64,000 bases of DNA from assembly GCF_902167145.1 (NCBI RefSeq), contig NC_050104.1, positions 14,840,001-14,904,000 on the forward strand, read 5' to 3'. Made by a program: the position numbers and the translations under genes. The notes beneath the pieces were generated by a model. That model searched no databases. It saw only the letters and a list, made by a program, of their open reading frames with translations, and was not told the origin of the DNA. Every line of letters starts with the position of its first letter. Position 1 is the stretch's first letter. This stretch comes from Zea mays. Lineage: Eukaryota; Streptophyta; Magnoliopsida; Poales; Poaceae. Positions 1 to 64,000 of the stretch are shown piece by piece.

Positions 1-30
1 AGCGCTAGCCACCCTCGCGTGCGACAAATC

Positions 31-560
31 CGCGCAGAAGTCGCCTAAGGGTGCAGCCGGACTAAGCACAACAAGTGCGAAAAAATCTGATGTCTATCAC
101 GAAGACTATCCGCGCAGAAGTCGCCTAAGGGTGCAGCCGGACCAGCACAACAAGTGCGAAAAAATCCGATGTCTATCGTGAAGACTATCCGCGCAGAAGT
201 CGCCTAAGGGTGCAGCCGGACCAGCACAACAAGTGCGAAAAAATCCGATGTCTATCGCGAAGACTATCCGCGCAGAAGTCGCCTAAGGGTGCAGCCGGAC
301 CAGCACAACAAGTGCGAAAAAATCCGATGTCTATCGCGAAGACTATCCGCGCAGAAGTCGCCTAAGGGTGCAGCCGGACCAGCACAACAAGTGCGAAAAA
401 ATCCGATGTCTATCGCGAAGACTATCCGCGCAGAAGTCGCCTAAGGGTGCAGCCGGACCAGCACAACAAGTGCGAAAAAACCCGAAGTCTATCGCAAAGA
501 CTCCGCGCAGAAGCCGCCTAAGGGCACAGCCGAACTAGTACAACAAAAGCAGAAACGACA
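31..560 (+). repeat. 79-bp tandem repeat array, about 7 copies
   Basis: The motif cgcgcagaagtcgcctaagg starts at 31, 111, 190, 269, 348 and 427, then in a variant form at 504, giving a period of 80, 79, 79, 79, 79 and 77 bases. The inner copies are almost identical, the outer ones degenerate. The array lies just downstream of the antisense gene's stop codon and has no long open frame. A comparable repeat block sits at the same relative place in the zeon-like element (10250-10560). Confidence 0.9.
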
Positions 561-721
561 GCATCAAACCATCCGCACTAAGACCGACTATAATCACACC
601 AGCACAGCATAACCAACCATACCAGACAAAAGTACACAACGCCCTCGCAGGCACAGGCACGCGAGGGCACACAACTTCATCTTACAAGCCTTTACACATA
701 TACAAGCGAGGGTGCCACACT

Positions 722-3700
722 CTACATCGGCTCAACCTTAGGAATAATTCCCATCTCCCTATAATTAAATAACATTATCCTAAGCTCCTCACCCGCAAAA
801 AGACTTCGCAGTTCCCCTTCCCCTGCACCCGCGGCGGCCGGCAAAGACAACAGCTCCTGCCGACCAGCCCTACTCACGCGAAGCCGAGCCCCTTCCTCCG
901 TACTAACCCTACGCTTTGCAACCGCCCTTCGTCGTCGGCGCTCGGTGCTAGGGCCTGGCACGTCTGGCGCGTCCGCGGCGTGTGGCGAAGCCTCCGCCGC
1001 AGCCACGTCCAAGGCCGCAAAATAATCCAAGTCCTCCTCCGACGACTCCTCAGTCCACTCAACTGAGCTCCCAGAGTCAGTAAAATCAAAAAACTCAGAT
1101 ACAGACCCACCATATTCATTCCCACCTTCCGCGGTCGAAGCCGCCAAAAACTCAGTAGTAGCGGTTGCGTGCGCAGGCCCAAAATCTTGAACCTGCGCAG
1201 CAACCAAAATTCAGCACAACATCCAAAAATTCCCCAACCCTAAACACCCACTACGCCACCTGCGAAGGCCCTGACGCTGCGAGAGCCTCCGCCGTTGGCT
1301 CCGCCGCTGCTTCCGCCGCCACCATCGCGGGATCTTCAACACTCGGCACAGCAGCTGCCGGGGCATCAGGGGCGCCTTCGGCCACCTTTGGGGGCAGGTC
1401 TTCGCCGGCCGCAACGGATGTGGGGGCAGCCGTCGCGATCGCTGCGGTCTCCGGGGTTGGCTCCAGGGCGACCCCAGTCATAGCCTCCGCAAGGGTCGGC
1501 TCCGGGTCTGGCAGCGCGCTGTTCAGAGCCCCGAAGTCGTCCACCCGCTCGCCACGCGCCGCCTAAGACAAAACACACAAAATTCAGCAAACACAAGCAC
1601 ACCCCACATACAGCAAACGCCAAGCAAACAAACAACATTACCTGAGCCCTCGCAATCTCGGCCCGCTCCCTGACCACCTCACGACCGTGCGGACCCCACA
1701 TCCGGTCGTAGAGGGCCCCGGCGAATTCCTTCACAACGGGGTCTTCGACCTTATAGACATCTCGCTCAAAGTCTTCATCTGCCTGGTCGAAGACCTCGAA
1801 GTGTCGGCACCCTTCGCGGGAGAGTGCGTTCACGGCCCCCTCGCAGGTGACCAGGGAGGCGTACGACATAAACCCCCCCACGACAGTGGGGAGTTCCTGC
1901 AGCTCCTCCTGCACCCATTCCAGACAGCGAAGCCCGGGCTCTCGGTCCGGCACCTCGAAGTCACCGGTCCGCGCACCCAGCTCACGATATGTATCCATAA
2001 GCTGTGTGCGCGTCCGTTCGGCCTCCGCACGCATCGCGGCCTCGGCCCCCTTCGCACGGCTCTCCAGGGCGGTGAGCCGCTCCTGCAGATGTCCGGCGAG
2101 CTCCTTGGCAATATTGCCTTCCGCCCGCGCCAGCTTGGCCTCCGCCTGTGCAGCCTTCTCTTTGGTGATGGCTTCGTTGGCCTCCCTCCTCTCCCCCGCC
2201 AGCTGGCGCCGGAGGTCAGCCTTCTCCTTCTCCAGGGCGGCCACCTTGTCCGCCAGTTTACGACACTTGCTGTCGGAGGCCGATTTTTCACGGACAGCGT
2301 CAGCATGTTGCGTCCGAAGTCTCTCGACTTCGGCAGACAAAGCTGCCGTAAGGGCCCCCGACGCAGTACGGCTGGTGAAGTCAGCCACCTGCAGAGCACA
2401 CGTAAGGCCGTTGCCTTTAAAAAAAAGGGGGGGAGAGAGTATAGCTCAGCGGACCTGACTCAGCGCCTCCGTCGCCTGACCCAGCGCCTCCGTCACTCCC
2501 TTCAGCCGGTGGGTCGCTGCGCCCGCCTCGTCCCTGACCACCGCGAGGGCCGACACCTCGCCTCTGGCGCCAAGAGCCTCGCCCCTCGCCTTCGGCACTA
2601 TGGCAGCCGTCGCGATCGCCGCGCCAGGCACAACTATAGCAAGCTGGCCCTTGTCCGACCCTGCAACGCATCAACGAATTAAAAAAAATAATAATAATAA
2701 TAGGCCAACGGCTTACCACCAAGATAGTCGTCCACAGTAATATCGGTGCCAAAGTCGGCAACACGTTTGCCCGACAACGGCAGCGCTTGGGCCGCCTTCG
2801 AAGCCTCCGCCACTCCGCTGGCCGGCGGCACCACCTTCATTGACTTGGAGCCTCCGGCGCCCGCCGTTGCCTCCAGCGCCTTGCTAGGTGCAGAGGCGCC
2901 CACCTTCGCCGCCAGCGGCGGCTTGCCTCACCCGGGGGCCGCAGCCTTCGCAGCCCCCCGCTGCCGCTTCGGCCTAGCTTCATGCAGCCTGAAAGCCGCT
3001 TGGCGTTTTTGCGCCGCCCCTTGGCGATCCTTGTCCATCACTGCCCACACAACAGCACCGATATTCCGCCCGTAAGGAAAAACTCTCCACTGACGAACCA
3101 TACGAGATGTAAAACAGTCCTCGTCAGCCGCGCAGGGGATAGGAACATTCCTAGGCCAGCAACCCCCGGTAACCCTCAGCATCCGAGCCGAAGACTCCCG
3201 GAGCTCGGGCGAAGACATCCTTTCCCCCGGGGCCGCACACGTCCTCATTAACTCTCTAGCAAAACTATCAGATACCCCAAGTCCTCCCATCGCAGTACCT
3301 AATTTTCTCTTTTTTGAGGAAGGGGCGGCCGCCGGCGCAGGGTCTCCCCAGTCTCCACCGCCGGCTTCTTCCCACGGCGGTCCGCTTCGTCTTGACCAGG
3401 ATAGCTGTCGTACGGCAATTGATTTAACTCGAAGACCCTGTTCAAACGGTCATTTGACCCGCGGATATCAAAGCCACGCTGGCCTTCCGTCCTCGGCACG
3501 TAACGCCCCACGAGCCGCACCGCCCCATCCTCCGCATCGCGCACAAAGGCGGCCGGGTCGCGGTTTCGCAGATTCAGTGCGAAGGCAGGACTTCGCACCA
3601 CCCTTCCTCCGTGAAAAGGCATCTGGCGAGGGCACACTTCGCCCAACGCCCAGCCATGCGCCAAGGGCCACACCCCGTACGCCACGAACTCTTCAACTAA

Positions 3701-4432
3701 ATCACGCCCACTGCTCTGACCGGCGGCGCACCGAAGGGCCCCTTCGTCTGCATCCTCCTCTGCCACTTCAAAGGGCGGATACGCAGAGTAATAATGAGAG
3801 CACATCTCAGACACGGGGAGTCCCTCATGGTCTTCGACAGTACCCTCAGCAACGTAAAACCAAAATTCATTCCAATTGCCCCACTTGTTGCAGGCGCACG
3901 GAACCAACTCCACTACTTGCATTGTGGTCTTGCCGGTCTTCGGCGTGAATGTGCATGACCCGAACTGGGCAACTTCGTCCCCAATCATCCTCTTCTGCCA
4001 GTGCAAACAATAATACTTCGCAAAAACTTCAACCGACGGCTGTCCGCCGTACGAAGTCGTCGCCCAGACATACTTCGACAGTGCCACCACAGCATTCGGT
4101 GTCAGCTGATGTATTTGAACGTTGAATCTACGCAGGACTTCGCCAACAAACCGGTGCGCAGGCAAGCGGAGACTGGCGGCGAAGAACGCCTCGAAAACGA
4201 CCAACTCACCCTTCGGCTCGGGGACTTCCTCCGTCCCCGGAGCACGAGCAACTCCGCCGCCAAAGTAGCCCAACCGCTGCATATCTTCAACGCGGGCTGA
4301 CGTCATCCGCGACACACCAAAATCAACAGAGTCGCCGGCGCGCAACTCCTCCACCATCAAGCTACTCAACGTCTCCTCAGACGAGGCGGCGGCCGGCGGC
4401 GTAGTGGCAGCGGAAGAAGAAGAGGACGGCAT
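722..4432 (-). pseudogene. Spliced antisense gene of the retrotransposon (putative PF04195-like domain plus coiled coil), broken
   Basis: The gene lies opposite to the element's sense strand. I infer five exons from frame continuity and GT/AG sites: 4432-2717, 2660-2455, 2388-1642, 1562-1260 and 1192-722. Reading frames join at every junction. Exon 1 encodes a globular domain (roughly residues 20-300, conserved Trp/Tyr/His) that I take for the 'putative gypsy-type transposon' family. Exon 3 encodes an Ala/Glu/Lys-rich coiled coil followed by a Trp-containing helical domain. The last exon ends in an acidic then basic tail. The ATG at 4432 is preferred: the frame opens further upstream, but only with a GTG at 4549. 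Two lesions are visible: a one-base deletion in the G run near 3349 and an in-frame TGA at 2930-2928. The protein's role is not known to me. Its homologue at 11044-14269 shares the architecture. Confidence 0.65.
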
Positions 4433-4590
4433 TGCTACGTACCGTCGGCGGCGGCGGGCGGTCTGCTTCACTCGAGCCAGAACTCCGGCGAGCAAGAGGA
4501 GCAGCGGAAGAAGAGGAGCAGCAAGATGGCGGGCGGCTAGGGTTTTCACAGAGCGCGGAAGGCAAAGTTCAAACTGCGCCGACCCCGCCC

Positions 4591-4600
4591 CCTTTTATAG
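4591..4600 (-). promoter_or_regulatory. TATA box for the antisense gene
   Basis: On the minus strand the sequence reads CTATAAAAGG followed by a GC-rich stretch, about 160 bases upstream of the ATG at 4432. It lies inside the element's body rather than in its LTR. This suggests that the antisense gene has its own promoter and does not depend on LTR transcription. Confidence 0.6.
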
Positions 4601-4800
4601 GCAGGGCGCGGCTCTTCGGGAAACCCGCAATCCGATAGGGCGCGACGCTTCGGGAAACCCGCAATCCAACAGTACGCCGTCCATCAACGGTCACATCAAA
4701 AACCCCCGCGGAACCACTTCGAGCGAGGGCAGCGTCTCCGCCATCTAGCGACGTCTTCGGCACCAGGTGACTTTGTCGAGCTGGTCCCTCGGAGGGCAAA

Positions 4801-5275
4801 TGTTGGGGCGAAGGCAAAGACGCCACCCTTCGCTCGAGGCCTTCGCTGCAGTCGCTGGTCTGACAGAGACAAAACGGGCGGGGACACCCTTCGCTCCATT
4901 CGGCACCAGACGAAGGCCTACGGCGACGCCATCCCGCAGCACGGCCTCGTTCAGCTCTGAGGCCCACGTGTGATCTGGCCCATTGTAACGGGCCCTACGT
5001 GGCCGCCTTTGTGTTACGGGCCTAATTTGTAAAGGCATGCTTGTAATTACAGCCTGCAACCCTGCTTTATGGGAATATTCTGGGGGATAAACTAGGTGTC
5101 TGAGGGCACATGCGTCCTTAACACAAGGCGCTGGGCACTCAGATACCTATAAATACCCCCGCACAGTGCCCGTGAGAGGCTAGATTAACAGAGCTATTGC
5201 CTCCTAGCACGTAACCCTGTTGTCACCACTGTTCACCCTTGTTGGCCTCCTTGCAGTTGAGAGCAAGTTCCAACA
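4801..5275 (+). repeat. 3' LTR (475 bp) of the first element
   Basis: It begins TGTTGGGGCG and ends GTTCCAACA, so the termini are TG...CA with a short inverted repeat (TGTTGG/CCAACA). A TATAAATA box lies at 5148-5155, placing the transcription start near 5180. The preceding bases (ggagggcaaa) are purine-rich and serve as the polypurine tract. Confidence 0.85.
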
Positions 5276-6427
5276 TCAAGTCCGAAAGAGAGGGCGAAAA
5301 CAAATCAACCAAAGAAATAGAGCGGATGACACGGTGATTTGTTTTACCGAGGTTCGGTTCTTGCAAACCTACTCCCCGTTGAGGTGGTCACAAAGACCGG
5401 GTCTCTTTCAACCCTTTCCCTCTCTCAAACGGTCACCTAGACCGAGTGAGCTTTTTTCCTTAATCAACGGGTCACTTAGACCCCTTACAAGGACCACCAC
5501 AACTTGGTGTCTCTTGCTTGATTATAAGTTGCTTGAGAACAAGAATGGAGGAAGAAGAAAAGTGATCCAAGCAACAAGAACTCAAATGAACACAAATATC
5601 TCTCTCTTTCACTAGTCACTTAAATATTTGGAGTGATTGTGGACTTGGGAGAGGATTTGATCTCTTGTTTGCGTCTTAGAGTGAAGTCTAGAGCTCTTGT
5701 ATTGAATGCAATGGCTGAAAACTTGGATGCCTTGAAGTGTTGGTGGTTGGGGGTATTTATAGCCCCAACCACCAAACCAACCGTTGGGGTTGGGCTACTG
5801 TCGATGGGCGCACCAGACAGTCCGGTGCGCCACCAGACACTGTCCGGTGCGCCAGCCACGTCACCTAACCGTTAGGGTTCGATCGTTGGAGCTCTGACAG
5901 CCTGGGCCACCAGACAGTCCGGCGGTACACCGGACATGTACTGTTCACTGTCTGGTGCGCCTTCTGGCGCTACTCTGACTTCTGCGCGAACTGTTCGCGC
6001 ACTGTAGAGCTTTTCAGATTTCCATTGGAGTCGACCGTTGCGCTGTAGCCGTTGCTCCGCTGGCACACCGAACAGTCCGGTGCTACACTGGACAGTCTGG
6101 TGAATTATAGCGGAGTGGCTTTTCCAGAAACCCGAAGGTGGCGAGTTCGAGTTGATCCACCCTGGTGCACCGGACATTGTCCCGTGGTGCACCGGACACT
6201 GTCCGGTGGCACACCGGATAGTCCAGTGCGCCAGACCAGGGCAGCCTTCGGTTTCTTTTGCTCCTTTCTTTTTGAACCCTAACTTGGACCTTTTTATTGG
6301 TTTGTGTTGAACCTTTGGCACCTGTAGAACTTATAATCTAGAGCAAACTAGTTAGTCCAATTATTTGTGTTGGGCAATTCAACCACCAAAATCATTTAGA
6401 AAAAGGTTTGACCCTATTTCCCTTTCA
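5276..6427 (-). repeat. Sirevirus (Ji/Opie-type Copia) LTR, minus strand, end cut by the first element
   Basis: On the minus strand the LTR starts TGAAAGGGAAATAGGG at 6427 and runs left until interrupted at 5276. It contains many CGG...CCG palindromes such as gacagtccggtg (5815-6235) and a TATA-like tatttatag (5754-5762, reverse strand). The bases beyond 6427 are not purine-rich, so this is a 5' or a solo LTR. The rest of the LTR lies left of the window. Confidence 0.7.
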
Positions 6428-7785
6428 AGTTGACACACCTTGTTGAGCAAAGCAATGTTTGATGTATTGTTTATTGCTTGTTTTTGCAAGTCGAAGAGGG
6501 GTCCGACCTCTCAAAACTCGTAGCTCCGGAAGAAGGGCAGGAGCCTGACCTCCCGGAAATAGAACTTTCGTGCCAAGAGAGCTTCTACGAAGGCAAGTTC
6601 ATTCTACCCTTGATGCAAAAATTACCTACTCTTTCTACCACTACCCAAGCTGGGATATGGGATGGTTTCTATGCATTGTGAGTCGAGTGATAGCCTGCAT
6701 TAAATAATACCTTTTGCTACTAAAGATGTGGGTTAGGGTGTTGGTTTAAAAAAAGGAGAAGTGTTTTTCAAAATGGGTATGATGAAGGGTTAACACCCTT
6801 ATCACCAACTGAGTGGGATGATCAGGGACTCCCTGGTTTGGGACGGCCTAAGGTGTTGGCTCAGCCGGGTTAGGTGTGAGCATGAAGAATTGTCCCCTCG
6901 TTTAAGGACCAGTTTGTCATCCTTCATTACCTGTACTCATGACAAGTACAATCACTCGAGACTGTATGGGCAATCACTCAATCTGAACTTGCATGGTCTG
7001 AACTCCAGTATTATGACGGCTGGAGAGCACTAGGAGGATAAGAAAGGGGAATGTATTGTCCTAGTTTGGGCATGGTGGTGGCCTTGTTCCTTCCGGTATA
7101 ATCGCTAAGGTAAGGACGTGCAAGGAAGGAAAGAGCTTCGGTGTCGGATCTCATGGCAGTGAGATCATAGAGCCGGACTAGTGGGTAAAGTGTACCCCTC
7201 TGCGTAGAGTTTGAAACCTATTCGAATAGTCCGTGTCCACTGGTATGGACGAGTCTGGTGTGGTATGACAATTAGAGCTTTTATCTTCAGAAAAAGGGAA
7301 GGTGTGTGAGTTTTTTTGGAAATAAAAGCAAGCCACGGGAGCGGGAAGCTCAGTGGTGGTTGAGCGTCAAAATGTGCTACTTCTCTCTTTTGGGTAAAAA
7401 CATCAAGTATCACCTTTCTCTGAAAAAAGAGTGACTTTAACTCCACCATACCGAGCATGTACCGCATAGGTCTCTCCCTCTTTACGGGAAGGATGGGCTT
7501 GCGAATACGTAAAGTATTCACCCAGATTTATTTACGTTTTTCAGCTACTGAAGACTTCCTTTCCGCTATGTTCGACTAGAAGGGGGTTGTGTCTGCATCC
7601 AGTCTGTCTGTGGCTTGGGCTAGTTTTCTTCCACTCCGCTATGTATCCAAGCTCGCTAGAGCTTGCTTTTGGTAATGCAATAAAGATTATGTAAGATTCT
7701 GTGCTATCTGATGAAATGAATGTGTTTACTAGCCTCCTGGGACTAGTAATTCTATCACATTTGAGTCCCAAAGGATCGAGACGCT
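6428..7785 (+). repeat. Fragment of an old Ty3/gypsy-type LTR, no coding capacity
   Basis: No long open frame is present. The text (for example 7170-7265, and the 3' end near 7740-7785) has the character of the long LTRs of maize Tekay/Prem1/Xilon-type elements as I remember them, but neither LTR boundary can be proved. It ends abruptly against the Ji-type LTR at about 7785. The assignment is tentative. Confidence 0.4.
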
Positions 7786-7808
7786 TCACTAAGACCCCGC
7801 AAGGATCA

Positions 7809-8460
7809 TGTTGGGGGCCTTCGGCTTACGAAGGTCCTCAAAAACAGGATTTAACAGTATTTCTGGAGTGTAATGTGTGAACAGGTATCTTCGGACTCAA
7901 GTCGGTATCACAGCGGACCAGAATAATACGAAGGTTGATACAGCGCCGAAGGTGTGAGCAGGAAAGCTTCGGCGTGGTAGCAGAAAATGAAACATACTTA
8001 AAGATGAAAAGGCTATTCAGACCTCGATAGATTACTATAGAATTATTATCAAATGTAAAGGGCATAAATGTAATTTTGTATGGGCTGTGTCCTGTGCCTA
8101 TAAATAGGTGAACAGTATCCCCGTACTGTTCACGCTGATTTGGCATTTGCTCTTGCGTCACACCTGTACTTTCATTCCCTTCCAAACTGAAGGTACATTT
8201 GTAACTCGATATCATTTTGTTTCTCTACAATAATGACAAGTTGATAATGATATATAATTATCTATGTAATCCTTCATATTCTTTACGTTTCATTCTTCAT
8301 TGTATGCTATGTTTATGAAGGTATGTCCTTCATAACCTTCGTCCGAAAATCATTATATCCTAAGGGAAATAATGCTTCGAAGGACGAAGGACTTTATCAA
8401 TTAATATTTTATGTGTTGCCTTGTTCTTAACCCATAGCATTTGAGAACAAGTCCCCAACA
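7809..8460 (+). repeat. 5' LTR of the zeon-like element
   Basis: It starts TGTTGGGGGCC and ends AAGTCCCCAACA. A TATAAATA box is at 8099-8106. The five substitutions I see relative to the 3' LTR lie near 7870, 7990 (two adjacent) and 8410 (two adjacent). Confidence 0.95.
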
Positions 8461-8478
8461 TTGGCGCCCACCTCCGGT
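8461..8478 (+). other. Primer-binding site, tRNA-Lys-like
   Basis: The sequence ttggcgcccacctccggt directly follows the 5' LTR. Its core TGGCGCCCA matches the 3' end expected for a lysine-tRNA primer, and the match decays after about ten bases. Confidence 0.6.
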
Positions 8479-8536
8479 GAACTCACTTCCACTCTTTGAG
8501 TTTTTTGAACACCTTCGGCGATCATAAACCTTCGCT

Positions 8537-9967
8537 ATGGCGCCGAAGAAAGCTTCAGCAACTGGGACTGCAGCTCTGCAACCGCTGGACCACAATCAGG
8601 AGACAGTCTCCCTTCGGGAGGCCCGAAGCCAGAAAAGGAAGGCTGTCAGCCCGACACCACCAAAGGACGAGATAGATCAAGAAATCAGAGACATGGAGAT
8701 GCTTCATCAACAGGTGCAGAGGAAGAAAGAAAAGATGGCCAGGCTAGTTGAACTGCAAAGGCAGATAGACGAAGCCTCCGAAGAAGTTCGTCATCTTGCT
8801 CATGATGAGCAGCACCGAAGGCCTCAGCACCAAGACCTTCATCAGGAGGGTTTCCTCAACGAAGATGACTGGTATGATAATTTCCATCATGGGAATTTTG
8901 TTTTCGATGATGCTTCTCCTCTGTCCGCTGAGCTGCAGGCTACACCTTGGCCTCCGTCCTACAAGCCGCCTCAGCTTCCCATATTCGATGGCCACTCAGA
9001 CCCGAAGCAGTTTTTGATGAGCTACGAAGCAACAGTATCTTCGTATGGTGGCAATGCTGCAGTCATGGCCAAATCTTTTGTTTTGGCTATCAGGAGTGTT
9101 GCTCAAACCTGGTATTCCTCCCTTCGACCAGGAACGATCACTTTATGGCAGAAGTTGAAGGACTTGTTGTTAACTAGCTTCCAAGGGTTTCAGACGAAGT
9201 CGGTCACTGCTCAAGCTCTATTCCAGTGCACCCAGGATCACGAAGAATACCTTCAGGCGTACGTCCGGAGGTTCTTGCGTTTGAGGGCACAGGCACCAAC
9301 GGTGCCCAATGAAATTGTCATTGAGGCCATGATCAAGGGCCTTCGGCCAGGACCGTCAGCTCAGTACTTCGCTAGGAAGCCTCCTCAAACTTTGGAGAAG
9401 CTGCTCCAGAAGATGGACGAGTACATTCGGGCCGATAATGATTTTCGCCAAAGAAGGGAGGAGGCTTTCAGGTTTTCTGAAATGACCAGGGGCTTCGGAG
9501 GAAGGTTCTATCCGAGGCACGTTAGATCAATTCATAACTCTACCCAAAATGATGATAGAGGGAGCCAACAGCAAAGGCCACAGTGTTCCTCACAGGCTTC
9601 GAGGCAACAGCAAGGCTCCTTCCGACCACCAGCTCCAAGAGGCAGAGGCACCAGGGGCTTCGGCGGAAGATTCGGAGATCAACCAAGAAGAATCTTTTGC
9701 TTGTTTTGCGGTGAGAACAAAGGTCATACCACCAGGATGTGCCATGTTACCATCCAGAAGCAAAAGGAAATAGCCGAAGCCGCAGCACAACAAGTTCAGC
9801 CGAAGCAGGTCATGCATACTACTTCGTATCATTCGCCTTATATCCCAGAATATGTGGGCAATCACCCTGCAGTTTCTGTTGCTTCGGCGAGTCAACCTCA
9901 AGCTTCCTGGCAACAGCCTCCGCCTCCACCTCCGCTGCAACAAGGCCAGCAGCCAGAAGGGAGCTAG
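8537..9967 (+). CDS. gag: Gag of the zeon-like element, intact
   Basis: The 476-residue frame is uninterrupted. The N-terminal ~90 residues are charged and helical. Residues ~140-310 form a Ty3-type capsid region, with the pattern F-D-G-H near 147 and the W/Y-rich 'retrotransposon gag' segment around 190-260. An Arg/Gly-rich stretch follows, then a zinc knuckle of the form C-x2-C-x5-H-x4-C at about 388-402 (one residue longer than the canonical spacing), and a Gln/Pro-rich tail. Gag packages the element's RNA into cytoplasmic particles. There is no protease or polymerase downstream, so mobility would need enzymes from an autonomous partner. The ATG at 8537 is the first after the primer-binding site. 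Gag is open while the antisense gene of the same copy is broken. Confidence 0.9.
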   Translation: MAPKKASATGTAALQPLDHNQETVSLREARSQKRKAVSPTPPKDEIDQEIRDMEMLHQQVQRKKEKMARLVELQRQIDEASEEVRHLAHDEQHRRPQHQDLHQEGFLNEDDWYDNFHHGNFVFDDASPLSAELQATPWPPSYKPPQLPIFDGHSDPKQFLMSYEATVSSYGGNAAVMAKSFVLAIRSVAQTWYSSLRPGTITLWQKLKDLLLTSFQGFQTKSVTAQALFQCTQDHEEYLQAYVRRFLRLRAQAPTVPNEIVIEAMIKGLRPGPSAQYFARKPPQTLEKLLQKMDEYIRADNDFRQRREEAFRFSEMTRGFGGRFYPRHVRSIHNSTQNDDRGSQQQRPQCSSQASRQQQGSFRPPAPRGRGTRGFGGRFGDQPRRIFCLFCGENKGHTTRMCHVTIQKQKEIAEAAAQQVQPKQVMHTTSYHSPYIPEYVGNHPAVSVASASQPQASWQQPPPPPPLQQGQQPEGS

Positions 9968-10249
9968 TATGCTCCACACCAAAGGGACTTCAGAGAGCAG
10001 TCCGAAGCTCGTACAGTCAACAGCACTGTGCCAGAGTCAAAGCACATCTATTGACAAATATCCTACCTTAATAGCAGTCTTTCTCATTTAGTTTTATTTT
10101 CTGTGTAATAAAGGACATTGTTTAGATTTCATGTAAATAGTTTCGTTGTTTGCCACAAGGAAAATATATTTTCTTCACAGGCTTAAGTTGTCGAAGCTCA
10201 AAGATTTGCGATAACAAAGAGGACCTTCGAACTATTAAAAAAAATTCTT

Positions 10250-10560
10250 CGAAACAATAAAAAGTCGTTCTAAGGAACGCAGAGTAAGTTTGCTGAAGTC
10301 ACAAAAAGCCGTTCCAAAGGGAGCGCAGTGTAAGTTTTCTGCTCCAAAGTCGTTCCAAAGGGAATGCAGAGCATACAGCGAAAAGTCAACGCTGATACCG
10401 CCTAAGTAAAAGGCGAAGCGCGAAAAGTCAACGCGAATACCGCTGAAAGTAAAAGGCGAAGAAGCTCCTAAGGGAGGCTTACAGCGAAAAATAAACGCTG
10501 ATTCCGCTGAAGTAAAAGGCGAAGAAGCTCCTAAGGGAGGCTTATAGCAAAAAGTCAATA
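10250..10560 (+). repeat. Degenerate tandem repeats between gag and the antisense gene
   Basis: Two repeat types follow one another: a gttccaaaggga-containing unit (10265, 10308, 10350) and a unit with taaaaggcgaagaagctcc followed by taagggaggctta (about 10450 and 10515). The second resembles the core of the 79-bp array at 31-560 (gaag..gcctaaggg). The stretch between gag and 10250, and that from 10560 to 11040, holds no gene I can support. Confidence 0.7.
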
Positions 10561-11043
10561 CTGATTCAAAAAGATTATGTGATTTATCGCAGGATGTGTC
10601 TGTACCTTCGGAATAAACATCATTTTGCATAACATAACATCATCGCATCATTTCGCATAACATAAGCATCATACATCATGCTGCATATAGCACAAGAGGG
10701 GCCACAATATCGACCTTCGGAAGAATGTTTTGAAAAAAGGGGGAAAATCATGCCAAGTTACAAAGAAATACACTATTGATCTTCGGAAGTGCAACTTCGG
10801 AAAATATTTTCACGAAGCTTGGATATTATTCATCAGAATACTATGGATATTGTTGTGACAAATAGAAATTCTTCTTCACGAAGCATGAAAAGAAGGGAAG
10901 GTGTTTTTTCGTCAAAGACTCAAAAACGGTACGTGAGTAAAATTTCATGCATCGTAAAGAATTGAGCAGTAAAAACAGGTATATTACATTCAGGGTTACA
11001 AAATGTTACACATATTACATTTCAGAAGTTTTTACAAAAATGC

Positions 11044-14000
11044 TTAATCTTCTCTCAAAACAACTTCTGCAGCTTCGTTCAGGAGTCGGTTAACAACTTC
11101 ATCCATGATAGCTTCAGCCATCTTTTTAATTTCCTCGTCTCCTTTCGGGTGAGGGCCCGGAGACGCTTTAGTAGGATCTGAAGGAGGACAGGATAGGGCT
11201 ACATCGCTATTACAAATTGCGAGCGAAGTTTAAAACCAAAAATTACAACACAATAAAAACCATTAGTTAATACCTATTTGCCCTTCGGGCTCTGCGCTTT
11301 TTTCAGCAGCCTCAGCTACTTCTCTAGCATCATGAATGTCCTTCTCGCTTTTCTGGATAATTTCTCGGGCCATTTCCCGGCCACCATTATCCCAGATATC
11401 GGTGAAAAAATTTCCACCAACCATGCTAGCTTCGGCCGAAGGATCTCTTGCATCTTCGAAGGACAAAGCAGCTTCGGATTGCGCTAAAATCTTTACATGC
11501 TCGCAGCCCTTTTTCTCTAAAATGGTGGCAATTCCTCTGGCACCCGAGAAAGCACATATATCTCCACGGCTATTTAAAATTTCCTCGAAGGCCTCAGCTT
11601 CGTGATCGATCCATTCGATGGGACCTTCGGGATTGCCTCTTGTAAAGTTTTCTTCGCTTGAGAATGCGCCGACTCTGGCAAAGCTAGCTTTTAACTTCTT
11701 AACGCACTCTATAGATTTGTTATAGCATCTCTTCTTGGACGAACGAAGCTCTTCAACAGTTCCTTCTAAGTGATTTGCCCATTGGTCGCTGAGTTCTCGC
11801 TTCGTTTCTTCAAGTATGCGTTCTTCCTTGGCTCTGGCCAGTTGTTTCCGAAGATCTTCAATTTCGCGCTTCTGAGCCTCAGCTTGACCTTTAAAAGCAG
11901 CTTCATCTTCCTTTATTTTATTTATCAATGAATGTAATATTTTATCTTTTTCGAGACCTTCGTTCCTCAGTTCAATTACTTCGGAACGAAGGTTGCTCAG
12001 GGCTATAGCACACCCTTCGTCTTCAGCATCTTTCTATGCCCTGAGGGCATTGCTAAGTATCAGGCCCTGCAAAGATAAATATGTGTGCGTCAATAGATTT
12101 AAGTAAACGAAAAATTTTGGTCTCAACAAAAAATACAAAGATCCCATTTGTTGCACCTTTAAGCTATTATATGCCAGGCTGTCGGCCAGATCGTTCTTCG
12201 ACAGCACCGAGAGCCCGTCTTCTAGTGTTGGGAATCCGAAGCTTTTGCTCATCTCCCGACAGACAGAAATCTCCTTGCTGTCAGGAAGACAATACAAAAA
12301 GTCTTCTTCTCCACTGCCATTGAATATTAACGCTCCCTTTGGATACTTCAGTTTTTGGGCGTAAAGCTGGGCCTCTTGTTTTTCTTTTTCTGATAATTGT
12401 TTCCCCGAAGCATGACGAACAATATAATCAAGGACTTTGGGGGATGCTTCGGGGGCAATGCCACTGGTTTCTTCAACAAAAGTTGGTTCTGTTATTTTTT
12501 CTTCCTCGGTTTCCAAGGATTTTATCTTCGTGGGCTCTGAGGACCCAGCTTCGGCTTCAGTTTCTTGCTCTGGAGCTTTAGTATCAGAAATTTCAGTTTT
12601 CGCTTCGGAAATGGCAGCAGTCTTCTTCGGAGGTGTGCTTGAAGATTTAATTGTTTCCAGTACATCTAGCACATTAGCCATTCTCTTTCTTTTCGGAGTC
12701 ACTGCTGGCACCTTTTGATTTTTTACTGTCTCAACATTTGCTGCGGGACTCAAAACTTCTGATGTTTTTTCCTCAGTTGGTTTTTTCACTTCTTCCTTTT
12801 TTTTCTGTGGATGGCGCTTCGGCCATCTCTTTTGTTTCTGGTAACAAAATCTTCGGTTCTTCCAATTCTATCCTTGTTGGCGCTTCGGCCATTTCTGCGA
12901 CTTCTGGCAGCAAGGTTGGTCTGGTTGGCTTTTCAGCTTCGGTGGCCGAAGAAGTTTCTCCGGTGAACTCAGGCACCGAAGCTGGTTCAATATAGCGCGG
13001 CCGATGTGTGAGGACCTTTATCCTCTTTCTTTTCGGTTCTGGCTCGCTAGGAGCAGTTGCAGCTCCTTCTTTCGCAGAGGTTGTGTTTTTTCTTTTCTGC
13101 CCTCGAATGGGATAACGATAGTCAGGGTAGACGAACCCGATTGCATCAAACACCCGATTCAGCCTCTTCTTTTTTCGGCCTCCGAAGGCTGCTGACAGTG
13201 CAGTATCTTCGGCCTTCGAATAAGCCCCAAGCAGTTCATCACTTAAATTTTCAATGCTTTTTAACCAGTCATCATCTGGCTCAATGAACTTATCTCCGAA
13301 CTTAAAAGTATACTTCAGCCTGATAAGTCCACCTACGTCGGCCTCCTTTATGGTTTCTTGCGGCATTTCCCATTTCTCTGCGAGCGGCCATACCCTGAAG
13401 GCAATATGCTCTTGTACCAAATCTCTCGTTCCAATAAAAGAGCAGATAACGCCGAAGGCTCTCTGGCATTCTTCGGCAGATTCATTCATTTCAACCTTCG
13501 GCCTCCGAAGGACGAAGCTTTGCCAAATAGGGCGCATAATTATACCTTTTATATCTTCTCGTACTGTCAGGTCATTCTTCACATAAAACCATTCTGTCAT
13601 CCAGTCGCCGGGCCATCTCTTCCGAAAGGTTGGCACGGGACAGCTTGACCCGGACCGAGAAACGAAACTATAGCAGCCAAAATTATTGTGATACTGTTCC
13701 TTACCCCAAGGTTTTGTTTCGTATGATAGTTCGTGTATATTGCAGAAACTTTTTGCATCAGGCTTCAGACCTTGGCTTCTCACGGCCCACACGAAGATAT
13801 TCAGCCTTATGATTGCCTCAGGGGTAAGTTGGTGAAGATAGACTTCGAATATTTTCAGCACCTCTACGACAAACTCGCTCAGGGGAAATCGTAGTCCAGC
13901 TTTCAAAAAGCTTTGGTACACTACGACTTCATTCTCTTCAGGGTGTGGACAAGTCTTTTCCCCTTCGTCGGCCCTCACAATGGACAAATCCCGGAAATAC

Positions 14001-14269
14001 CTTCCCCTCATGTTGACAAGATGATTTTCTTTGATAGTTGATTTGCCGAAAACCGCATGGCTTGGTCGCCATGGACAATCTTCGGAGTCTTCACCACCAC
14101 TGTCCACATCATAACTGTCGCTGTCACCAGTATCTTCAGACAAACCTTCCAGAATCTCCTTGGTGATTTTTTCTGTATTGGTCTTCGACATCGCTATAAG
14201 AAACCCCAAGTTCTTCTCTTCGTCGAGACTCAGCTTCATCTCAGCAGCAGCCTTCTTATCTTCAGACAT
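11044..14269 (-). pseudogene. Spliced antisense gene of the zeon-like element, homologue of the one at 722-4432
   Basis: Three exons are inferred: 14269-12157 (GT at 12156), 12066-about 11268 (AG at 12068-12067), and about 11210-11044, where the frame closes with TAA. Exon 1 begins with an acidic N-terminus, then the domain shared with the first element (residues ~60-340), then a Pro/Glu/Thr-rich linker and a short helical domain. Exon 2 is a coiled coil followed by a domain that aligns by eye with exon 3 of the other copy. Two lesions are seen: a one-base expansion in an A/T run near 12797 shifts the frame, and TAG at 12036-12034 interrupts exon 2. A GTG upstream (14281) extends the frame but ATG 14269 fits better. 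Confidence 0.65.
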
Positions 14270-14411
14270 CTTCGGAAACACTAAAAAACTGTTTTCAAAG
14301 CCGAAGCTTCAAAACTAAAAGCTCAGCAAATCTTAGTGCACAAGAGCTAAAAATTGAGTGAACGAGAGCAGACGGCAAGAGAGCGTGCCAAATGAGTTTG
14401 CGGTATGACTG

Positions 14412-14419
14412 TATTTATA
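14412..14419 (-). promoter_or_regulatory. TATA box for the antisense gene of the zeon-like element
   Basis: The minus strand reads TATAAATA, about 145 bases upstream of the ATG at 14269. The spacing matches that of the first element (about 160 bases), so an internal antisense promoter appears in both. Confidence 0.6.
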
Positions 14420-14575
14420 CGCCCAGTGCGTTGAAAATTGAAAGACCCCGCTTGTCAGTGAATGTTGCTATTCTAGCAAAGGGAAGGTGTTTTTTCGGAC
14501 CTTCGGCGTAAAGCCTTCGTCCATGTCGCAATCTAAATTTATTATTTTAAACAAATTAATATTGCGAGGGGCTAC

Positions 14576-15227
14576 TGTTGGGGGCCTTCGGCTTACGAAG
14601 GTCCTCAAAAACAGGATTTAACAGTATTTCTGGAGTTTAATGTGTGAACAGGTATCTTCGGACTCAAGTCGGTATCACAGCGGACCAGAATAATACGAAG
14701 GTTGATACAGCGCCGAAGGTGTGAGCAGGAAAGCTTCGGCGTGGTAGCAGAAAATGAAACCGACTTAAAGATGAAAAGGCTATTCAGACCTCGATAGATT
14801 ACTATAGAATTATTATCAAATGTAAAGGGCATAAATGTAATTTTGTATGGGCTGTGTCCTGTGCCTATAAATAGGTGAACAGTATCCCCGTACTGTTCAC
14901 GCTGATTTGGCATTTGCTCTTGCGTCACACCTGTACTTTCATTCCCTTCCAAACTGAAGGTACATTTGTAACTCGATATCATTTTGTTTCTCTACAATAA
15001 TGACAAGTTGATAATGATATATAATTATCTATGTAATCCTTCATATTCTTTACGTTTCATTCTTCATTGTATGCTATGTTTATGAAGGTATGTCCTTCAT
15101 AACCTTCGTCCGAAAATCATTATATCCTAAGGGAAATAATGCTTCGAAGGACGAAGGACTTTATCAATTAATATTTTCCGTGTTGCCTTGTTCTTAACCC
15201 ATAGCATTTGAGAACAAGTCCCCAACA
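14576..15227 (+). repeat. 3' LTR of the zeon-like element
   Basis: It is 652 bp with the same termini as the 5' copy and about 99.2% identical to it (five differences counted). It is preceded by a short purine-rich tract (gcgaggggctac). Its TATA box is at 14866-14873. Confidence 0.95.
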
Positions 15228-15232
15228 GATCA

Positions 15233-16109
15233 CCACACAATTAGGTGTCTCTTGCTTGCTTTCCAAATCACTTGGAAAGATTAGAGAGAGACGAAGAAAG
15301 CACGATTAAATGCCAAGCAACAAGAGCAATAAGAAAAGACACAAAATCACACTCTCTCAAGTCACTAATCACTAATGATCACTAGTCACAATTATAGAAC
15401 TTGGAGAGATTTGGAAGCTTGAATGTGTCTTTGGTTGAAGTGAATGCTCTTGTATTGAATGAGAGTGAATGAGAGGCTTGGATGAAGTGAATGGAGGTGG
15501 TTGGGGTTGTATTTATAGCCACCAACCACTTCCTAGCCGTTGCTCTAGTTCTGCCGACCGCGGACGGTCCGCGCCCCTGGTCCGGACGGTCTGCCCCTGT
15601 ACATCAACGGCTGAAATCGCAACGGTCAGCAGTAACGGCTATATCAACGGCTATAAGTGCATTTAATGTGTCATCATATTATCAGATAGAGCAGTCGCGG
15701 ATGGTGCGACCGTGCACACCGGACGGTCCGAGAGGACGCTAAAAATGAATTTCACCGAACCCGTCACCTTTGGGTTTTTCTGGTTTTACAATGACCAGAC
15801 GGTCCGCGCCTGGTCTCGGACGGTGTCCGCTTCTCCTTCGAACGGTTCATAGTGTTAACGTATGTTTTTGCATAGTTCCTGTCCGAGGCTCACCCTGGTG
15901 TCACGAATGGTCCGGTGCAAGGCCCCGAACGGTCCGCGCATAGGTGTTTTTCCAAAAAAACTTCTCCTGTAGTTGACTTAGAATAGTTGTAGATGAACTT
16001 ATGCACCTGAGAAATGACCAACTATGCAAACTAGTTAGTCCATAAGGTTTGTGATGGTCGTCAAACACCAAAATAGATTATAGGAAATGTTGAGGCCATT
16101 TCTCTTTCA
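15233..16109 (-). repeat. Ji-type Sirevirus LTR fragment, minus strand, split by the zeon-like element
   Basis: Read on the minus strand it starts TGAAAGAGAAATGGCC at 16109. It carries U3 palindromes (accgcggacggtccgcg, about 15560), has the TATA box as tatttatag (15511-15519), and continues across the insertion to 7808-7786, where it breaks off. It closely resembles the solo LTR at 27143-28467, which lies on the plus strand, so both are the same family. The insertion site is marked by the gatca duplication at 7804-7808 and 15228-15232. Confidence 0.7.
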
Positions 16110-16195
16110 ATTTCCCTAGTTAATACTTTTCACATGAGCATAAAGATCATATATACATACAAAAAAATGATTGTGGGACAATTCTACAAGTTTGG
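16110..16195. other. Short AT-rich junction sequence
   Basis: This stretch lies between the Ji-type LTR start and a second, truncated LTR. It holds no open frame or repeat that I recognise. Confidence 0.4.
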
Positions 16196-17348
16196 AGCAT
16201 AATAAGACTTGCTACAGCTAGTGGCGCACAGGACTGTCCTGTGTGCACCGGACAGGCTCGAGCACTCCGCGAACTGGCCGCTCAAGGGTTTTCTCGGCGC
16301 TCGTCCGCTAAAAATCACCAGACTATTCGGTGTGCCACCGGAGTGTCCGGTGAGCCCTCGGAGCAACGGTCGACTCCGCCAACGGTCGACTGTGGGACTG
16401 CGTCCGCAGTCTGCAGCGCCAGAAGTAAGGATACAGTATACGGTGGCAGGTCGCACCGGACTGTCCGGTGTGCCACCGGACTGTTTGATGCACCACAAGG
16501 ACAAGAAGACTTCAATGGTCAACATATCCAAACTCCAACGGTCGGCTGACGTGGCACGCACCGGATAATGAACATTGTTGTGTCCGGTGCACCACCGGAC
16601 TGTCCGATGTGTCCATCGACAGAGCAGTCAGCCAACAGCTAGAATAGTGGTTGGGGCTATAAATACCCCCGAACCACCACCATTCAAGCCATCCAAGCAT
16701 CCCACTCTCTTTGTTCAATACAAGAGCAAAGAATACACTCCAAAGACACATTCAAATCCTCAAATCCTCTCCAAACTCCAAAATTAAGTCAAGCGATCTA
16801 AAGTGTTTAGTGCTTGAGAGAGGGTGATTTGTGTTTCATTTGTTTCTCTTGTTGCTTGGTTGCTTTCTTTGTCCTCCTCTAAACTTTCAAAGTGTTTTGT
16901 AAAGCAATCAAGAGACGCCAAATTGTGTGGTGATCCTTGCAGGGTCTTAGTGACCCGTGTGATTAAGAAGAAGCACTCAACCGGTCTAAGTGACCGATTG
17001 AGAGAGGGAAAGGGTTGAAATAGATTCGGCCTTTGTGGCCTCCTCAACGAGGAGTAGGTTCTTTGGAACCGAACCTCGGGAAACAAATCATCGTGTCCAC
17101 TTGTGTTGATCTTCACCATTCGATTTGTTTCTCCCCTCTCCTCGCTCTCTAAAGTTCTCTTGCTTACATTGGTTTGAGTTTGCTCCCAAAGTTATTCGCA
17201 TTGAATGAGCAACTCATAGCAAGAAGAATTATCTTCCGCACTCCGAGCTCACTATTATTTATTTCTGACCCTAGCCCCGGGTGAAGTGTGTGTTCAAAGT
17301 TTATAATTTTCAAGTTTCGCCTATTCAACCCCCTCTAGGAGACTTTCA
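16196..17348 (+). repeat. 5'-truncated Sirevirus-type LTR, plus strand
   Basis: The end is clear (..ctctaggagactttca at 17348). The ~200 bp that should start the LTR are missing. U3 has repeated palindromes such as gcaccggactgtccggtg (for example 16457-16480 and 16585-16610), followed by a TATA box ctataaataccc (16658) and the usual leader ending. It resembles the minus-strand LTR at 5276-6427. Confidence 0.7.
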
Positions 17349-18353
17349 CAATGATTTAAGTTTTAATTCAACATACAACAGAAACAAATATTCATGTATT
17401 CAAGGTTTACCTGAGCCATTCACCATTTAAAAATATATATATAAGGTAGAAACATTCGTCGATTTAGGTTATGAGTCGAGGTCGGGAGACAGATGTTACG
17501 ACGATGAGTGTGGGCCCAACAGTAATGAATTGCAGATGTTGGGATGGAGCCGGTCGACATGATAATGGATTGAACTGGATCGGAGCAGAGTTGACTAACT
17601 ACAGAGAATATAAAGACACGCGAATGGCGACGCGTGGAAATCAGATAGATGGGCTGGCGCGCAGGTGCGATTTAGTGGGGTTTAATTAGGTGGATTGGTT
17701 CAGGTGATGAATAGCACTCCCATATATTTTTAAAATCGAGAAAAATACCTCAAACGGCGACGGAGACCTTGAAGTATTTGAAGGTCGAGCGATACTGTGG
17801 AGCTTCACGAACAGCAATGGCTCTTCAATCAGGGCTCCAAAACCGCAGAGTGATGCTATGGGTGTTTTTTTTTAAATAACGCGCCCGATTGGAGAATGTG
17901 GAGACGGATTAAAATCACACATAGCTTATAAGTGAGGAAAAGATGCGGAACCACTTCGAATCGATGAAAATACCTCAAACGGCGACGGAAACCTCGATGT
18001 GTTTGAAAGTCGAGCGATATTGCGAAGCTTCACGAACAGGAATGGCTCTTGAATCGGGGCTCCAAAACCACATAGTGATGCTGCGGAGATGAATGGCAGC
18101 GGCGGAAATCGAATGGCCAGTTGCCTTGGTCGGACCGCCTCGGTCGTCAGAATTTGGTGGTTTCCTTCCTGTTCCGCGGAGACAGTTGATAGAAACCATA
18201 CCTTCTCGCCCGGGCTTATCGGTCGTGATTGCGCGAAGACAGTTTTAGACGACGTCAAACGAGTGGGGTCACGTGTGTGGCTAACGGACGTGAGTGGGGA
18301 TATGCTGACCAGGTTTGGTTCAACCGGGGAGCACATTGACTGGCCTGGGCTTC
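17349..18353. other. Unassigned region with an internal duplication of about 120 bp
   Basis: Two copies of one segment occur about 225 bp apart: 17747-17860 and 17972-18085. Both contain acctcaaacggcgacgg and a shared run around 'gctccaaaaccgca/cata'. On the minus strand each copy is an open stretch ending in a GAG|GT that could be a splice donor, and 17926-18336 is open for 136 codons. I do not recognise the product. It may be a captured gene fragment or part of an unrecognised transposon. Confidence 0.4.
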
Positions 18354-18631
18354 ATCTATTATATATATATATATGCGTTATTTGTAACCTAGGGCGAAGC
18401 TTCACCCAGACCATTCTCGCTCTACCGTCCTACGCGCACCTGACCAAGTCGTCCACCTCATACATGCCCACATGCAAGTCCCACCTCTCTTGGACACACC
18501 TTTTTCCTTTTTTGTAACGTACAACCACCATGCACATTAATTATTTTTTTTGTGGGATCAAATAACTCCATGCACATTTTTTCTTTTTGTGCATGCATAA
18601 ATGCATTCACTTTGTCGGTAGTTCAGATTTA

Positions 18632-18905
18632 TCAGTAATAACTGAACACTTTGGTGGTAATAACTCAACACTTCGTCAGTAATAACCGAACGTGTCGTCG
18701 ATAATAATTCAATGCTTCACCGTTAATAATCCAACGTTCCACTAGTAATAACCAAGCGTTTCATCGGTAATAACCCAACGCTTCATCGGTAATAATCGAA
18801 CGTTTCGTGAGTAATAACCCAACGCTTCGCCGGTAATAACCGAGGATTTTGTCGGTAATAACCCAATGTTCCAATGGTAATAACTGAACATTTCTTCACT
18901 GTTGG
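18632..18905 (+). repeat. 22-bp tandem repeat, about 12 degenerate copies
   Basis: Units of the type ggtaataaccgaacgtttcgtc recur at 18635, 18657, 18679, 18701, 18722, 18744, 18766 and onward. The period is strict (21-22) although the bases drift. Confidence 0.8.
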
Positions 18906-18924
18906 CTACAATATTACTGACTAG

Positions 18925-19262
18925 TAACTGCAATATTACTGACTACATCTATTATCGAGCGATTATTGTTGTAAAATTATTTACTGGTGACTGCAATATT
19001 ACTGATTGTATCTATTACTAAGCGACGACTGTAGTAAAATTACTGATGACTGCAATATTACTCACTACATCTGTTATTGAGCGATGACTGTGGTATTACT
19101 GACTGCATCTATTACTGAGCGATTACTGATGTAAAAATACTAACCGATAACTATAATATTACTGATGCCATCTATTAATGAGCGATTACTGCCGTAAAAT
19201 TACTGACTGATAACCATGATTTACTGGTTGCATCTATTACTGAGCGTTTACTATAAAATTAC
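18925..19262 (+). repeat. Second tandem repeat array, units of about 65-70 bp
   Basis: Each unit combines 'gcaatattactgac', 'catctattactgagcga' and 'gtaaaattactgac'. About five degenerate units are present up to the right terminal repeat. The words 'ttactg' and 'taataac' suggest derivation from the same ancestral motif as the 22-bp array. Confidence 0.65.
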
Positions 19263-19516
19263 AGAGTGTATTTTCATAAAAAACACAATGCGACAAAAAG
19301 GAAAATACGAGCGCTCCCCCGTATGCGGGCAATACAGCCTGGCACGTGTGGGGACTGCTACCCGCATGCGGGCTGCTAGGTTTGACTGGGTGAAGCTTCA
19401 CCTAGGGTGACATATTGCATATGTGTGTATGTATATATATAATAGATTTTTTTAAAATTAGATATGGTTTCTCCGATTGCAAATGGGTTCCATATGTTGA
19501 GATGTAACGCAGATCC

Positions 19517-19796
19517 TGTTGGCGTCGATCCGGGCGTCATACCGGTGGTGGTGCTCTATGCGGAAGCGCGGACAGAATTATCGATGTAAATGCTACATAG
19601 TGGGTTCTCATCCTTCAGAGACTACGCCAAATTCAAAACTCATGCTTGGTGTACAGATCGAACCATTCGTGACCTGGCGTAGATACTAGGGTTTTTGCCT
19701 GATGAGTCGGACGGTCTACGCCTAGTGGCCGGACGGTCCACGCCTAGTGGCCGGACGGTCCGCACGTGCGTAGTGGTGACGGAGTTCGCCGACGAC
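19517..19796 (-). repeat. 3' LTR of the old Ty3 element, distal part (rest at 26141-26576)
   Basis: Together the two parts make an LTR of about 711 bp that starts TGTTGAGCACC at 26576 (minus strand) and ends ..GACGCCAACA at 19517. It is split by the Sirevirus insertion with TSD acgac. Three direct copies of ggccggacggtcc-type words occur at 19705-19765. Confidence 0.7.
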
Positions 19797-21197
19797 TGTA
19801 AGGAAAATGGACCCCAGGCCATTTGGCTAATTGAGTTTTGGTGTTTGATGATTAACACAATCGGTGGACTAATGTGTTTGCTAGTGTTTATAATTAAAGT
19901 TCACAGGATGTGATGAGGATTGGACCTAGGCAATGAGGATGCAACACCTCAAAAGAAGACATAAAAAGATGCATAGAAGTCCAAGACTCAAGAACAAAAG
20001 AAGCCTGAAGGAATCAACGAAGAAATCCTAGAAGAGGGTTGTCAGCCAGCGCCTGGTGACGCACTGGACAGTGAACAGTACTTGTCCGGTGTGCACCGGA
20101 CTGTCCGGTGGGACAACCGGACAGTCTGCGCAGAGGGGCCGCAGACAGGCGCCCTCGGGCTATGGCACCGAACTGTCCGGTGTGCACCGGACAGACGGTA
20201 ACGGTCAGATCCAACGGTCGACTGCTACAGATGCCAACGGTCGACTGACGTGGCGTGCACCGGACACTGCACAGTGCCTGTCCGGTGGTGCACCGGACTG
20301 TCCGGTGCACCCGACGACAGAAAGCTGATGCTTTATGTCCAACGGCTAGTTTGGGGATTGGAGGCTATAAATACCACCCCAACCGGCCATTCTCAAGTGT
20401 GAGAGCCCAAGCAACATATCAAGACACATAGTGCATATTTCCAAGAGCTCAAACACCCAAGTGCTTAATAGAATCACTCGGTGATTAGCGTAGGTGCTTT
20501 GCGAAGTGCTTAGGTTAGTTAGACCGCTTTAGCGCTTGCTCTAGGTGAACCCTAGATTGTTGAGTGAGTTTAGATAAACCTCACAACCCCTTGGCTCCTG
20601 CGTGAGCCGTTGTAATTGTACCGAGTGGGGCGAATGTCTTGCGAGACCGTGACAACCGCGTTTGTGTCACGGCCGCCACCGTGTACCAGAGGGAACGAGG
20701 CCCGCGGCGTTTCGGCCGAAAGCTCGATAGTGGAGACGGTGGGGAGCGTCCGAGAGGAGCCAGAAGCGGAGCACCACCTGCGCGTGGAGAAGGGCCGCGG
20801 CTCTCTACGGAGTTACTCGACCGAGGTGCTTGGCCCTCGCGTGGGCTTCCCTTTGCGTAGGGGCACCAACGAGGATTAGTCGGGACCTTGCGCGGTTCTG
20901 GATACCTCGGTAAAAATACTGGCGTCATCCACGAGAGTTTGCTTCTCTACTTTGCTCTTTAAGTTTCCGCATTTATATTAAGCATTTAAGTTTCAATCTT
21001 GTAGTCATACTTATTTAGTGTAGATTGAAACTTAGCCATTGCGGTAGATATAGCAACACTTAGACAAAACCAAGTTTGCACATTCTAGTTTGACTATTTG
21101 CATAGGTTTTGCTCTAGGGATTTAATTGTGGCCTAGTTTAGCGAAAGTTTTAGAAGTCCTAATTCACCCCCCTCTTAGGTGTCACCCGTTTCCTTCA
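19797..21197 (+). repeat. 5' LTR of the non-autonomous Sirevirus (1401 bp)
   Basis: It starts TGTAAGGAAAATGGACC and ends GTTTCCTTCA. U3 contains a cluster of CGG..CCG palindromes (20060-20310). TATAAATA is at 20366-20373. Confidence 0.93.
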
Positions 21198-21199
21198 AT

Positions 21200-21211
21200 T
21201 GGTATCAGAGC
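21200..21211 (+). other. Primer-binding site, initiator-Met tRNA
   Basis: TGGTATCAGAGC, two bases after the LTR, is the standard complement to plant initiator methionine tRNA. Confidence 0.9.
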
Positions 21212-21278
21212 CTGGTTTGGCTCATTTGAAATGCTTTAGCTTCACCGCTAAAAGAGCCAACGCTTTTTAGAGGAAAGG

Positions 21279-23384
21279 ATGGATACCCATAGGCCACCAC
21301 ACTTCGACGGCACTAACTTCCCTTATTATAGTGCTAGAATGGCTTGTTACCTAGAGGTCGTTGATCTAGGTGTTTGGCGAGTCACTCGTGACGGGATGAA
21401 ACCCCCCAAGAATCCCGAGAAACCCACCACGAGTGAGGAAAAAGAAATTCATTTAAATGCTAGAGCCAAAAATTGCTTGTATGAATCTCTTAGCATGGAT
21501 ATTTTTAATCAAGTATTTACCTTGAAAACTGCTAATGAGATTTGGCTAAAATTGCATGAGCTCCATGACGGCACATCAAATGTTCGTGAGCAAAAACATT
21601 GCCTAGTCTTAAATGAGTATAATTCTTTTGCTATGAGAGATGATGATCTTTTTAGAGACATGTATTCTCGGTTAAATCTAATCATCAATGAGCTCAACTC
21701 TATTGGCATAAATAAGCTAGGTGATGCAGACATTGTAAGGAAGATTATCTCGCTGCTACCACAACGAAGATATGGGAGCATCATCACCATCCTTCACAAC
21801 ATGGAGGACTTAAGTAACATGACCTCGACCATTGTGATTGGGAAAATCGCGGCTTTTGAGATGTCACGAAAAATGTGTCGTGGAGAGGAGCCAACTTCCT
21901 CAAGGCTATATGCTTTTGCATGTGATGAAGGGAAGGGCAAAAAGAAGGCTCCCACTCCAAGTTCCTCAAGTGAAGAAGAGGAAGAAGAAGAAAGTGATGA
22001 TGATGAAGATAATCAACCATGCACATCATCCTCCGAGGACGAAGAAACAATCCGACACGACGGAAAGGTAATGAGGATGATCTGCAAGATTAACCTAATG
22101 GGCGTGCCTCTGCAGGTCGAAGATATTCTCTTTAACATTGACAGGAAAAAGCAAAGAAAGAGAGGATGCTTCGCATGTGGGGAGAAGGGCCACTTCAGGG
22201 ACAACTGTCCAACTATGGCCAAACCCAAAAAGGAGAGGAGCAAAGGCAAGGCGCTAACAAGTGTTAGAACTTGGGATGACTCTTCAAGTGAAGATGAACC
22301 TCCAAGGACGCGCAGCCACCGGTCCTCATCACGCTCATCATGGTCATCACACAAATGCCTTATGGCAAGAGGTAAAATGAGCATTCCATCCTCTAGTGAT
22401 GATAGTAGTAGTGATGATGATGGTGAGGGAAAACCCTCAATAGATGAACTTGCGGAAGCCGTTAAATTTTTTCAGGATGTTTGCACTAAACAAAAAGCTC
22501 AACTTAAAACTTTGAAAAATAAGTTGATTAGCTCCCAGAATGATTACAAAGGATTACTAGAAAAATTTGAAACTTTTGCAAACCTAAATTGTGAGCTGTC
22601 AACTAAAATTGAGCTATTAGAGTCGAGTGCTCCATCCACTGCTACTGATGATGGCCTTATTAAAAAGAATGAAAAATTTAAGGCTAAGTTAGCTAGCTCC
22701 TAAGAAGCTATTGAAAATTTGCTAAAGAAAATGGAAATTTTTAGCATACACAATAATGAGCTAACTACTAAGCTAGAGAACATCGGTAGCACCCCAGCAA
22801 CATCTTTAGTTGAAATACCTAAAATTAGTAAGAAAGATGCTTCTACTTCTTGCCTTGATTTAATTGATGATTCTAACCTCTGCAACCAAGTTCTTGTTGA
22901 GAATATTGTTGTAGAAATATGTTCGGATGAGGTTGCAAAGGAAAATGAACAATTAAGGCAAGAAGTGGCTCGTCTTGGCAAGTCTTTGTACGACAAGAAA
23001 GGCAAAGCCAAACAAATCCGACCTCCACAGGATAACACCACTGTGGGAGTGAACAAGCCTATGGAGGGAGAAACTGTGATTTGTAGGCTATGCCGCATGG
23101 AAGGACATAAGTCTTTCCAATGCAAGGCGATGACCGAGGATAAACAAAGGCAAAAGCTCAAGCAAAAGCCATCAAGCAAAATCTCCAACACCTACATCAA
23201 AAAGGTGGACAAAAAGGCTGCTACACCATATTTGATCAAGAAGAAAAAGAATGGAAAGGTGACAACAATCAAGGCCAACAAGCAAGCCAACAAAGGAAAG
23301 GGGGCCAAACGCATCTGGGTGCCAAAGGAAATAATTTCAACCATGAAAAGCACCAAGAAGGTTTGGATCCCGAAAGGGAAGTGA
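21279..23384 (+). pseudogene. gag: Sirevirus Gag with one in-frame stop
   Basis: The frame starts with ATG 21279 soon after the primer-binding site and would be 702 codons. It has a single TAA at 22701-22703, after which the same frame continues to 23384. The first ~210 residues form the Copia gag domain (UBN2/DUF4219-like). A zinc knuckle C-x2-C-x4-H-x4-C follows at about residues 299-312, between acidic Ser/Glu clusters. Two coiled coils lie around the stop, and a second knuckle lies near residue 605-618. The C-terminus is lysine-rich. Large gags with a second knuckle are typical of Sireviruses. Pol, which normally follows, is absent, so the element depends on a relative for enzymes. Confidence 0.88.
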
Positions 23385-24740
23385 GTGGACCGAAGGTCCG
23401 GGAAATTTGGAGACTTGGCAAAGTTGGGATGTATATCATGGGATACATCATATTGGATCAAGTTTATTTGCCAAGTGGGTTAGTGAAAATTTTGGACCCA
23501 AATTTCCCACCCATGACTAAGGTAACTAGATTTACTGTATTTCTTATTTTTAGATATGAGTATCTATCTTTTGTGTATCTAGTTTTACCTTTCATGCCTA
23601 GTATTACATTTTGTGCTTACTTTAGCTTAAATGCATGCATACTAGGAAAATCACATGGTAGGTCTGCTTGTTTTAAATTCATACACTTAAGCAAGCCTAC
23701 ATGATTTAAAATATTCATTTGAGCATGGCACATAGCTCCTTAATCACCCCCATAATAAATGATGCATCAATTGATATTGTTAATATTACAAGTGGTAAAA
23801 CACTCATATCCTACAATGTGTATCATTTAACTTATATGTGCCAAAGATCAGATTATAGATGATTTGCCCCTCTTGATACCAAATCAAAGTGCATGTCTCC
23901 TACAAGTATTCAAAACTTGTATGCACACTTTCAGGGGGAGATTACTCTATAATCTAAGACTTTGAGACTAACACCTTTTCAAGTCTATTTTTATGTGATA
24001 GTCTCATTGTAAGGAAAATGAAGTCTCCGGAGAAAGACAACAATCTTCCACTGCAAAATCTCCAAGAACTCTCATGTCTCTCAAGCTCGCCATTGAATTT
24101 CAATCGGTATCTTTTGAGACTACATCTAGTATCATTTACATGTCTTCTCCAAAATTTGATTAGACTATATTTCATATCATATACTTCCATATTGCTAAAA
24201 ATGCATAAGTAGTTAACTCATATTTTGTTACCTATGCATAAGGGAAGTTAGTATTTTCAAATTATGTTTTGCACCTCTATTTCTCACATGCTTTTTCCTA
24301 AGTAGAAGATCTCTGTCAGGGGGAGTTTTTTCTTCGTCTCTAAAAGGGGAGAAAATTCCTTCTAAAGGAGAACACTCTTTTAGGGGGAGTAATCATCCGA
24401 GGGCAATTTTTACTTCCTACATGCTTTTAATGTCTTCCTTTTCGGTGGTTGATGCCAAAGGGGGAGAAGTTTAGGGACCAAAGCAATAAAAAATGTATCA
24501 AACACCAAACACCACCACTTTAAAATTTTAATTCTACAAATGGTTTTAAGTGGTTTTGGTTATTTGGTCCAAAAATAGGAAGTAAGTGAATTATGGAGTT
24601 AGGGGGAGGCTTAAGTCCATAATATCACATTGTGGGGACAAACATGCATCCTAGCAAGTAGATTGCATATTGTCATTCAAATAATTGTATTATTTGCTTG
24701 CTTTGGTTGTGTTGTCATCAATCACCAAAAAGGGGGAGAT
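23385..24740 (+). other. Non-coding 3' region with repeated polypurine tracts
   Basis: No frame is supported here. Purine tracts of the form aggggga are repeated at about 23935, 24318, 24381, 24460, 24601 and finally 24730, which directly precedes the 3' LTR. Multiple polypurine tracts upstream of the 3' LTR are a known hallmark of Sireviruses. The last copy is the likely primer for plus-strand synthesis. Confidence 0.8.
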
Positions 24741-26140
24741 TGTAAGGAAAATGGACCCCAGGCCATTTGGCTAATTGAGTTTTGGTGTTTGATGATTAAC
24801 ACAATCGGTGGACTAATGTGTTTGCTAGTGTTTATAATTAAAGTTCATAGGATGTGATGAGGATTGGACCTAGGCAATGAGGATGCAACACCTCAAAAGA
24901 AGACATAAAAAGATGCATAAAAGTCCAAGACTTAAGAACAAAAGAAGCCCGAAGGAATCAACGAAGAAATCCTAGAAGAAGGTTGTCAGCCAGCGCCTGG
25001 TGGCGCACCGGACAGTGAACAGTACTTGTCTGGTGCGCACCGGACTATCCGGTGGGACAACCGGACAGTCTGCGCAGAGGGGCCGCAGACAGGCGCCCTC
25101 GGGCTGTGGCACCGGACTGTCTGGTGTGCACTGGACAGAGGGTAACGGTTGGATCCAACGTTCAACTCCTACAGACGCCAACGGTCGGCTGACGTGGCGT
25201 GCACCGGACACTGCACAGTGCCTGTCCGGTGGTGCACCGGACTGTCTGGTGCACCCGACGACAGAAAGCTGCTGCTTTCTGTCCAACGGCTAGTTTGGGG
25301 ATTGGAGGCTATAAATACCACCCCAACCGGCCATTCTCAAGTGTGAGAGCCCAAGCAACATACCAAGACACATAGTGAATATTTCCAAGAGCTCAAACAC
25401 CCAAGTGCTTAATAGAATCACTCGGTGATTAGCGTAGGTGCTTTGCTAAGTGCTTAGGTTAGTTAGACCGCTTTAGCGCTTGCTCTAGGTGAACCCTAGA
25501 TTGTTGAGCGAGTTTAGATAAACCTCACAACCCCTCGGCTCTTGCGTGAGCCGTTGTAATTGTACCGAGTGGGCGAGTGTCTTGCGAGACCGTGACAACC
25601 GCGTTTGTGTCATAGCCGCCACCATGTACCGGAGGGAACGAGGCCCGCAGCGTTTCGGCCGAAAGCTTGATAGTGGAGACGGCGGGGAGAGTCCGGGAGG
25701 AGCAAGAAGTGGAGCACCACCTGCGCGTGGAGAAGGCCCGCGGCTCTCTACGGAGTTACTCGACCGAGGTGCTTGGCCCTTGCGTGGGCTTCCCTTTGTG
25801 TAGGGGCACCAACGAGGATTAGTCGGGACCTTGCGCGGTTCCGGATACCTCGGTAAAAATACCGGCGTCATCCACGAGAGTTTGCTTCTCTACTTTGCTC
25901 TTTAAGTTTCCGCATTTATATTAAGCATTTAAGTTTCAATCTTGTAGTCATACTTATTTAGTGTAGATTGAAACTTAGCCATTGCGGTAGAGATAGCAAC
26001 ACTTAGACAAAACCTAGTTTGCACATTCTAGTTTGACTATTTGCATAGGTTTTGCTCTAGGGATTTAAGTGTGGCCTAGTTTAGCGAAAGTTTTAGAAGT
26101 CCTAATTCACCCCCCTCTTAGGCGTCACCTGTTTCCTACA
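24741..26140 (+). repeat. 3' LTR of the non-autonomous Sirevirus (1400 bp)
   Basis: It starts TGTAAGGAAAATGGACC and ends GTTTCCTACA. TATAAATA is at 25310-25317. It differs from the 5' copy mainly by transitions, many inside the CGG..CCG palindromes. Confidence 0.93.
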
Positions 26141-26576
26141 ACGACGTTTGGATCTCGCTCCCAGGAGGGACCCTATCGGGGAGAAGAGATCATAGGGTTT
26201 GTCTTGGGATCGGTAGGCCACCCAAGACGCCTCTAAACGACGTAGAGCCGGAGAGGGATGAAGATTAGAGAGAGGAATCTAAGTTACTATCTACTCTTAG
26301 GGCAAAAGGTAAAAACAGAAGATAATTTGATTGTTCATTCGATTGTTGGTTCTTTAATCGGTCGCACCCCTTCAAATATATAAGGGGTAGGTCTAAACCC
26401 ATTCCTAGGCGTTCTCCAACAACTCCCGTGGGATTAAGGGCTAAACGCGTGAGGAGATAGAAGTTTTATCCGCCTCATTCGATCTATTTGCAGATCGTTC
26501 GTCCCTACGAACGAACCATATGGTCCTTAGAGCCGGATCGTCCGGTCGTGCCTAGTTCCACAAATGGTGCTCAACA

Positions 26577-27142
26577 CATACCCCCTGCCTTTTGGATAAG
26601 CTGAGCGAACCAAAAGCACCGACACAGGCTGGAACTAACTCGATGTGATCACATCAGTTCTCTTAAGAATCTTCCCACATACTAGGATGGTATTGCTTTA
26701 AGAAATGCCCGTTTAGTGCCTTGGGCAAGTCTTCGCCTTGTAATGTTTGCAACAAGTATACATTACCAGATATTTCCTGTGTGATTTTGTAAGGGTCTTC
26801 CTAGCTTGACGACCACTTTCCAAACTTCCGGTCTCTGCTCCTTATTGGTAAGATGGTCTTCCATATCAGGTCTCCTACTTGGAATGAGTTAACCTTGATT
26901 TTCTTGTTGTAAGCTTTGACGACCATGATCTTGTCCTTCTCTATTTCTCCTAGAGCTATCACTCTCTTATTGGTCACTTCATCAATATTGTCCATCATTT
27001 AATTATAATAATCACCAACAGTTATTTCATTTTGCCTATCGAACCTGACATCATTTAAGCTTACCTCTATAAACAACACTGCTTCCTATCCATAAACAAG
27101 CTCAAATGGAGATACTTTAGCAGCATGATGTTTAGATATTCT
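26577..27142 (-). pseudogene. Integrase C-terminal remnant and polypurine tract of the old Ty3 element
   Basis: The minus strand between 26998 and 26801 is open for 65 codons and reads like the C-terminal part of a Tat-type integrase (a 'FQVGDLIWK' motif followed by a basic stretch). The G-rich tract gcagggggtatg (26577-26590, minus strand) just before the LTR is the polypurine tract. Frames on either side are interrupted. Confidence 0.6.
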
Positions 27143-28467
27143 TGAAAGGGAAATGGCCTTAACCATTTTCTATCATCGATTTTGGTGCTTGACGACCATC
27201 ACAAATCTTATGGACTAACTAGTTTGCCTAGTTGATCATTTCTCAGGTGCATAAGTTCATCTACATCAATTCTAAGTCGACTGTCCGGAATACCGTAGAT
27301 TATTCTGGACAAGAGAAGATTTTTTGGAAATTCACCTGTGCATGGACCGTCCGGGCCCTTCCAGCGGACCATCTGCGACACCAGGGTGAACCTCGGACAG
27401 GAACTATAAATCACGCGTTTACACTGCGGACTGTCCTAAGCAGAAGAGAGCACCGTCCGGGACGAAGCTCGGACCGTCCAGCCTCAGACGCGGATCGTCC
27501 ATCCGTTGAAAAACTAGAAAAACCCAAAGGTGACGGGTTCGGTAAAATGCATTTTTAGCGTCCTCACAGACCGTCCAGGGTGCACGACCGGACCATCGGC
27601 GATTGCTTTATCTAATATATGACGACACATTTAATGCACTGTAGTTGATATAGTCGTTACTGCTGACCATTTCAGTCGTTGATGTGCAGGGGCGGACCGT
27701 TCGGACCAGGGGCGCGGACTGTCCGCGATTGGTAGAATAAGGGCAACAGCTAGGAAGTGGTTGGTGGATATAAATACAACCCCAACCATCTCCATTCAAA
27801 ATATCCAAGCATCCTACACACACATTCAATACAAGAGCAAGCAATCCATTCTAAGACACATTTAAAACTTCCAAACCTCTCCAAGTGCCACAATTGAGAC
27901 AAGTGATCATTAGTGATTAGTAACTTGATAGAGTGTGATTCGTGTTTCATTTGTTGCTCTTGTTGCTTGGTTTTTAATCGTGCTTTCTTCATCTCCTTCT
28001 AAACTCTCTAGTGACTTGTAAAGTTAGCAAGAGACACCTAAGTGTGTGGTGGTCCTCGCGGGGTCTTAGTGATCTTTGAGATTAAGAAGAAGCACTCAAT
28101 CAATCTAAGTGATCATTTGAGAGAGGTAAAGGGTTGAAAAAGACCTGGTCTTTGTGGCCTCCTCGACGGGGAGTAGGTTCATTAGAACTGAACCCCGGGA
28201 AACAAATTGTCGTGTTCATTTGTGTTGATCATTACCTTATGATTTGATTCTTCCTCTCCCCTCTCTCTAAGCTCTCTTGCTCATCACAATCTTTTGAGTT
28301 AGTTTCCAAAGTCATGTGCATTGTTTGAGCAACTCATAACAAGAACAACTCTCTTCCGCACTCTGATTTTGTTATCATTTATTTGCAATCCTAACCCTGT
28401 GTGAAGTTCGTGTTCAAAGTTGATAATATTTAGGTTTCACCTATTCACCCCCTCTAGGCAACTTTCA
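27143..28467 (+). repeat. Solo LTR, Ji-type Sirevirus (1325 bp)
   Basis: It starts TGAAAGGGAAATGGCC and ends GGCAACTTTCA. The flanks are attct (27138-27142) and attgt (28468-28472), a target duplication with one mismatch. A TATA box is at about 27769. It lacks any internal sequence, so it is a solo LTR left by LTR-LTR recombination. Confidence 0.82.
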
Positions 28468-28472
28468 ATTGT

Positions 28473-30142
28473 ATGAGCTCATAAAGCTTCAGACAAGACC
28501 TTATGCCAATGCTTAAGATGATCATATATCTTCTTTTTTACCAGGTTAATCGATGTCCTATTGCTAGACCCAGCCTGCCCATTGGCCTCAGCATAATATG
28601 GAGAAGAATTGAGCAATTTAATTCTGTATGATTCAGCAAACTCACGTACCTCCTTTGACATAAAAGAAGTCCCTTGGTCTGTGGTCAAAATATGAGGAAT
28701 GTCGAATCTATGAATAATATGTTCAGTTAGAAACTCAATTACCTCTTTATGTGTCATGTTCTTCATAGCAACGACTTTGAGTACATTTGGTAAAGTAGTC
28801 TGTGGCGACAAACACGAACTGATGCCCTTTTGATGATGAAGGATGTATCTCTCCTATAAAGTTCAATCCCCATCCCTTGAAAGGCCAAGGTTTGATGATA
28901 GGATGTAATTCAGATGCAAGGAACAATTGTAAGTCACTGAATTTTTTGAGACACTTGGCATACTTTGTAGTACTTGAAACAATCACCTATCATGTTAGGC
29001 CAATAAAAGCCAGATCTTCACAATAACCACTTCATCTTCGGAGTCGATTGATGAGTACCACAAATCCGCTCATGTACTTCGGTCATGGCTAATATAGCAT
29101 CATTTGACCCCAAGCATTTAATTAGGACATCGTTGATAGTTCGGCGGTAGAATTCATCATCCATTAAAACATACTTGAAAATTGTACGCCAAACGTTCCT
29201 GTCCGTCCTAACACTAGGATTTCATAGATAGGTAATCATAGGTGTCCTCCAATCAATTGCATCGGCTGCTTTATCAGCCGAATCGATCAGGAGAAACTTT
29301 TTGGCGATGTCAGACGATATGGGACCCATACCCGGACAGTCTTAATCTATTGCGGACAGTCCATGACCTAGGGGTCTGGCGCGACACCAGTTATCAGATT
29401 TTCGTTATTGTGAAATTTCCCTCACTTTATCCGATAACCTGATGCGTCTTGTGCCAAATTGTTAGCTCTGCAATTCTCAACCCTGCATATGCGCCGAATG
29501 TTGAATTCGTCAAAAGAATGGATTATGTCCCAGCATTTTTCAAGGTAACTATTTAGAGTGCCATCTAAACATTGATACTCTTCTAATATCTGCTAGACAA
29601 CCAGCTGAGAATCACCAAATGCCCTCACATGATTTACTCCCATACAATTTAGAAGTTCTAGACCGAACAAGAGGGCCTCATATTCGGCTTGATTATTAGT
29701 GCAATAAGTTTTTAATCGCCTAGAGAAGTCGAAGGAAGCATTACTTGGCAAAACAAGCACGATGTTAATTCCTTGTCCTTCGTTGAATCGATCCATCAAA
29801 ATACAGAGTACCGTGAGTAACAATGAGATATGACATACCTAGTCTATGAGTATCATCTTGTTCTATAATAAAATTTTCTACGACCTAGTCTTTCATAGAT
29901 TTTAATGGTTCATAGACCAAGTCATAATCTATGAGTGCATAAGACTATTTACCAATTCTAGCACTCATGATTGGGTTTTGCAACATGTATTTGATCATAT
30001 CGGTTTGACCAGAAATGGTGTAATTAGTAGACAATAAATAACAACTACACATGGTGCATGCATAAAACAGGCATAAGCATAACTTCTCAATGAAGGTGTA
30101 CCTTGTTTCAGCGTCCACCAACCTTCGACTTAGGTAGGTTAC
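28473..30142 (-). pseudogene. Integrase core and RNase H remnant of the old Ty3 element
   Basis: On the minus strand, from 30142 down, come an RT/RNase H connection segment (30142-29945), an RNase H segment (29823-29593) and the integrase core in two frames (28986-28747 and 28811-28479, so a frameshift lies near 28780). The integrase triad is damaged: the first Asp site reads Asn (GLNFIG), the second Asp is kept (TDQGTSF), and the Glu site reads Gly (NGQAGSS). It is clearly dead. The frame runs into the 30143 insertion. Confidence 0.75.
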
Positions 30143-31470
30143 TGTCACACCCGGTTTTAGAAGGCAAACCGAATGCGAACCATGTACGTGCCAGGATCAG
30201 TTATTCACGTACACAGCAGTTACATAATATGGACATCATCACACAGTGCTCAAAATAGTATTAATAAGGGAAATAGTCGATTACATCATACGTCTGAGAC
30301 GTCCATATAGTCCTTACAGTAAATCAAAGTGCGGAAAAGAAACGTAGATAACTGCGGCCTTCACAGGCAGCCGACTGGGGGTTGCCGCTAACCCACACCT
30401 AGAACTCGTCGTAATCTTGGAACTCCTGGAAGTCTCCTTCCACAGCTTCATCTTCGCCTGAGCAGTGGTTGCAATGCTCACAACCTGGGGATGGGGGGGG
30501 TTTGGTGTGTAGAGCAAGGGTGAGTACACATCAACATACTCAGCAAGTATCCTGTTTGGCTGTAGTGGACTAGCTTTATGTGGGGATAAGTCAAGCAGTT
30601 GCTTTTAGTTGGTCAGATTATTACTTACTAGTAGAAAGCCAAGTTTTAGCATTAACCCAGGTTATTAACCCAAACGTACTCCTTTCCAAACGGAAAGAGT
30701 ACCACTTACCAGCACCATAGACATAACCAGAACCATCAATCTCATGACCACCTGTACCAAAGTATCTCTGATCAAGTACCACTAATCACTGGAGCTCCCT
30801 TGGCCGCTCATAACCGCGAGCACGGCTGATATATCAGTTTTCAAACACTCTGCAGAGGTTGTGCACTTTACCCACAAGCCGTGATTCCCATTCTGCCCGG
30901 AGATCATGACTCTTCATTGATCACTACCAAGGTGACCCAGCAGGGCATCACTACGTAGCCTTTACAAAGATTCCCCGGGGCTGTAGCCACCCGTTAGGTT
31001 TCCTAAATGCACCACACTCCTCCCCAAGGGGCGAACCCAAACTTGGCAGAGCGAGCCGCATACACCGAGCCCCATTGACGGCACGACGGCTAAGTGAACT
31101 ACACCCCGGATCCTCTAATTATTCAGCTAAGGGCATCCCATTCCACCCTCATGGTTGCACTGTTTTCCCGGGCGGTCATCCATAGAACAGGTCCTTACGG
31201 AGAGGCACTCGAGAAACCGCTCGAGCCCCCTTGATGACCACAAGTACAACATCATAATAAGAGAAGGGAAAAACAGTGTATCATAGATATTCTCATCATG
31301 TTCATTGATTAGAGTTAAGCAATAGCATAAAGCTAAACAGTAATAATCCAACCCAGATAGGTAAACAAGGACATGGATAACAAAAGCTAGTCAATCCTTA
31401 GGCATAAATGTGTAAAGCGGGAGGTGAATTAAAGAATGAATAGGACAGAGATAGGTCAAGGGACACTTGC
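30143..31470 (-). repeat. Partial LTR of the chromovirus, U3 start missing
   Basis: It matches 35480-36807 of the complete LTR at a constant offset of 5337 with few substitutions. The first ~650 bp of the LTR (U3 side) are absent and the sequence joins RT directly at about 31470. Confidence 0.88.
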
Positions 31471-33802
31471 TCAACTTTGCATACAACTGGTGCTCTCGCA
31501 ATCTTTGCAATACCATCCTCAAATGATCTGCGTGCTCTTCTTCGCTTTGAGAATAAACCAGAATGTCATCAATGAATACCACCACAAACTTATCAAGGTA
31601 ATCCATGAATACACTATTCATCAAGTTCATGAAGAACGCTGGCGCATTGGTCAAACCAAAAGACATCACTGTGAACTCATACAAACCATACTTGGAAATG
31701 AATGCCGTCTTCGGAATGTCCGAAGGTCGGATCCTGAGCTGGTGATAACCTGACCTCAGATCAATCTTGGAGAACACACTGGCTCCTCTCAACTGGTCGA
31801 ACAGATCTTCGATTCTGGGCAAGGGATACTTGTTCTTGATCGTGACTTCATTCAAAGCTCGGTAATCGATACACATCCTCTTGGTGCCATCTTTCTTTTC
31901 CACAAACAAGACAGGGGCGGCCCAAGGCGAGGTGCTTGGTCGGATGTAACCTTTCTCTGACAGCTCATCAATCTGCTCCTTAAGCTCAACCAACTCTGGT
32001 CCAGATATTCTGTAAGCTCTCTTGAAGATAGGGGCGGTTCCAGGAAGAAGCTCTATGGCAAACTCAACTTTCCGCTCTGGTGGCATACCCGGTAAGTCCT
32101 TTGGAAACACATCTGGGAACTCGGACACAACCTTGATACTCTCGATCGGGTCTGCTTCACTGCTATCAACAGCCATCTGATAACAACTTCCTTTCTTTGG
32201 CTCAGGTGGGACTAACTCAATCACCACTTCCTCTCCTAGTGGGGACACCAACTTGATTGTCCTTTTATCACAACTGATAACTGCCTGATACTTATCTAGC
32301 CAATTCATCCCTAGGATGACATCTATTCCCTGAGTACCCATTACTATAAGGTTGGCGGGAAACGCTATCCCCCTTATTTTCACACTTATATTCAAACAAA
32401 TGCTATCGGCTCGAATTCTACCACCGGCTGAGTCAATTTGAATGGGGGTTGACATGGTAGTAATTGGAAGATTATGTGCTTCTACCCATGATGCAGTAAT
32501 GAAAGAATGCGTTGCTCCAGTATCAAATAACACTTCTGCAATATGGGAGTCGACTGGGAACATACCTACTATCATGTCGGGGGTCTCCTGAACTGCTTCA
32601 GCCTCCAAGTGGTTCAGCCTTCCATGATTATAGCGCGGCTGAGGGCGATTGCCTGCTCCAGGCTGAGGCACATTCTGCTTTGCTGGGGCACTGGGGCCTG
32701 ACTGCTGCTGGGCTGCCTTCTTCGGACATTGCATCACCCAGTGGCCTTGCTCCCCACAGTGGAAACATGCCCTGTTTCCAACCTGAGCTGGTGCTGCCTG
32801 ACTGTTCTGCTGGTTTGCTGGGGCAGGAAGACGAGGTGCCTGCTGATTCTGCCTTTGAAACTGACCTCCTGACTGATTGCTCTGACGGTTCTGATACTGA
32901 TGTTGAGGATACTGCCTTTGGAACTGCTGATGCTGCTGAGGTGGACGCTGGTTCTGCCTGAACTGCTAAGGTTGATTGCCTGAGAAACGAGGACGATTGC
33001 TGCTTCCAGGCTGGGGTCCACTGATCTTGCGCTTACGATCTTCCATCTCCTTCCGCTTTCTCTCTGTCATGATTGCTCTGTCAATCAGGTGCTGGAATGT
33101 CGGGAAGGTGTGATTCATCAGTTGGTACTGCAGAGGGTCAACCAAGCCTCTCAGGAAACGGTACTGCCGCTTGGCGTCAGTGTTGACATCTTCAGGAGCA
33201 TAACGAGACAGCTGCAGAAATCTGTCCCGGTATTCACTGACAGACGATGACCCTTGTTTGAGAGCTAGGAACTCCTCCTTCTTCACTGTCATCAGACCTG
33301 CAGGAACATGGTACTGACGAAAGCTACCTCTGAACTCTTCCCAGGTGATGGCGTCAGGGTGGGCATGGGTGGCAAGGTAAGACTCCCACCATGACTGGGC
33401 TGCTCCTCTCAACAGACGGGGACCATACAGGACTTTCTCCCTGTCATCGCACTGAGCGGTATGCAACTCCCGCTCCACAGTGCGCAGCCAGTCTTCAGCA
33501 TCCATGGGGTCAGAAGAATGAGCGAACGTTGGTGGATGACCTCTCATGAATTCAGCACGCTTGTCTCTGGGCATCTGAGGCATCTGAGGTTGAAGTGGGG
33601 CCTGCTGCTGTTGCTGCTGCTGCTGCTGAATGGCGGCCAAAGTCTGACCGATGGCTTGAACTGCCTGAGTCTGCATCAGAAACATCTGCTCGATGGACAT
33701 CGGGGGCGGGGGCGGCAGGTGCTGCTGCTGGGGCACCTCATCCTGTTGAGCGGCTCGCTCCTGCTGAGCACGCCTTCCTCCTCTGCGTCTGTTCTCTGAC
33801 AT
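31471..33802 (-). pseudogene. gag-pol: Chromovirus Gag-protease-RT, cut inside RT
   Basis: One frame runs from ATG 33802 to the junction, with a single TAG at 32968-32966. The order is a Gln-rich region, capsid domain (about 33560-33080), a Gln/Asn-rich spacer, a zinc knuckle C-x2-C-x4-H-x4-C at about 32775-32735, protease with the active-site DTGA near 32530, and RT with [11 protein letters not shown], the FGLTNAP motif and the catalytic FIDDIL motif near 31560. The frame leaves RT within the thumb-side motif YAKLSK and continues into LTR sequence, ending at 31391. RT's C-terminus, RNase H and integrase are missing in this part, although separate copies exist in the two arms. Confidence 0.85.
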
Positions 33803-34205
33803 CTGCAGAATGCAACCACACATCAGAACTGATCTGGCAAATCTTGCAGCATAAGGAAAGAGAATAGAATTCTTCAACAGCACTGAACAGATGAGCATCT
33901 TCACGGATCTCCAACACAGACCACACAGCTTCTCAGATAAAGAGGAAAGTGGAATAAAAGGTTTCCCAACTATATAACTAACTCCATTAACATAATAGGT
34001 AGACCAAAATGCAGGGGATACCCACACTCTGGTGACAGTCATTACAAAGATTCAAACCAAACATAGTTCATCATGACAAACATAGATGCACAGGATATAG
34101 CAAACTACCCTGTCTAACTAAGACTAACTAAGACCGAGACTAACGCTAAGACTGAAGCTTCTATGTATATATTTCGTATTAATTACAAGATCTAACTCTG
34201 ACGAT

Positions 34206-35219
34206 CTATGGTTCTAGAGTTATCTTGGTCTTGCAGTCGGGATTGCCATAAGACTGGTGTCCACGCTGAGGTGAGCGGTATGGGTGCTGAGTCCCGACGG
34301 GAGCGGGGGAACCACCATCCAGGTGACGACGTTCCGCGCGCTCAGCCCGCAGCAGGGCGATCTCAGCACGAGCCCTACTCAGCTCATCTAATGCATGGTC
34401 CAGCTCCGTGTTTAGCACGGCAGCTAGGTTGACTGTGCTGCTCAACCTAGGATTGCCCTCACCGACGGGTGAGACAATCACGCCTCCTGTGCTGCCAGAT
34501 GGACAGCGGGGGTAATACTTCAGGTCAAGACCATCAGCTGCCCCACCGAAAACCGAGCAGTAGTGCGAAAGCGCACGCCGTGCAGCATCTTGCATGGCTG
34601 CCTCAGCTGAGTCCCGTTCAGAGATAGAATAGTGCTCTGAGCAGGCCTCCGCACCCTGGAGACTGTTCTTCGGGCAGCGCACCAAGCAAGTCGCCTCCCA
34701 GCGGTCCGGGTAGACCCCGCGACTATGCTGGTAGACCACACAGCGATACTCGACGGACCAAGTATGCCGGTCAAATGCCCGACGTAGCAGGGTGTCGAGC
34801 GCATCGTGGAAGTGACACCCACGAGCAGCGTCGCGAGTGATGGGTCGAGCAACCCATCCTTCCGGCTCAAGGTTAGCAGAGAAGTCGGTGTCGTGGCTCG
34901 AGCTGTCGTCGCCACCTCCGTCGTCTGGGTCTCCTCCAGCAGCTACTCCAGAAGCTGGGGCGCCCAGTGGTGATGCAGGGGGCGCCTCCAGAGGAAGCAC
35001 AGGGGAGCAGCTCCTCACAGACTCTATCTCCTGTTGGAGCGAGAAAGAAGAGCCCTGCTGCTCCTGTCGTCGACGTTCCTGCTCCTCACGCAGGCGGTGG
35101 TGTAGTCTCTCCAAGTGGCTGGACTGTCCGGCCACGGGACGGCGAAGCGGACGCTCAGCAAGGCGGGAGGGTAAGAAGGGGATGACTGACTTTCGTGCAG
35201 TGTGTCTAAGTCGAGCCAT
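34206..35219 (-). CDS. Extra ORF upstream of gag (ORF0) with a histone H3-like N-terminus
   Basis: The 337-residue frame begins between the primer-binding site and gag and is intact. It starts MARLRHTARKS, which lines up with the start of histone H3 at A1, R2, T6, A7, R8, K9 and S10. After a Gln/Glu-rich coiled segment and an acidic region (GGGDDSS..) comes a folded part (about 130-235) with Trp/Tyr/Cys residues. This part ends in a helix rich in Ala and Arg (AEAAMQDAARRAL) that recalls, weakly, the last helix of a double-stranded-RNA-binding fold. A short coiled coil lies near the end. No established function is known to me. It may be spliced to gag. Confidence 0.55.
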   Translation of the reverse strand: MARLRHTARKSVIPFLPSRLAERPLRRPVAGQSSHLERLHHRLREEQERRRQEQQGSSFSLQQEIESVRSCSPVLPLEAPPASPLGAPASGVAAGGDPDDGGGDDSSSHDTDFSANLEPEGWVARPITRDAARGCHFHDALDTLLRRAFDRHTWSVEYRCVVYQHSRGVYPDRWEATCLVRCPKNSLQGAEACSEHYSISERDSAEAAMQDAARRALSHYCSVFGGAADGLDLKYYPRCPSGSTGGVIVSPVGEGNPRLSSTVNLAAVLNTELDHALDELSRARAEIALLRAERAERRHLDGGSPAPVGTQHPYRSPQRGHQSYGNPDCKTKITLEP

Positions 35220-35459
35220 CTACAAAAGACATCGCAAGCAAAAGGGTGAGAACAAAATTAATATGACCAGCAAATAATGAATCATAAGTAAATGAAGGAT
35301 TAGAATAAAACATGATTTTCAGCAAGGTATTGAATATAGTAGAACATAGGTTTGGTCGGTATGACCAACTTTTGAAGGGATATCAAAGTCAAGGCAGAGA
35401 CAGAGGTCTATAGTCCTTAGAACGACCATTCTACTCTAGGTTAGCGGTCCTACAGTCAG

Positions 35460-35479
35460 CACGGCTTTGATACCACTTA
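35460..35479 (-). other. Primer-binding site of the chromovirus
   Basis: On the minus strand TAAGTGGTATCAAAGCC follows the LTR end directly. TGGTATCAAAGC differs by one base from the initiator-Met complement. Confidence 0.85.
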
Positions 35480-37458
35480 TGTCACACCCGGTTTTAGAAG
35501 GCAAACCGAATGCGAACCATGTACGTGCCAGGATCAGTTATTCACGTACACAGCAGTTACATAATATGGACATCATCACACAGTGCTCAAAATAGTATTA
35601 ATAAGGGAAATAGTTGATTACATCATACGTCTGAGACGTCCATATAGTCCTTACAGTAAATCAAAGTGCGGAAAAGAAACGTAGATAACCGCGGCCTTCA
35701 CAGGCAGCCGACTTGGGGTTGCCGCTAACCCACACCTAGAACTCGTCGTAATCTTGGAACTCCTGGAAGTCTCCTTCCACAGCTTCATCTTCGCCTGAGC
35801 AGTGGTTGCAATGCTGACAACCTGGGGATGGGGGGGGTTTGGTGTGTAGAGCAAGGGTGAGTACACATCAACATACCAAGCAAGTATCCTGTTTGGCTGT
35901 AGTGGACTAGCTTTATGTGGGGATAGGTCAAGCAGTTGCTTTTAGTTGGTCAGATTATTACTTACTAGTAGAAAGCCAAGTTTTAGCATTAACCCAGGTT
36001 ATTAACCCAAACGTACTCCTTTCCAAACGGAAAGAGTACCACTTACCAGCACCATAGACATAACCAGAACCATCAATCTCATGACCACCTGTACCAAAGT
36101 ATCTCTGATCAAGTACCACTAATCACTGGAGCTCCCTTGGCCGCTCATAACCGCGAGCACGGCTGATATATCAGTTTTCAAACACTCTGCAGAGGTTGTG
36201 CACTTTACCCACAAGCCGTGATTCCCATTCTGCCCGGAGATCATGACTCTCCATTGATCACTACCAAGGTGACCCAGCAGGGCATCACTACGTAGCCTTT
36301 ACAAAGATTCCCCGGGGCTGTAGCCACCCGTTAGGTTTCCTAAATGCACTGCACTCCTCCCCAAGGGGCGAACCCAAACTTGGCAGAGCGAGCCGCATAC
36401 ACCGAGCCCCATTGACGGCACGACGGCTAAGTGAACTACACCCCGGATCCTCTAATTATTAAGCTAAGGGCATCCCATTCCACCCTCATGGTTGCACTGT
36501 TTTCCCGGGCGGTCATCCATAGAACAGGTCCTTACGGAGAGGCACTCGAGAAACCGCTCGAGCCCCCTTGATGACCACAAGTACAACATCATAATAAGAG
36601 AAGGGAAAAACAGCGTATCATAGATATTCTCATCATGTTCATTGATTAGAGTTAAGCAATAGCATAAAGCTAAACAGTAATAATCCAACCCAGATAGGTA
36701 AACAAGGACATGGATAACAAAAGCTAGTCAATCCTTAGGCATAAACGTGTAAAGCGGGAGGTGAATTAAAGAATGAATAGGACAGAGATAGGTCAAGGGA
36801 CACTTGCCTCCACCAACCGACTGCTGCTCAGGGGCTTCTCCTGCGAGTTCCTCGGGCTCTTCGACCGGATCGTTCTCGGAGGGGGGCGGCGCGGCGGCGG
36901 CGCCGGGGAGGGGAGAGGCGGCGGCGGCGCTAGGGTTAGGGTTGGGGTGAGAGAGAGAGAGAGATGACGGGCGGGGCCCGCGGGGGGGGATTTTTGGGAA
37001 AAAAGAAAAGGGTGGGGGCGGCTGGGCCGGATGGGCCCAAAGTGGGGGAAGGGGGGCGCGCGGCTGGGCCGGCCGGGGGGCCCACGCGGGAGGGGAGGGG
37101 GGAGGCGCGGCTGGGCCGCCAGCTGGGCCGGCGCGCAAGGGGGGGCGGCTGGGCCGAAATGGGAAAGGGAGGGAGGGAGAGAAAAAGAAAGAGTTTTCTT
37201 TTTCTAAAATCTAATTTTCTCAGGGTGAATGCTTTTACATTTTAAACAACCAAAAGTATGCATGGTTCGGCATGGTGCATCACACGAAATAAAGTGTTTT
37301 AAGGTTTTGCTTTACATGAGGTCTAAAGCCAAAACCCGCTGCGACTTTGGAAAAGATCAAGGCTTAGCGAGAAGAAAAGGGAAAAGGAAAGAGTAACGCC
37401 TGAATTTGGTGAGAGAAAAGAAGAAAAAAAAATCTACCCCCAAATTCAGGGCGTTACA
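35480..37458 (-). repeat. Complete LTR of the chromovirus, left arm (1979 bp)
   Basis: Minus strand start TGTAACGCCCTGAATTTGG at 37458, end CCGGGTGTGACA at 35480. It contains a GC-rich, C/G-homopolymer-rich segment with a (CT)n run (36900-37190). In the arrangement it sits inside the composite, followed by the primer-binding site, so it acts as the 5' LTR of the gag-bearing half and the 3' LTR of the left pol half. Confidence 0.9.
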
Positions 37459-37480
37459 AACCTATCCCCCTTAAAAGAAT
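37459..37480 (-). other. Polypurine tract, left arm
   Basis: The minus strand reads ttcttttaagggggataggt directly before the LTR start. The right arm has the same tract with one change (aagaggga). Confidence 0.7.
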
Positions 37481-37494
37481 CTCGCCCTCGAGAT

Positions 37495-39323
37495 TCAGGG
37501 TTGGCTAGCAAAGAGCTCAGGGTATTTAGCCATCAGATCATCTTCACGCTCCCAGGTTGCTTCTTCCTCAGAGTGATGATTCCATTTGACCTTGCACATT
37601 CTGATGGTCTTCCTTCGGGTGACTCTGTCTGCAATCTCAAGGATTTGCACTGGCTTCTCAACGTAGGTCAAGTCCTCCTGGACTTCAAGACCTTCCACTG
37701 GCAACTGCTCTTCTGGCACACGCAAGCACTTCTTCAACTGAGACACATGAAAGACATCATGCATAGCTGACAAATTCTCTGGCAAACTGAGCTGATAGGC
37801 CACTTCTCCACGTCTTGCAAGAATCTGATACGGACCAATGTAGCGGGGTGCTAGCTTGCCTTTCACTCCGAATCTTCTGACTCCTCTGATCGGTGACACT
37901 TTCAGATAGACAAAGTCTCCGACTTTGAAACTCAGCTCTCTTCTTCTTGTATCTGCATAGCTTCGCTGCCTCGATTGCGCTATCTTCAGATTCTCTCGGA
38001 CCATCTTGATGTTCTCTTCAGCTTCAAGCAAAATGTCTGGTCCAAACACTTGCTTTTCTCCAGGCTGATCCCATTGCAACGGAGTTCTGCAACTCCTTCC
38101 ATAGAGCGCCTGAAATGGTGACATCTTCAAACTGGCCTGGTAACTGTTGTTATAGGAAAACTCTGCATAAGGCAATCTCTTGTCCCATCCGGACTGATCT
38201 TGCAACGCACAGGCTCTCAACATATCTTCAAGAATTTGATTGGTCCTTTCGGTCTGGCCATCTATCTGCGGATGATAAGCTGAACTGAAATTCAGATGCG
38301 TGCCCAAAGCTTCATGCAACTGCTGCCAGAAGTGAGAGGTGAACTGCGTTCCTCTGTCTGACACTATCTTCTTTGGCACACCATGAAGACAAACGATCCG
38401 AGACATATACAATTCTGCCAATACTGCACTGCTATAGTTGGTCTTGACAGGTATGAAGTGGGCTAACTTGGTCAAGCGGTCCACTACTACCCAAATGGAA
38501 TCGTAGCCGGCTCGAGTGCGAGGCAATCCGACTATGAAATCCATACCGATTTCATCCCATTTCCACTGAGGGATCTGCAACGGTTGCAACAATTCAGCAG
38601 GTCTCTGGTGCTCTGTCTTAATTCTTCGGCAACTATCGCACATAGCCACATGCTCTGCGATTTCTCTCTTCATTCCGTACCACCAGAATTTCTTCTTCAG
38701 ATCCTGATACATCTTCTCACTGCCAGGGTGAATCGAATAGGCTGTCTCATGAGCTTCTTTAAGGATCAATTCCCGAATGGATCGGACATTGGGAACACAC
38801 AAGCGGGCTTTGAACCATATCACGCTTTCTGCATCTTCTCGAAAATCTTTGCCTCTGCCATCTAGGATCAGTCGCCGAATCTCACTGATTTTCTCATCAT
38901 TCTTCTGCGCTTCTTTGATTTCGCGCTCTAAGGTAGGTTCCAACTCAACTGTGACTTCTCGCGAATTGTTCAGAAATCCGAGACTCAACTTGTCAAACTC
39001 CTTGGCCAACTCATAAGGCATCGGTCGAGCGACCATTAGATTGACTTGACTCTTTCTACTCAAAGCGTCTGCCACTACGTTTGGTTTGCCTGGATGGTAA
39101 TGAATCTCCAACTCATAATCTTTGATCAACTCTAACCATCTTCGTTGCCTCATGTTCAACTCTGACTGAGTGAATATGTACTTCAGACTCTTGTGGTCTG
39201 TGTAAACATCACATTTCTGTCCATACAGGTAGTGCCTCCATGTCTTCAGTGCGTGAACCACTGCTGCCAACTCTAGATCATGGATTGGGTAGTTCTTCTC
39301 ATGAACCTTCAACTGTCGGGAAG
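37495..39323 (-). CDS. pol: Chromovirus RNase H end-integrase-chromodomain, left arm
   Basis: The frame is open from the palindrome centre to the stop at 37495 (about 609 residues of pol). Domains in order are the RNase H tail ([12 protein letters not shown].., about 1-60), the H2C2 zinc-binding segment (about 215-260), the integrase core with D in MDFIVG, D in SDRGTQF and E in GQTERTNQ, the GPY motif (RYIGPY) near 505 and a C-terminal chromodomain with the aromatic/acidic pattern [16 protein letters not shown]. Integrase inserts cDNA, and the chromodomain is believed to guide it to marked chromatin. The residue before the Glu region reads QID where the other arm has QTD. There is no start codon of its own because the fragment begins mid-pol. 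Confidence 0.85.
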
Positions 39324-39331
39324 AGTTGTGG

Positions 39332-41160
39332 CTTCCCGACAGTTGAAGGTTCATGAGAAGAACTACCCAATCCATGATCTAGAGTTGGCAGCAGTGGTTC
39401 ACGCACTGAAGACATGGAGGCACTACCTGTATGGACAGAAATGTGATGTTTACACGGACCACAAGAGTCTGAAGTACATATTCACTCAGTCAGAGTTGAA
39501 CATGAGGCAACGAAGATGGTTAGAGTTGATCAAAGATTATGAGTTGGAGATTCATTACCATCCAGGCAAAGCAAACGTAGTGGCAGACGCTTTGAGCAGA
39601 AAGAGTCAAGTCAATCTAATGGTCGCTCGACCGATGCCTTATGAGTTGGCCAAGGAGTTTGACAAGTTGAGTCTCGGATTTCTGAACAATTCGCGAGGAG
39701 TCACAGTTGAGTTGGAACCTACCTTAGAGCGCGAAATCAAAGAAGCGCAGAAGAATGATGAGAAAATCAGTGAGATTCGGCGACTGATCCTAGATGGCAG
39801 AGGCAAAGATTTTCGAGAAGATGCAGAAAGCGTGATATGGTTCAAAGACCGCTTGTGTGTTCCCAATGTCCGATCCATTCGGGAATTGATCCTTAAAGAA
39901 GCTCATGAGACAGCCTATTCGATTCACCCTGGCAGTGAGAAGATGTATCAGGATCTGAAGAAGAAATTCTGGTGGTACGGAATGAAGAGAGAAATCGCAG
40001 AGCATGTGGCTATGTGCGATAGTTGCCGAAGAATTAAGGCAGAGCACCAGAGACCTGCTGAATTGTTGCAACCGTTGCAGATCCCTCAGTGGAAATGGGA
40101 TGAAATCGGTATGGATTTCATAGTCGGATTGCCTCGCACTCGAGCCGGCTACGATTCCATTTGGGTAGTAGTGGACCGCTTGACCAAGTTAGCCCACTTC
40201 ATACCTGTCAAGACCAACTATAGCAGTGCAGTATTGGCAGAATTGTATATGTCTCGGATTGTTTGTCTTCATGGTGTGCCAAAGAAGATAGTGTCAGACA
40301 GAGGAACGCAGTTCACCTCTCACTTCTGGCAGCAGTTGCATGAAGCTTTGGGCACGCATCTGAATTTCAGTTCAGCTTATCATCCGCAGACAGATGGCCA
40401 GACCGAAAGGACCAATCAAATTCTTGAAGATATGTTGAGAGCCTGTGCGTTGCAAGATCAGTCCGGATGGGACAAGAGATTGCCTTATGCAGAGTTTTCC
40501 TATAACAACAGTTACCAGGCCAGTTTGAAGATGTCACCATTTCAGGCGCTCTATGGAAGGAGTTGCAGAACTCCGTTGCAATGGGATCAGCCTGGAGAAA
40601 AGCAAGTGTTTGGACCAGACATTTTGCTTGAAGCTGAAGAGAACATCAAGATGGTCCGAGAGAATCTGAAGATAGCGCAATCGAGGCAACGAAGCTATGC
40701 AGACACAAGAAGAAGAGAGCTGAGTTTCGAAGTCGGAGACTTTGTCTATCTGAAAGTGTCACCGATCAGAGGAGTCAGAAGATTCGGAGTGAAAGGCAAG
40801 CTAGCACCCCGCTACATTGGTCTGTATCAGATTCTTGCAAGACGTGGAGAAGTGGCCTATCAGCTAAGTTTGCCAGAGAATTTGTCAGCTGTGCATGATG
40901 TCTTTCATGTGTCTCAGTTGAAGAAGTGCTTGCGTGTGCCAGAAGAGCAGTTGCCAGTGGAAGGTCTTGAAGTCCAGGAGGACTTGACCTACGTTGAGAA
41001 GCCAGTGCAAATCCTTGAGATTGCAGACAGAGTCACCCGAAGGAAGACCATCAGAATGTGCAAGGTCAAATGGAATCATCACTCTGAGGAAGAAGCAACC
41101 TGGGAGCGTGAAGATGATCTGATGGCTAAATACCCTGAGCTCTTTGCTAGCCAACCCTGA
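39332..41160 (+). CDS. pol: Chromovirus RNase H end-integrase-chromodomain, right arm
   Basis: This is the mirror-image copy of the left arm, also uninterrupted to its stop at 41160. Differences seen include K-to-E before VGDF, P-to-L in the GPY motif (RYIGLY), and M-to-V, E-to-G and T-to-A changes elsewhere. The GPY change suggests that this copy is less likely to be functional. It too starts in the middle of RNase H at the centre of the palindrome, so it lacks protease and RT. Confidence 0.85.
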
Positions 41161-41176
41161 ATCTCGAGGGCGAGAT

Positions 41177-41196
41177 TCTTTTAAGAGGGATAGGTT
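41177..41196 (+). other. Polypurine tract, right arm
   Basis: ttcttttaagagggataggt ends one base before the LTR start at 41197. It follows the integrase stop by 16 bases. Confidence 0.7.
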
Positions 41197-43203
41197 TGTA
41201 ACGCCCTGAATTTGGGGGTAGATTTTTTTTCTTCTTTTCTCTCACCAAATTCAGGCGTTACTCTTTCCTTTTCCCTTTTCTTCTCGCTAAGCCTTGATCT
41301 TTTCCAAAGTCGCAGCGGGTTTTGGCTTTAGACCTCGTGTAAAGCAAAACCTTAAAACACTTTATTTCGTGTGATGCACCATGCCGAACCATGCATACTT
41401 TTGGTTGTTTAAAATGTAAAAGCATTCACCCCGAGAAAATTAGATTTTAGAAAAAGAAAACTCTTTCTTTTTCTCTCCCTCCCTCCCTTTCCCATTTCGG
41501 CCCAGCCGCCCCCCCCCCCCTTGCGCGCCGGCCCAGCTGGCGGCCCAGCCGCGCCTCCTCCCTCCCCTCCCGCGTGGGCCCCCCGGCCGGCCCAGCCGCG
41601 CGCCCCCCCCTTCCCCCACTTTGGGCCCATCCGGCCCAGCCGCCCCCCCCCCCCACCCTTTTCTTTTTTCCCAAAAATCCCCCCCCCCCCCCCCCCCGCG
41701 GGCCCCGCCCGTCATCTCTCTCTCTCTCTCTCACCCCAACCCTAACCCTAGCGCCGCCGCCGCCTCTCCCCTCCCCGGCGCCGCCGCCGCGCCGCCCCCC
41801 TCCGAGAACGATCCGGTCGAAGAGCCCGAGGAACTCGCAGGAGAAGCCCCTGAGCAGCAGTCGGTTGGTGGAGGCAAGTGTCCCTTGACCTATCTCTGTC
41901 CTATTCATTCTTTAATTCACCTCCCGCTTTACACATTTATGCCTAAGGATTGACTAGCTTTTGTTATCATGTCCTTGTTTACCTATCTGGGTTGGATTAT
42001 TACTGTTTAGCTTTATGCTATTGCTTAACTCTAATCAATGAACATGATGAGAATATCTATGATACGCTGTTTTTCCCTTCTCTTATTATGATGTTGTACT
42101 TGTGGTCATCAAGGGGGCTCGAGCGGTTTCTCGAGTGCCTCTCCGTAAGGACCTGTTCTATGGATGACCGCCCGGGAAAACAGTGCAACCATGAGGGTGG
42201 AATGGGATGCCCTTAGCTGAATAATTAGAGGATCTGGGGTGTAGTTCACTTAGCCGTCGTGCCGTCAATGGGGCTCGGTGTATGCGGCTCGCTCTGCCAA
42301 GTTTGGGTTCGCCCCTTGGGGAGGAGTGCGGTGCATTTAGGAAACCTAACGGGTGGCTACAGCCCCGGGGAATCTTTGTAAAGGCTACGTAGTGATGCCC
42401 TGCTGGGTCACCTTGGTAGTGATCAATGGAGAGTCATGATCTCCGGGCAGAATGGGAATCACGGCTTGTGGGTAAAGTGCACAACCTCTGCAGAGTGTTT
42501 GAAAACTGATATATCAGCCGTGCTCGCGGTTATGAGCGGCCAAGGGAGCTCCAGTGATTAGTGGTACTTGATCAGAGATACTTTGGTACAGGTGGTCATG
42601 AGATTGATGGTTCTGGTTATGTCTATGGTGCTGGTAAGTGGTACTCTTTCCGTTTGGAAAGGAGTACGTTTGGGTTAATAACCTGGGTTAATGCTAAAAC
42701 TTGGCTTTCTACTAGTAAGTAATAATCTGACCAACTAAAAGCAACTGCTTGACCTATCCCCACATAAAGCTAGTCCACTACAGCCAAACAGGATACTTGC
42801 TGAGTATGTTGATGTGTACTCACCCTTGCTCTACACACCAAACCCCCCCCCCCATCCTCAGGTTGTCAGCATTGCAACCACTGCTCAGGCGAAGATGAAG
42901 CTGTGGAAGGAGACTTCCAGGAGTTCCAAGATTACGACGAGTTCTAGGTGTGGGTTAGCGGCAACCCCCAGTCGGCTGCCTGTGAAGGCCGCGGTTATCT
43001 ACGTTTCTTTTCCGCACTTTGATTTACTGTAAGGACTATATGGACGTCTCAGACGTATGATGTAATCGACTATTTCCCTTATTAATACTATTTTGAGCAC
43101 TGTGTGATGATGTCCATATTATGTAACTGCTGTGTACGTGAATAACTGATCCTGGCACGTACATGGTTCGCATTCGGTTTGCCTTCTAAAACCGGGTGTG
43201 ACA
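41197..43203 (+). repeat. Complete LTR of the chromovirus, right arm (2007 bp)
   Basis: Starts TGTAACGCCCTGAATTTGG, ends CCGGGTGTGACA, then gttac. It has longer poly-C runs than the left LTR (for example 41512-41521 and 41679-41697). It is not followed by a primer-binding site but by the host element, as expected for a 3' LTR at an insertion end. Confidence 0.93.
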
Positions 43204-43208
43204 GTTAC

Positions 43209-44123
43209 CACATGTTCCTTTCCTTCGATCTCTTGTGTCAGAACATCTCCAATAACTTTATTTACGGCTCCAATATATATCTTGTGTCAGAACATCTCCA
43301 ATAACTTGCTTGTAGTGCTTTTAATACGGGAGCCGCAAACAAATATTTTCTAATAAGATCAAATGCTTCCTGTTGTTCTGCCCCCACGTGAATTCGACAT
43401 CATTTTAAGCCGAAGGATAGGAGTGAAGGCATCAATCTTCCTGGCTAAGTTAGAAATAAACCTTCGGAAATAATTTACCTTGCCGAGAAACTTCTACATC
43501 TCAAGCTTATAGGTTGGAGCTCCCACATTTCGAACTGACTTAATTCGGTTGGGATCTATCTCTATACCATGTTCATGAATGATAAATCCTAATAACTTAC
43601 AACCCGACAGTTCAAAAGCACATTTACGCGGGTTCATTTTTAGACCATACAAACGCAATTTATCAAAGACTTTACGTAAATCAGCGATATGAGAACCAAA
43701 CTCAACCGATTTGACTACAATATCATCGATGTAAACTTCCACAGTGTTTTTCAACAGCTCATGAAGGATTAATTTCATAGCCTTCTAATAAGTAGCACCA
43801 ACATTTTTAGACCAAATGTCATGATAACGCACTCAAATAAACTAATGAAGCCTGGATATATAAAGGTCTTTTTAGACGTATCATCTTCAGCCATAAAGAT
43901 CTAATTATATCCAGTATTACCATCAAGAAAGCTAATAATTCTATTTCCCGATGCATTATAAATCAACATGTCGGCTATAGGCATAGGATATTCGTCCTTA
44001 GGAGCTGTTCTATTTAAATTCTAGAAATCAATGCACACTCTAATCTTACCTGATTCTTTCTTCTCCAATGTCTAATAAAATTAGCTTCTAAAAGTCGATG
44101 GATCTCGTCCTTTATCCATTGGA
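43209..44123 (-). pseudogene. Reverse-transcriptase remnant of the old Ty3 element
   Basis: The minus strand is open at 43778-43494 and contains the catalytic YIDDIVVKS motif followed by LRKVFDKLRLYGLKMNP, typical of Tat-type RT. Flanking parts are recognisable but in other frames with stops. It continues across the chromovirus insertion to 30142. Confidence 0.78.
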
Positions 44124-44128
44124 GTAAG

Positions 44129-45354
44129 TGAAAGGGAAATGTGCCCTTGGACCATTTCTAAGTATTTTGGTGATTAAGTGTCCAACACAAATGGTTATGT
44201 GTTAAACTATGCCAAATGGTGGACAAAGTGCAAATCAATACAAAGGTATGATTCTAGACTTAGTACATTGGTTTTTGTGTACTAACATATTTGTCTAAGT
44301 GCTAGAATCAGAGAAAAGACAAATGGAAAAGACTTGGCTCGAGCAGCCAAGACTCTGCTCAGTCTGGGTGCACCGGATTGTCCGGTGCGCCAGGCTGGCT
44401 CTGATGAAAAGGGCGCTCTCGGGAATTGAACGGCGGCGTACGTCTATAAATCACCGGACTGTCCGGTGGTGCACCGGACTGTCCGGTGAGCCAACGGTCG
44501 GCCGCGCAATCGGGCGTGACGCGTGGCCGGGCCAACGGTCTGAAGGGGGCACCGGACTGTCCGGTGTGCTGTGTGCACCGTACAGTGTCCGGTGCGCCAA
44601 CGGCTCCAAATCGCCAACGGTCGACTGCGCCAAAACAGGAAAGAAATCTGCACCGAACAGTGTCTGGTGGTGCACCGGACTGTCCGGTGCACCAATCGAC
44701 AGAAGGCAAGATTTGCCTTCCTGGATTGCTCTCAACGGCTCCTAGCTGCCTTGGGGCTATAAAAGAGACCCCTAGGCGCATGAAGGAGAACACCCAGCAT
44801 ACCTTGAGCATTCTTGATCATTCACACCTCGCCTTTGCGCACTCGTTTGACGTTCTAAGTGATTTGAGCTCCGTTCTAGTGAGAACTTTGAGATATTCAT
44901 TTGAGCTCAAGTCTTGGCCGTGTGTGTGTGCGTATTGCTGTGAACTTGTGTGTGTTGCTCATCCCATCCTTACTTCTGTGTTCATTTGTGATCATCTTTT
45001 GTAAGGGCGAGAGACTCCAAGTTGTGGAGATTCCTCGCAAACGGGATATAGTGAAAGGAATAGAAACATCGTGGTATTCAAGTGGGTCTTTGGACCACTT
45101 GAAAGGGGTTGAGTGCAACCCTCGTCCGTTGGGACGCCACAACGTGGAGTAAGCAAGTGTTGGACTTGGCCGAACCACGGGATAAACCATTGTGCCTCTC
45201 TGTGTTGATCTTTTTGTGGTTATTGTGTTTCGCAAGAACTCCTCTCTAGCCACTTGGCTTTATTGCTCTAACACCTAATCAAGTTTGTGGCTTTAAGTTT
45301 CAAGTTTTTACAGGATCACCTATTCACCCCCCCCCCCCCCTCTAGGTGCTCTCA
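44129..45354 (+). repeat. Solo LTR, Opie/Ji-type Sirevirus (1226 bp)
   Basis: Starts TGAAAGGGAAATGTGCCC, ends CTAGGTGCTCTCA, flanked by a perfect duplication gtaag (44124-44128, 45355-45359). U3 carries CGG..CCG palindromes (44367-44695) and TATAAAAG at 44758-44765. No internal part remains. Confidence 0.92.
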
Positions 45355-45359
45355 GTAAG

Positions 45360-45497
45360 TCTAGACGAAATGATCTTGGTCTCTGATTGAAAGGCCTGAA
45401 ACCAGATTTAATAGGCAGTCAATGTTCTACTATCTCTCGACTTAATCCTGACATCTCAGTGTAATAGGACGACGAATACGAGGAGAAAAAGAAACGG
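45360..45497 (-). pseudogene. N-terminal RT fragment of the old Ty3 element, cut by a junction
   Basis: The minus strand encodes a segment with MSGLSREIVEH and LPIKSGFRPF, the conserved entry of Tat-type RT, with one stop. It ends near 45497, where a Copia gag begins in the opposite orientation without a visible LTR end or target duplication. Confidence 0.6.
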
Positions 45498-45499
45498 TT

Positions 45500-46509
45500 A
45501 ACTCGAACTTTTCTTTTGATTATTCTCGTATTCCGCATAATTCAAATGCTCATTTGCTTTCCATTCCACTTGGTAAACCCCCACACTTCGATGGAGAGGA
45601 CTACGGATTTTGGAGTCACAAAATGCGTAGCCACTTGTTTTCTCTTCATCCAAGTATATGGGAGATAGTAGAAAATGGGATGCAATTTGATAGTTCTGAT
45701 AACTCCATGTTTATCAATGAACAAATCCATAAAAATGCACAAACTACTAATGTTCTTTTAGCATCCTTGTGTAGGGAAGAGTACAATAAGGTGAGCGGCT
45801 TGGACAACGCCAAGCAGATCTGGGACACCCTCAAGATCTCGCATGAGGGGAATGACGTCACCATGCTCACCAAGATGGAGTTGGTGGAAGGCGAACTAGG
45901 AAGGTTCGCAATGATCAGGGGAGAGGAGCCAACTCAAACGTACAATAGGCTCAAGACCCTGGTCAACAAGATAAGAAGCTATGGAAGCACGAGATGGACA
46001 GACCACGACGTCGTCCGACTCATGCTAAGGTCCTTCACTGTCCTTGATCCTCATCTTGTAAACTCTATTCTTGAGAATCCTAGGTACATCAAGATGACGC
46101 CCGAGGAAATACTCGGAAAGTTTGTAAGCGGGCGAATGATGATCAAGGAGGCGAGGTACGTTGATGAGGTGTTGAATGGCCCAATCTACGAGCCTCAAAC
46201 CGTTGCTCTCAAAGCAACAAGTAGCAGGGAGATGCTACCTAGCAAGGTGGCGCAAGTTGAGGCGGCCGGGCTAAATGAAGATGAAATGGCCCTCATCATC
46301 AAGCGCTTCAAGACAGCGCTCAAAGGTCGCAAGGAGCACCCCAACAAGAGCAAGACGAAGGGGAAGCGCTCCTGCTTCAAGTGTGGTAAGATTGGTCACT
46401 TTATTGCTAACTGTCCCGATAATGATAGTGACCAGGAACAAGGGAAGAGTGGAAAGTGGGAAAAGAAGAAGACCTACAAAAAGGCGAAGGGCGAGGCACA
46501 CCTTGGAAA
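45500..46509 (+). pseudogene. gag: Opie/Ji-like Copia Gag, N-terminal part
   Basis: The frame carries the Sirevirus gag from just after its start (KPPHFDGEDYGFW..) through the zinc knuckle CFKCGKIGHFIANC (46372-46413) to the CACTA insertion. The 5' LTR, primer-binding site and initiator are missing, so the fragment was truncated at about 45500. It continues at 53910 after the CACTA element. The fragment is otherwise free of stops. Confidence 0.85.
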
Positions 46510-46527
46510 CACTACAAGAAACACATA

Positions 46528-46850
46528 AATTTTCGTGGGCCTGGCTATTTTCGTCGGTCGGCCCACAAAAATACATCGTTATTTTCGTCGGCCCTCGTGA
46601 CCGACGAAAATGTGGCCTATTTTCGTGGGCCAGTACGTATTTTCGTCGGCCTGCCCACGAAAATATGAACGATATTGTCGTCGGTCCCGAGGCCGACAAA
46701 AATAAGGTGTATTTTCGTCGGTCACAGCCCGGCCGACGAAAATAAGTCATTTATTTTCATCGGCCTTTGCCCAGCCGACAAAAATAAGGCATTAACTGAC
46801 CTCTATATTCGTCAGCCTCAGTGAGGCCGACGAAAATAGAGGCCCATTAA
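46528..46850 (+). repeat. Left subterminal repeats of the CACTA element
   Basis: About a dozen copies of (t)attttcgtcggcc or its inverse ggccgacgaaaat(a) occur, many arranged as small inverted pairs. In CACTA elements such motifs are where the regulatory transposon protein binds. The region after it (46860-47340) is very GC- and CpG-rich and is probably the promoter and leader. Confidence 0.85.
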
Positions 46851-47892
46851 TCGTACGCCTCGGCCTCAGCGCACCTTCTCTCTCTCGCTCGACCTTGCGC
46901 CGCCGCCCGCCCGCCCTCCATCGTCGCGCCGCCGTCCGCGCCCGCTCGCCCGCCCTCCCTCGCCGCCCGCGCCCGCCCGCTCTCCACGCGCTGCGCCGCA
47001 CCGCCGTCCGCGCCCACCCGCCCTCCCTCCACGGCACGCGCCCGACCGCCCGCTCTCCACGCGCTGCCCCGGGGCACGCGCTCGACCGCACGCTCCGCGC
47101 CGCCGCACGTGGCCCGCGCGCCCTCGCCGCTCCGCGCCACCGCGTGCGGCTCGCCCGCGCCCCGCCCGCGAAGAAGATAGCCCGCCGTCCACGAAGGGAG
47201 CTTGTGGCCGCCGTCGCGAAGAAGAGAGCTCGTTGTCCGTCCACGTCGCGGCCGCCATTTGTCCACTCCGTGCCTGCCATCCGTCCACGTCGCCGTCGTT
47301 CCCCGCGGTGAGCCTCCCCGTCTCCCTTCTTCCCCGACATATTTGATGCTCATGGCGGCCATGGCGTGTCGTGCATGCGGCCGTGGCGGCCGTGGCGTGC
47401 CATGCGCGTGCCGTGGCGGCCGTGCACGTGCGGCGTGTCGTGCGCGTGTCGTTAATGTGAATGTTATTTGTCTTTTGTTTAAGTTATTTATTATGGACAG
47501 TGATCGTTAACCGTAGCGAACCGTATGCGTCACCCGTTCGGGAACGGCGAACGTCACATTGGCTTATGAGGTTCGCCGTTCCGGAATTGTCCACGTATTT
47601 TGGACAGCCTGAGAGTGTAAGCTGATGCTTGTGATTTGTGACATGTGCCTTACGATTGACGCGGAATTTCGGTTGTGTAACCCAGTTGTTCTCCAACACA
47701 CCATGTTCAGGCGTGTGCTTGGAGAGCAGTGGGGTTATGCTGCCGAAATTTCGCGGCAATCGTAGGGTACACGTCACAAATCACAAGCATCGACCTACAC
47801 TCTTGGGTGGGTTTAGGGCCTTTACCTAATAGGGAGTTCACCTAAGCCACGGACGATCGTTGATGTTCTTTGTCTTTTGTTTAGCCTTTGAA

Positions 47893-50800
47893 ATGGACGG
47901 TGATCGGAGGGTGATGTATGACGGGTGGAGAAAGGATGGGGCACATTCGAATGAATGGATGAGTGTAACAAAGGCTTTTCTTGAGCACGCTTTCAAAGAT
48001 AGAACAAGTCGTCTAGTGAAGTGTCCTTGCAATCGCTGCGAGAACAAGTGGCCTCAGAAGATAGAAGAAATGGAGAAACACCTTTGCAAAAGTGGGTTTA
48101 TGTCGAACTACCTTGTATGGTACCGGCATGGAGAGTCTATTAGACACGTTGACGCGGAGGTGAAACTTGATGACGATCATGATAGGATGGACGACATGTT
48201 GCATGATCTTGGTAGGGATGTTGAAATGAACGCTGAGGAGCCGGGGCAGCTTCCACGCGATGCTCAGGAATTCTTCTGGCTACTCGCCGCGGGAGAAGAG
48301 AGACTGCACGAGCACACTCAGATGTCAGTTCTTGGGACTCTCACAAGACTAATGGAGATAAAGTCAAAGCACAACATTTCAAACAATGCTTACAACGACA
48401 TCGTCCAACTGATGGGCGAGGTTCTCCCGAAGAATCATAAGTTGCCAAAGAATATGTACTTCGCAAAGATGTTGGCTGGTCTTGGGATGACATATGAGAA
48501 GATCGATGTGTGTCCCAAGAGTTGCATGCTATACTTTGAGGAGGATGACAAGCTGGACCGTTGTAAGCATTGTGAAGCTTCTAGATATGTCGAGGTGACA
48601 AATGATGAGGGTGAATTGGTAGTTACGAAGGTCGCAGCTAAGCAACTTCGTCGGTTGCCCATCATTCCTCGGCTTTCAAGGTTGTTCCTCAACAAGGAAA
48701 TAGCTCTGCATATGACGTGGCCAAAGAATGGTGTATGTCTCGTCACTGATCCAGACATAATGGTCCATCCGTCGGACGGTGATGCGTGGAAGGCATTTGA
48801 CGAGTTTGATCCCGAATTTGCAAACGAACCTAGGAGTGTACGGCTTGGTCTATCGACGGACTGATTCACACCTTTCAATACCAGTGCAAGCCTTTACTCG
48901 TGTTGGCCTGTCTTCATTGTGCCATATAATCTTCCTCCTGAGTTGGTCAATAAAGAAGAGTTCATGTTCCTTGCACTAGTCATCCCAGGCCCCGAGCATC
49001 CAGGGCCAAAGCTGAATATGTTTGTTCGCCCTTTAATTGAAGAGCTGAAACAATTGTGGAGAGGAGTGAAGGCTTATGACAGCCATACTGAAAAGGAGTT
49101 TACCATGCGCGCTGCTTATTTGTGGTCAGTGCATGATCTGCTGGCGTATGGAGATTGGTCTGGATGGTGTGTTCATGGTCGGTTGTGCTGTCCCATATGT
49201 ATGAATGATACGGATGCATTCAGATTGAAGCATGGTGGGAAAGTGTCATTCTTTGATGCTCATCAACGTTGGACTCCATTCAAGCGTGATTTCAGGAGTT
49301 CGCTTACTGCATTCAGAAGTGGAGCCAAAATCAGAAATGGGCCACCAAAGAGGCAAACTGCACCGCAGATAATGGCATGGCATGCTTGTCTGAAGCAAGG
49401 AGAAAATGATAGGTTCCAAGGCTATGGGGAGGACCACAACTGGACCCATATTTCATCAATATGGGAGCTTCCGTATGCAAAAGCCTTGATCATGCCGCAC
49501 AACATAGACTTGATGCACCAAGAGCGTAACGTTGCTGAAAGCATCATAAGCACATGTTTCGATGTGACTGATAAAACGAAAGATAATATGAAGGCAAGAA
49601 AAGACATGGCTGAAATCTGTAAGAGGCCGATGCTCGAGTTGAAAGTAAGCGATAAAGGGCATGAGAGTAGGCCACGAGCTGATTACTGCCTCAAGTCGGA
49701 TGAAAGGAAAGAAATATTTAAGTGGTTGAAGAATCTGAAATTTCTAGATCGATATGCGGCAAATCTGAAACGGGCAGTCAATCTGAAGACCGGTAAATTG
49801 ATCGGTTTGAAAAGCCATGACTACCATATTATTATGGAGAGGCTGATGCCCGTGATGTTTCGAGGCTATTTTAAGGATGAGCTTTGGAGCATATTTGCAG
49901 AGCTGAGTTACTTCTATAGGGAAGTATGCACAAAGACGGTATCGAAGAGGTTGATGCAGAAATTTGAGAAAGAAATTCCAATTCTTATTTGTAAATTTGA
50001 AAAGGTTCTCCCGCCAGGATTCTTCAATGTGATGCAACATCTAATTGTGCATTTGCCTTGGGAAGCTTTGGTAGGCAGACCAGTGCAATTCAGGTGGATG
50101 TATCCTATAGAAAGGGCGTTGAAAAAGCTCAGGGCGTCTGTTCGCAACAAGGCTAGAGTCGAAGGGTGTATTGCGGAGGCTTTTGCCCTTAAGGAGATAT
50201 CTCAATTCTCAACCAGGTATTTCGCTCGAGCCAACAATGTGTTTGCGCCTTCAGTGCGACTTCATGTCGAAAATGAATCACCCCAAAGCACCCTTCAAAT
50301 TTTTGCGAATCCGGGTAAAGCAGATGGAAAAGGGAGTGTACGTCACATTGAAGGATCAGATTTGAACACGCTAATGCTATATATGTATAGCAATATTGAC
50401 AGCACACAGGAGGCGTTCGAGTAAGTTTTCCTCATATTTACGTCCATTTTCTCATCTCATAATTTCTATAGTGTGTAATCTCCATGTTTCTAATATGTCC
50501 AACATGTTTGATGAAGAATGTTGGAAATCTACTAGTAAACCTACGACCATCCAATTAGAAAATCTTCGACGTGATGGGTTGAAAGGTGGACCAAACTTCG
50601 TGCAGTGGTTTCGTAATTATGTTAGTAATTGTCGTTCTCTCATTGTCCATACTTAATCTTTGAATTTTGGACTTGGAAGATATAATGCATATACTAATTC
50701 CTTGTATAGGTTTCCAAAAACTCTGTGCACCCGGACTTGCAGCAAATGGCACATACCTCTGTGTCCGTCCGGAACTATACTCGCTATGATGTAAATGGAT

Positions 50801-51458
50801 ATCGCTTCCGAACCACGAAATTAGAGAAGAGTCGACCATTGGCAGCCACCACCAATAGTGGTGTGTTGGCAAGTTCATATGTTGACGATGACAAAGTAGT
50901 GGACTATTACGGTGTTCTTCAAAACATTGTACAGTTGATTTTCGATGGCCCCAGGAACTTAAAGTCATGTTTTTCAAGTGCGACTGGTTTGATGCTCATA
51001 GTGGGACTCGTGTCGACAAGTATGGTAATGTCGAGGTGAAGCATAGCTCTAGGATTCCGAGCAGTATGAGCGATGTTGTCCTTGCAAATCAGGCAAAACA
51101 GGTGTACTACCTGCCATATCCTCACCCAAGCCTTAGGGCTTGGTGGGTTGCAATCAAAGTCAACCCACAAGTCATCGCTCCAGAGAGTGCTGACTACGTG
51201 AGTACGAGCAGGGACAACGATGATGCTGTTTTTCAACCAGAAGCGGCGTCGAATCAAGACATAGCTCACCGATTCCATGTGACCAATGGAGAAGGCCTTG
51301 AAAATCTCTGTTGCAATTCAAGCGACTTAATTGAAGAACCTAGGTCAAAGCGCAAACGACCTGTCGTCGTTAGAAGATCAGTAAGGATCCAACGAAATCA
51401 AGAGCGTATGAATAAACAACGAGCCGAAGAAGCATCATCGGATGCGGATGACTTTTGA
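47893..51458 (+). pseudogene. tnp2: TNP2-type CACTA transposase, broken by a nonsense codon and a frameshift
   Basis: The transposase cuts and joins the CACTA ends. The frame from ATG 47893 (after a likely AG acceptor at about 47881) has an N-terminal transposase-associated zinc domain (CPCNRCENKW, about residues 40-50), then the Tnp2 catalytic region through 50420, where GTAAGT looks like a splice donor. A TGA at 48862-48864 interrupts it, after which the same frame stays open for over 500 codons. Later exons encode a DUF4216-like part (50709-51458, KCDWFD and YLPYPHPS motifs) with a one-base frameshift near 50955. The exon joining between 50420 and 50709 is uncertain. The C-terminus is basic then acidic. 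Confidence 0.85.
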
Positions 51459-51574
51459 TTAGTATGTTTCTTTTAGTTAATCAATTAAGCTACGTATTCC
51501 AATTTTCACATTATTAATTTTCATATTATTTGTTTCATATACTGTGGTTTGACATTAATTTATCTACAGTTGAA

Positions 51575-53337
51575 CATGTTCAAGCATAGGAAATCGAGGA
51601 GTGGGGGCAGCGCGGCCAGCGAGGACAGCTCAGGCAGTGGGCTTTTTTAGGGCACCTCACAGAGCCGACAGAGGCAGCAGCAACTTCTCGACTGTCTAGA
51701 CAAAGTGCATGGTGAGGAGGGTGAGCAGGAGGCTCCTCAGCAGGATGCTCATGTGCAGGGTGAGGAGGGTGGGCAAGATGAGGAGGGTGAGCAGGATGAG
51801 GAGGTTGACCCTATGGGGGCAGGCAGCGCGGGCGACGCGTCAGATGGTTCTACGACCTTCAGGTATTATTATGCATATTAGTTTAATTGATATTAGTTTT
51901 AAATCATTTCATCATATTTAATTTACTTGTATACTTAGGTATAAGAAGAGCAATGCGCTTGGTCCGAGACCTGCTGAGAGGAGGCTCATCCGGCCACATG
52001 GAGAATGGTGGGGCTTATTTCTGTTGTGTTAATTTTTTAATATGAACGTGATTGCACTGGTTTACTTGTTTTATTAATGTTTGTAGGTCATGAGAAGACT
52101 TGACTTGGGACGGTACAGGCAGACGTCCCAAGGTGAACGCGGTGTTGGGTAGCCTATGTCGCTTCTACTACCCTAGCATGGTGGAGCTCAATGGCGAGAG
52201 GTTCGCGGCTATGCAGTGGGCCGACTGGGGTCTGAAGGACTATGTCCAGCTAGGGGAGCCAGGGGAAAGCAGTAGCGGAGGGGGAAGTTCGGAACAAAAA
52301 CGAAGGACTTGTCAGGTGACTGTGTGGGACGAGTTCTGGGTGAGTTTACTTTCGTATATAAGCAATTCACTGCATTATTGCTTCTCCTAATCTTACTTTA
52401 ACTTAACTTCTCCTAATCTTAACTTAACTTCTCCTAATCTTACTTTAACTTAACTTCTGCATTGTGGAGTACAACAGGACCATAGGTCAAGGGAAGGCAT
52501 CGTCTTCGGCAGGGAGTTCTCGCTCCTCCAAGTCTGCTCGAGAGGCTCAACTGGAGGAGGAGACTCGGGCAGCACAGGAGCAGGCTCGAGCAGCACAGGA
52601 GCAGGCTCGAGCAGCGCAGGAGCAGGTCGGACAGCTGACGCAGTATATGACTTCTTATTTTCAGGTAATTCGTCTATCTCATCACGTGTCATTGAATTCA
52701 AAGTATAATGTTGCGATTCTAACGTTTCATCCATTTGCAGGAAATGACTACTCGACTCGGCCCTGATATGAACTTGCCCGCTTTTCGCCCTCCCCAGGTA
52801 ACACTATCTGAACACTTCAATTCCATAGCAACTCTTTTTTTATTATCAAAAATGGCTCGCAGGCACAAGGATGGGGACAGTGGCCAGGACAAGCTCCAGC
52901 GTCGCAGCCACAGTGGACCGGTGTTGGGTGGACGCAGGCACCTCCAGGCACTTGGACGCCTCCACCACCCCAAGGATCGCAGCCATTTCAAGCGTGGATG
53001 GCACCGCCACCGACGGGGTGGGTGCCACCACCTTAGGGGTGGCCAGCACAACAGTACTCGTGGATGCATGCACAGCCTCCTCATCACCATGGATCACAGG
53101 TGACGTTCCATGTTTAGTTTTATGCAAATAGTGACCAAACATAGCCAGTATAGGTATAGGGATAGCAAAACACATCCTTATTTGAATGATTGATGAATTG
53201 CAGGGTTCAACGTCACATGCTCAGGAGGGTGCTGTCAACGTCCACGACTTCCTCGTCCATGGTTCTGGAGGGAGTGGCCACCTTCCTGGTGGTGGAGGAG
53301 GGAGTGGCCAAAACTCCCACAGCCCGCAGGAGTGATT
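51575..53337 (+). pseudogene. Second CACTA gene, decayed (TNP1/Transposase_24-like position)
   Basis: Short open pieces follow the transposase: a Ser/Gly-rich start at 51575 with an in-frame stop at about 51647, a Glu/Gly repeat region (51715-51830), a short conserved piece (52105-52340, with VTVWDEFW), and a coiled coil made of 21-bp repeats (52567-52630, RAAQEQA). Its place and exon pattern fit the second gene of grass CACTA elements, but no piece is long enough to name it surely. Confidence 0.45.
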
Positions 53338-53419
53338 AGTGAGTAGTGAGTTTGTTTGAAACTATGGACTTATGGTATTGAAACTATGTATGGACTATGG
53401 ACTTATGGACTATGGACTA

Positions 53420-53505
53420 TTTATGTATATGTGAATGTGTTTTGTGATATGTATATGTGAATGTGTTTTGTGATATGTATATGTGAATGTGTTTTGTGAA
53501 TTGTG
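53420..53505 (+). repeat. 26-bp tandem repeat, three copies
   Basis: tgtatatgtgaatgtgttttgtgata is repeated just after the second CACTA gene and before the right subterminal repeats. A shorter relative follows at 53520-53560. Confidence 0.85.
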
Positions 53506-53589
53506 TATTTTGCTTGTGAATCTGTATATGTGGTATTGTGAATTGTGTATTTTGCTGTCAATTAAAAGGTGCAGAAAAATCTGTTTTGT

Positions 53590-53890
53590 GGGAGGTGCCA
53601 TAAATTTTCGTCGTCCTCCAATCAGGCCGACGAAAATACTGCCCAGCTATTTTCATCGGCCACCACCGGGGCCGACGAAAATACTGCCCAGCTATTTTCG
53701 TCGGCCACCGAGGCCGACTTAAATAGTCAGTCGACCAACTATTTTCGTCGGCCTTGGGAAAGCCAACGAAAATAGGTCATTTTCGTCGGTACCGACGGAA
53801 ATAGTTGATTATTTTCGTCGAACTTATTTTCGGCGGCTATTTTCGTCGGTTTAAGCTTATTTTCGTGGGTTTTTGGCCCACGAAAATTTA
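53590..53890 (+). repeat. Right subterminal repeats of the CACTA element
   Basis: Copies of attttcgtcggcc and its inverse lie in the last 300 bp, mirroring the left end. Confidence 0.85.
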
Positions 53891-53909
53891 GGTGTTTCCT
53901 GTAGTGAAA

Positions 53910-55271
53910 GGAGTGGGATTCGGATTGCTCCTCGTCCGACTCCGACAATAAAGGACTCGCCGCCTCAGCCTTCAACAAGTCGGCTCTCTTTCCCAACAAG
54001 CATCACACATGCCTCATGGCAAAGGAGAAGAAGGTAAATACTAGAAGTACTATTACATATGCTTCTTCAAGTGATGAAGAGTCTAGTGATGATGAAGTAG
54101 ACTATGCTAGTTTATTCAAAGGTTTAGATAGAACTAAAATTGATAAGATCAATGAATTAATTGGTGCCTTGAATGAGAAAAATAGATTGTTAGAAAAACA
54201 AGAGGATCTTTTATATGAAGAGCATGATAAATTTGTTAGTGCACAAAATTCTCTTGTTCTAGAAGTTAAAAGAAATGAAATGCTTTCATGTGAACTATCT
54301 ACATGCCATGAATCTATTTCTAACTTAAGGAGTATTAATGATGACTTGAATGCTAAGTTAGAAGTAGCTAATAAATCTAGCTCATACATTGATCATGTAG
54401 TAATTTGTAATAGGTGTAAGGATTTTAATGTTGATGCTTGTAGTGAACACTTAAATTCCATTTCCAAATTAAATGATGAGGTGGCTAGTCTTAATGCCTA
54501 ACTTAAGACTAGCAAAAATGGATTTGATAAACTAAAATTTGCAAGGGATGCCTACACTGTTGGTAGACACCACTCAATTAAGGATGGGCTTGGCTTTAAG
54601 AGGGAAGCCAAGAACTCAACAAGTCAGAAGGCTCCCATCTCCGCCAAGGAGAAAGGGAAGGCCCCTATGGCTAATAGTGTTCAAAAGAATCATGCTTTCA
54701 TTTATAGTGATAGAAAATTCTCCAGAAATGCTTATAGGAATTGTTCTTATGATTCAAATGCCATGTTTGCTTCAAGTTCTTCCTTTATGCATGGTAGAGA
54801 TATGCCTAGGAGAAATGTTGTTCATGTACCTAGAAAACCAAGTAATGAACCTTCTACAATTTATCACGCTTGCAATGCTTCTTTTGCAATTTGTAGGAAG
54901 AATAAGAAAGTGATTGCTAGGAAATTAGGGGCAAAATGCAAGGGAGATAAAACTTGCATTTGGGTCCCTAAGACCATTGTTACTAACCTTGTAGGACCCA
55001 ACACAAGTTGGGTACCTAAGACCCAAGCCTAAATTTTCCTTGCAGGTTTATGCATCCGGGGGCTCAAGCTGGATTATCGACAGCGGATGCACAAACCATA
55101 TGACAGGGGAGAAGAAGATGTTCACCTCCTACGTCAAGAACAAGTATTCCCAAGATTCAATCATATTTGGTGATGGGAACTAAGGCAAGGTTAAAGGACT
55201 ATGAAAGATTGCTATTTCATCCGAGCACTCTATTTCTAATGTGTTTTTAGTTGAGTCGCTCAGGTATAACC
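53910..55271 (+). pseudogene. gag: Opie/Ji-like Gag C-terminus and protease start
   Basis: This continues the gag left at 46509. Frame 54016-54501 carries an acidic region, coiled coil and C-x2-C-type cysteines. A stop follows (54499-54501) and the frame shifts until 54667-55032, which ends with repeated WVPK motifs. Next comes a protease-like DSGCTNHMTG motif (about 55080-55110), then further stops. The fragment ends at 55271 where the long-LTR element begins. Integrase and RT are absent from the window. Confidence 0.8.
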
Positions 55272-58200
55272 TGTAACACCCCGGGTGTTTATATTCCGCT
55301 CGACAACGAGTATGGATTTAAGCACGTAATATCAGTGGATAAAACAGATTTTTAAATTTCAATCATCTTCGTTAATCGCGATTTTAGAATCGCATCTGTT
55401 CCGTCTGTCGCGAATGCGACATCATTTTTATTTTTATTTATCCGGGCTCATCCTAAATTTTTGTGATGTTCGGAACATCGTGTTCCGAAAATTGGTGTGT
55501 CCGATGATTAATTAAAATTCGTCGCTCGCGCGAACACGAATTCGGAAGCCCGACTGACTCTGATGATTTTTATCGTGACTAAATTTATTTGAACTCGACG
55601 ACAAAAATGTTCGAGGTAAAATAATTCAAATCGCGTGAAATCTTACGCGAGGTTATGACCCAATTTATCCTTCAGCACGCTGTTTTGGCGACGAAAACGA
55701 GTGTGCATTAGCGGATTGGGTTTTGGCTAATTTTCGGTCGAATCACGCAGAACAAATTATCAGTGCTGAAATCAGTTTATTTCGGTCTGTCGTTTCTTGC
55801 CCGATCCAAAACTTTGGATATAAATGATGGGTGTAAATTCATCTGATTCCAAGTAACCGCTAAATCAAAACTGTGACGGCGCGTCCGAGAATTATAATTG
55901 AGCTTCGATTCACTGGTAAATCATTCGTGGCTGTGGAACCAGATGTTTAGACCGCAGGTAAATTTATCAGATTTTTGAATCGAATCAACTGTCGCAATTA
56001 CTGTCGACTCTTTTGCTATCGCTAAAAATTCTGGGTTCTAAAAATATCTGCAAATTTCTAAAAATAAAAGAAAAGAAATAAAAAAAAACTGAAAATATCC
56101 TCTCGAGCCTATCCCTTCCACCGCTCACGTTCTCGGATTTTCTTTCACTGTGTTGACCGTCGGCCTCATCCCTGGCCGTTCTTATCTGCCGCCGCCGCTT
56201 CTGGGATTCTTCAAATAGCTCGTCGTACTCTGGTTCCGGCCTGCAGCTCCCCAGCCCAGGGCCGCGGGCTACAGCCGTTCCTTCTCCCTGCTCCTCTGCC
56301 CTTGCTTCTTCCACGCCGTGCTGCTTTAGCTCGGGGATAAAATCCCGTCGCGCGCAGCCTCTGCTCACCGTGGCTGGTGCGCTCATTTCCGTCGAGCTCC
56401 TTCTCTGCCATGGCCGCCGTCAAGTTCCTCCCTGAAGCTCCCCGCGCAGCAGCAAATCATCTGCTCCCTGGATATTTTCAGCGCTTAGCAATCTTTATCT
56501 CCAGCCGTGCGTTCTTCTTCTTTGCGCAGCAAATCCTCTGCTCTGCTCCCACGGACGGCTCCCTCCCATGGCGGCCGCTCGTTCCACCTCCCTGCACCGC
56601 GCCGTGAAGGTCTCTGCCTCCCTGCTCGGTTTCCGGCTCCAGCTCGCGTCGAGCTCCCTTCTCTGCTTCCTGCCGCGAAGTTCCATGGCGCTCGGCGTCT
56701 AGCTTCCTACGCGACGGCCGCCGGCCATCTCCAGCTCTCCCTTGCGCGCGCGATGCTCCCTGCTCGCATCCGTACAGAACCGCGTCAGCTCCTGTGCTGA
56801 GCTCTGCAGCCGCGCTTCCTCCAACAGCAGCTGCGTCACTAGGCCCTCGACGTCGTGCTGTGCGCTGGGACGTGCCCAGCCTTCTCGAATCACGCCGTCG
56901 ATTTTTGGCACCCTTACACACATCTCTACAGATCCTGTCTCATCACGTGTCCGCATCATTGATTTTGTTGTCGTTCGTGCATCCCCAAGAAATCCCAAGA
57001 ATCGGGTGAAGACGAAGTTAATAGTGCGATATTTCCCAGGCGCTCGACAATTGACTAGATCGGAAAATCACTACCGATCTCGTGGATTTGAGTCGGCTAT
57101 TGAAACGGTAAGCTGATAAATTATCCAAAATAGTTCGATCGTTGCATAAATTGATGTGCTAGTACGAGGTGCATTAAGGTGCTCGATAAATTGCGTGAGT
57201 CACGAAACTCTCGTCGACTTCGCAGTTCTTGCGATTATCGAGCCAGATTCAGCTATAGCGAATTATTTCGCTATTTCAGTCACTTAGCTGAATTAGTGGA
57301 TCGAGTAGAATTTTAGTAGGCATGTGTGATGATGAAATATTTTAATCACTTATAAAGATGTAGTATAATTTATAAAGAAAGGGATTAATTCAGAATTTAA
57401 TTAATTAACTGATAAGTTGTGATTAGGCTAATTGTATTTCATGTGTATAATTTGTTGTTCGTGATGTTTGCGTTAGATTCGAGAAGCGTAATTATTGCGC
57501 GCAGTCGTATATTAATAACTAGTGTTTGCGTACACAATTGTACAACGCCTCACCGCTAGGTGTTAAATTCGCTATCGCGTAGCACTATTTAGTTTGTAAT
57601 ATTCTCGTTTATATGCATTCATGTGCATAATGCATTTCATTCAGGTACGTTAATTAATCGTGTGATGCGAAGAACGACCCAAGTCGACCCCAAGCATGGG
57701 CCAATCCACAGGATGATGCTAATGGACAAACCTGAAGAGGATTGTCAAGTGGACATCGTCTAACAACACTAACCTAGTGTTACCCAGGCAAGCCCCGGTG
57801 CATGCAACCCCTTTCCTTGTGTTTTAAATACTTTTTACACACTTAAGTCTAGTGAAATGTGCATTAGGTTCATAGGAGTTACTTGAAACCCTTTGATGCA
57901 TTGCTTTCCTTGATATCCATACCTTTATAGATACTTCTCTGAAGTATCAAAATTATGATTTACAAAAATGCTTAGCCTTGCTTAGATCTTGTGGATAGAG
58001 GTTGTCCTCAATTTAACCCGGGAGAGGATGGCTTCTACCCGCAAGAATATTAGTGGGATCTTACTGCAAAGTTCCCTGTGATGCTCTTTCATCCTAAGGA
58101 ACAGACACAATCCTAAGGATGGAAATGCTTAAATTGAGACTTGGGTTAGGAACAGGTGATGTTCTACCCAGGTTGGTTAAGGATTAACGCGTATGTAGGC

Positions 58201-59206
58201 GTGCTGACCGAGGACCCTTTAACTGGTCACATGCCTCGTCATGGGTAAGCCTTGCCTCGGGCAGACTAAGGCCAGAATAAGATAACACGAAATGGGCGTG
58301 GAGCGGTGGCGAGAGTAGCGTGTACCCTCCGTGGCAAGAGGCTGGACGGTGGTGTATCTGTGCTCTCGGTTTGCGTGAACCTGATCCGGTCTTAAGAACC
58401 CCGGTGGCGGGTTGACATATGCAAGGGTTAAGTGCTACATATGTCGTGTGATTGGAGATCCTCAGCTGAGTATAATCGATTCGGATCGCCGTACCTTCGC
58501 GGTTATGAAGACTTGGTCACTTTTCTACAACCTAAAGTCAGGACGTGAACACTATGGATAAAAATGATGTTGTCTTGATGAGATGTGAAATTAGACTAGA
58601 TGCAAATAGAGTCTATTAATACTTAATATGGCGTTAAAAGATTGAAAGTAAGGACTCACTTTAGTAAGCTACTTCTGCAAAAGTATAAGTTGATTTTTGC
58701 TAAAGCCTCTCCTTGACTCCTATTTATCCAGCATACCCTTGAGAGTCTTTTCCTTAGTCGGGTAAGACTTGCTGAGTAATTCCATACTCAGGGTTTTATT
58801 CCCTGTTGTTTTTCAGGTTCTAACTTTGTGCTGTTGTTGATGGTGTTAAGTGCCGGTGGGCTCGGCCTTCTTATAAGTCTAAGTACTTCTTCTATACTTC
58901 TTATTGAGGATGGTCACTTGAGCTAGCATATATTTCAAACTTATACTTTTGTAATCACTCCGATAAAATAATATAAAATTTTTGTAACTTGTAAAATTTG
59001 GTAATAAGATTTCCGCTGCAAAATATTGATGTGTGTGATTTGTGTTACTTAATCCCGCGGTTCTGGTTGTAAGTGGTTTATCCGATGTCCTTGGGGCAAT
59101 CGGACGGATCCTGTTAAGTTATTTGGTGCACATGCATAGTCATCTGAGGTCTTTGAGACAAGGACAGGTGCATGTGGGCCCAATAACTTGGGAGGTTCTG
59201 CCACAG
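55272..59206 (+). repeat. 5' LTR (3935 bp) of the LARD-like element
   Basis: Starts TGTAACACCCCGGGTG, ends GGTTCTGCCACA. It is mosaic in composition: AT-rich ends and a GC-rich, CpG-rich part at 56150-56900 that opens several short frames on both strands. None of these looks like a protein family and all recur in the 3' LTR, so I do not call genes there. Confidence 0.9.
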
Positions 59207-59208
59207 CT

Positions 59209-59220
59209 GGTATCGGAGCA
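59209..59220 (+). other. Primer-binding site, initiator-Met-like
   Basis: TGGTATCGGAGC two bases after the LTR, one mismatch to the standard site. Confidence 0.85.
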
Positions 59221-62200
59221 GGATTAAGTATATACGGTCACATACTTATTTTTAAAACAAAGTTTTAGTTTTAGAAAAACCTATTTTCAACTAAACCCAT
59301 TGTTTGGTTTTGAAAAAAACAATTTTGAAAAACTATAATGCTAGCGACATCCTCTGTTAAGCCCTAAACTAAGGACTATTAGGTGGCTTAGTTGAAAACC
59401 ACTAACCCACAACCGGGTGGGTATTGCATACATGTGTATTGTTATTTTTGAAAACCATTCCATTTGGAATGGATCGACGCCCAAGGTAAGGTGAGTTGTG
59501 AGAGCATGACCGAACAACCGTCGGTCTAGGGGAATGCTTAATTGTGGCGCTTGATTATATACATGTTCTATATTTGTATATATGAAAGCTGCGATGTGGA
59601 GTAATTACTTTTCTGGGAATTCAGTACCCCATGGATGTGTATGGGCATATAGACATGGGAATACTGAGAAGTGTAATGTACTTGTAACGACGCACCTACG
59701 CTCAGGTAAGAAGGTGAGTTACCATAATGAGTTGCCCTATGGTTAAAGTGTGGCAACAGCGCCTATGCGTGGCTCGGCGCTTAATGAAGAGCTGGCCTCC
59801 ATATAGCAATATATGGAGTATAAACTGTGATAAACTGTCATGTGTGAACTGCATCATTGGAAATTGGGTTGTGATGGATTTTTCTGCAGGTACACTAACC
59901 TCGAAAACGTATGTGTTGCTGACGACTAGAAAAATACCGTGAGAGTCGTAAGAATGCCACCGATATAGAACGTTATTGCCACATTTGGTTGGCAAAATCA
60001 GTGAGGACGTGTAGGACGAGCATGCATCCTGATTGTTGCATCATGTTTGTCACCTATACACCCAAGATGCTTCTCTCATCTTTATTCCAGTAACCATTGA
60101 TTGTAGATAATATGGTGTAATGCTGAATTATGAACTTCAATGAAATAGGTGTCCTCCATTCTTTAGGTAACCTATTCAGGTCTTATATGGTGTTTGCTCT
60201 CGTGCTTGATGTGCTGATAGAAGGTTGGTAGTTTGGTTGCTTAAACCCAAAATTAGGTCATGTTCTTATTTAGTGAACCATGACCCAAAGTTGAATTGTC
60301 CATTATCACTCTATGACCAAACACATAAAAATAAATGCCTAGATAATTTCTTTGTTGAACATAAAATGTACCCAAGCTTAAAACAAGAATCTCGAGTTAT
60401 ATCTCCTCCCAAAACCATTTCCTTGTTCGGTTGGTGCAAGCTGATGTCCCTTATCCAGTTTGCTTATTCTTAAGGATTGTATTGTCGCTTTATCAACCTA
60501 ACCCCGGAAAGACATGTCTGATTATCTTCTTGAGTTTGGTGCCTTTGATTTTTCCATATCTATCGAAGGCATACCAACTTAATCTTATGATTGTTTTCCC
60601 TCCTTATCTAATCAGATGCTAATCCTTGACCTTGTAATCTTTGTGATGGGCATAGAAATATGCTTGGGGCTGAATCAACAGTCTCCCATCGTACCCATTT
60701 TTCATTAAGTTTAGGTTATGGCCATGTCTTGTTCATTTCCTTGGGCCATAATCTATTTGGCTCTCTACCTGTAACTATTCATACAGGAGGAGTATCTCTT
60801 TGTATATTATCACCCTTGCCCAGTCTATTTGTGATGTGCGAGATTTCTTATTGGTTATGTTTGATAATGGTGTTATGACTAAAATCGGTGGTGCCGTGAC
60901 GAAACCGAGGGCCTTCTATGTGTGCGCACACATGGTTGTGCTACTCGGCACGCGCTGGTATCACAGTTAGTAGTTGTAATCCATTGTGAGACTATGTCAA
61001 TGCGTTATCTTGGCACAATCTATTTTTGCTACGTGAGATTCATTATTGGTGCCAGTTCGGTAGTGGTGTCATGATTAAGGACTTATGGTGTCGCAGCGAA
61101 ACTGAGAGCCCCTTGTGAATGTACACGCAAGGTTATGCTGCTTGGCGCATGCTGGTATCGAGTGATCAAGCAACATCTGTCATCTCCATTGGATCAAAAG
61201 GGCATACCACTTTCATGTGTGGCCTTATTTCTTTTGATCTTGGTAAAGACTACTCATACAAGTTCCCTTTACGTCCTTTGTGTAAAGGAGTTGTTCATTT
61301 GCTCCCCTATTTAATCCATGTATTTCCGAACCCTATCCGTTCATCTCGCATGAAGAAACGGATGAACAACATGACCAAATGGATTTCTACCCAAATGCAT
61401 GACCTTTTGCTAGCAAATGTGAACTCTCAACCCTTGGCTTACCGATGGTACTGAGAGGACCTACTCAATGTCAATGGTAGTTCAACAAGTTGGTTTTACT
61501 AACTTGTAACTGCATTATGAACAAAGGTCGAGTTTAGAGATCGTTTCATCGAATTGTCTAAACTCACTTTGGTTCAACCCATCCTAAGGAAGTATTTATA
61601 AGAATCGAGATTAAGTCGGTCAGTAGCCATCTAATCATCGCTCTAGTCGTGTCTCGATTGCCTCACGTGTGCTTTTCCAGCATGTGTGATCAAGTCGATC
61701 CATGATTAGTGCTCGACAAAATGGACTGGTTACAAAGACCGCATCTACAGATCCCTCCACTGGTGATTTTCTCGAATCTATATCACCTTTCAGGGACTTG
61801 GATTTTCTGGCTAGCCACAGGTCAACTGTGATGTTATTCGACATTCACACCCGTCTCGTGTGCTATGAACTTACTGTGACCGCTTGTTGGTAAACCTCTT
61901 TCTGTGTGTTTTACCCAAGAGGTTGCATCTGGTTCTGTTTGGGTAAAATCGTGTATTTGTCGCCTGCTCAACAGACTCAGATAGTACAGTGTCATCAGAA
62001 AAAGCAAACTGCACACATGGAACCTTATGTGTTCCTCTGGCAACATCGCCTCTATTGTTGGACATCTCTAATTAGCCTAAGGCGATACATGTTATGTCCA
62101 CTAGAGAAACGACATTCTGAGACACCCGCCTTTGCTTAGTACTGTCTTATGATTTTCGCTGATATGGACGTGGGTTATATGCTTCTCTACTCTTGAAAGT

Positions 62201-62228
62201 CTTTCGCTCCGAATCTCGGGACGAGATT
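59221..62228 (+). other. Internal domain of the LARD-like element, no gene
   Basis: No frame longer than 111 codons occurs and none shows gag or pol motifs on either strand. An imperfect direct duplication is visible (about 60870-60965 and 61064-61160), sharing ggtgt.atgac and cgaaac.gag words. Otherwise it is unremarkable, AT-rich sequence. Confidence 0.7.
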
Positions 62229-62245
62229 CTTTTAAGGGGGAGGGC
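62229..62245 (+). other. Polypurine tract of the LARD-like element
   Basis: cttttaagggggagggc lies directly before the 3' LTR. Confidence 0.8.
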
Positions 62246-64000
62246 TGTAACACCCCGGGTGTTTATATTCCGCTCGACAACGAGTATGGATTTAAGCACG
62301 TAATATCAGTGGATAAAACAGATTTTTAAATTTCAATCATCTTCGTTAATCGCGATTTTAGAATCGCATCTGTTCCGTCTGTCGCGAATGCGACATCATT
62401 TTTTTTATCCGGGCTCATCCTAAATTTTTGTGATGTTCGGAACATCGTGTTCCGAAAATTGGTGTGTCCGATGATTAATTAAAATTCGTCGCTCGCGCGA
62501 ACACGAATTCGGAAGCCCGACTGACTCTGATGATTTTTATCGTGACTAAATTTATTTGAACTCGACGACAAAAATGTTCGAGGTAAAATAATTCAAATCG
62601 CGTGAAATCTTACGCGAGGTTATGACCCAATTTATCCTTCAGCACGCTGTTTTGGCGACGAAAACGACTGTGCATTAGCGGATTGGGTTTTGGCTAATTT
62701 TCGGTCGAATCACGCCGAACAAATTATCAGTGCTGAAATCAGTTTATTTCGGTCTGTCGTTTCTTGCCCGATCCAAAACTTTGGATATAAATGATGGGTG
62801 TAAATTCATCTGATTCCAAGTAACCGCTAAATCAAAACTGTGACGGCGCGTCCGAGAATTATAATTGAGCTTCGATTCACTGGTAAATCATTCGTGGCTG
62901 TGGAACCAGATGTTCAGACCGCAGGTAAATTTATCAGATTTTTGAATCGAATCAACTGTCGCAATTAATGTTGACTCTTTTGCTATCGCTAAAAATTCTG
63001 GGTTCTAAAAATATCTGCAAATTTCTAAAAATAAAAGAAAAGAAATAAAAAAAAAACTGAAAATATCCTCTCGAGCCTATCCCTTCCACCGCTCACGTTC
63101 TCGGATTTTCTTTCATTGTGTTGACCGTCGGCCTCATCCCTGGCCGTTCTTATCTGCCGCCGCCGCTTCTGGGATTCTTCAAATAGCTCGCCGTACTCTG
63201 GTTCCGGCCTGCAGCTCCCCAGCCCAGGGCCGCGGGCTACAGCCGTTCCTTCTCCCTGCTCCTCTGCCCTTGCTTCTTCCACGCCGTGCTGCTTTAGCTC
63301 GGGGATAAAATCCCGTCGCGCGCAGCCTCTGCTCACCGTGGCTGGTGCGCTCATTTCCGTCGAGCTCCTTCTCTGCCATGGCCGCCGTCAAGTTCCTCCC
63401 TGAAGCTCTCCGCGCAGCAGCAAATCATCTGCTCCCTGGATATTTTCAGCGCTTAGCAATCTTTATCTCCAGCCGTGCGTTCTTCTTCTTTGCGCAGCAA
63501 ATCCTCTGCTCTGCTCCCACGGACGGCTCCCTCCCATGGCGGCCGCTCGTTCCACCTCCCTGCACCGCGCCGTGAAGGTCTCTGCCTCCCTGCTCGGTTT
63601 CCGGCTCCAGCTCGCGTCGAGCTCCCTTCTCTGCTTCCTGCCGCGAAGTTCCATGGCGCTCGGCGTCTAGCTTCCTACGCGACGGCCGCCGGCCATCTCC
63701 AGCTCTCCCTTGCGCGCGCGATGCTCCCTGCTCGCATCCGTACAGAACCGCGCCAGCTCCTGTGCTGAGCTCTGCAGCCGCGCTTCCTCCAACAGCAGCT
63801 GCGTCACTAGGCCCTCGACGTCGTGTTGTGCGCTGGGACGTGCCCAGCCTTCTCGAATCACGCCGTCGATTTTTGGCACCCTTACACACATCTCTACAGA
63901 TCCTGTCTCATCACGCGTCCGCATCATTGATTTTGTCGTCGTTCGTGCATCCCCAAGAAATCCCAAGAATCGGGTGAAGACGAAGTTAATAGTGCGATAT
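62246..64000 (+). repeat. 3' LTR of the LARD-like element, cut by the window end
   Basis: It repeats 55272 onward with few differences: a contracted T/A run near 62400, single changes near 62668 and 62717, and others. This supports a recent insertion. Confidence 0.92.

Follow-up and report, generated by a model that had tools for sequence, protein, structure and literature searches.

A maize chromovirus-type LTR retrotransposon insertion with a U5 terminus at both ends and a 7.7-kb palindrome

Self-primed minus-strand DNA of retroviruses, formed for example from strong-stop DNA, is a side product that appears near the start of synthesis; the 3' end of the cDNA folds back and primes on itself. 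In grasses, template-switching complexes arise when reverse transcription goes wrong ahead of integration; the step proposed for them is a jump from R to R between two RNAs (Sabot and Schulman 2007, PMC1950507). They have three LTRs in one insertion, a single 5-bp duplication and similar outer LTRs; the third LTR is common to two complete cores and the ends, as described, are ordinary. Purified retroviral integrases join two identical U5-type ends, supplied as oligonucleotides in vitro, and the duplication that results has a constant length (5 bp with the Rev-A integrase; excerpt of PMC3790719). Inverted LTRs around an element are found in DIRS-1, where they are part of the design and a tyrosine recombinase replaces the integrase (excerpt of PMC5633606).

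Here we describe a single insertion of 13,061 bp (30143-43203) of a Ty3/gypsy chromovirus-type LTR retrotransposon, in a window of 64,000 nt from Zea mays. All coordinates are positions in this window, 1 being its first letter (Table 1). Like the complexes of Sabot and Schulman, the insertion has an internal third LTR, a single flanking 5-bp duplication and similar outermost LTRs (A and C are 99.0% identical), but the latter are inverted and A is truncated. It differs from these complexes in that part of it is palindromic, both outer ends are U5 and no complete core is present: the palindrome holds RNase H-integrase twice and the left part holds ORF0 to RT, i.e. one core was lost to the fold and the other was deleted. 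The step that we propose is snap-back priming instead of an R-to-R jump. In comparison with self-primed strong-stop DNA the proposed fold lies deep in pol and its product was integrated, and in comparison with the oligonucleotide experiments the two U5 ends belong to a natural genomic insertion. A DIRS-type organisation was rejected: each arm encodes an integrase of the rve type, with Pfam matches to rve and Integrase_H2C2, the matches of the five ORFs scanned include no tyrosine recombinase, a 5-bp duplication is present, and the middle LTR with its primer binding site (PBS) is organised as in ordinary Ty3-type elements. The insertion is an apparently unreported variant among the known template-switching complexes. 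No palindromic or U5/U5 LTR retrotransposon insertion was named in open-licence titles and abstract openings among the matches listed, and in the excerpt of PMC2151762 the phrase matched concerns primer design, with no such insertion; a description may nonetheless exist elsewhere in print.

Table 1. Features of the insertion and its flanks (window coordinates)
Feature	Position	Strand	Basis
Older Ty3-type element, interrupted; distal RNase H and beyond	29500..30142 (examined extent)	-	left flank
Left target-site duplication GTTAC	30138..30142	+	sequence; frame restored with one copy
LTR copy A, 5'-truncated, last 1,328 nt, U5 terminus outward	30143..31470	-	98.9-99.0% to other LTR copies
8-nt microhomology GCAAGTGT at the RT (...LSKC) / LTR join	31463..31470	-	alignment of A with B/C stops here
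Zinc knuckle, aspartic protease, RT cut near C-terminus	31471..32965	-	ORF; Pfam
gag ORF, closed by in-frame stop	32966..34051	-	Pfam Retrotrans_gag 3.9e-19
ORF0, 337 aa	34206..35219	-	ORF
Primer binding site, 4 nt past LTR end	35463..35475	-	sequence
LTR copy B, complete, 1,979 nt, common to palindrome and gag-RT segment	35480..37458	-	alignment, length
Left palindrome arm, internal part: polypurine tract, chromodomain-type tail, integrase, C-terminal RNase H	37459..39327	-	ORF 37495-39378
Palindrome centre, 8-nt spacer within RNase H	39324..39331	.	alignment, sequence
Right palindrome arm, internal part: RNase H to polypurine tract	39328..41196	+	ORF 39277-41160; Pfam
LTR copy C, complete, 2,007 nt, longer C-runs, U5 terminus outward	41197..43203	+	junctions, length
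Right target-site duplication GTTAC	43204..43208	+	sequence
Older Ty3-type element, interrupted; RT and proximal RNase H	43204..44000 (examined extent)	-	right flank, RVT_1 1.1e-09

An earlier note on this DNA had described a single perfect duplication, GTTAC on both sides, and this is what we find; a matching 5-mer would arise by itself with a chance of 1/1024. It is conspicuous that the flanks, when joined with one GTTAC, give a single RNase H reading frame of the older element across the site; with both copies the frame shifts exactly at the insertion site. Translated across the join, the 82-residue peptide gives a Pfam RT_RNaseH match from residue 2 to residue 79 (7.9e-14). The left piece alone matches the same family at 4.9e-08, and the right piece alone (21 residues) has no Pfam match. 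Since one GTTAC restores the frame, both ends of the insertion belong to one integration. In other words, given a correct assembly, a linear molecule of 13,061 bp with a U5 terminus at each end was integrated in a single event. Recombination of two neighbouring elements, which would leave no common target duplication, was ranked low in view of GTTAC on both sides and the in-frame empty site.

The outer termini are inverted copies of each other (30137-31470 against 43209-41874, 99.0% over 1,337 columns), i.e. they are the same LTR end, as the earlier note had it, and their likeness spans more than 1.3 kb, beyond the terminal bases. The middle LTR, at 35480, is direct relative to the left one (98.9% over 1,332 columns), and copy A is without the first ~650 nt (1,328 nt as against 1,979 in copy B). 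The LTRs have TG...CA ends, the PBS beside U5 and the polypurine tract beside U3, together with the 5-bp duplication. The inner termini have these normal neighbours as well, the PBS at 35480 and the polypurine tract at 37458 and 41197. In place of the outward arrangement of an ordinary insertion, one U3 and one U5 terminus, there is a U5 on both sides. Two other LTR pairs in the window are ordinary direct LTRs with the duplications GATCA and ACGAC (2 of 3 pairs were tested, with a tolerance of 6 nt for the position of the ends; the third extends past the edge of the window). The U3 and U5 termini are identical at 8 of 10 terminal bases, so integrase may hardly distinguish them.

The palindrome extends over 35480-43203, i.e. 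7.7 kb; the 3.85 kb given for it earlier is the length of one arm. The arms are 98.4% identical, gaps included, and differ by 27 substitutions and 8 indels; the longest ungapped pair (37425-39323 and 39332-41230, 1,899 nt per arm) is 99% identical with 8 nt between. Both arms end at the same point inside the 8-nt spacer, which is automatic for a fold-back. Abnormal joins are visible only at the palindrome centre and at the RT/LTR deletion, and there is a short sequence overlap at both. At the deletion, RT passes into the LTR where relatives read SKC(E/D)FW. At the centre, protein relatives carry two more residues, so about six bases are missing; either the copying must have slipped here or the centre must have lost them afterwards. 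Within 1,844 nt of the arm, hairpins with loops of 6-14 nt occur at 19 places with stems of at least 5 bp, at 4 with at least 6, at 2 with at least 7 and at 1 with at least 8 (overlapping stems included). Comparable hairpins are thus not rare, and the snap-back site is permitted, not singled out. DNA relatives covering the uninterrupted centre or the parents were sought in viral contigs; 2 pattern matches were obtained, 0 of them confirmed, and a degenerate pattern search gave 0 matches.

On the left-hand side the ORFs, the sequence and the Pfam matches agree with the order LTR-PBS-ORF0-gag-protease-RT-partial LTR proposed before, which can be refined in that LTR A is truncated at its 5' end and gag ends at an in-frame stop ahead of the protease-RT frame. 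The protease-RT ORF matches RVP_2 (6.5e-38), RVT_1 (6e-33) and zf-CCHC (3.1e-04), no Pfam family was matched by ORF0 at E 0.001, and the PBS match is presumably to initiator tRNA-Met. The pol order is protease, RT, RNase H, integrase (Pfam, 31391-32965 and both arms), where the step from RT to RNase H is deduced across the middle LTR, the stretch from RT to mid RNase H being absent from the insertion; relatives carry RT and RNase H within one protein. The left arm contains RT_RNaseH, Integrase_H2C2, rve, SH3_Tf2-1 and a weak Chromo match. For PF00385, after the integrase, E is 5e-05 and the scores of 23.5 and 23.6 bits lie below the curated cut-off of 25.1. The order RT-RNase H-integrase with an SH3-type tail is also that of grass chromovirus-type Ty3/gypsy elements, which were compared as protein records. 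Among 120 listed of 7,977 matches, Paspalum notatum supplies the best named protein relative (79% over the full query), and of those without a name the metagenome protein P0067 is nearest (93% over 71%).

The age of the arms was calculated as 0.27 Myr (27 substitutions in ~3,840 nt) and that of the LTRs as 0.29 Myr, using a substitution rate of 1.3e-8. In the 1,328 nt common to the LTRs, 15 of 15 substitutions are private (6 in A, 7 in B and 2 in C) and none is common to two of the three copies; hence the three copies were alike on entry. This is as expected if all of them entered together about 0.3 Myr ago. The derived changes are distributed 11:3 between the left and the right arm (LTR 7:2 plus protein 4:1, p = 0.057), a count that covers the LTR substitutions and, outside the LTR, the protein differences. 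The protein was polarised strictly against 11 relatives picked from the 120 listed of 7,977, with 3 differences ambiguous, and four protein differences at the centre were excluded because the fold itself creates them. A hand count before strict polarisation gave 13-14 : 3 (p = 0.013-0.021). The idea that the left-arm excess is the trace of an extra copying round was dropped at the strict value. Changes of C-run length lengthen the right arm in 5 of 5 cases, and one run changes from 5 to 12 between the arms. Uneven derived changes or one-sided C-runs could point to separate templates rather than self-copying.

The reading to which we give a probability of about two in three is a snap-back in RNase H, followed by second-strand transfer to a second minus strand and by U5/U5 integration. 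By this route, minus-strand cDNA no. 1 (tRNA-U5-R-U3-PPT-integrase-RNase H) would have stalled in RNase H, and its 3' end would have folded back on a short inverted repeat of at least 5-6 nt and primed the plus strand, replacing the polypurine-tract (PPT) primer. The plus strand would then copy RNase H-integrase-PPT-U3-R-U5 and part of the tRNA, and so acquire a copy of the PBS, just as plus-strand strong-stop DNA normally does. The PBS would pair with the 3' end of minus-strand cDNA no. 2, which is the ordinary second strand transfer made intermolecular, and extension would proceed through ORF0-gag-protease-RT up to the U5 end of no. 2 itself. Minus strand no. 2 may already have been without the segment between the end of RT and mid-LTR, via a jump at GCAAGTGT, or the segment may have been lost later. 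The 3' end of no. 2 would be extended by the usual displacement synthesis, opening the hairpin; the product would be a complete linear duplex that terminates, on the far side, in the U5 of no. 1. Integrase would then join the two U5 ends to the target 5 bp apart. Besides the deletion and the choice of the second molecule, only the snap-back priming is non-canonical.

Each base of 30143-43203 can be assigned to one of six blocks, in the order that the model predicts. As the transfer requires, the middle LTR is of full length and the PBS follows it directly. Normal plus-strand transfer through the PBS after snap-back priming explains this arrangement, so the separate joining within the LTR that the earlier note had invoked is unnecessary. 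The remainder of that interpretation is retained, i.e. one integration, two U5 ends, a turn-round in RNase H and two cDNAs (or one used twice). That the cDNA copied itself is what we infer; the arms are also compatible with the copying of a near-identical sister cDNA.

The strongest alternative is a head-to-head union of two separate truncated cDNAs of the same family, produced either by microhomology end joining or by a jump from one cDNA to a sister cDNA; the composite would then have been integrated by its U5 ends in the same way, the palindrome being intermolecular. The short overlap at the centre, the uneven derived changes (11:3) and the one-sided C-run lengths fit this, and the gag-RT segment uses two molecules in any case. 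However, the arms end within ~14 nt of each other, for which the chance is ~0.5-0.8% (a crude value for independent uniform ends), and the LTR copies are without shared variants marking separate sources, so we regard such a junction as unlikely. Autointegration, i.e. insertion of one cDNA end by integrase into another cDNA inside the particle, yields inverted and deleted retroviral forms, but it needs an LTR terminus at an abnormal join, and the sequence at 31470/31471 and 39327 has none. The LTR termini inside the insertion all have their normal neighbours, PBS or polypurine tract. As the abnormal joins are not at LTR ends they were not made by integrase, and we find this the least probable of the explanations.

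It is also improbable, far more so than the head-to-head junction, that an ordinary element was inserted and later made palindromic by fold-back repair, inversion or gene conversion. In favour of it, plant elements frequently undergo illegitimate recombination and the target duplication is of the normal kind; the RT/LTR deletion, taken by itself, might have arisen in this way. Nevertheless, the two ends of an ordinary element are a U3 and a U5, and the conversion of a U3 terminus at the duplication into U5 to the exact base is not expected. Moreover, fold-back repair should duplicate the flank, and no inverted flank copy was detected in 28000-46000 beyond the quasi-palindromic GTTAC. Marginally less credible still is an artefact of assembly or read chemistry, in which a self-complementary long read with a missed adapter entered the contig. 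Large near-perfect palindromes are a known type of artefact and the C-run lengths are oddly different between the arms, but such a read should repeat the flank and have identical arms, whereas here there are 27 substitutions. The right arm ends precisely with the LTR; the DNA that follows is new flank, which carries the expected duplication and in which the interrupted reading frame continues correctly.

Here, in nature, a retrotransposon integrase has apparently inserted a molecule by two U5 ends and made the correct 5-bp duplication. Self-primed minus-strand cDNA is normally inferred or seen as an in vitro species; here it would be preserved whole, as an unusually complete fossil of a copying accident. 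Two questions are thereby opened to a genome scan: how frequently reverse transcription primes itself in plants, and whether Ty3-type integrases discriminate between U3 and U5. A near-perfect palindrome of 7.7 kb was left in the chromosome, and this bears on palindrome stability and on silencing by hairpin RNA; with arms of 3.85 kb instability would be expected, which counts against the preferred reading. We suggest, as a rather doubtful possibility, that snap-back replaces the polypurine-tract primer and feeds the canonical steps, so that U5/U5 palindromic cDNAs are a regular minor product of Ty3-type particles. If this is true, such insertions would be a recurrent class in plants, misread by annotation tools that seek direct-repeat LTRs. 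Should transcription enter them from outside, they would become a source of long hairpin RNA directed at their own family, in the way that the inverted Mu killer acts on MuDR.

The insertion is a chromovirus-type LTR retrotransposon of the Ty3/gypsy class, and its 13,061 bp are fully accounted for by the sum of six blocks. GTTAC stands as a duplication at both of its ends. The host site lies in a Ty3-type element of earlier date, oriented along the minus strand, which itself contains stops and changes of frame. When the flanks are fused with one copy of GTTAC, an unbroken RNase H frame runs over the insertion site; when they are fused with both copies, the frame shifts precisely at the site. 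The fused flank peptide (82 residues) matches Pfam RT_RNaseH over residues 2-79 (7.9e-14); the left-flank part by itself scores 4.9e-08, and the right-flank part by itself, of 21 residues, gave no match to this profile. This comparison is an empty-site test inside the window. The window has three more LTR pairs. Two of them, taken as a yardstick, are ordinary direct LTRs with their own duplications (GATCA and ACGAC); the third extends past the window edge.

Positions of features in the window (the first six rows are the blocks of the insertion on the minus strand, read from 43203 down to 30143)
Feature	Position	Remarks
Complete LTR, inverted	41197-43203	first block; right LTR copy (C)
Polypurine tract, chromodomain-type tail, integrase, RNase H, inverted	39328-41196	second block, up to the palindrome centre
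Polypurine tract, chromodomain-type tail, integrase, RNase H, sense orientation	37459-39327	after the palindrome centre
Complete LTR	35480-37458	fourth block; middle LTR copy (B)
PBS, ORF0, gag, protease, RT	31471-35479	fifth block
5'-truncated LTR	30143-31470	last block; left LTR copy (A)
ORF0	34206-35219 (-)	337 aa, gag sense; extra ORF between PBS and gag, without Pfam match
Doubled 28-nt RNase H stretch	43231-43258, 43280-43307	in the interrupted older element, near the right junction
Ordinary LTR element	7809-15227	LTRs 652 bp, 99.2% identity; duplication GATCA
LTR pair	19794-26141	1.4 kb, 96%; duplication ACGAC; short internal region, gag-like ORF (by eye)
LTR-like direct repeat	55271-64000	about 1.76 kb, 98.9%; second copy reaches the window's end
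Inverted copies	15231-16110, 27142-28051	about 0.9 kb, 80%
Other pieces related to these inverted copies	near 5328-5840, 16633-17348

The U5 end was identified via copy B, where TAAG and then PBS-like sequence follow at 35480. The same end points outward in copy A (at 30143) and in copy C (at 43203). Since these two copies are 99.0% identical across 1.3 kb, the assignment is not a mix-up of like LTR tips. The tips themselves, read from the outside in, are TGTAACGCCC for U3 and TGTCACACCC for U5, i.e. 8 of 10 positions match, and this likeness may be the reason why integrase took two U5 ends. Retroviral integrases in purified form can link a pair of U5-type ends in vitro, in the case of Rev-A with 5-bp duplications (PMC3790719), so that the chemistry is feasible. 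The product, its ends and its single integration can be read directly from the DNA; for one integration with two U5 ends, at one locus in one assembly, we estimate a probability of about 0.93.

Between the palindrome arms, each about 3.85 kb long, there are 27 substitutions and 8 indels, centre excluded; the longest gap-free pair has 1,899 nt on each side of an 8-nt spacer and is 99% identical. The RNase H-integrase ORFs are still open in both arms. By its relatives the window has the look of grass DNA. Among the best 120 of 7,977 relatives of the integrase segment, those that bear an organism name are mostly from Paspalum notatum; Oryza, Digitaria and Aegilops appear further down the ranking, and a handful from Asteraceae reach about 50% identity. 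The centre lies within RNase H, where the Pfam match of the two arms starts at profile positions 37 and 36 (out of 105). Relatives spanning this point have two extra residues, which implies that about six bases are missing. Inverted repeats of 5-6 nt appear to link the right-arm coding sequence just before the gap with that of the left arm just after it, and the parent possibly had 8 nt of inverted repeat here. We note that part of the overlap is inevitable from the fold itself, and that comparable stems are frequent in the arm (at least 5 bp in 19 places and at least 6 bp in 4, within 1,844 nt).

At the other internal junction RT reads to LSKC and then the LTR begins; GCAAGTGT (31463-31470) matches the RT side and the LTR side alike. 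Such a double fit is left by template jumps and by illegitimate recombination alike, and either may have made the join, at an early or a later stage. In the LTR stretch common to the three copies all 15 substitutions are private (6 in A, 7 in B, 2 in C), i.e. none occurs in two copies at once. With a grass substitution rate of 1.3e-8, the arms date to 0.27 Myr and the LTRs to 0.29 Myr.

The earlier note had proposed that a minus-strand cDNA folded back and copied itself, was linked within the LTR to another molecule, and integrated by two U5 ends. The U5/U5 integration holds, with two U5 ends and one duplication seen, and self-copying by fold-back is a plausible inference; the joining inside the LTR can be replaced by a simpler path. 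The canonical steps of retroviral-type reverse transcription are established. A plus strand primed by snap-back, i.e. by the folded 3' end of the minus strand, would arrive at the 5' end of its template and copy into the tRNA; it would thus carry the PBS, like normal plus-strand strong-stop DNA, making a normal second transfer possible. This transfer would land on another minus strand within the particle, and the predicted junction, with a complete LTR that runs on into PBS and leader, is the one present in the sequence. From the acceptor's 3' end, the usual displacement synthesis would open the hairpin and turn it into a linear duplex that ends in U5 on either side. What we infer is the order of events, the use of the molecule's own strand and not a sister as template, and when the RT/LTR deletion arose. 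Pure self-copying followed by even decay is opposed by, or at least does not explain, two asymmetries: derived changes lean 11:3 to the left arm over the right (p = 0.057), and the five C-runs that differ in length between the complete copies are without exception longer in C, in the right arm (B to C: 7 to 12, 6 to 8, 5 to 12, 8 to 19, 8 to 11). The sole C-run of six or more retained in copy A has 8, the same as in copy B. We consider the snap-back route the probable origin of the insertion.

Among the papers listed by a literature search confined to work readable without subscription, none was seen to name a palindromic insertion with U5 at both ends. DIRS-1 too has inverted LTRs, but with a tyrosine recombinase (PMC5633606); a Pfam search of five ORFs of the insertion found no such recombinase. 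Three-LTR complexes of grasses with one target duplication have been attributed to template switching (Sabot and Schulman 2007, PMC1950507); two of them were described from Triticeae (about 7 Mb), and rice and maize contributed one apiece. The insertion has their logic in common, but it lacks two complete cores, one of their diagnostic features, and the palindrome and the two U5 ends are additional here. We therefore call it a variant of these complexes rather than a member among them.
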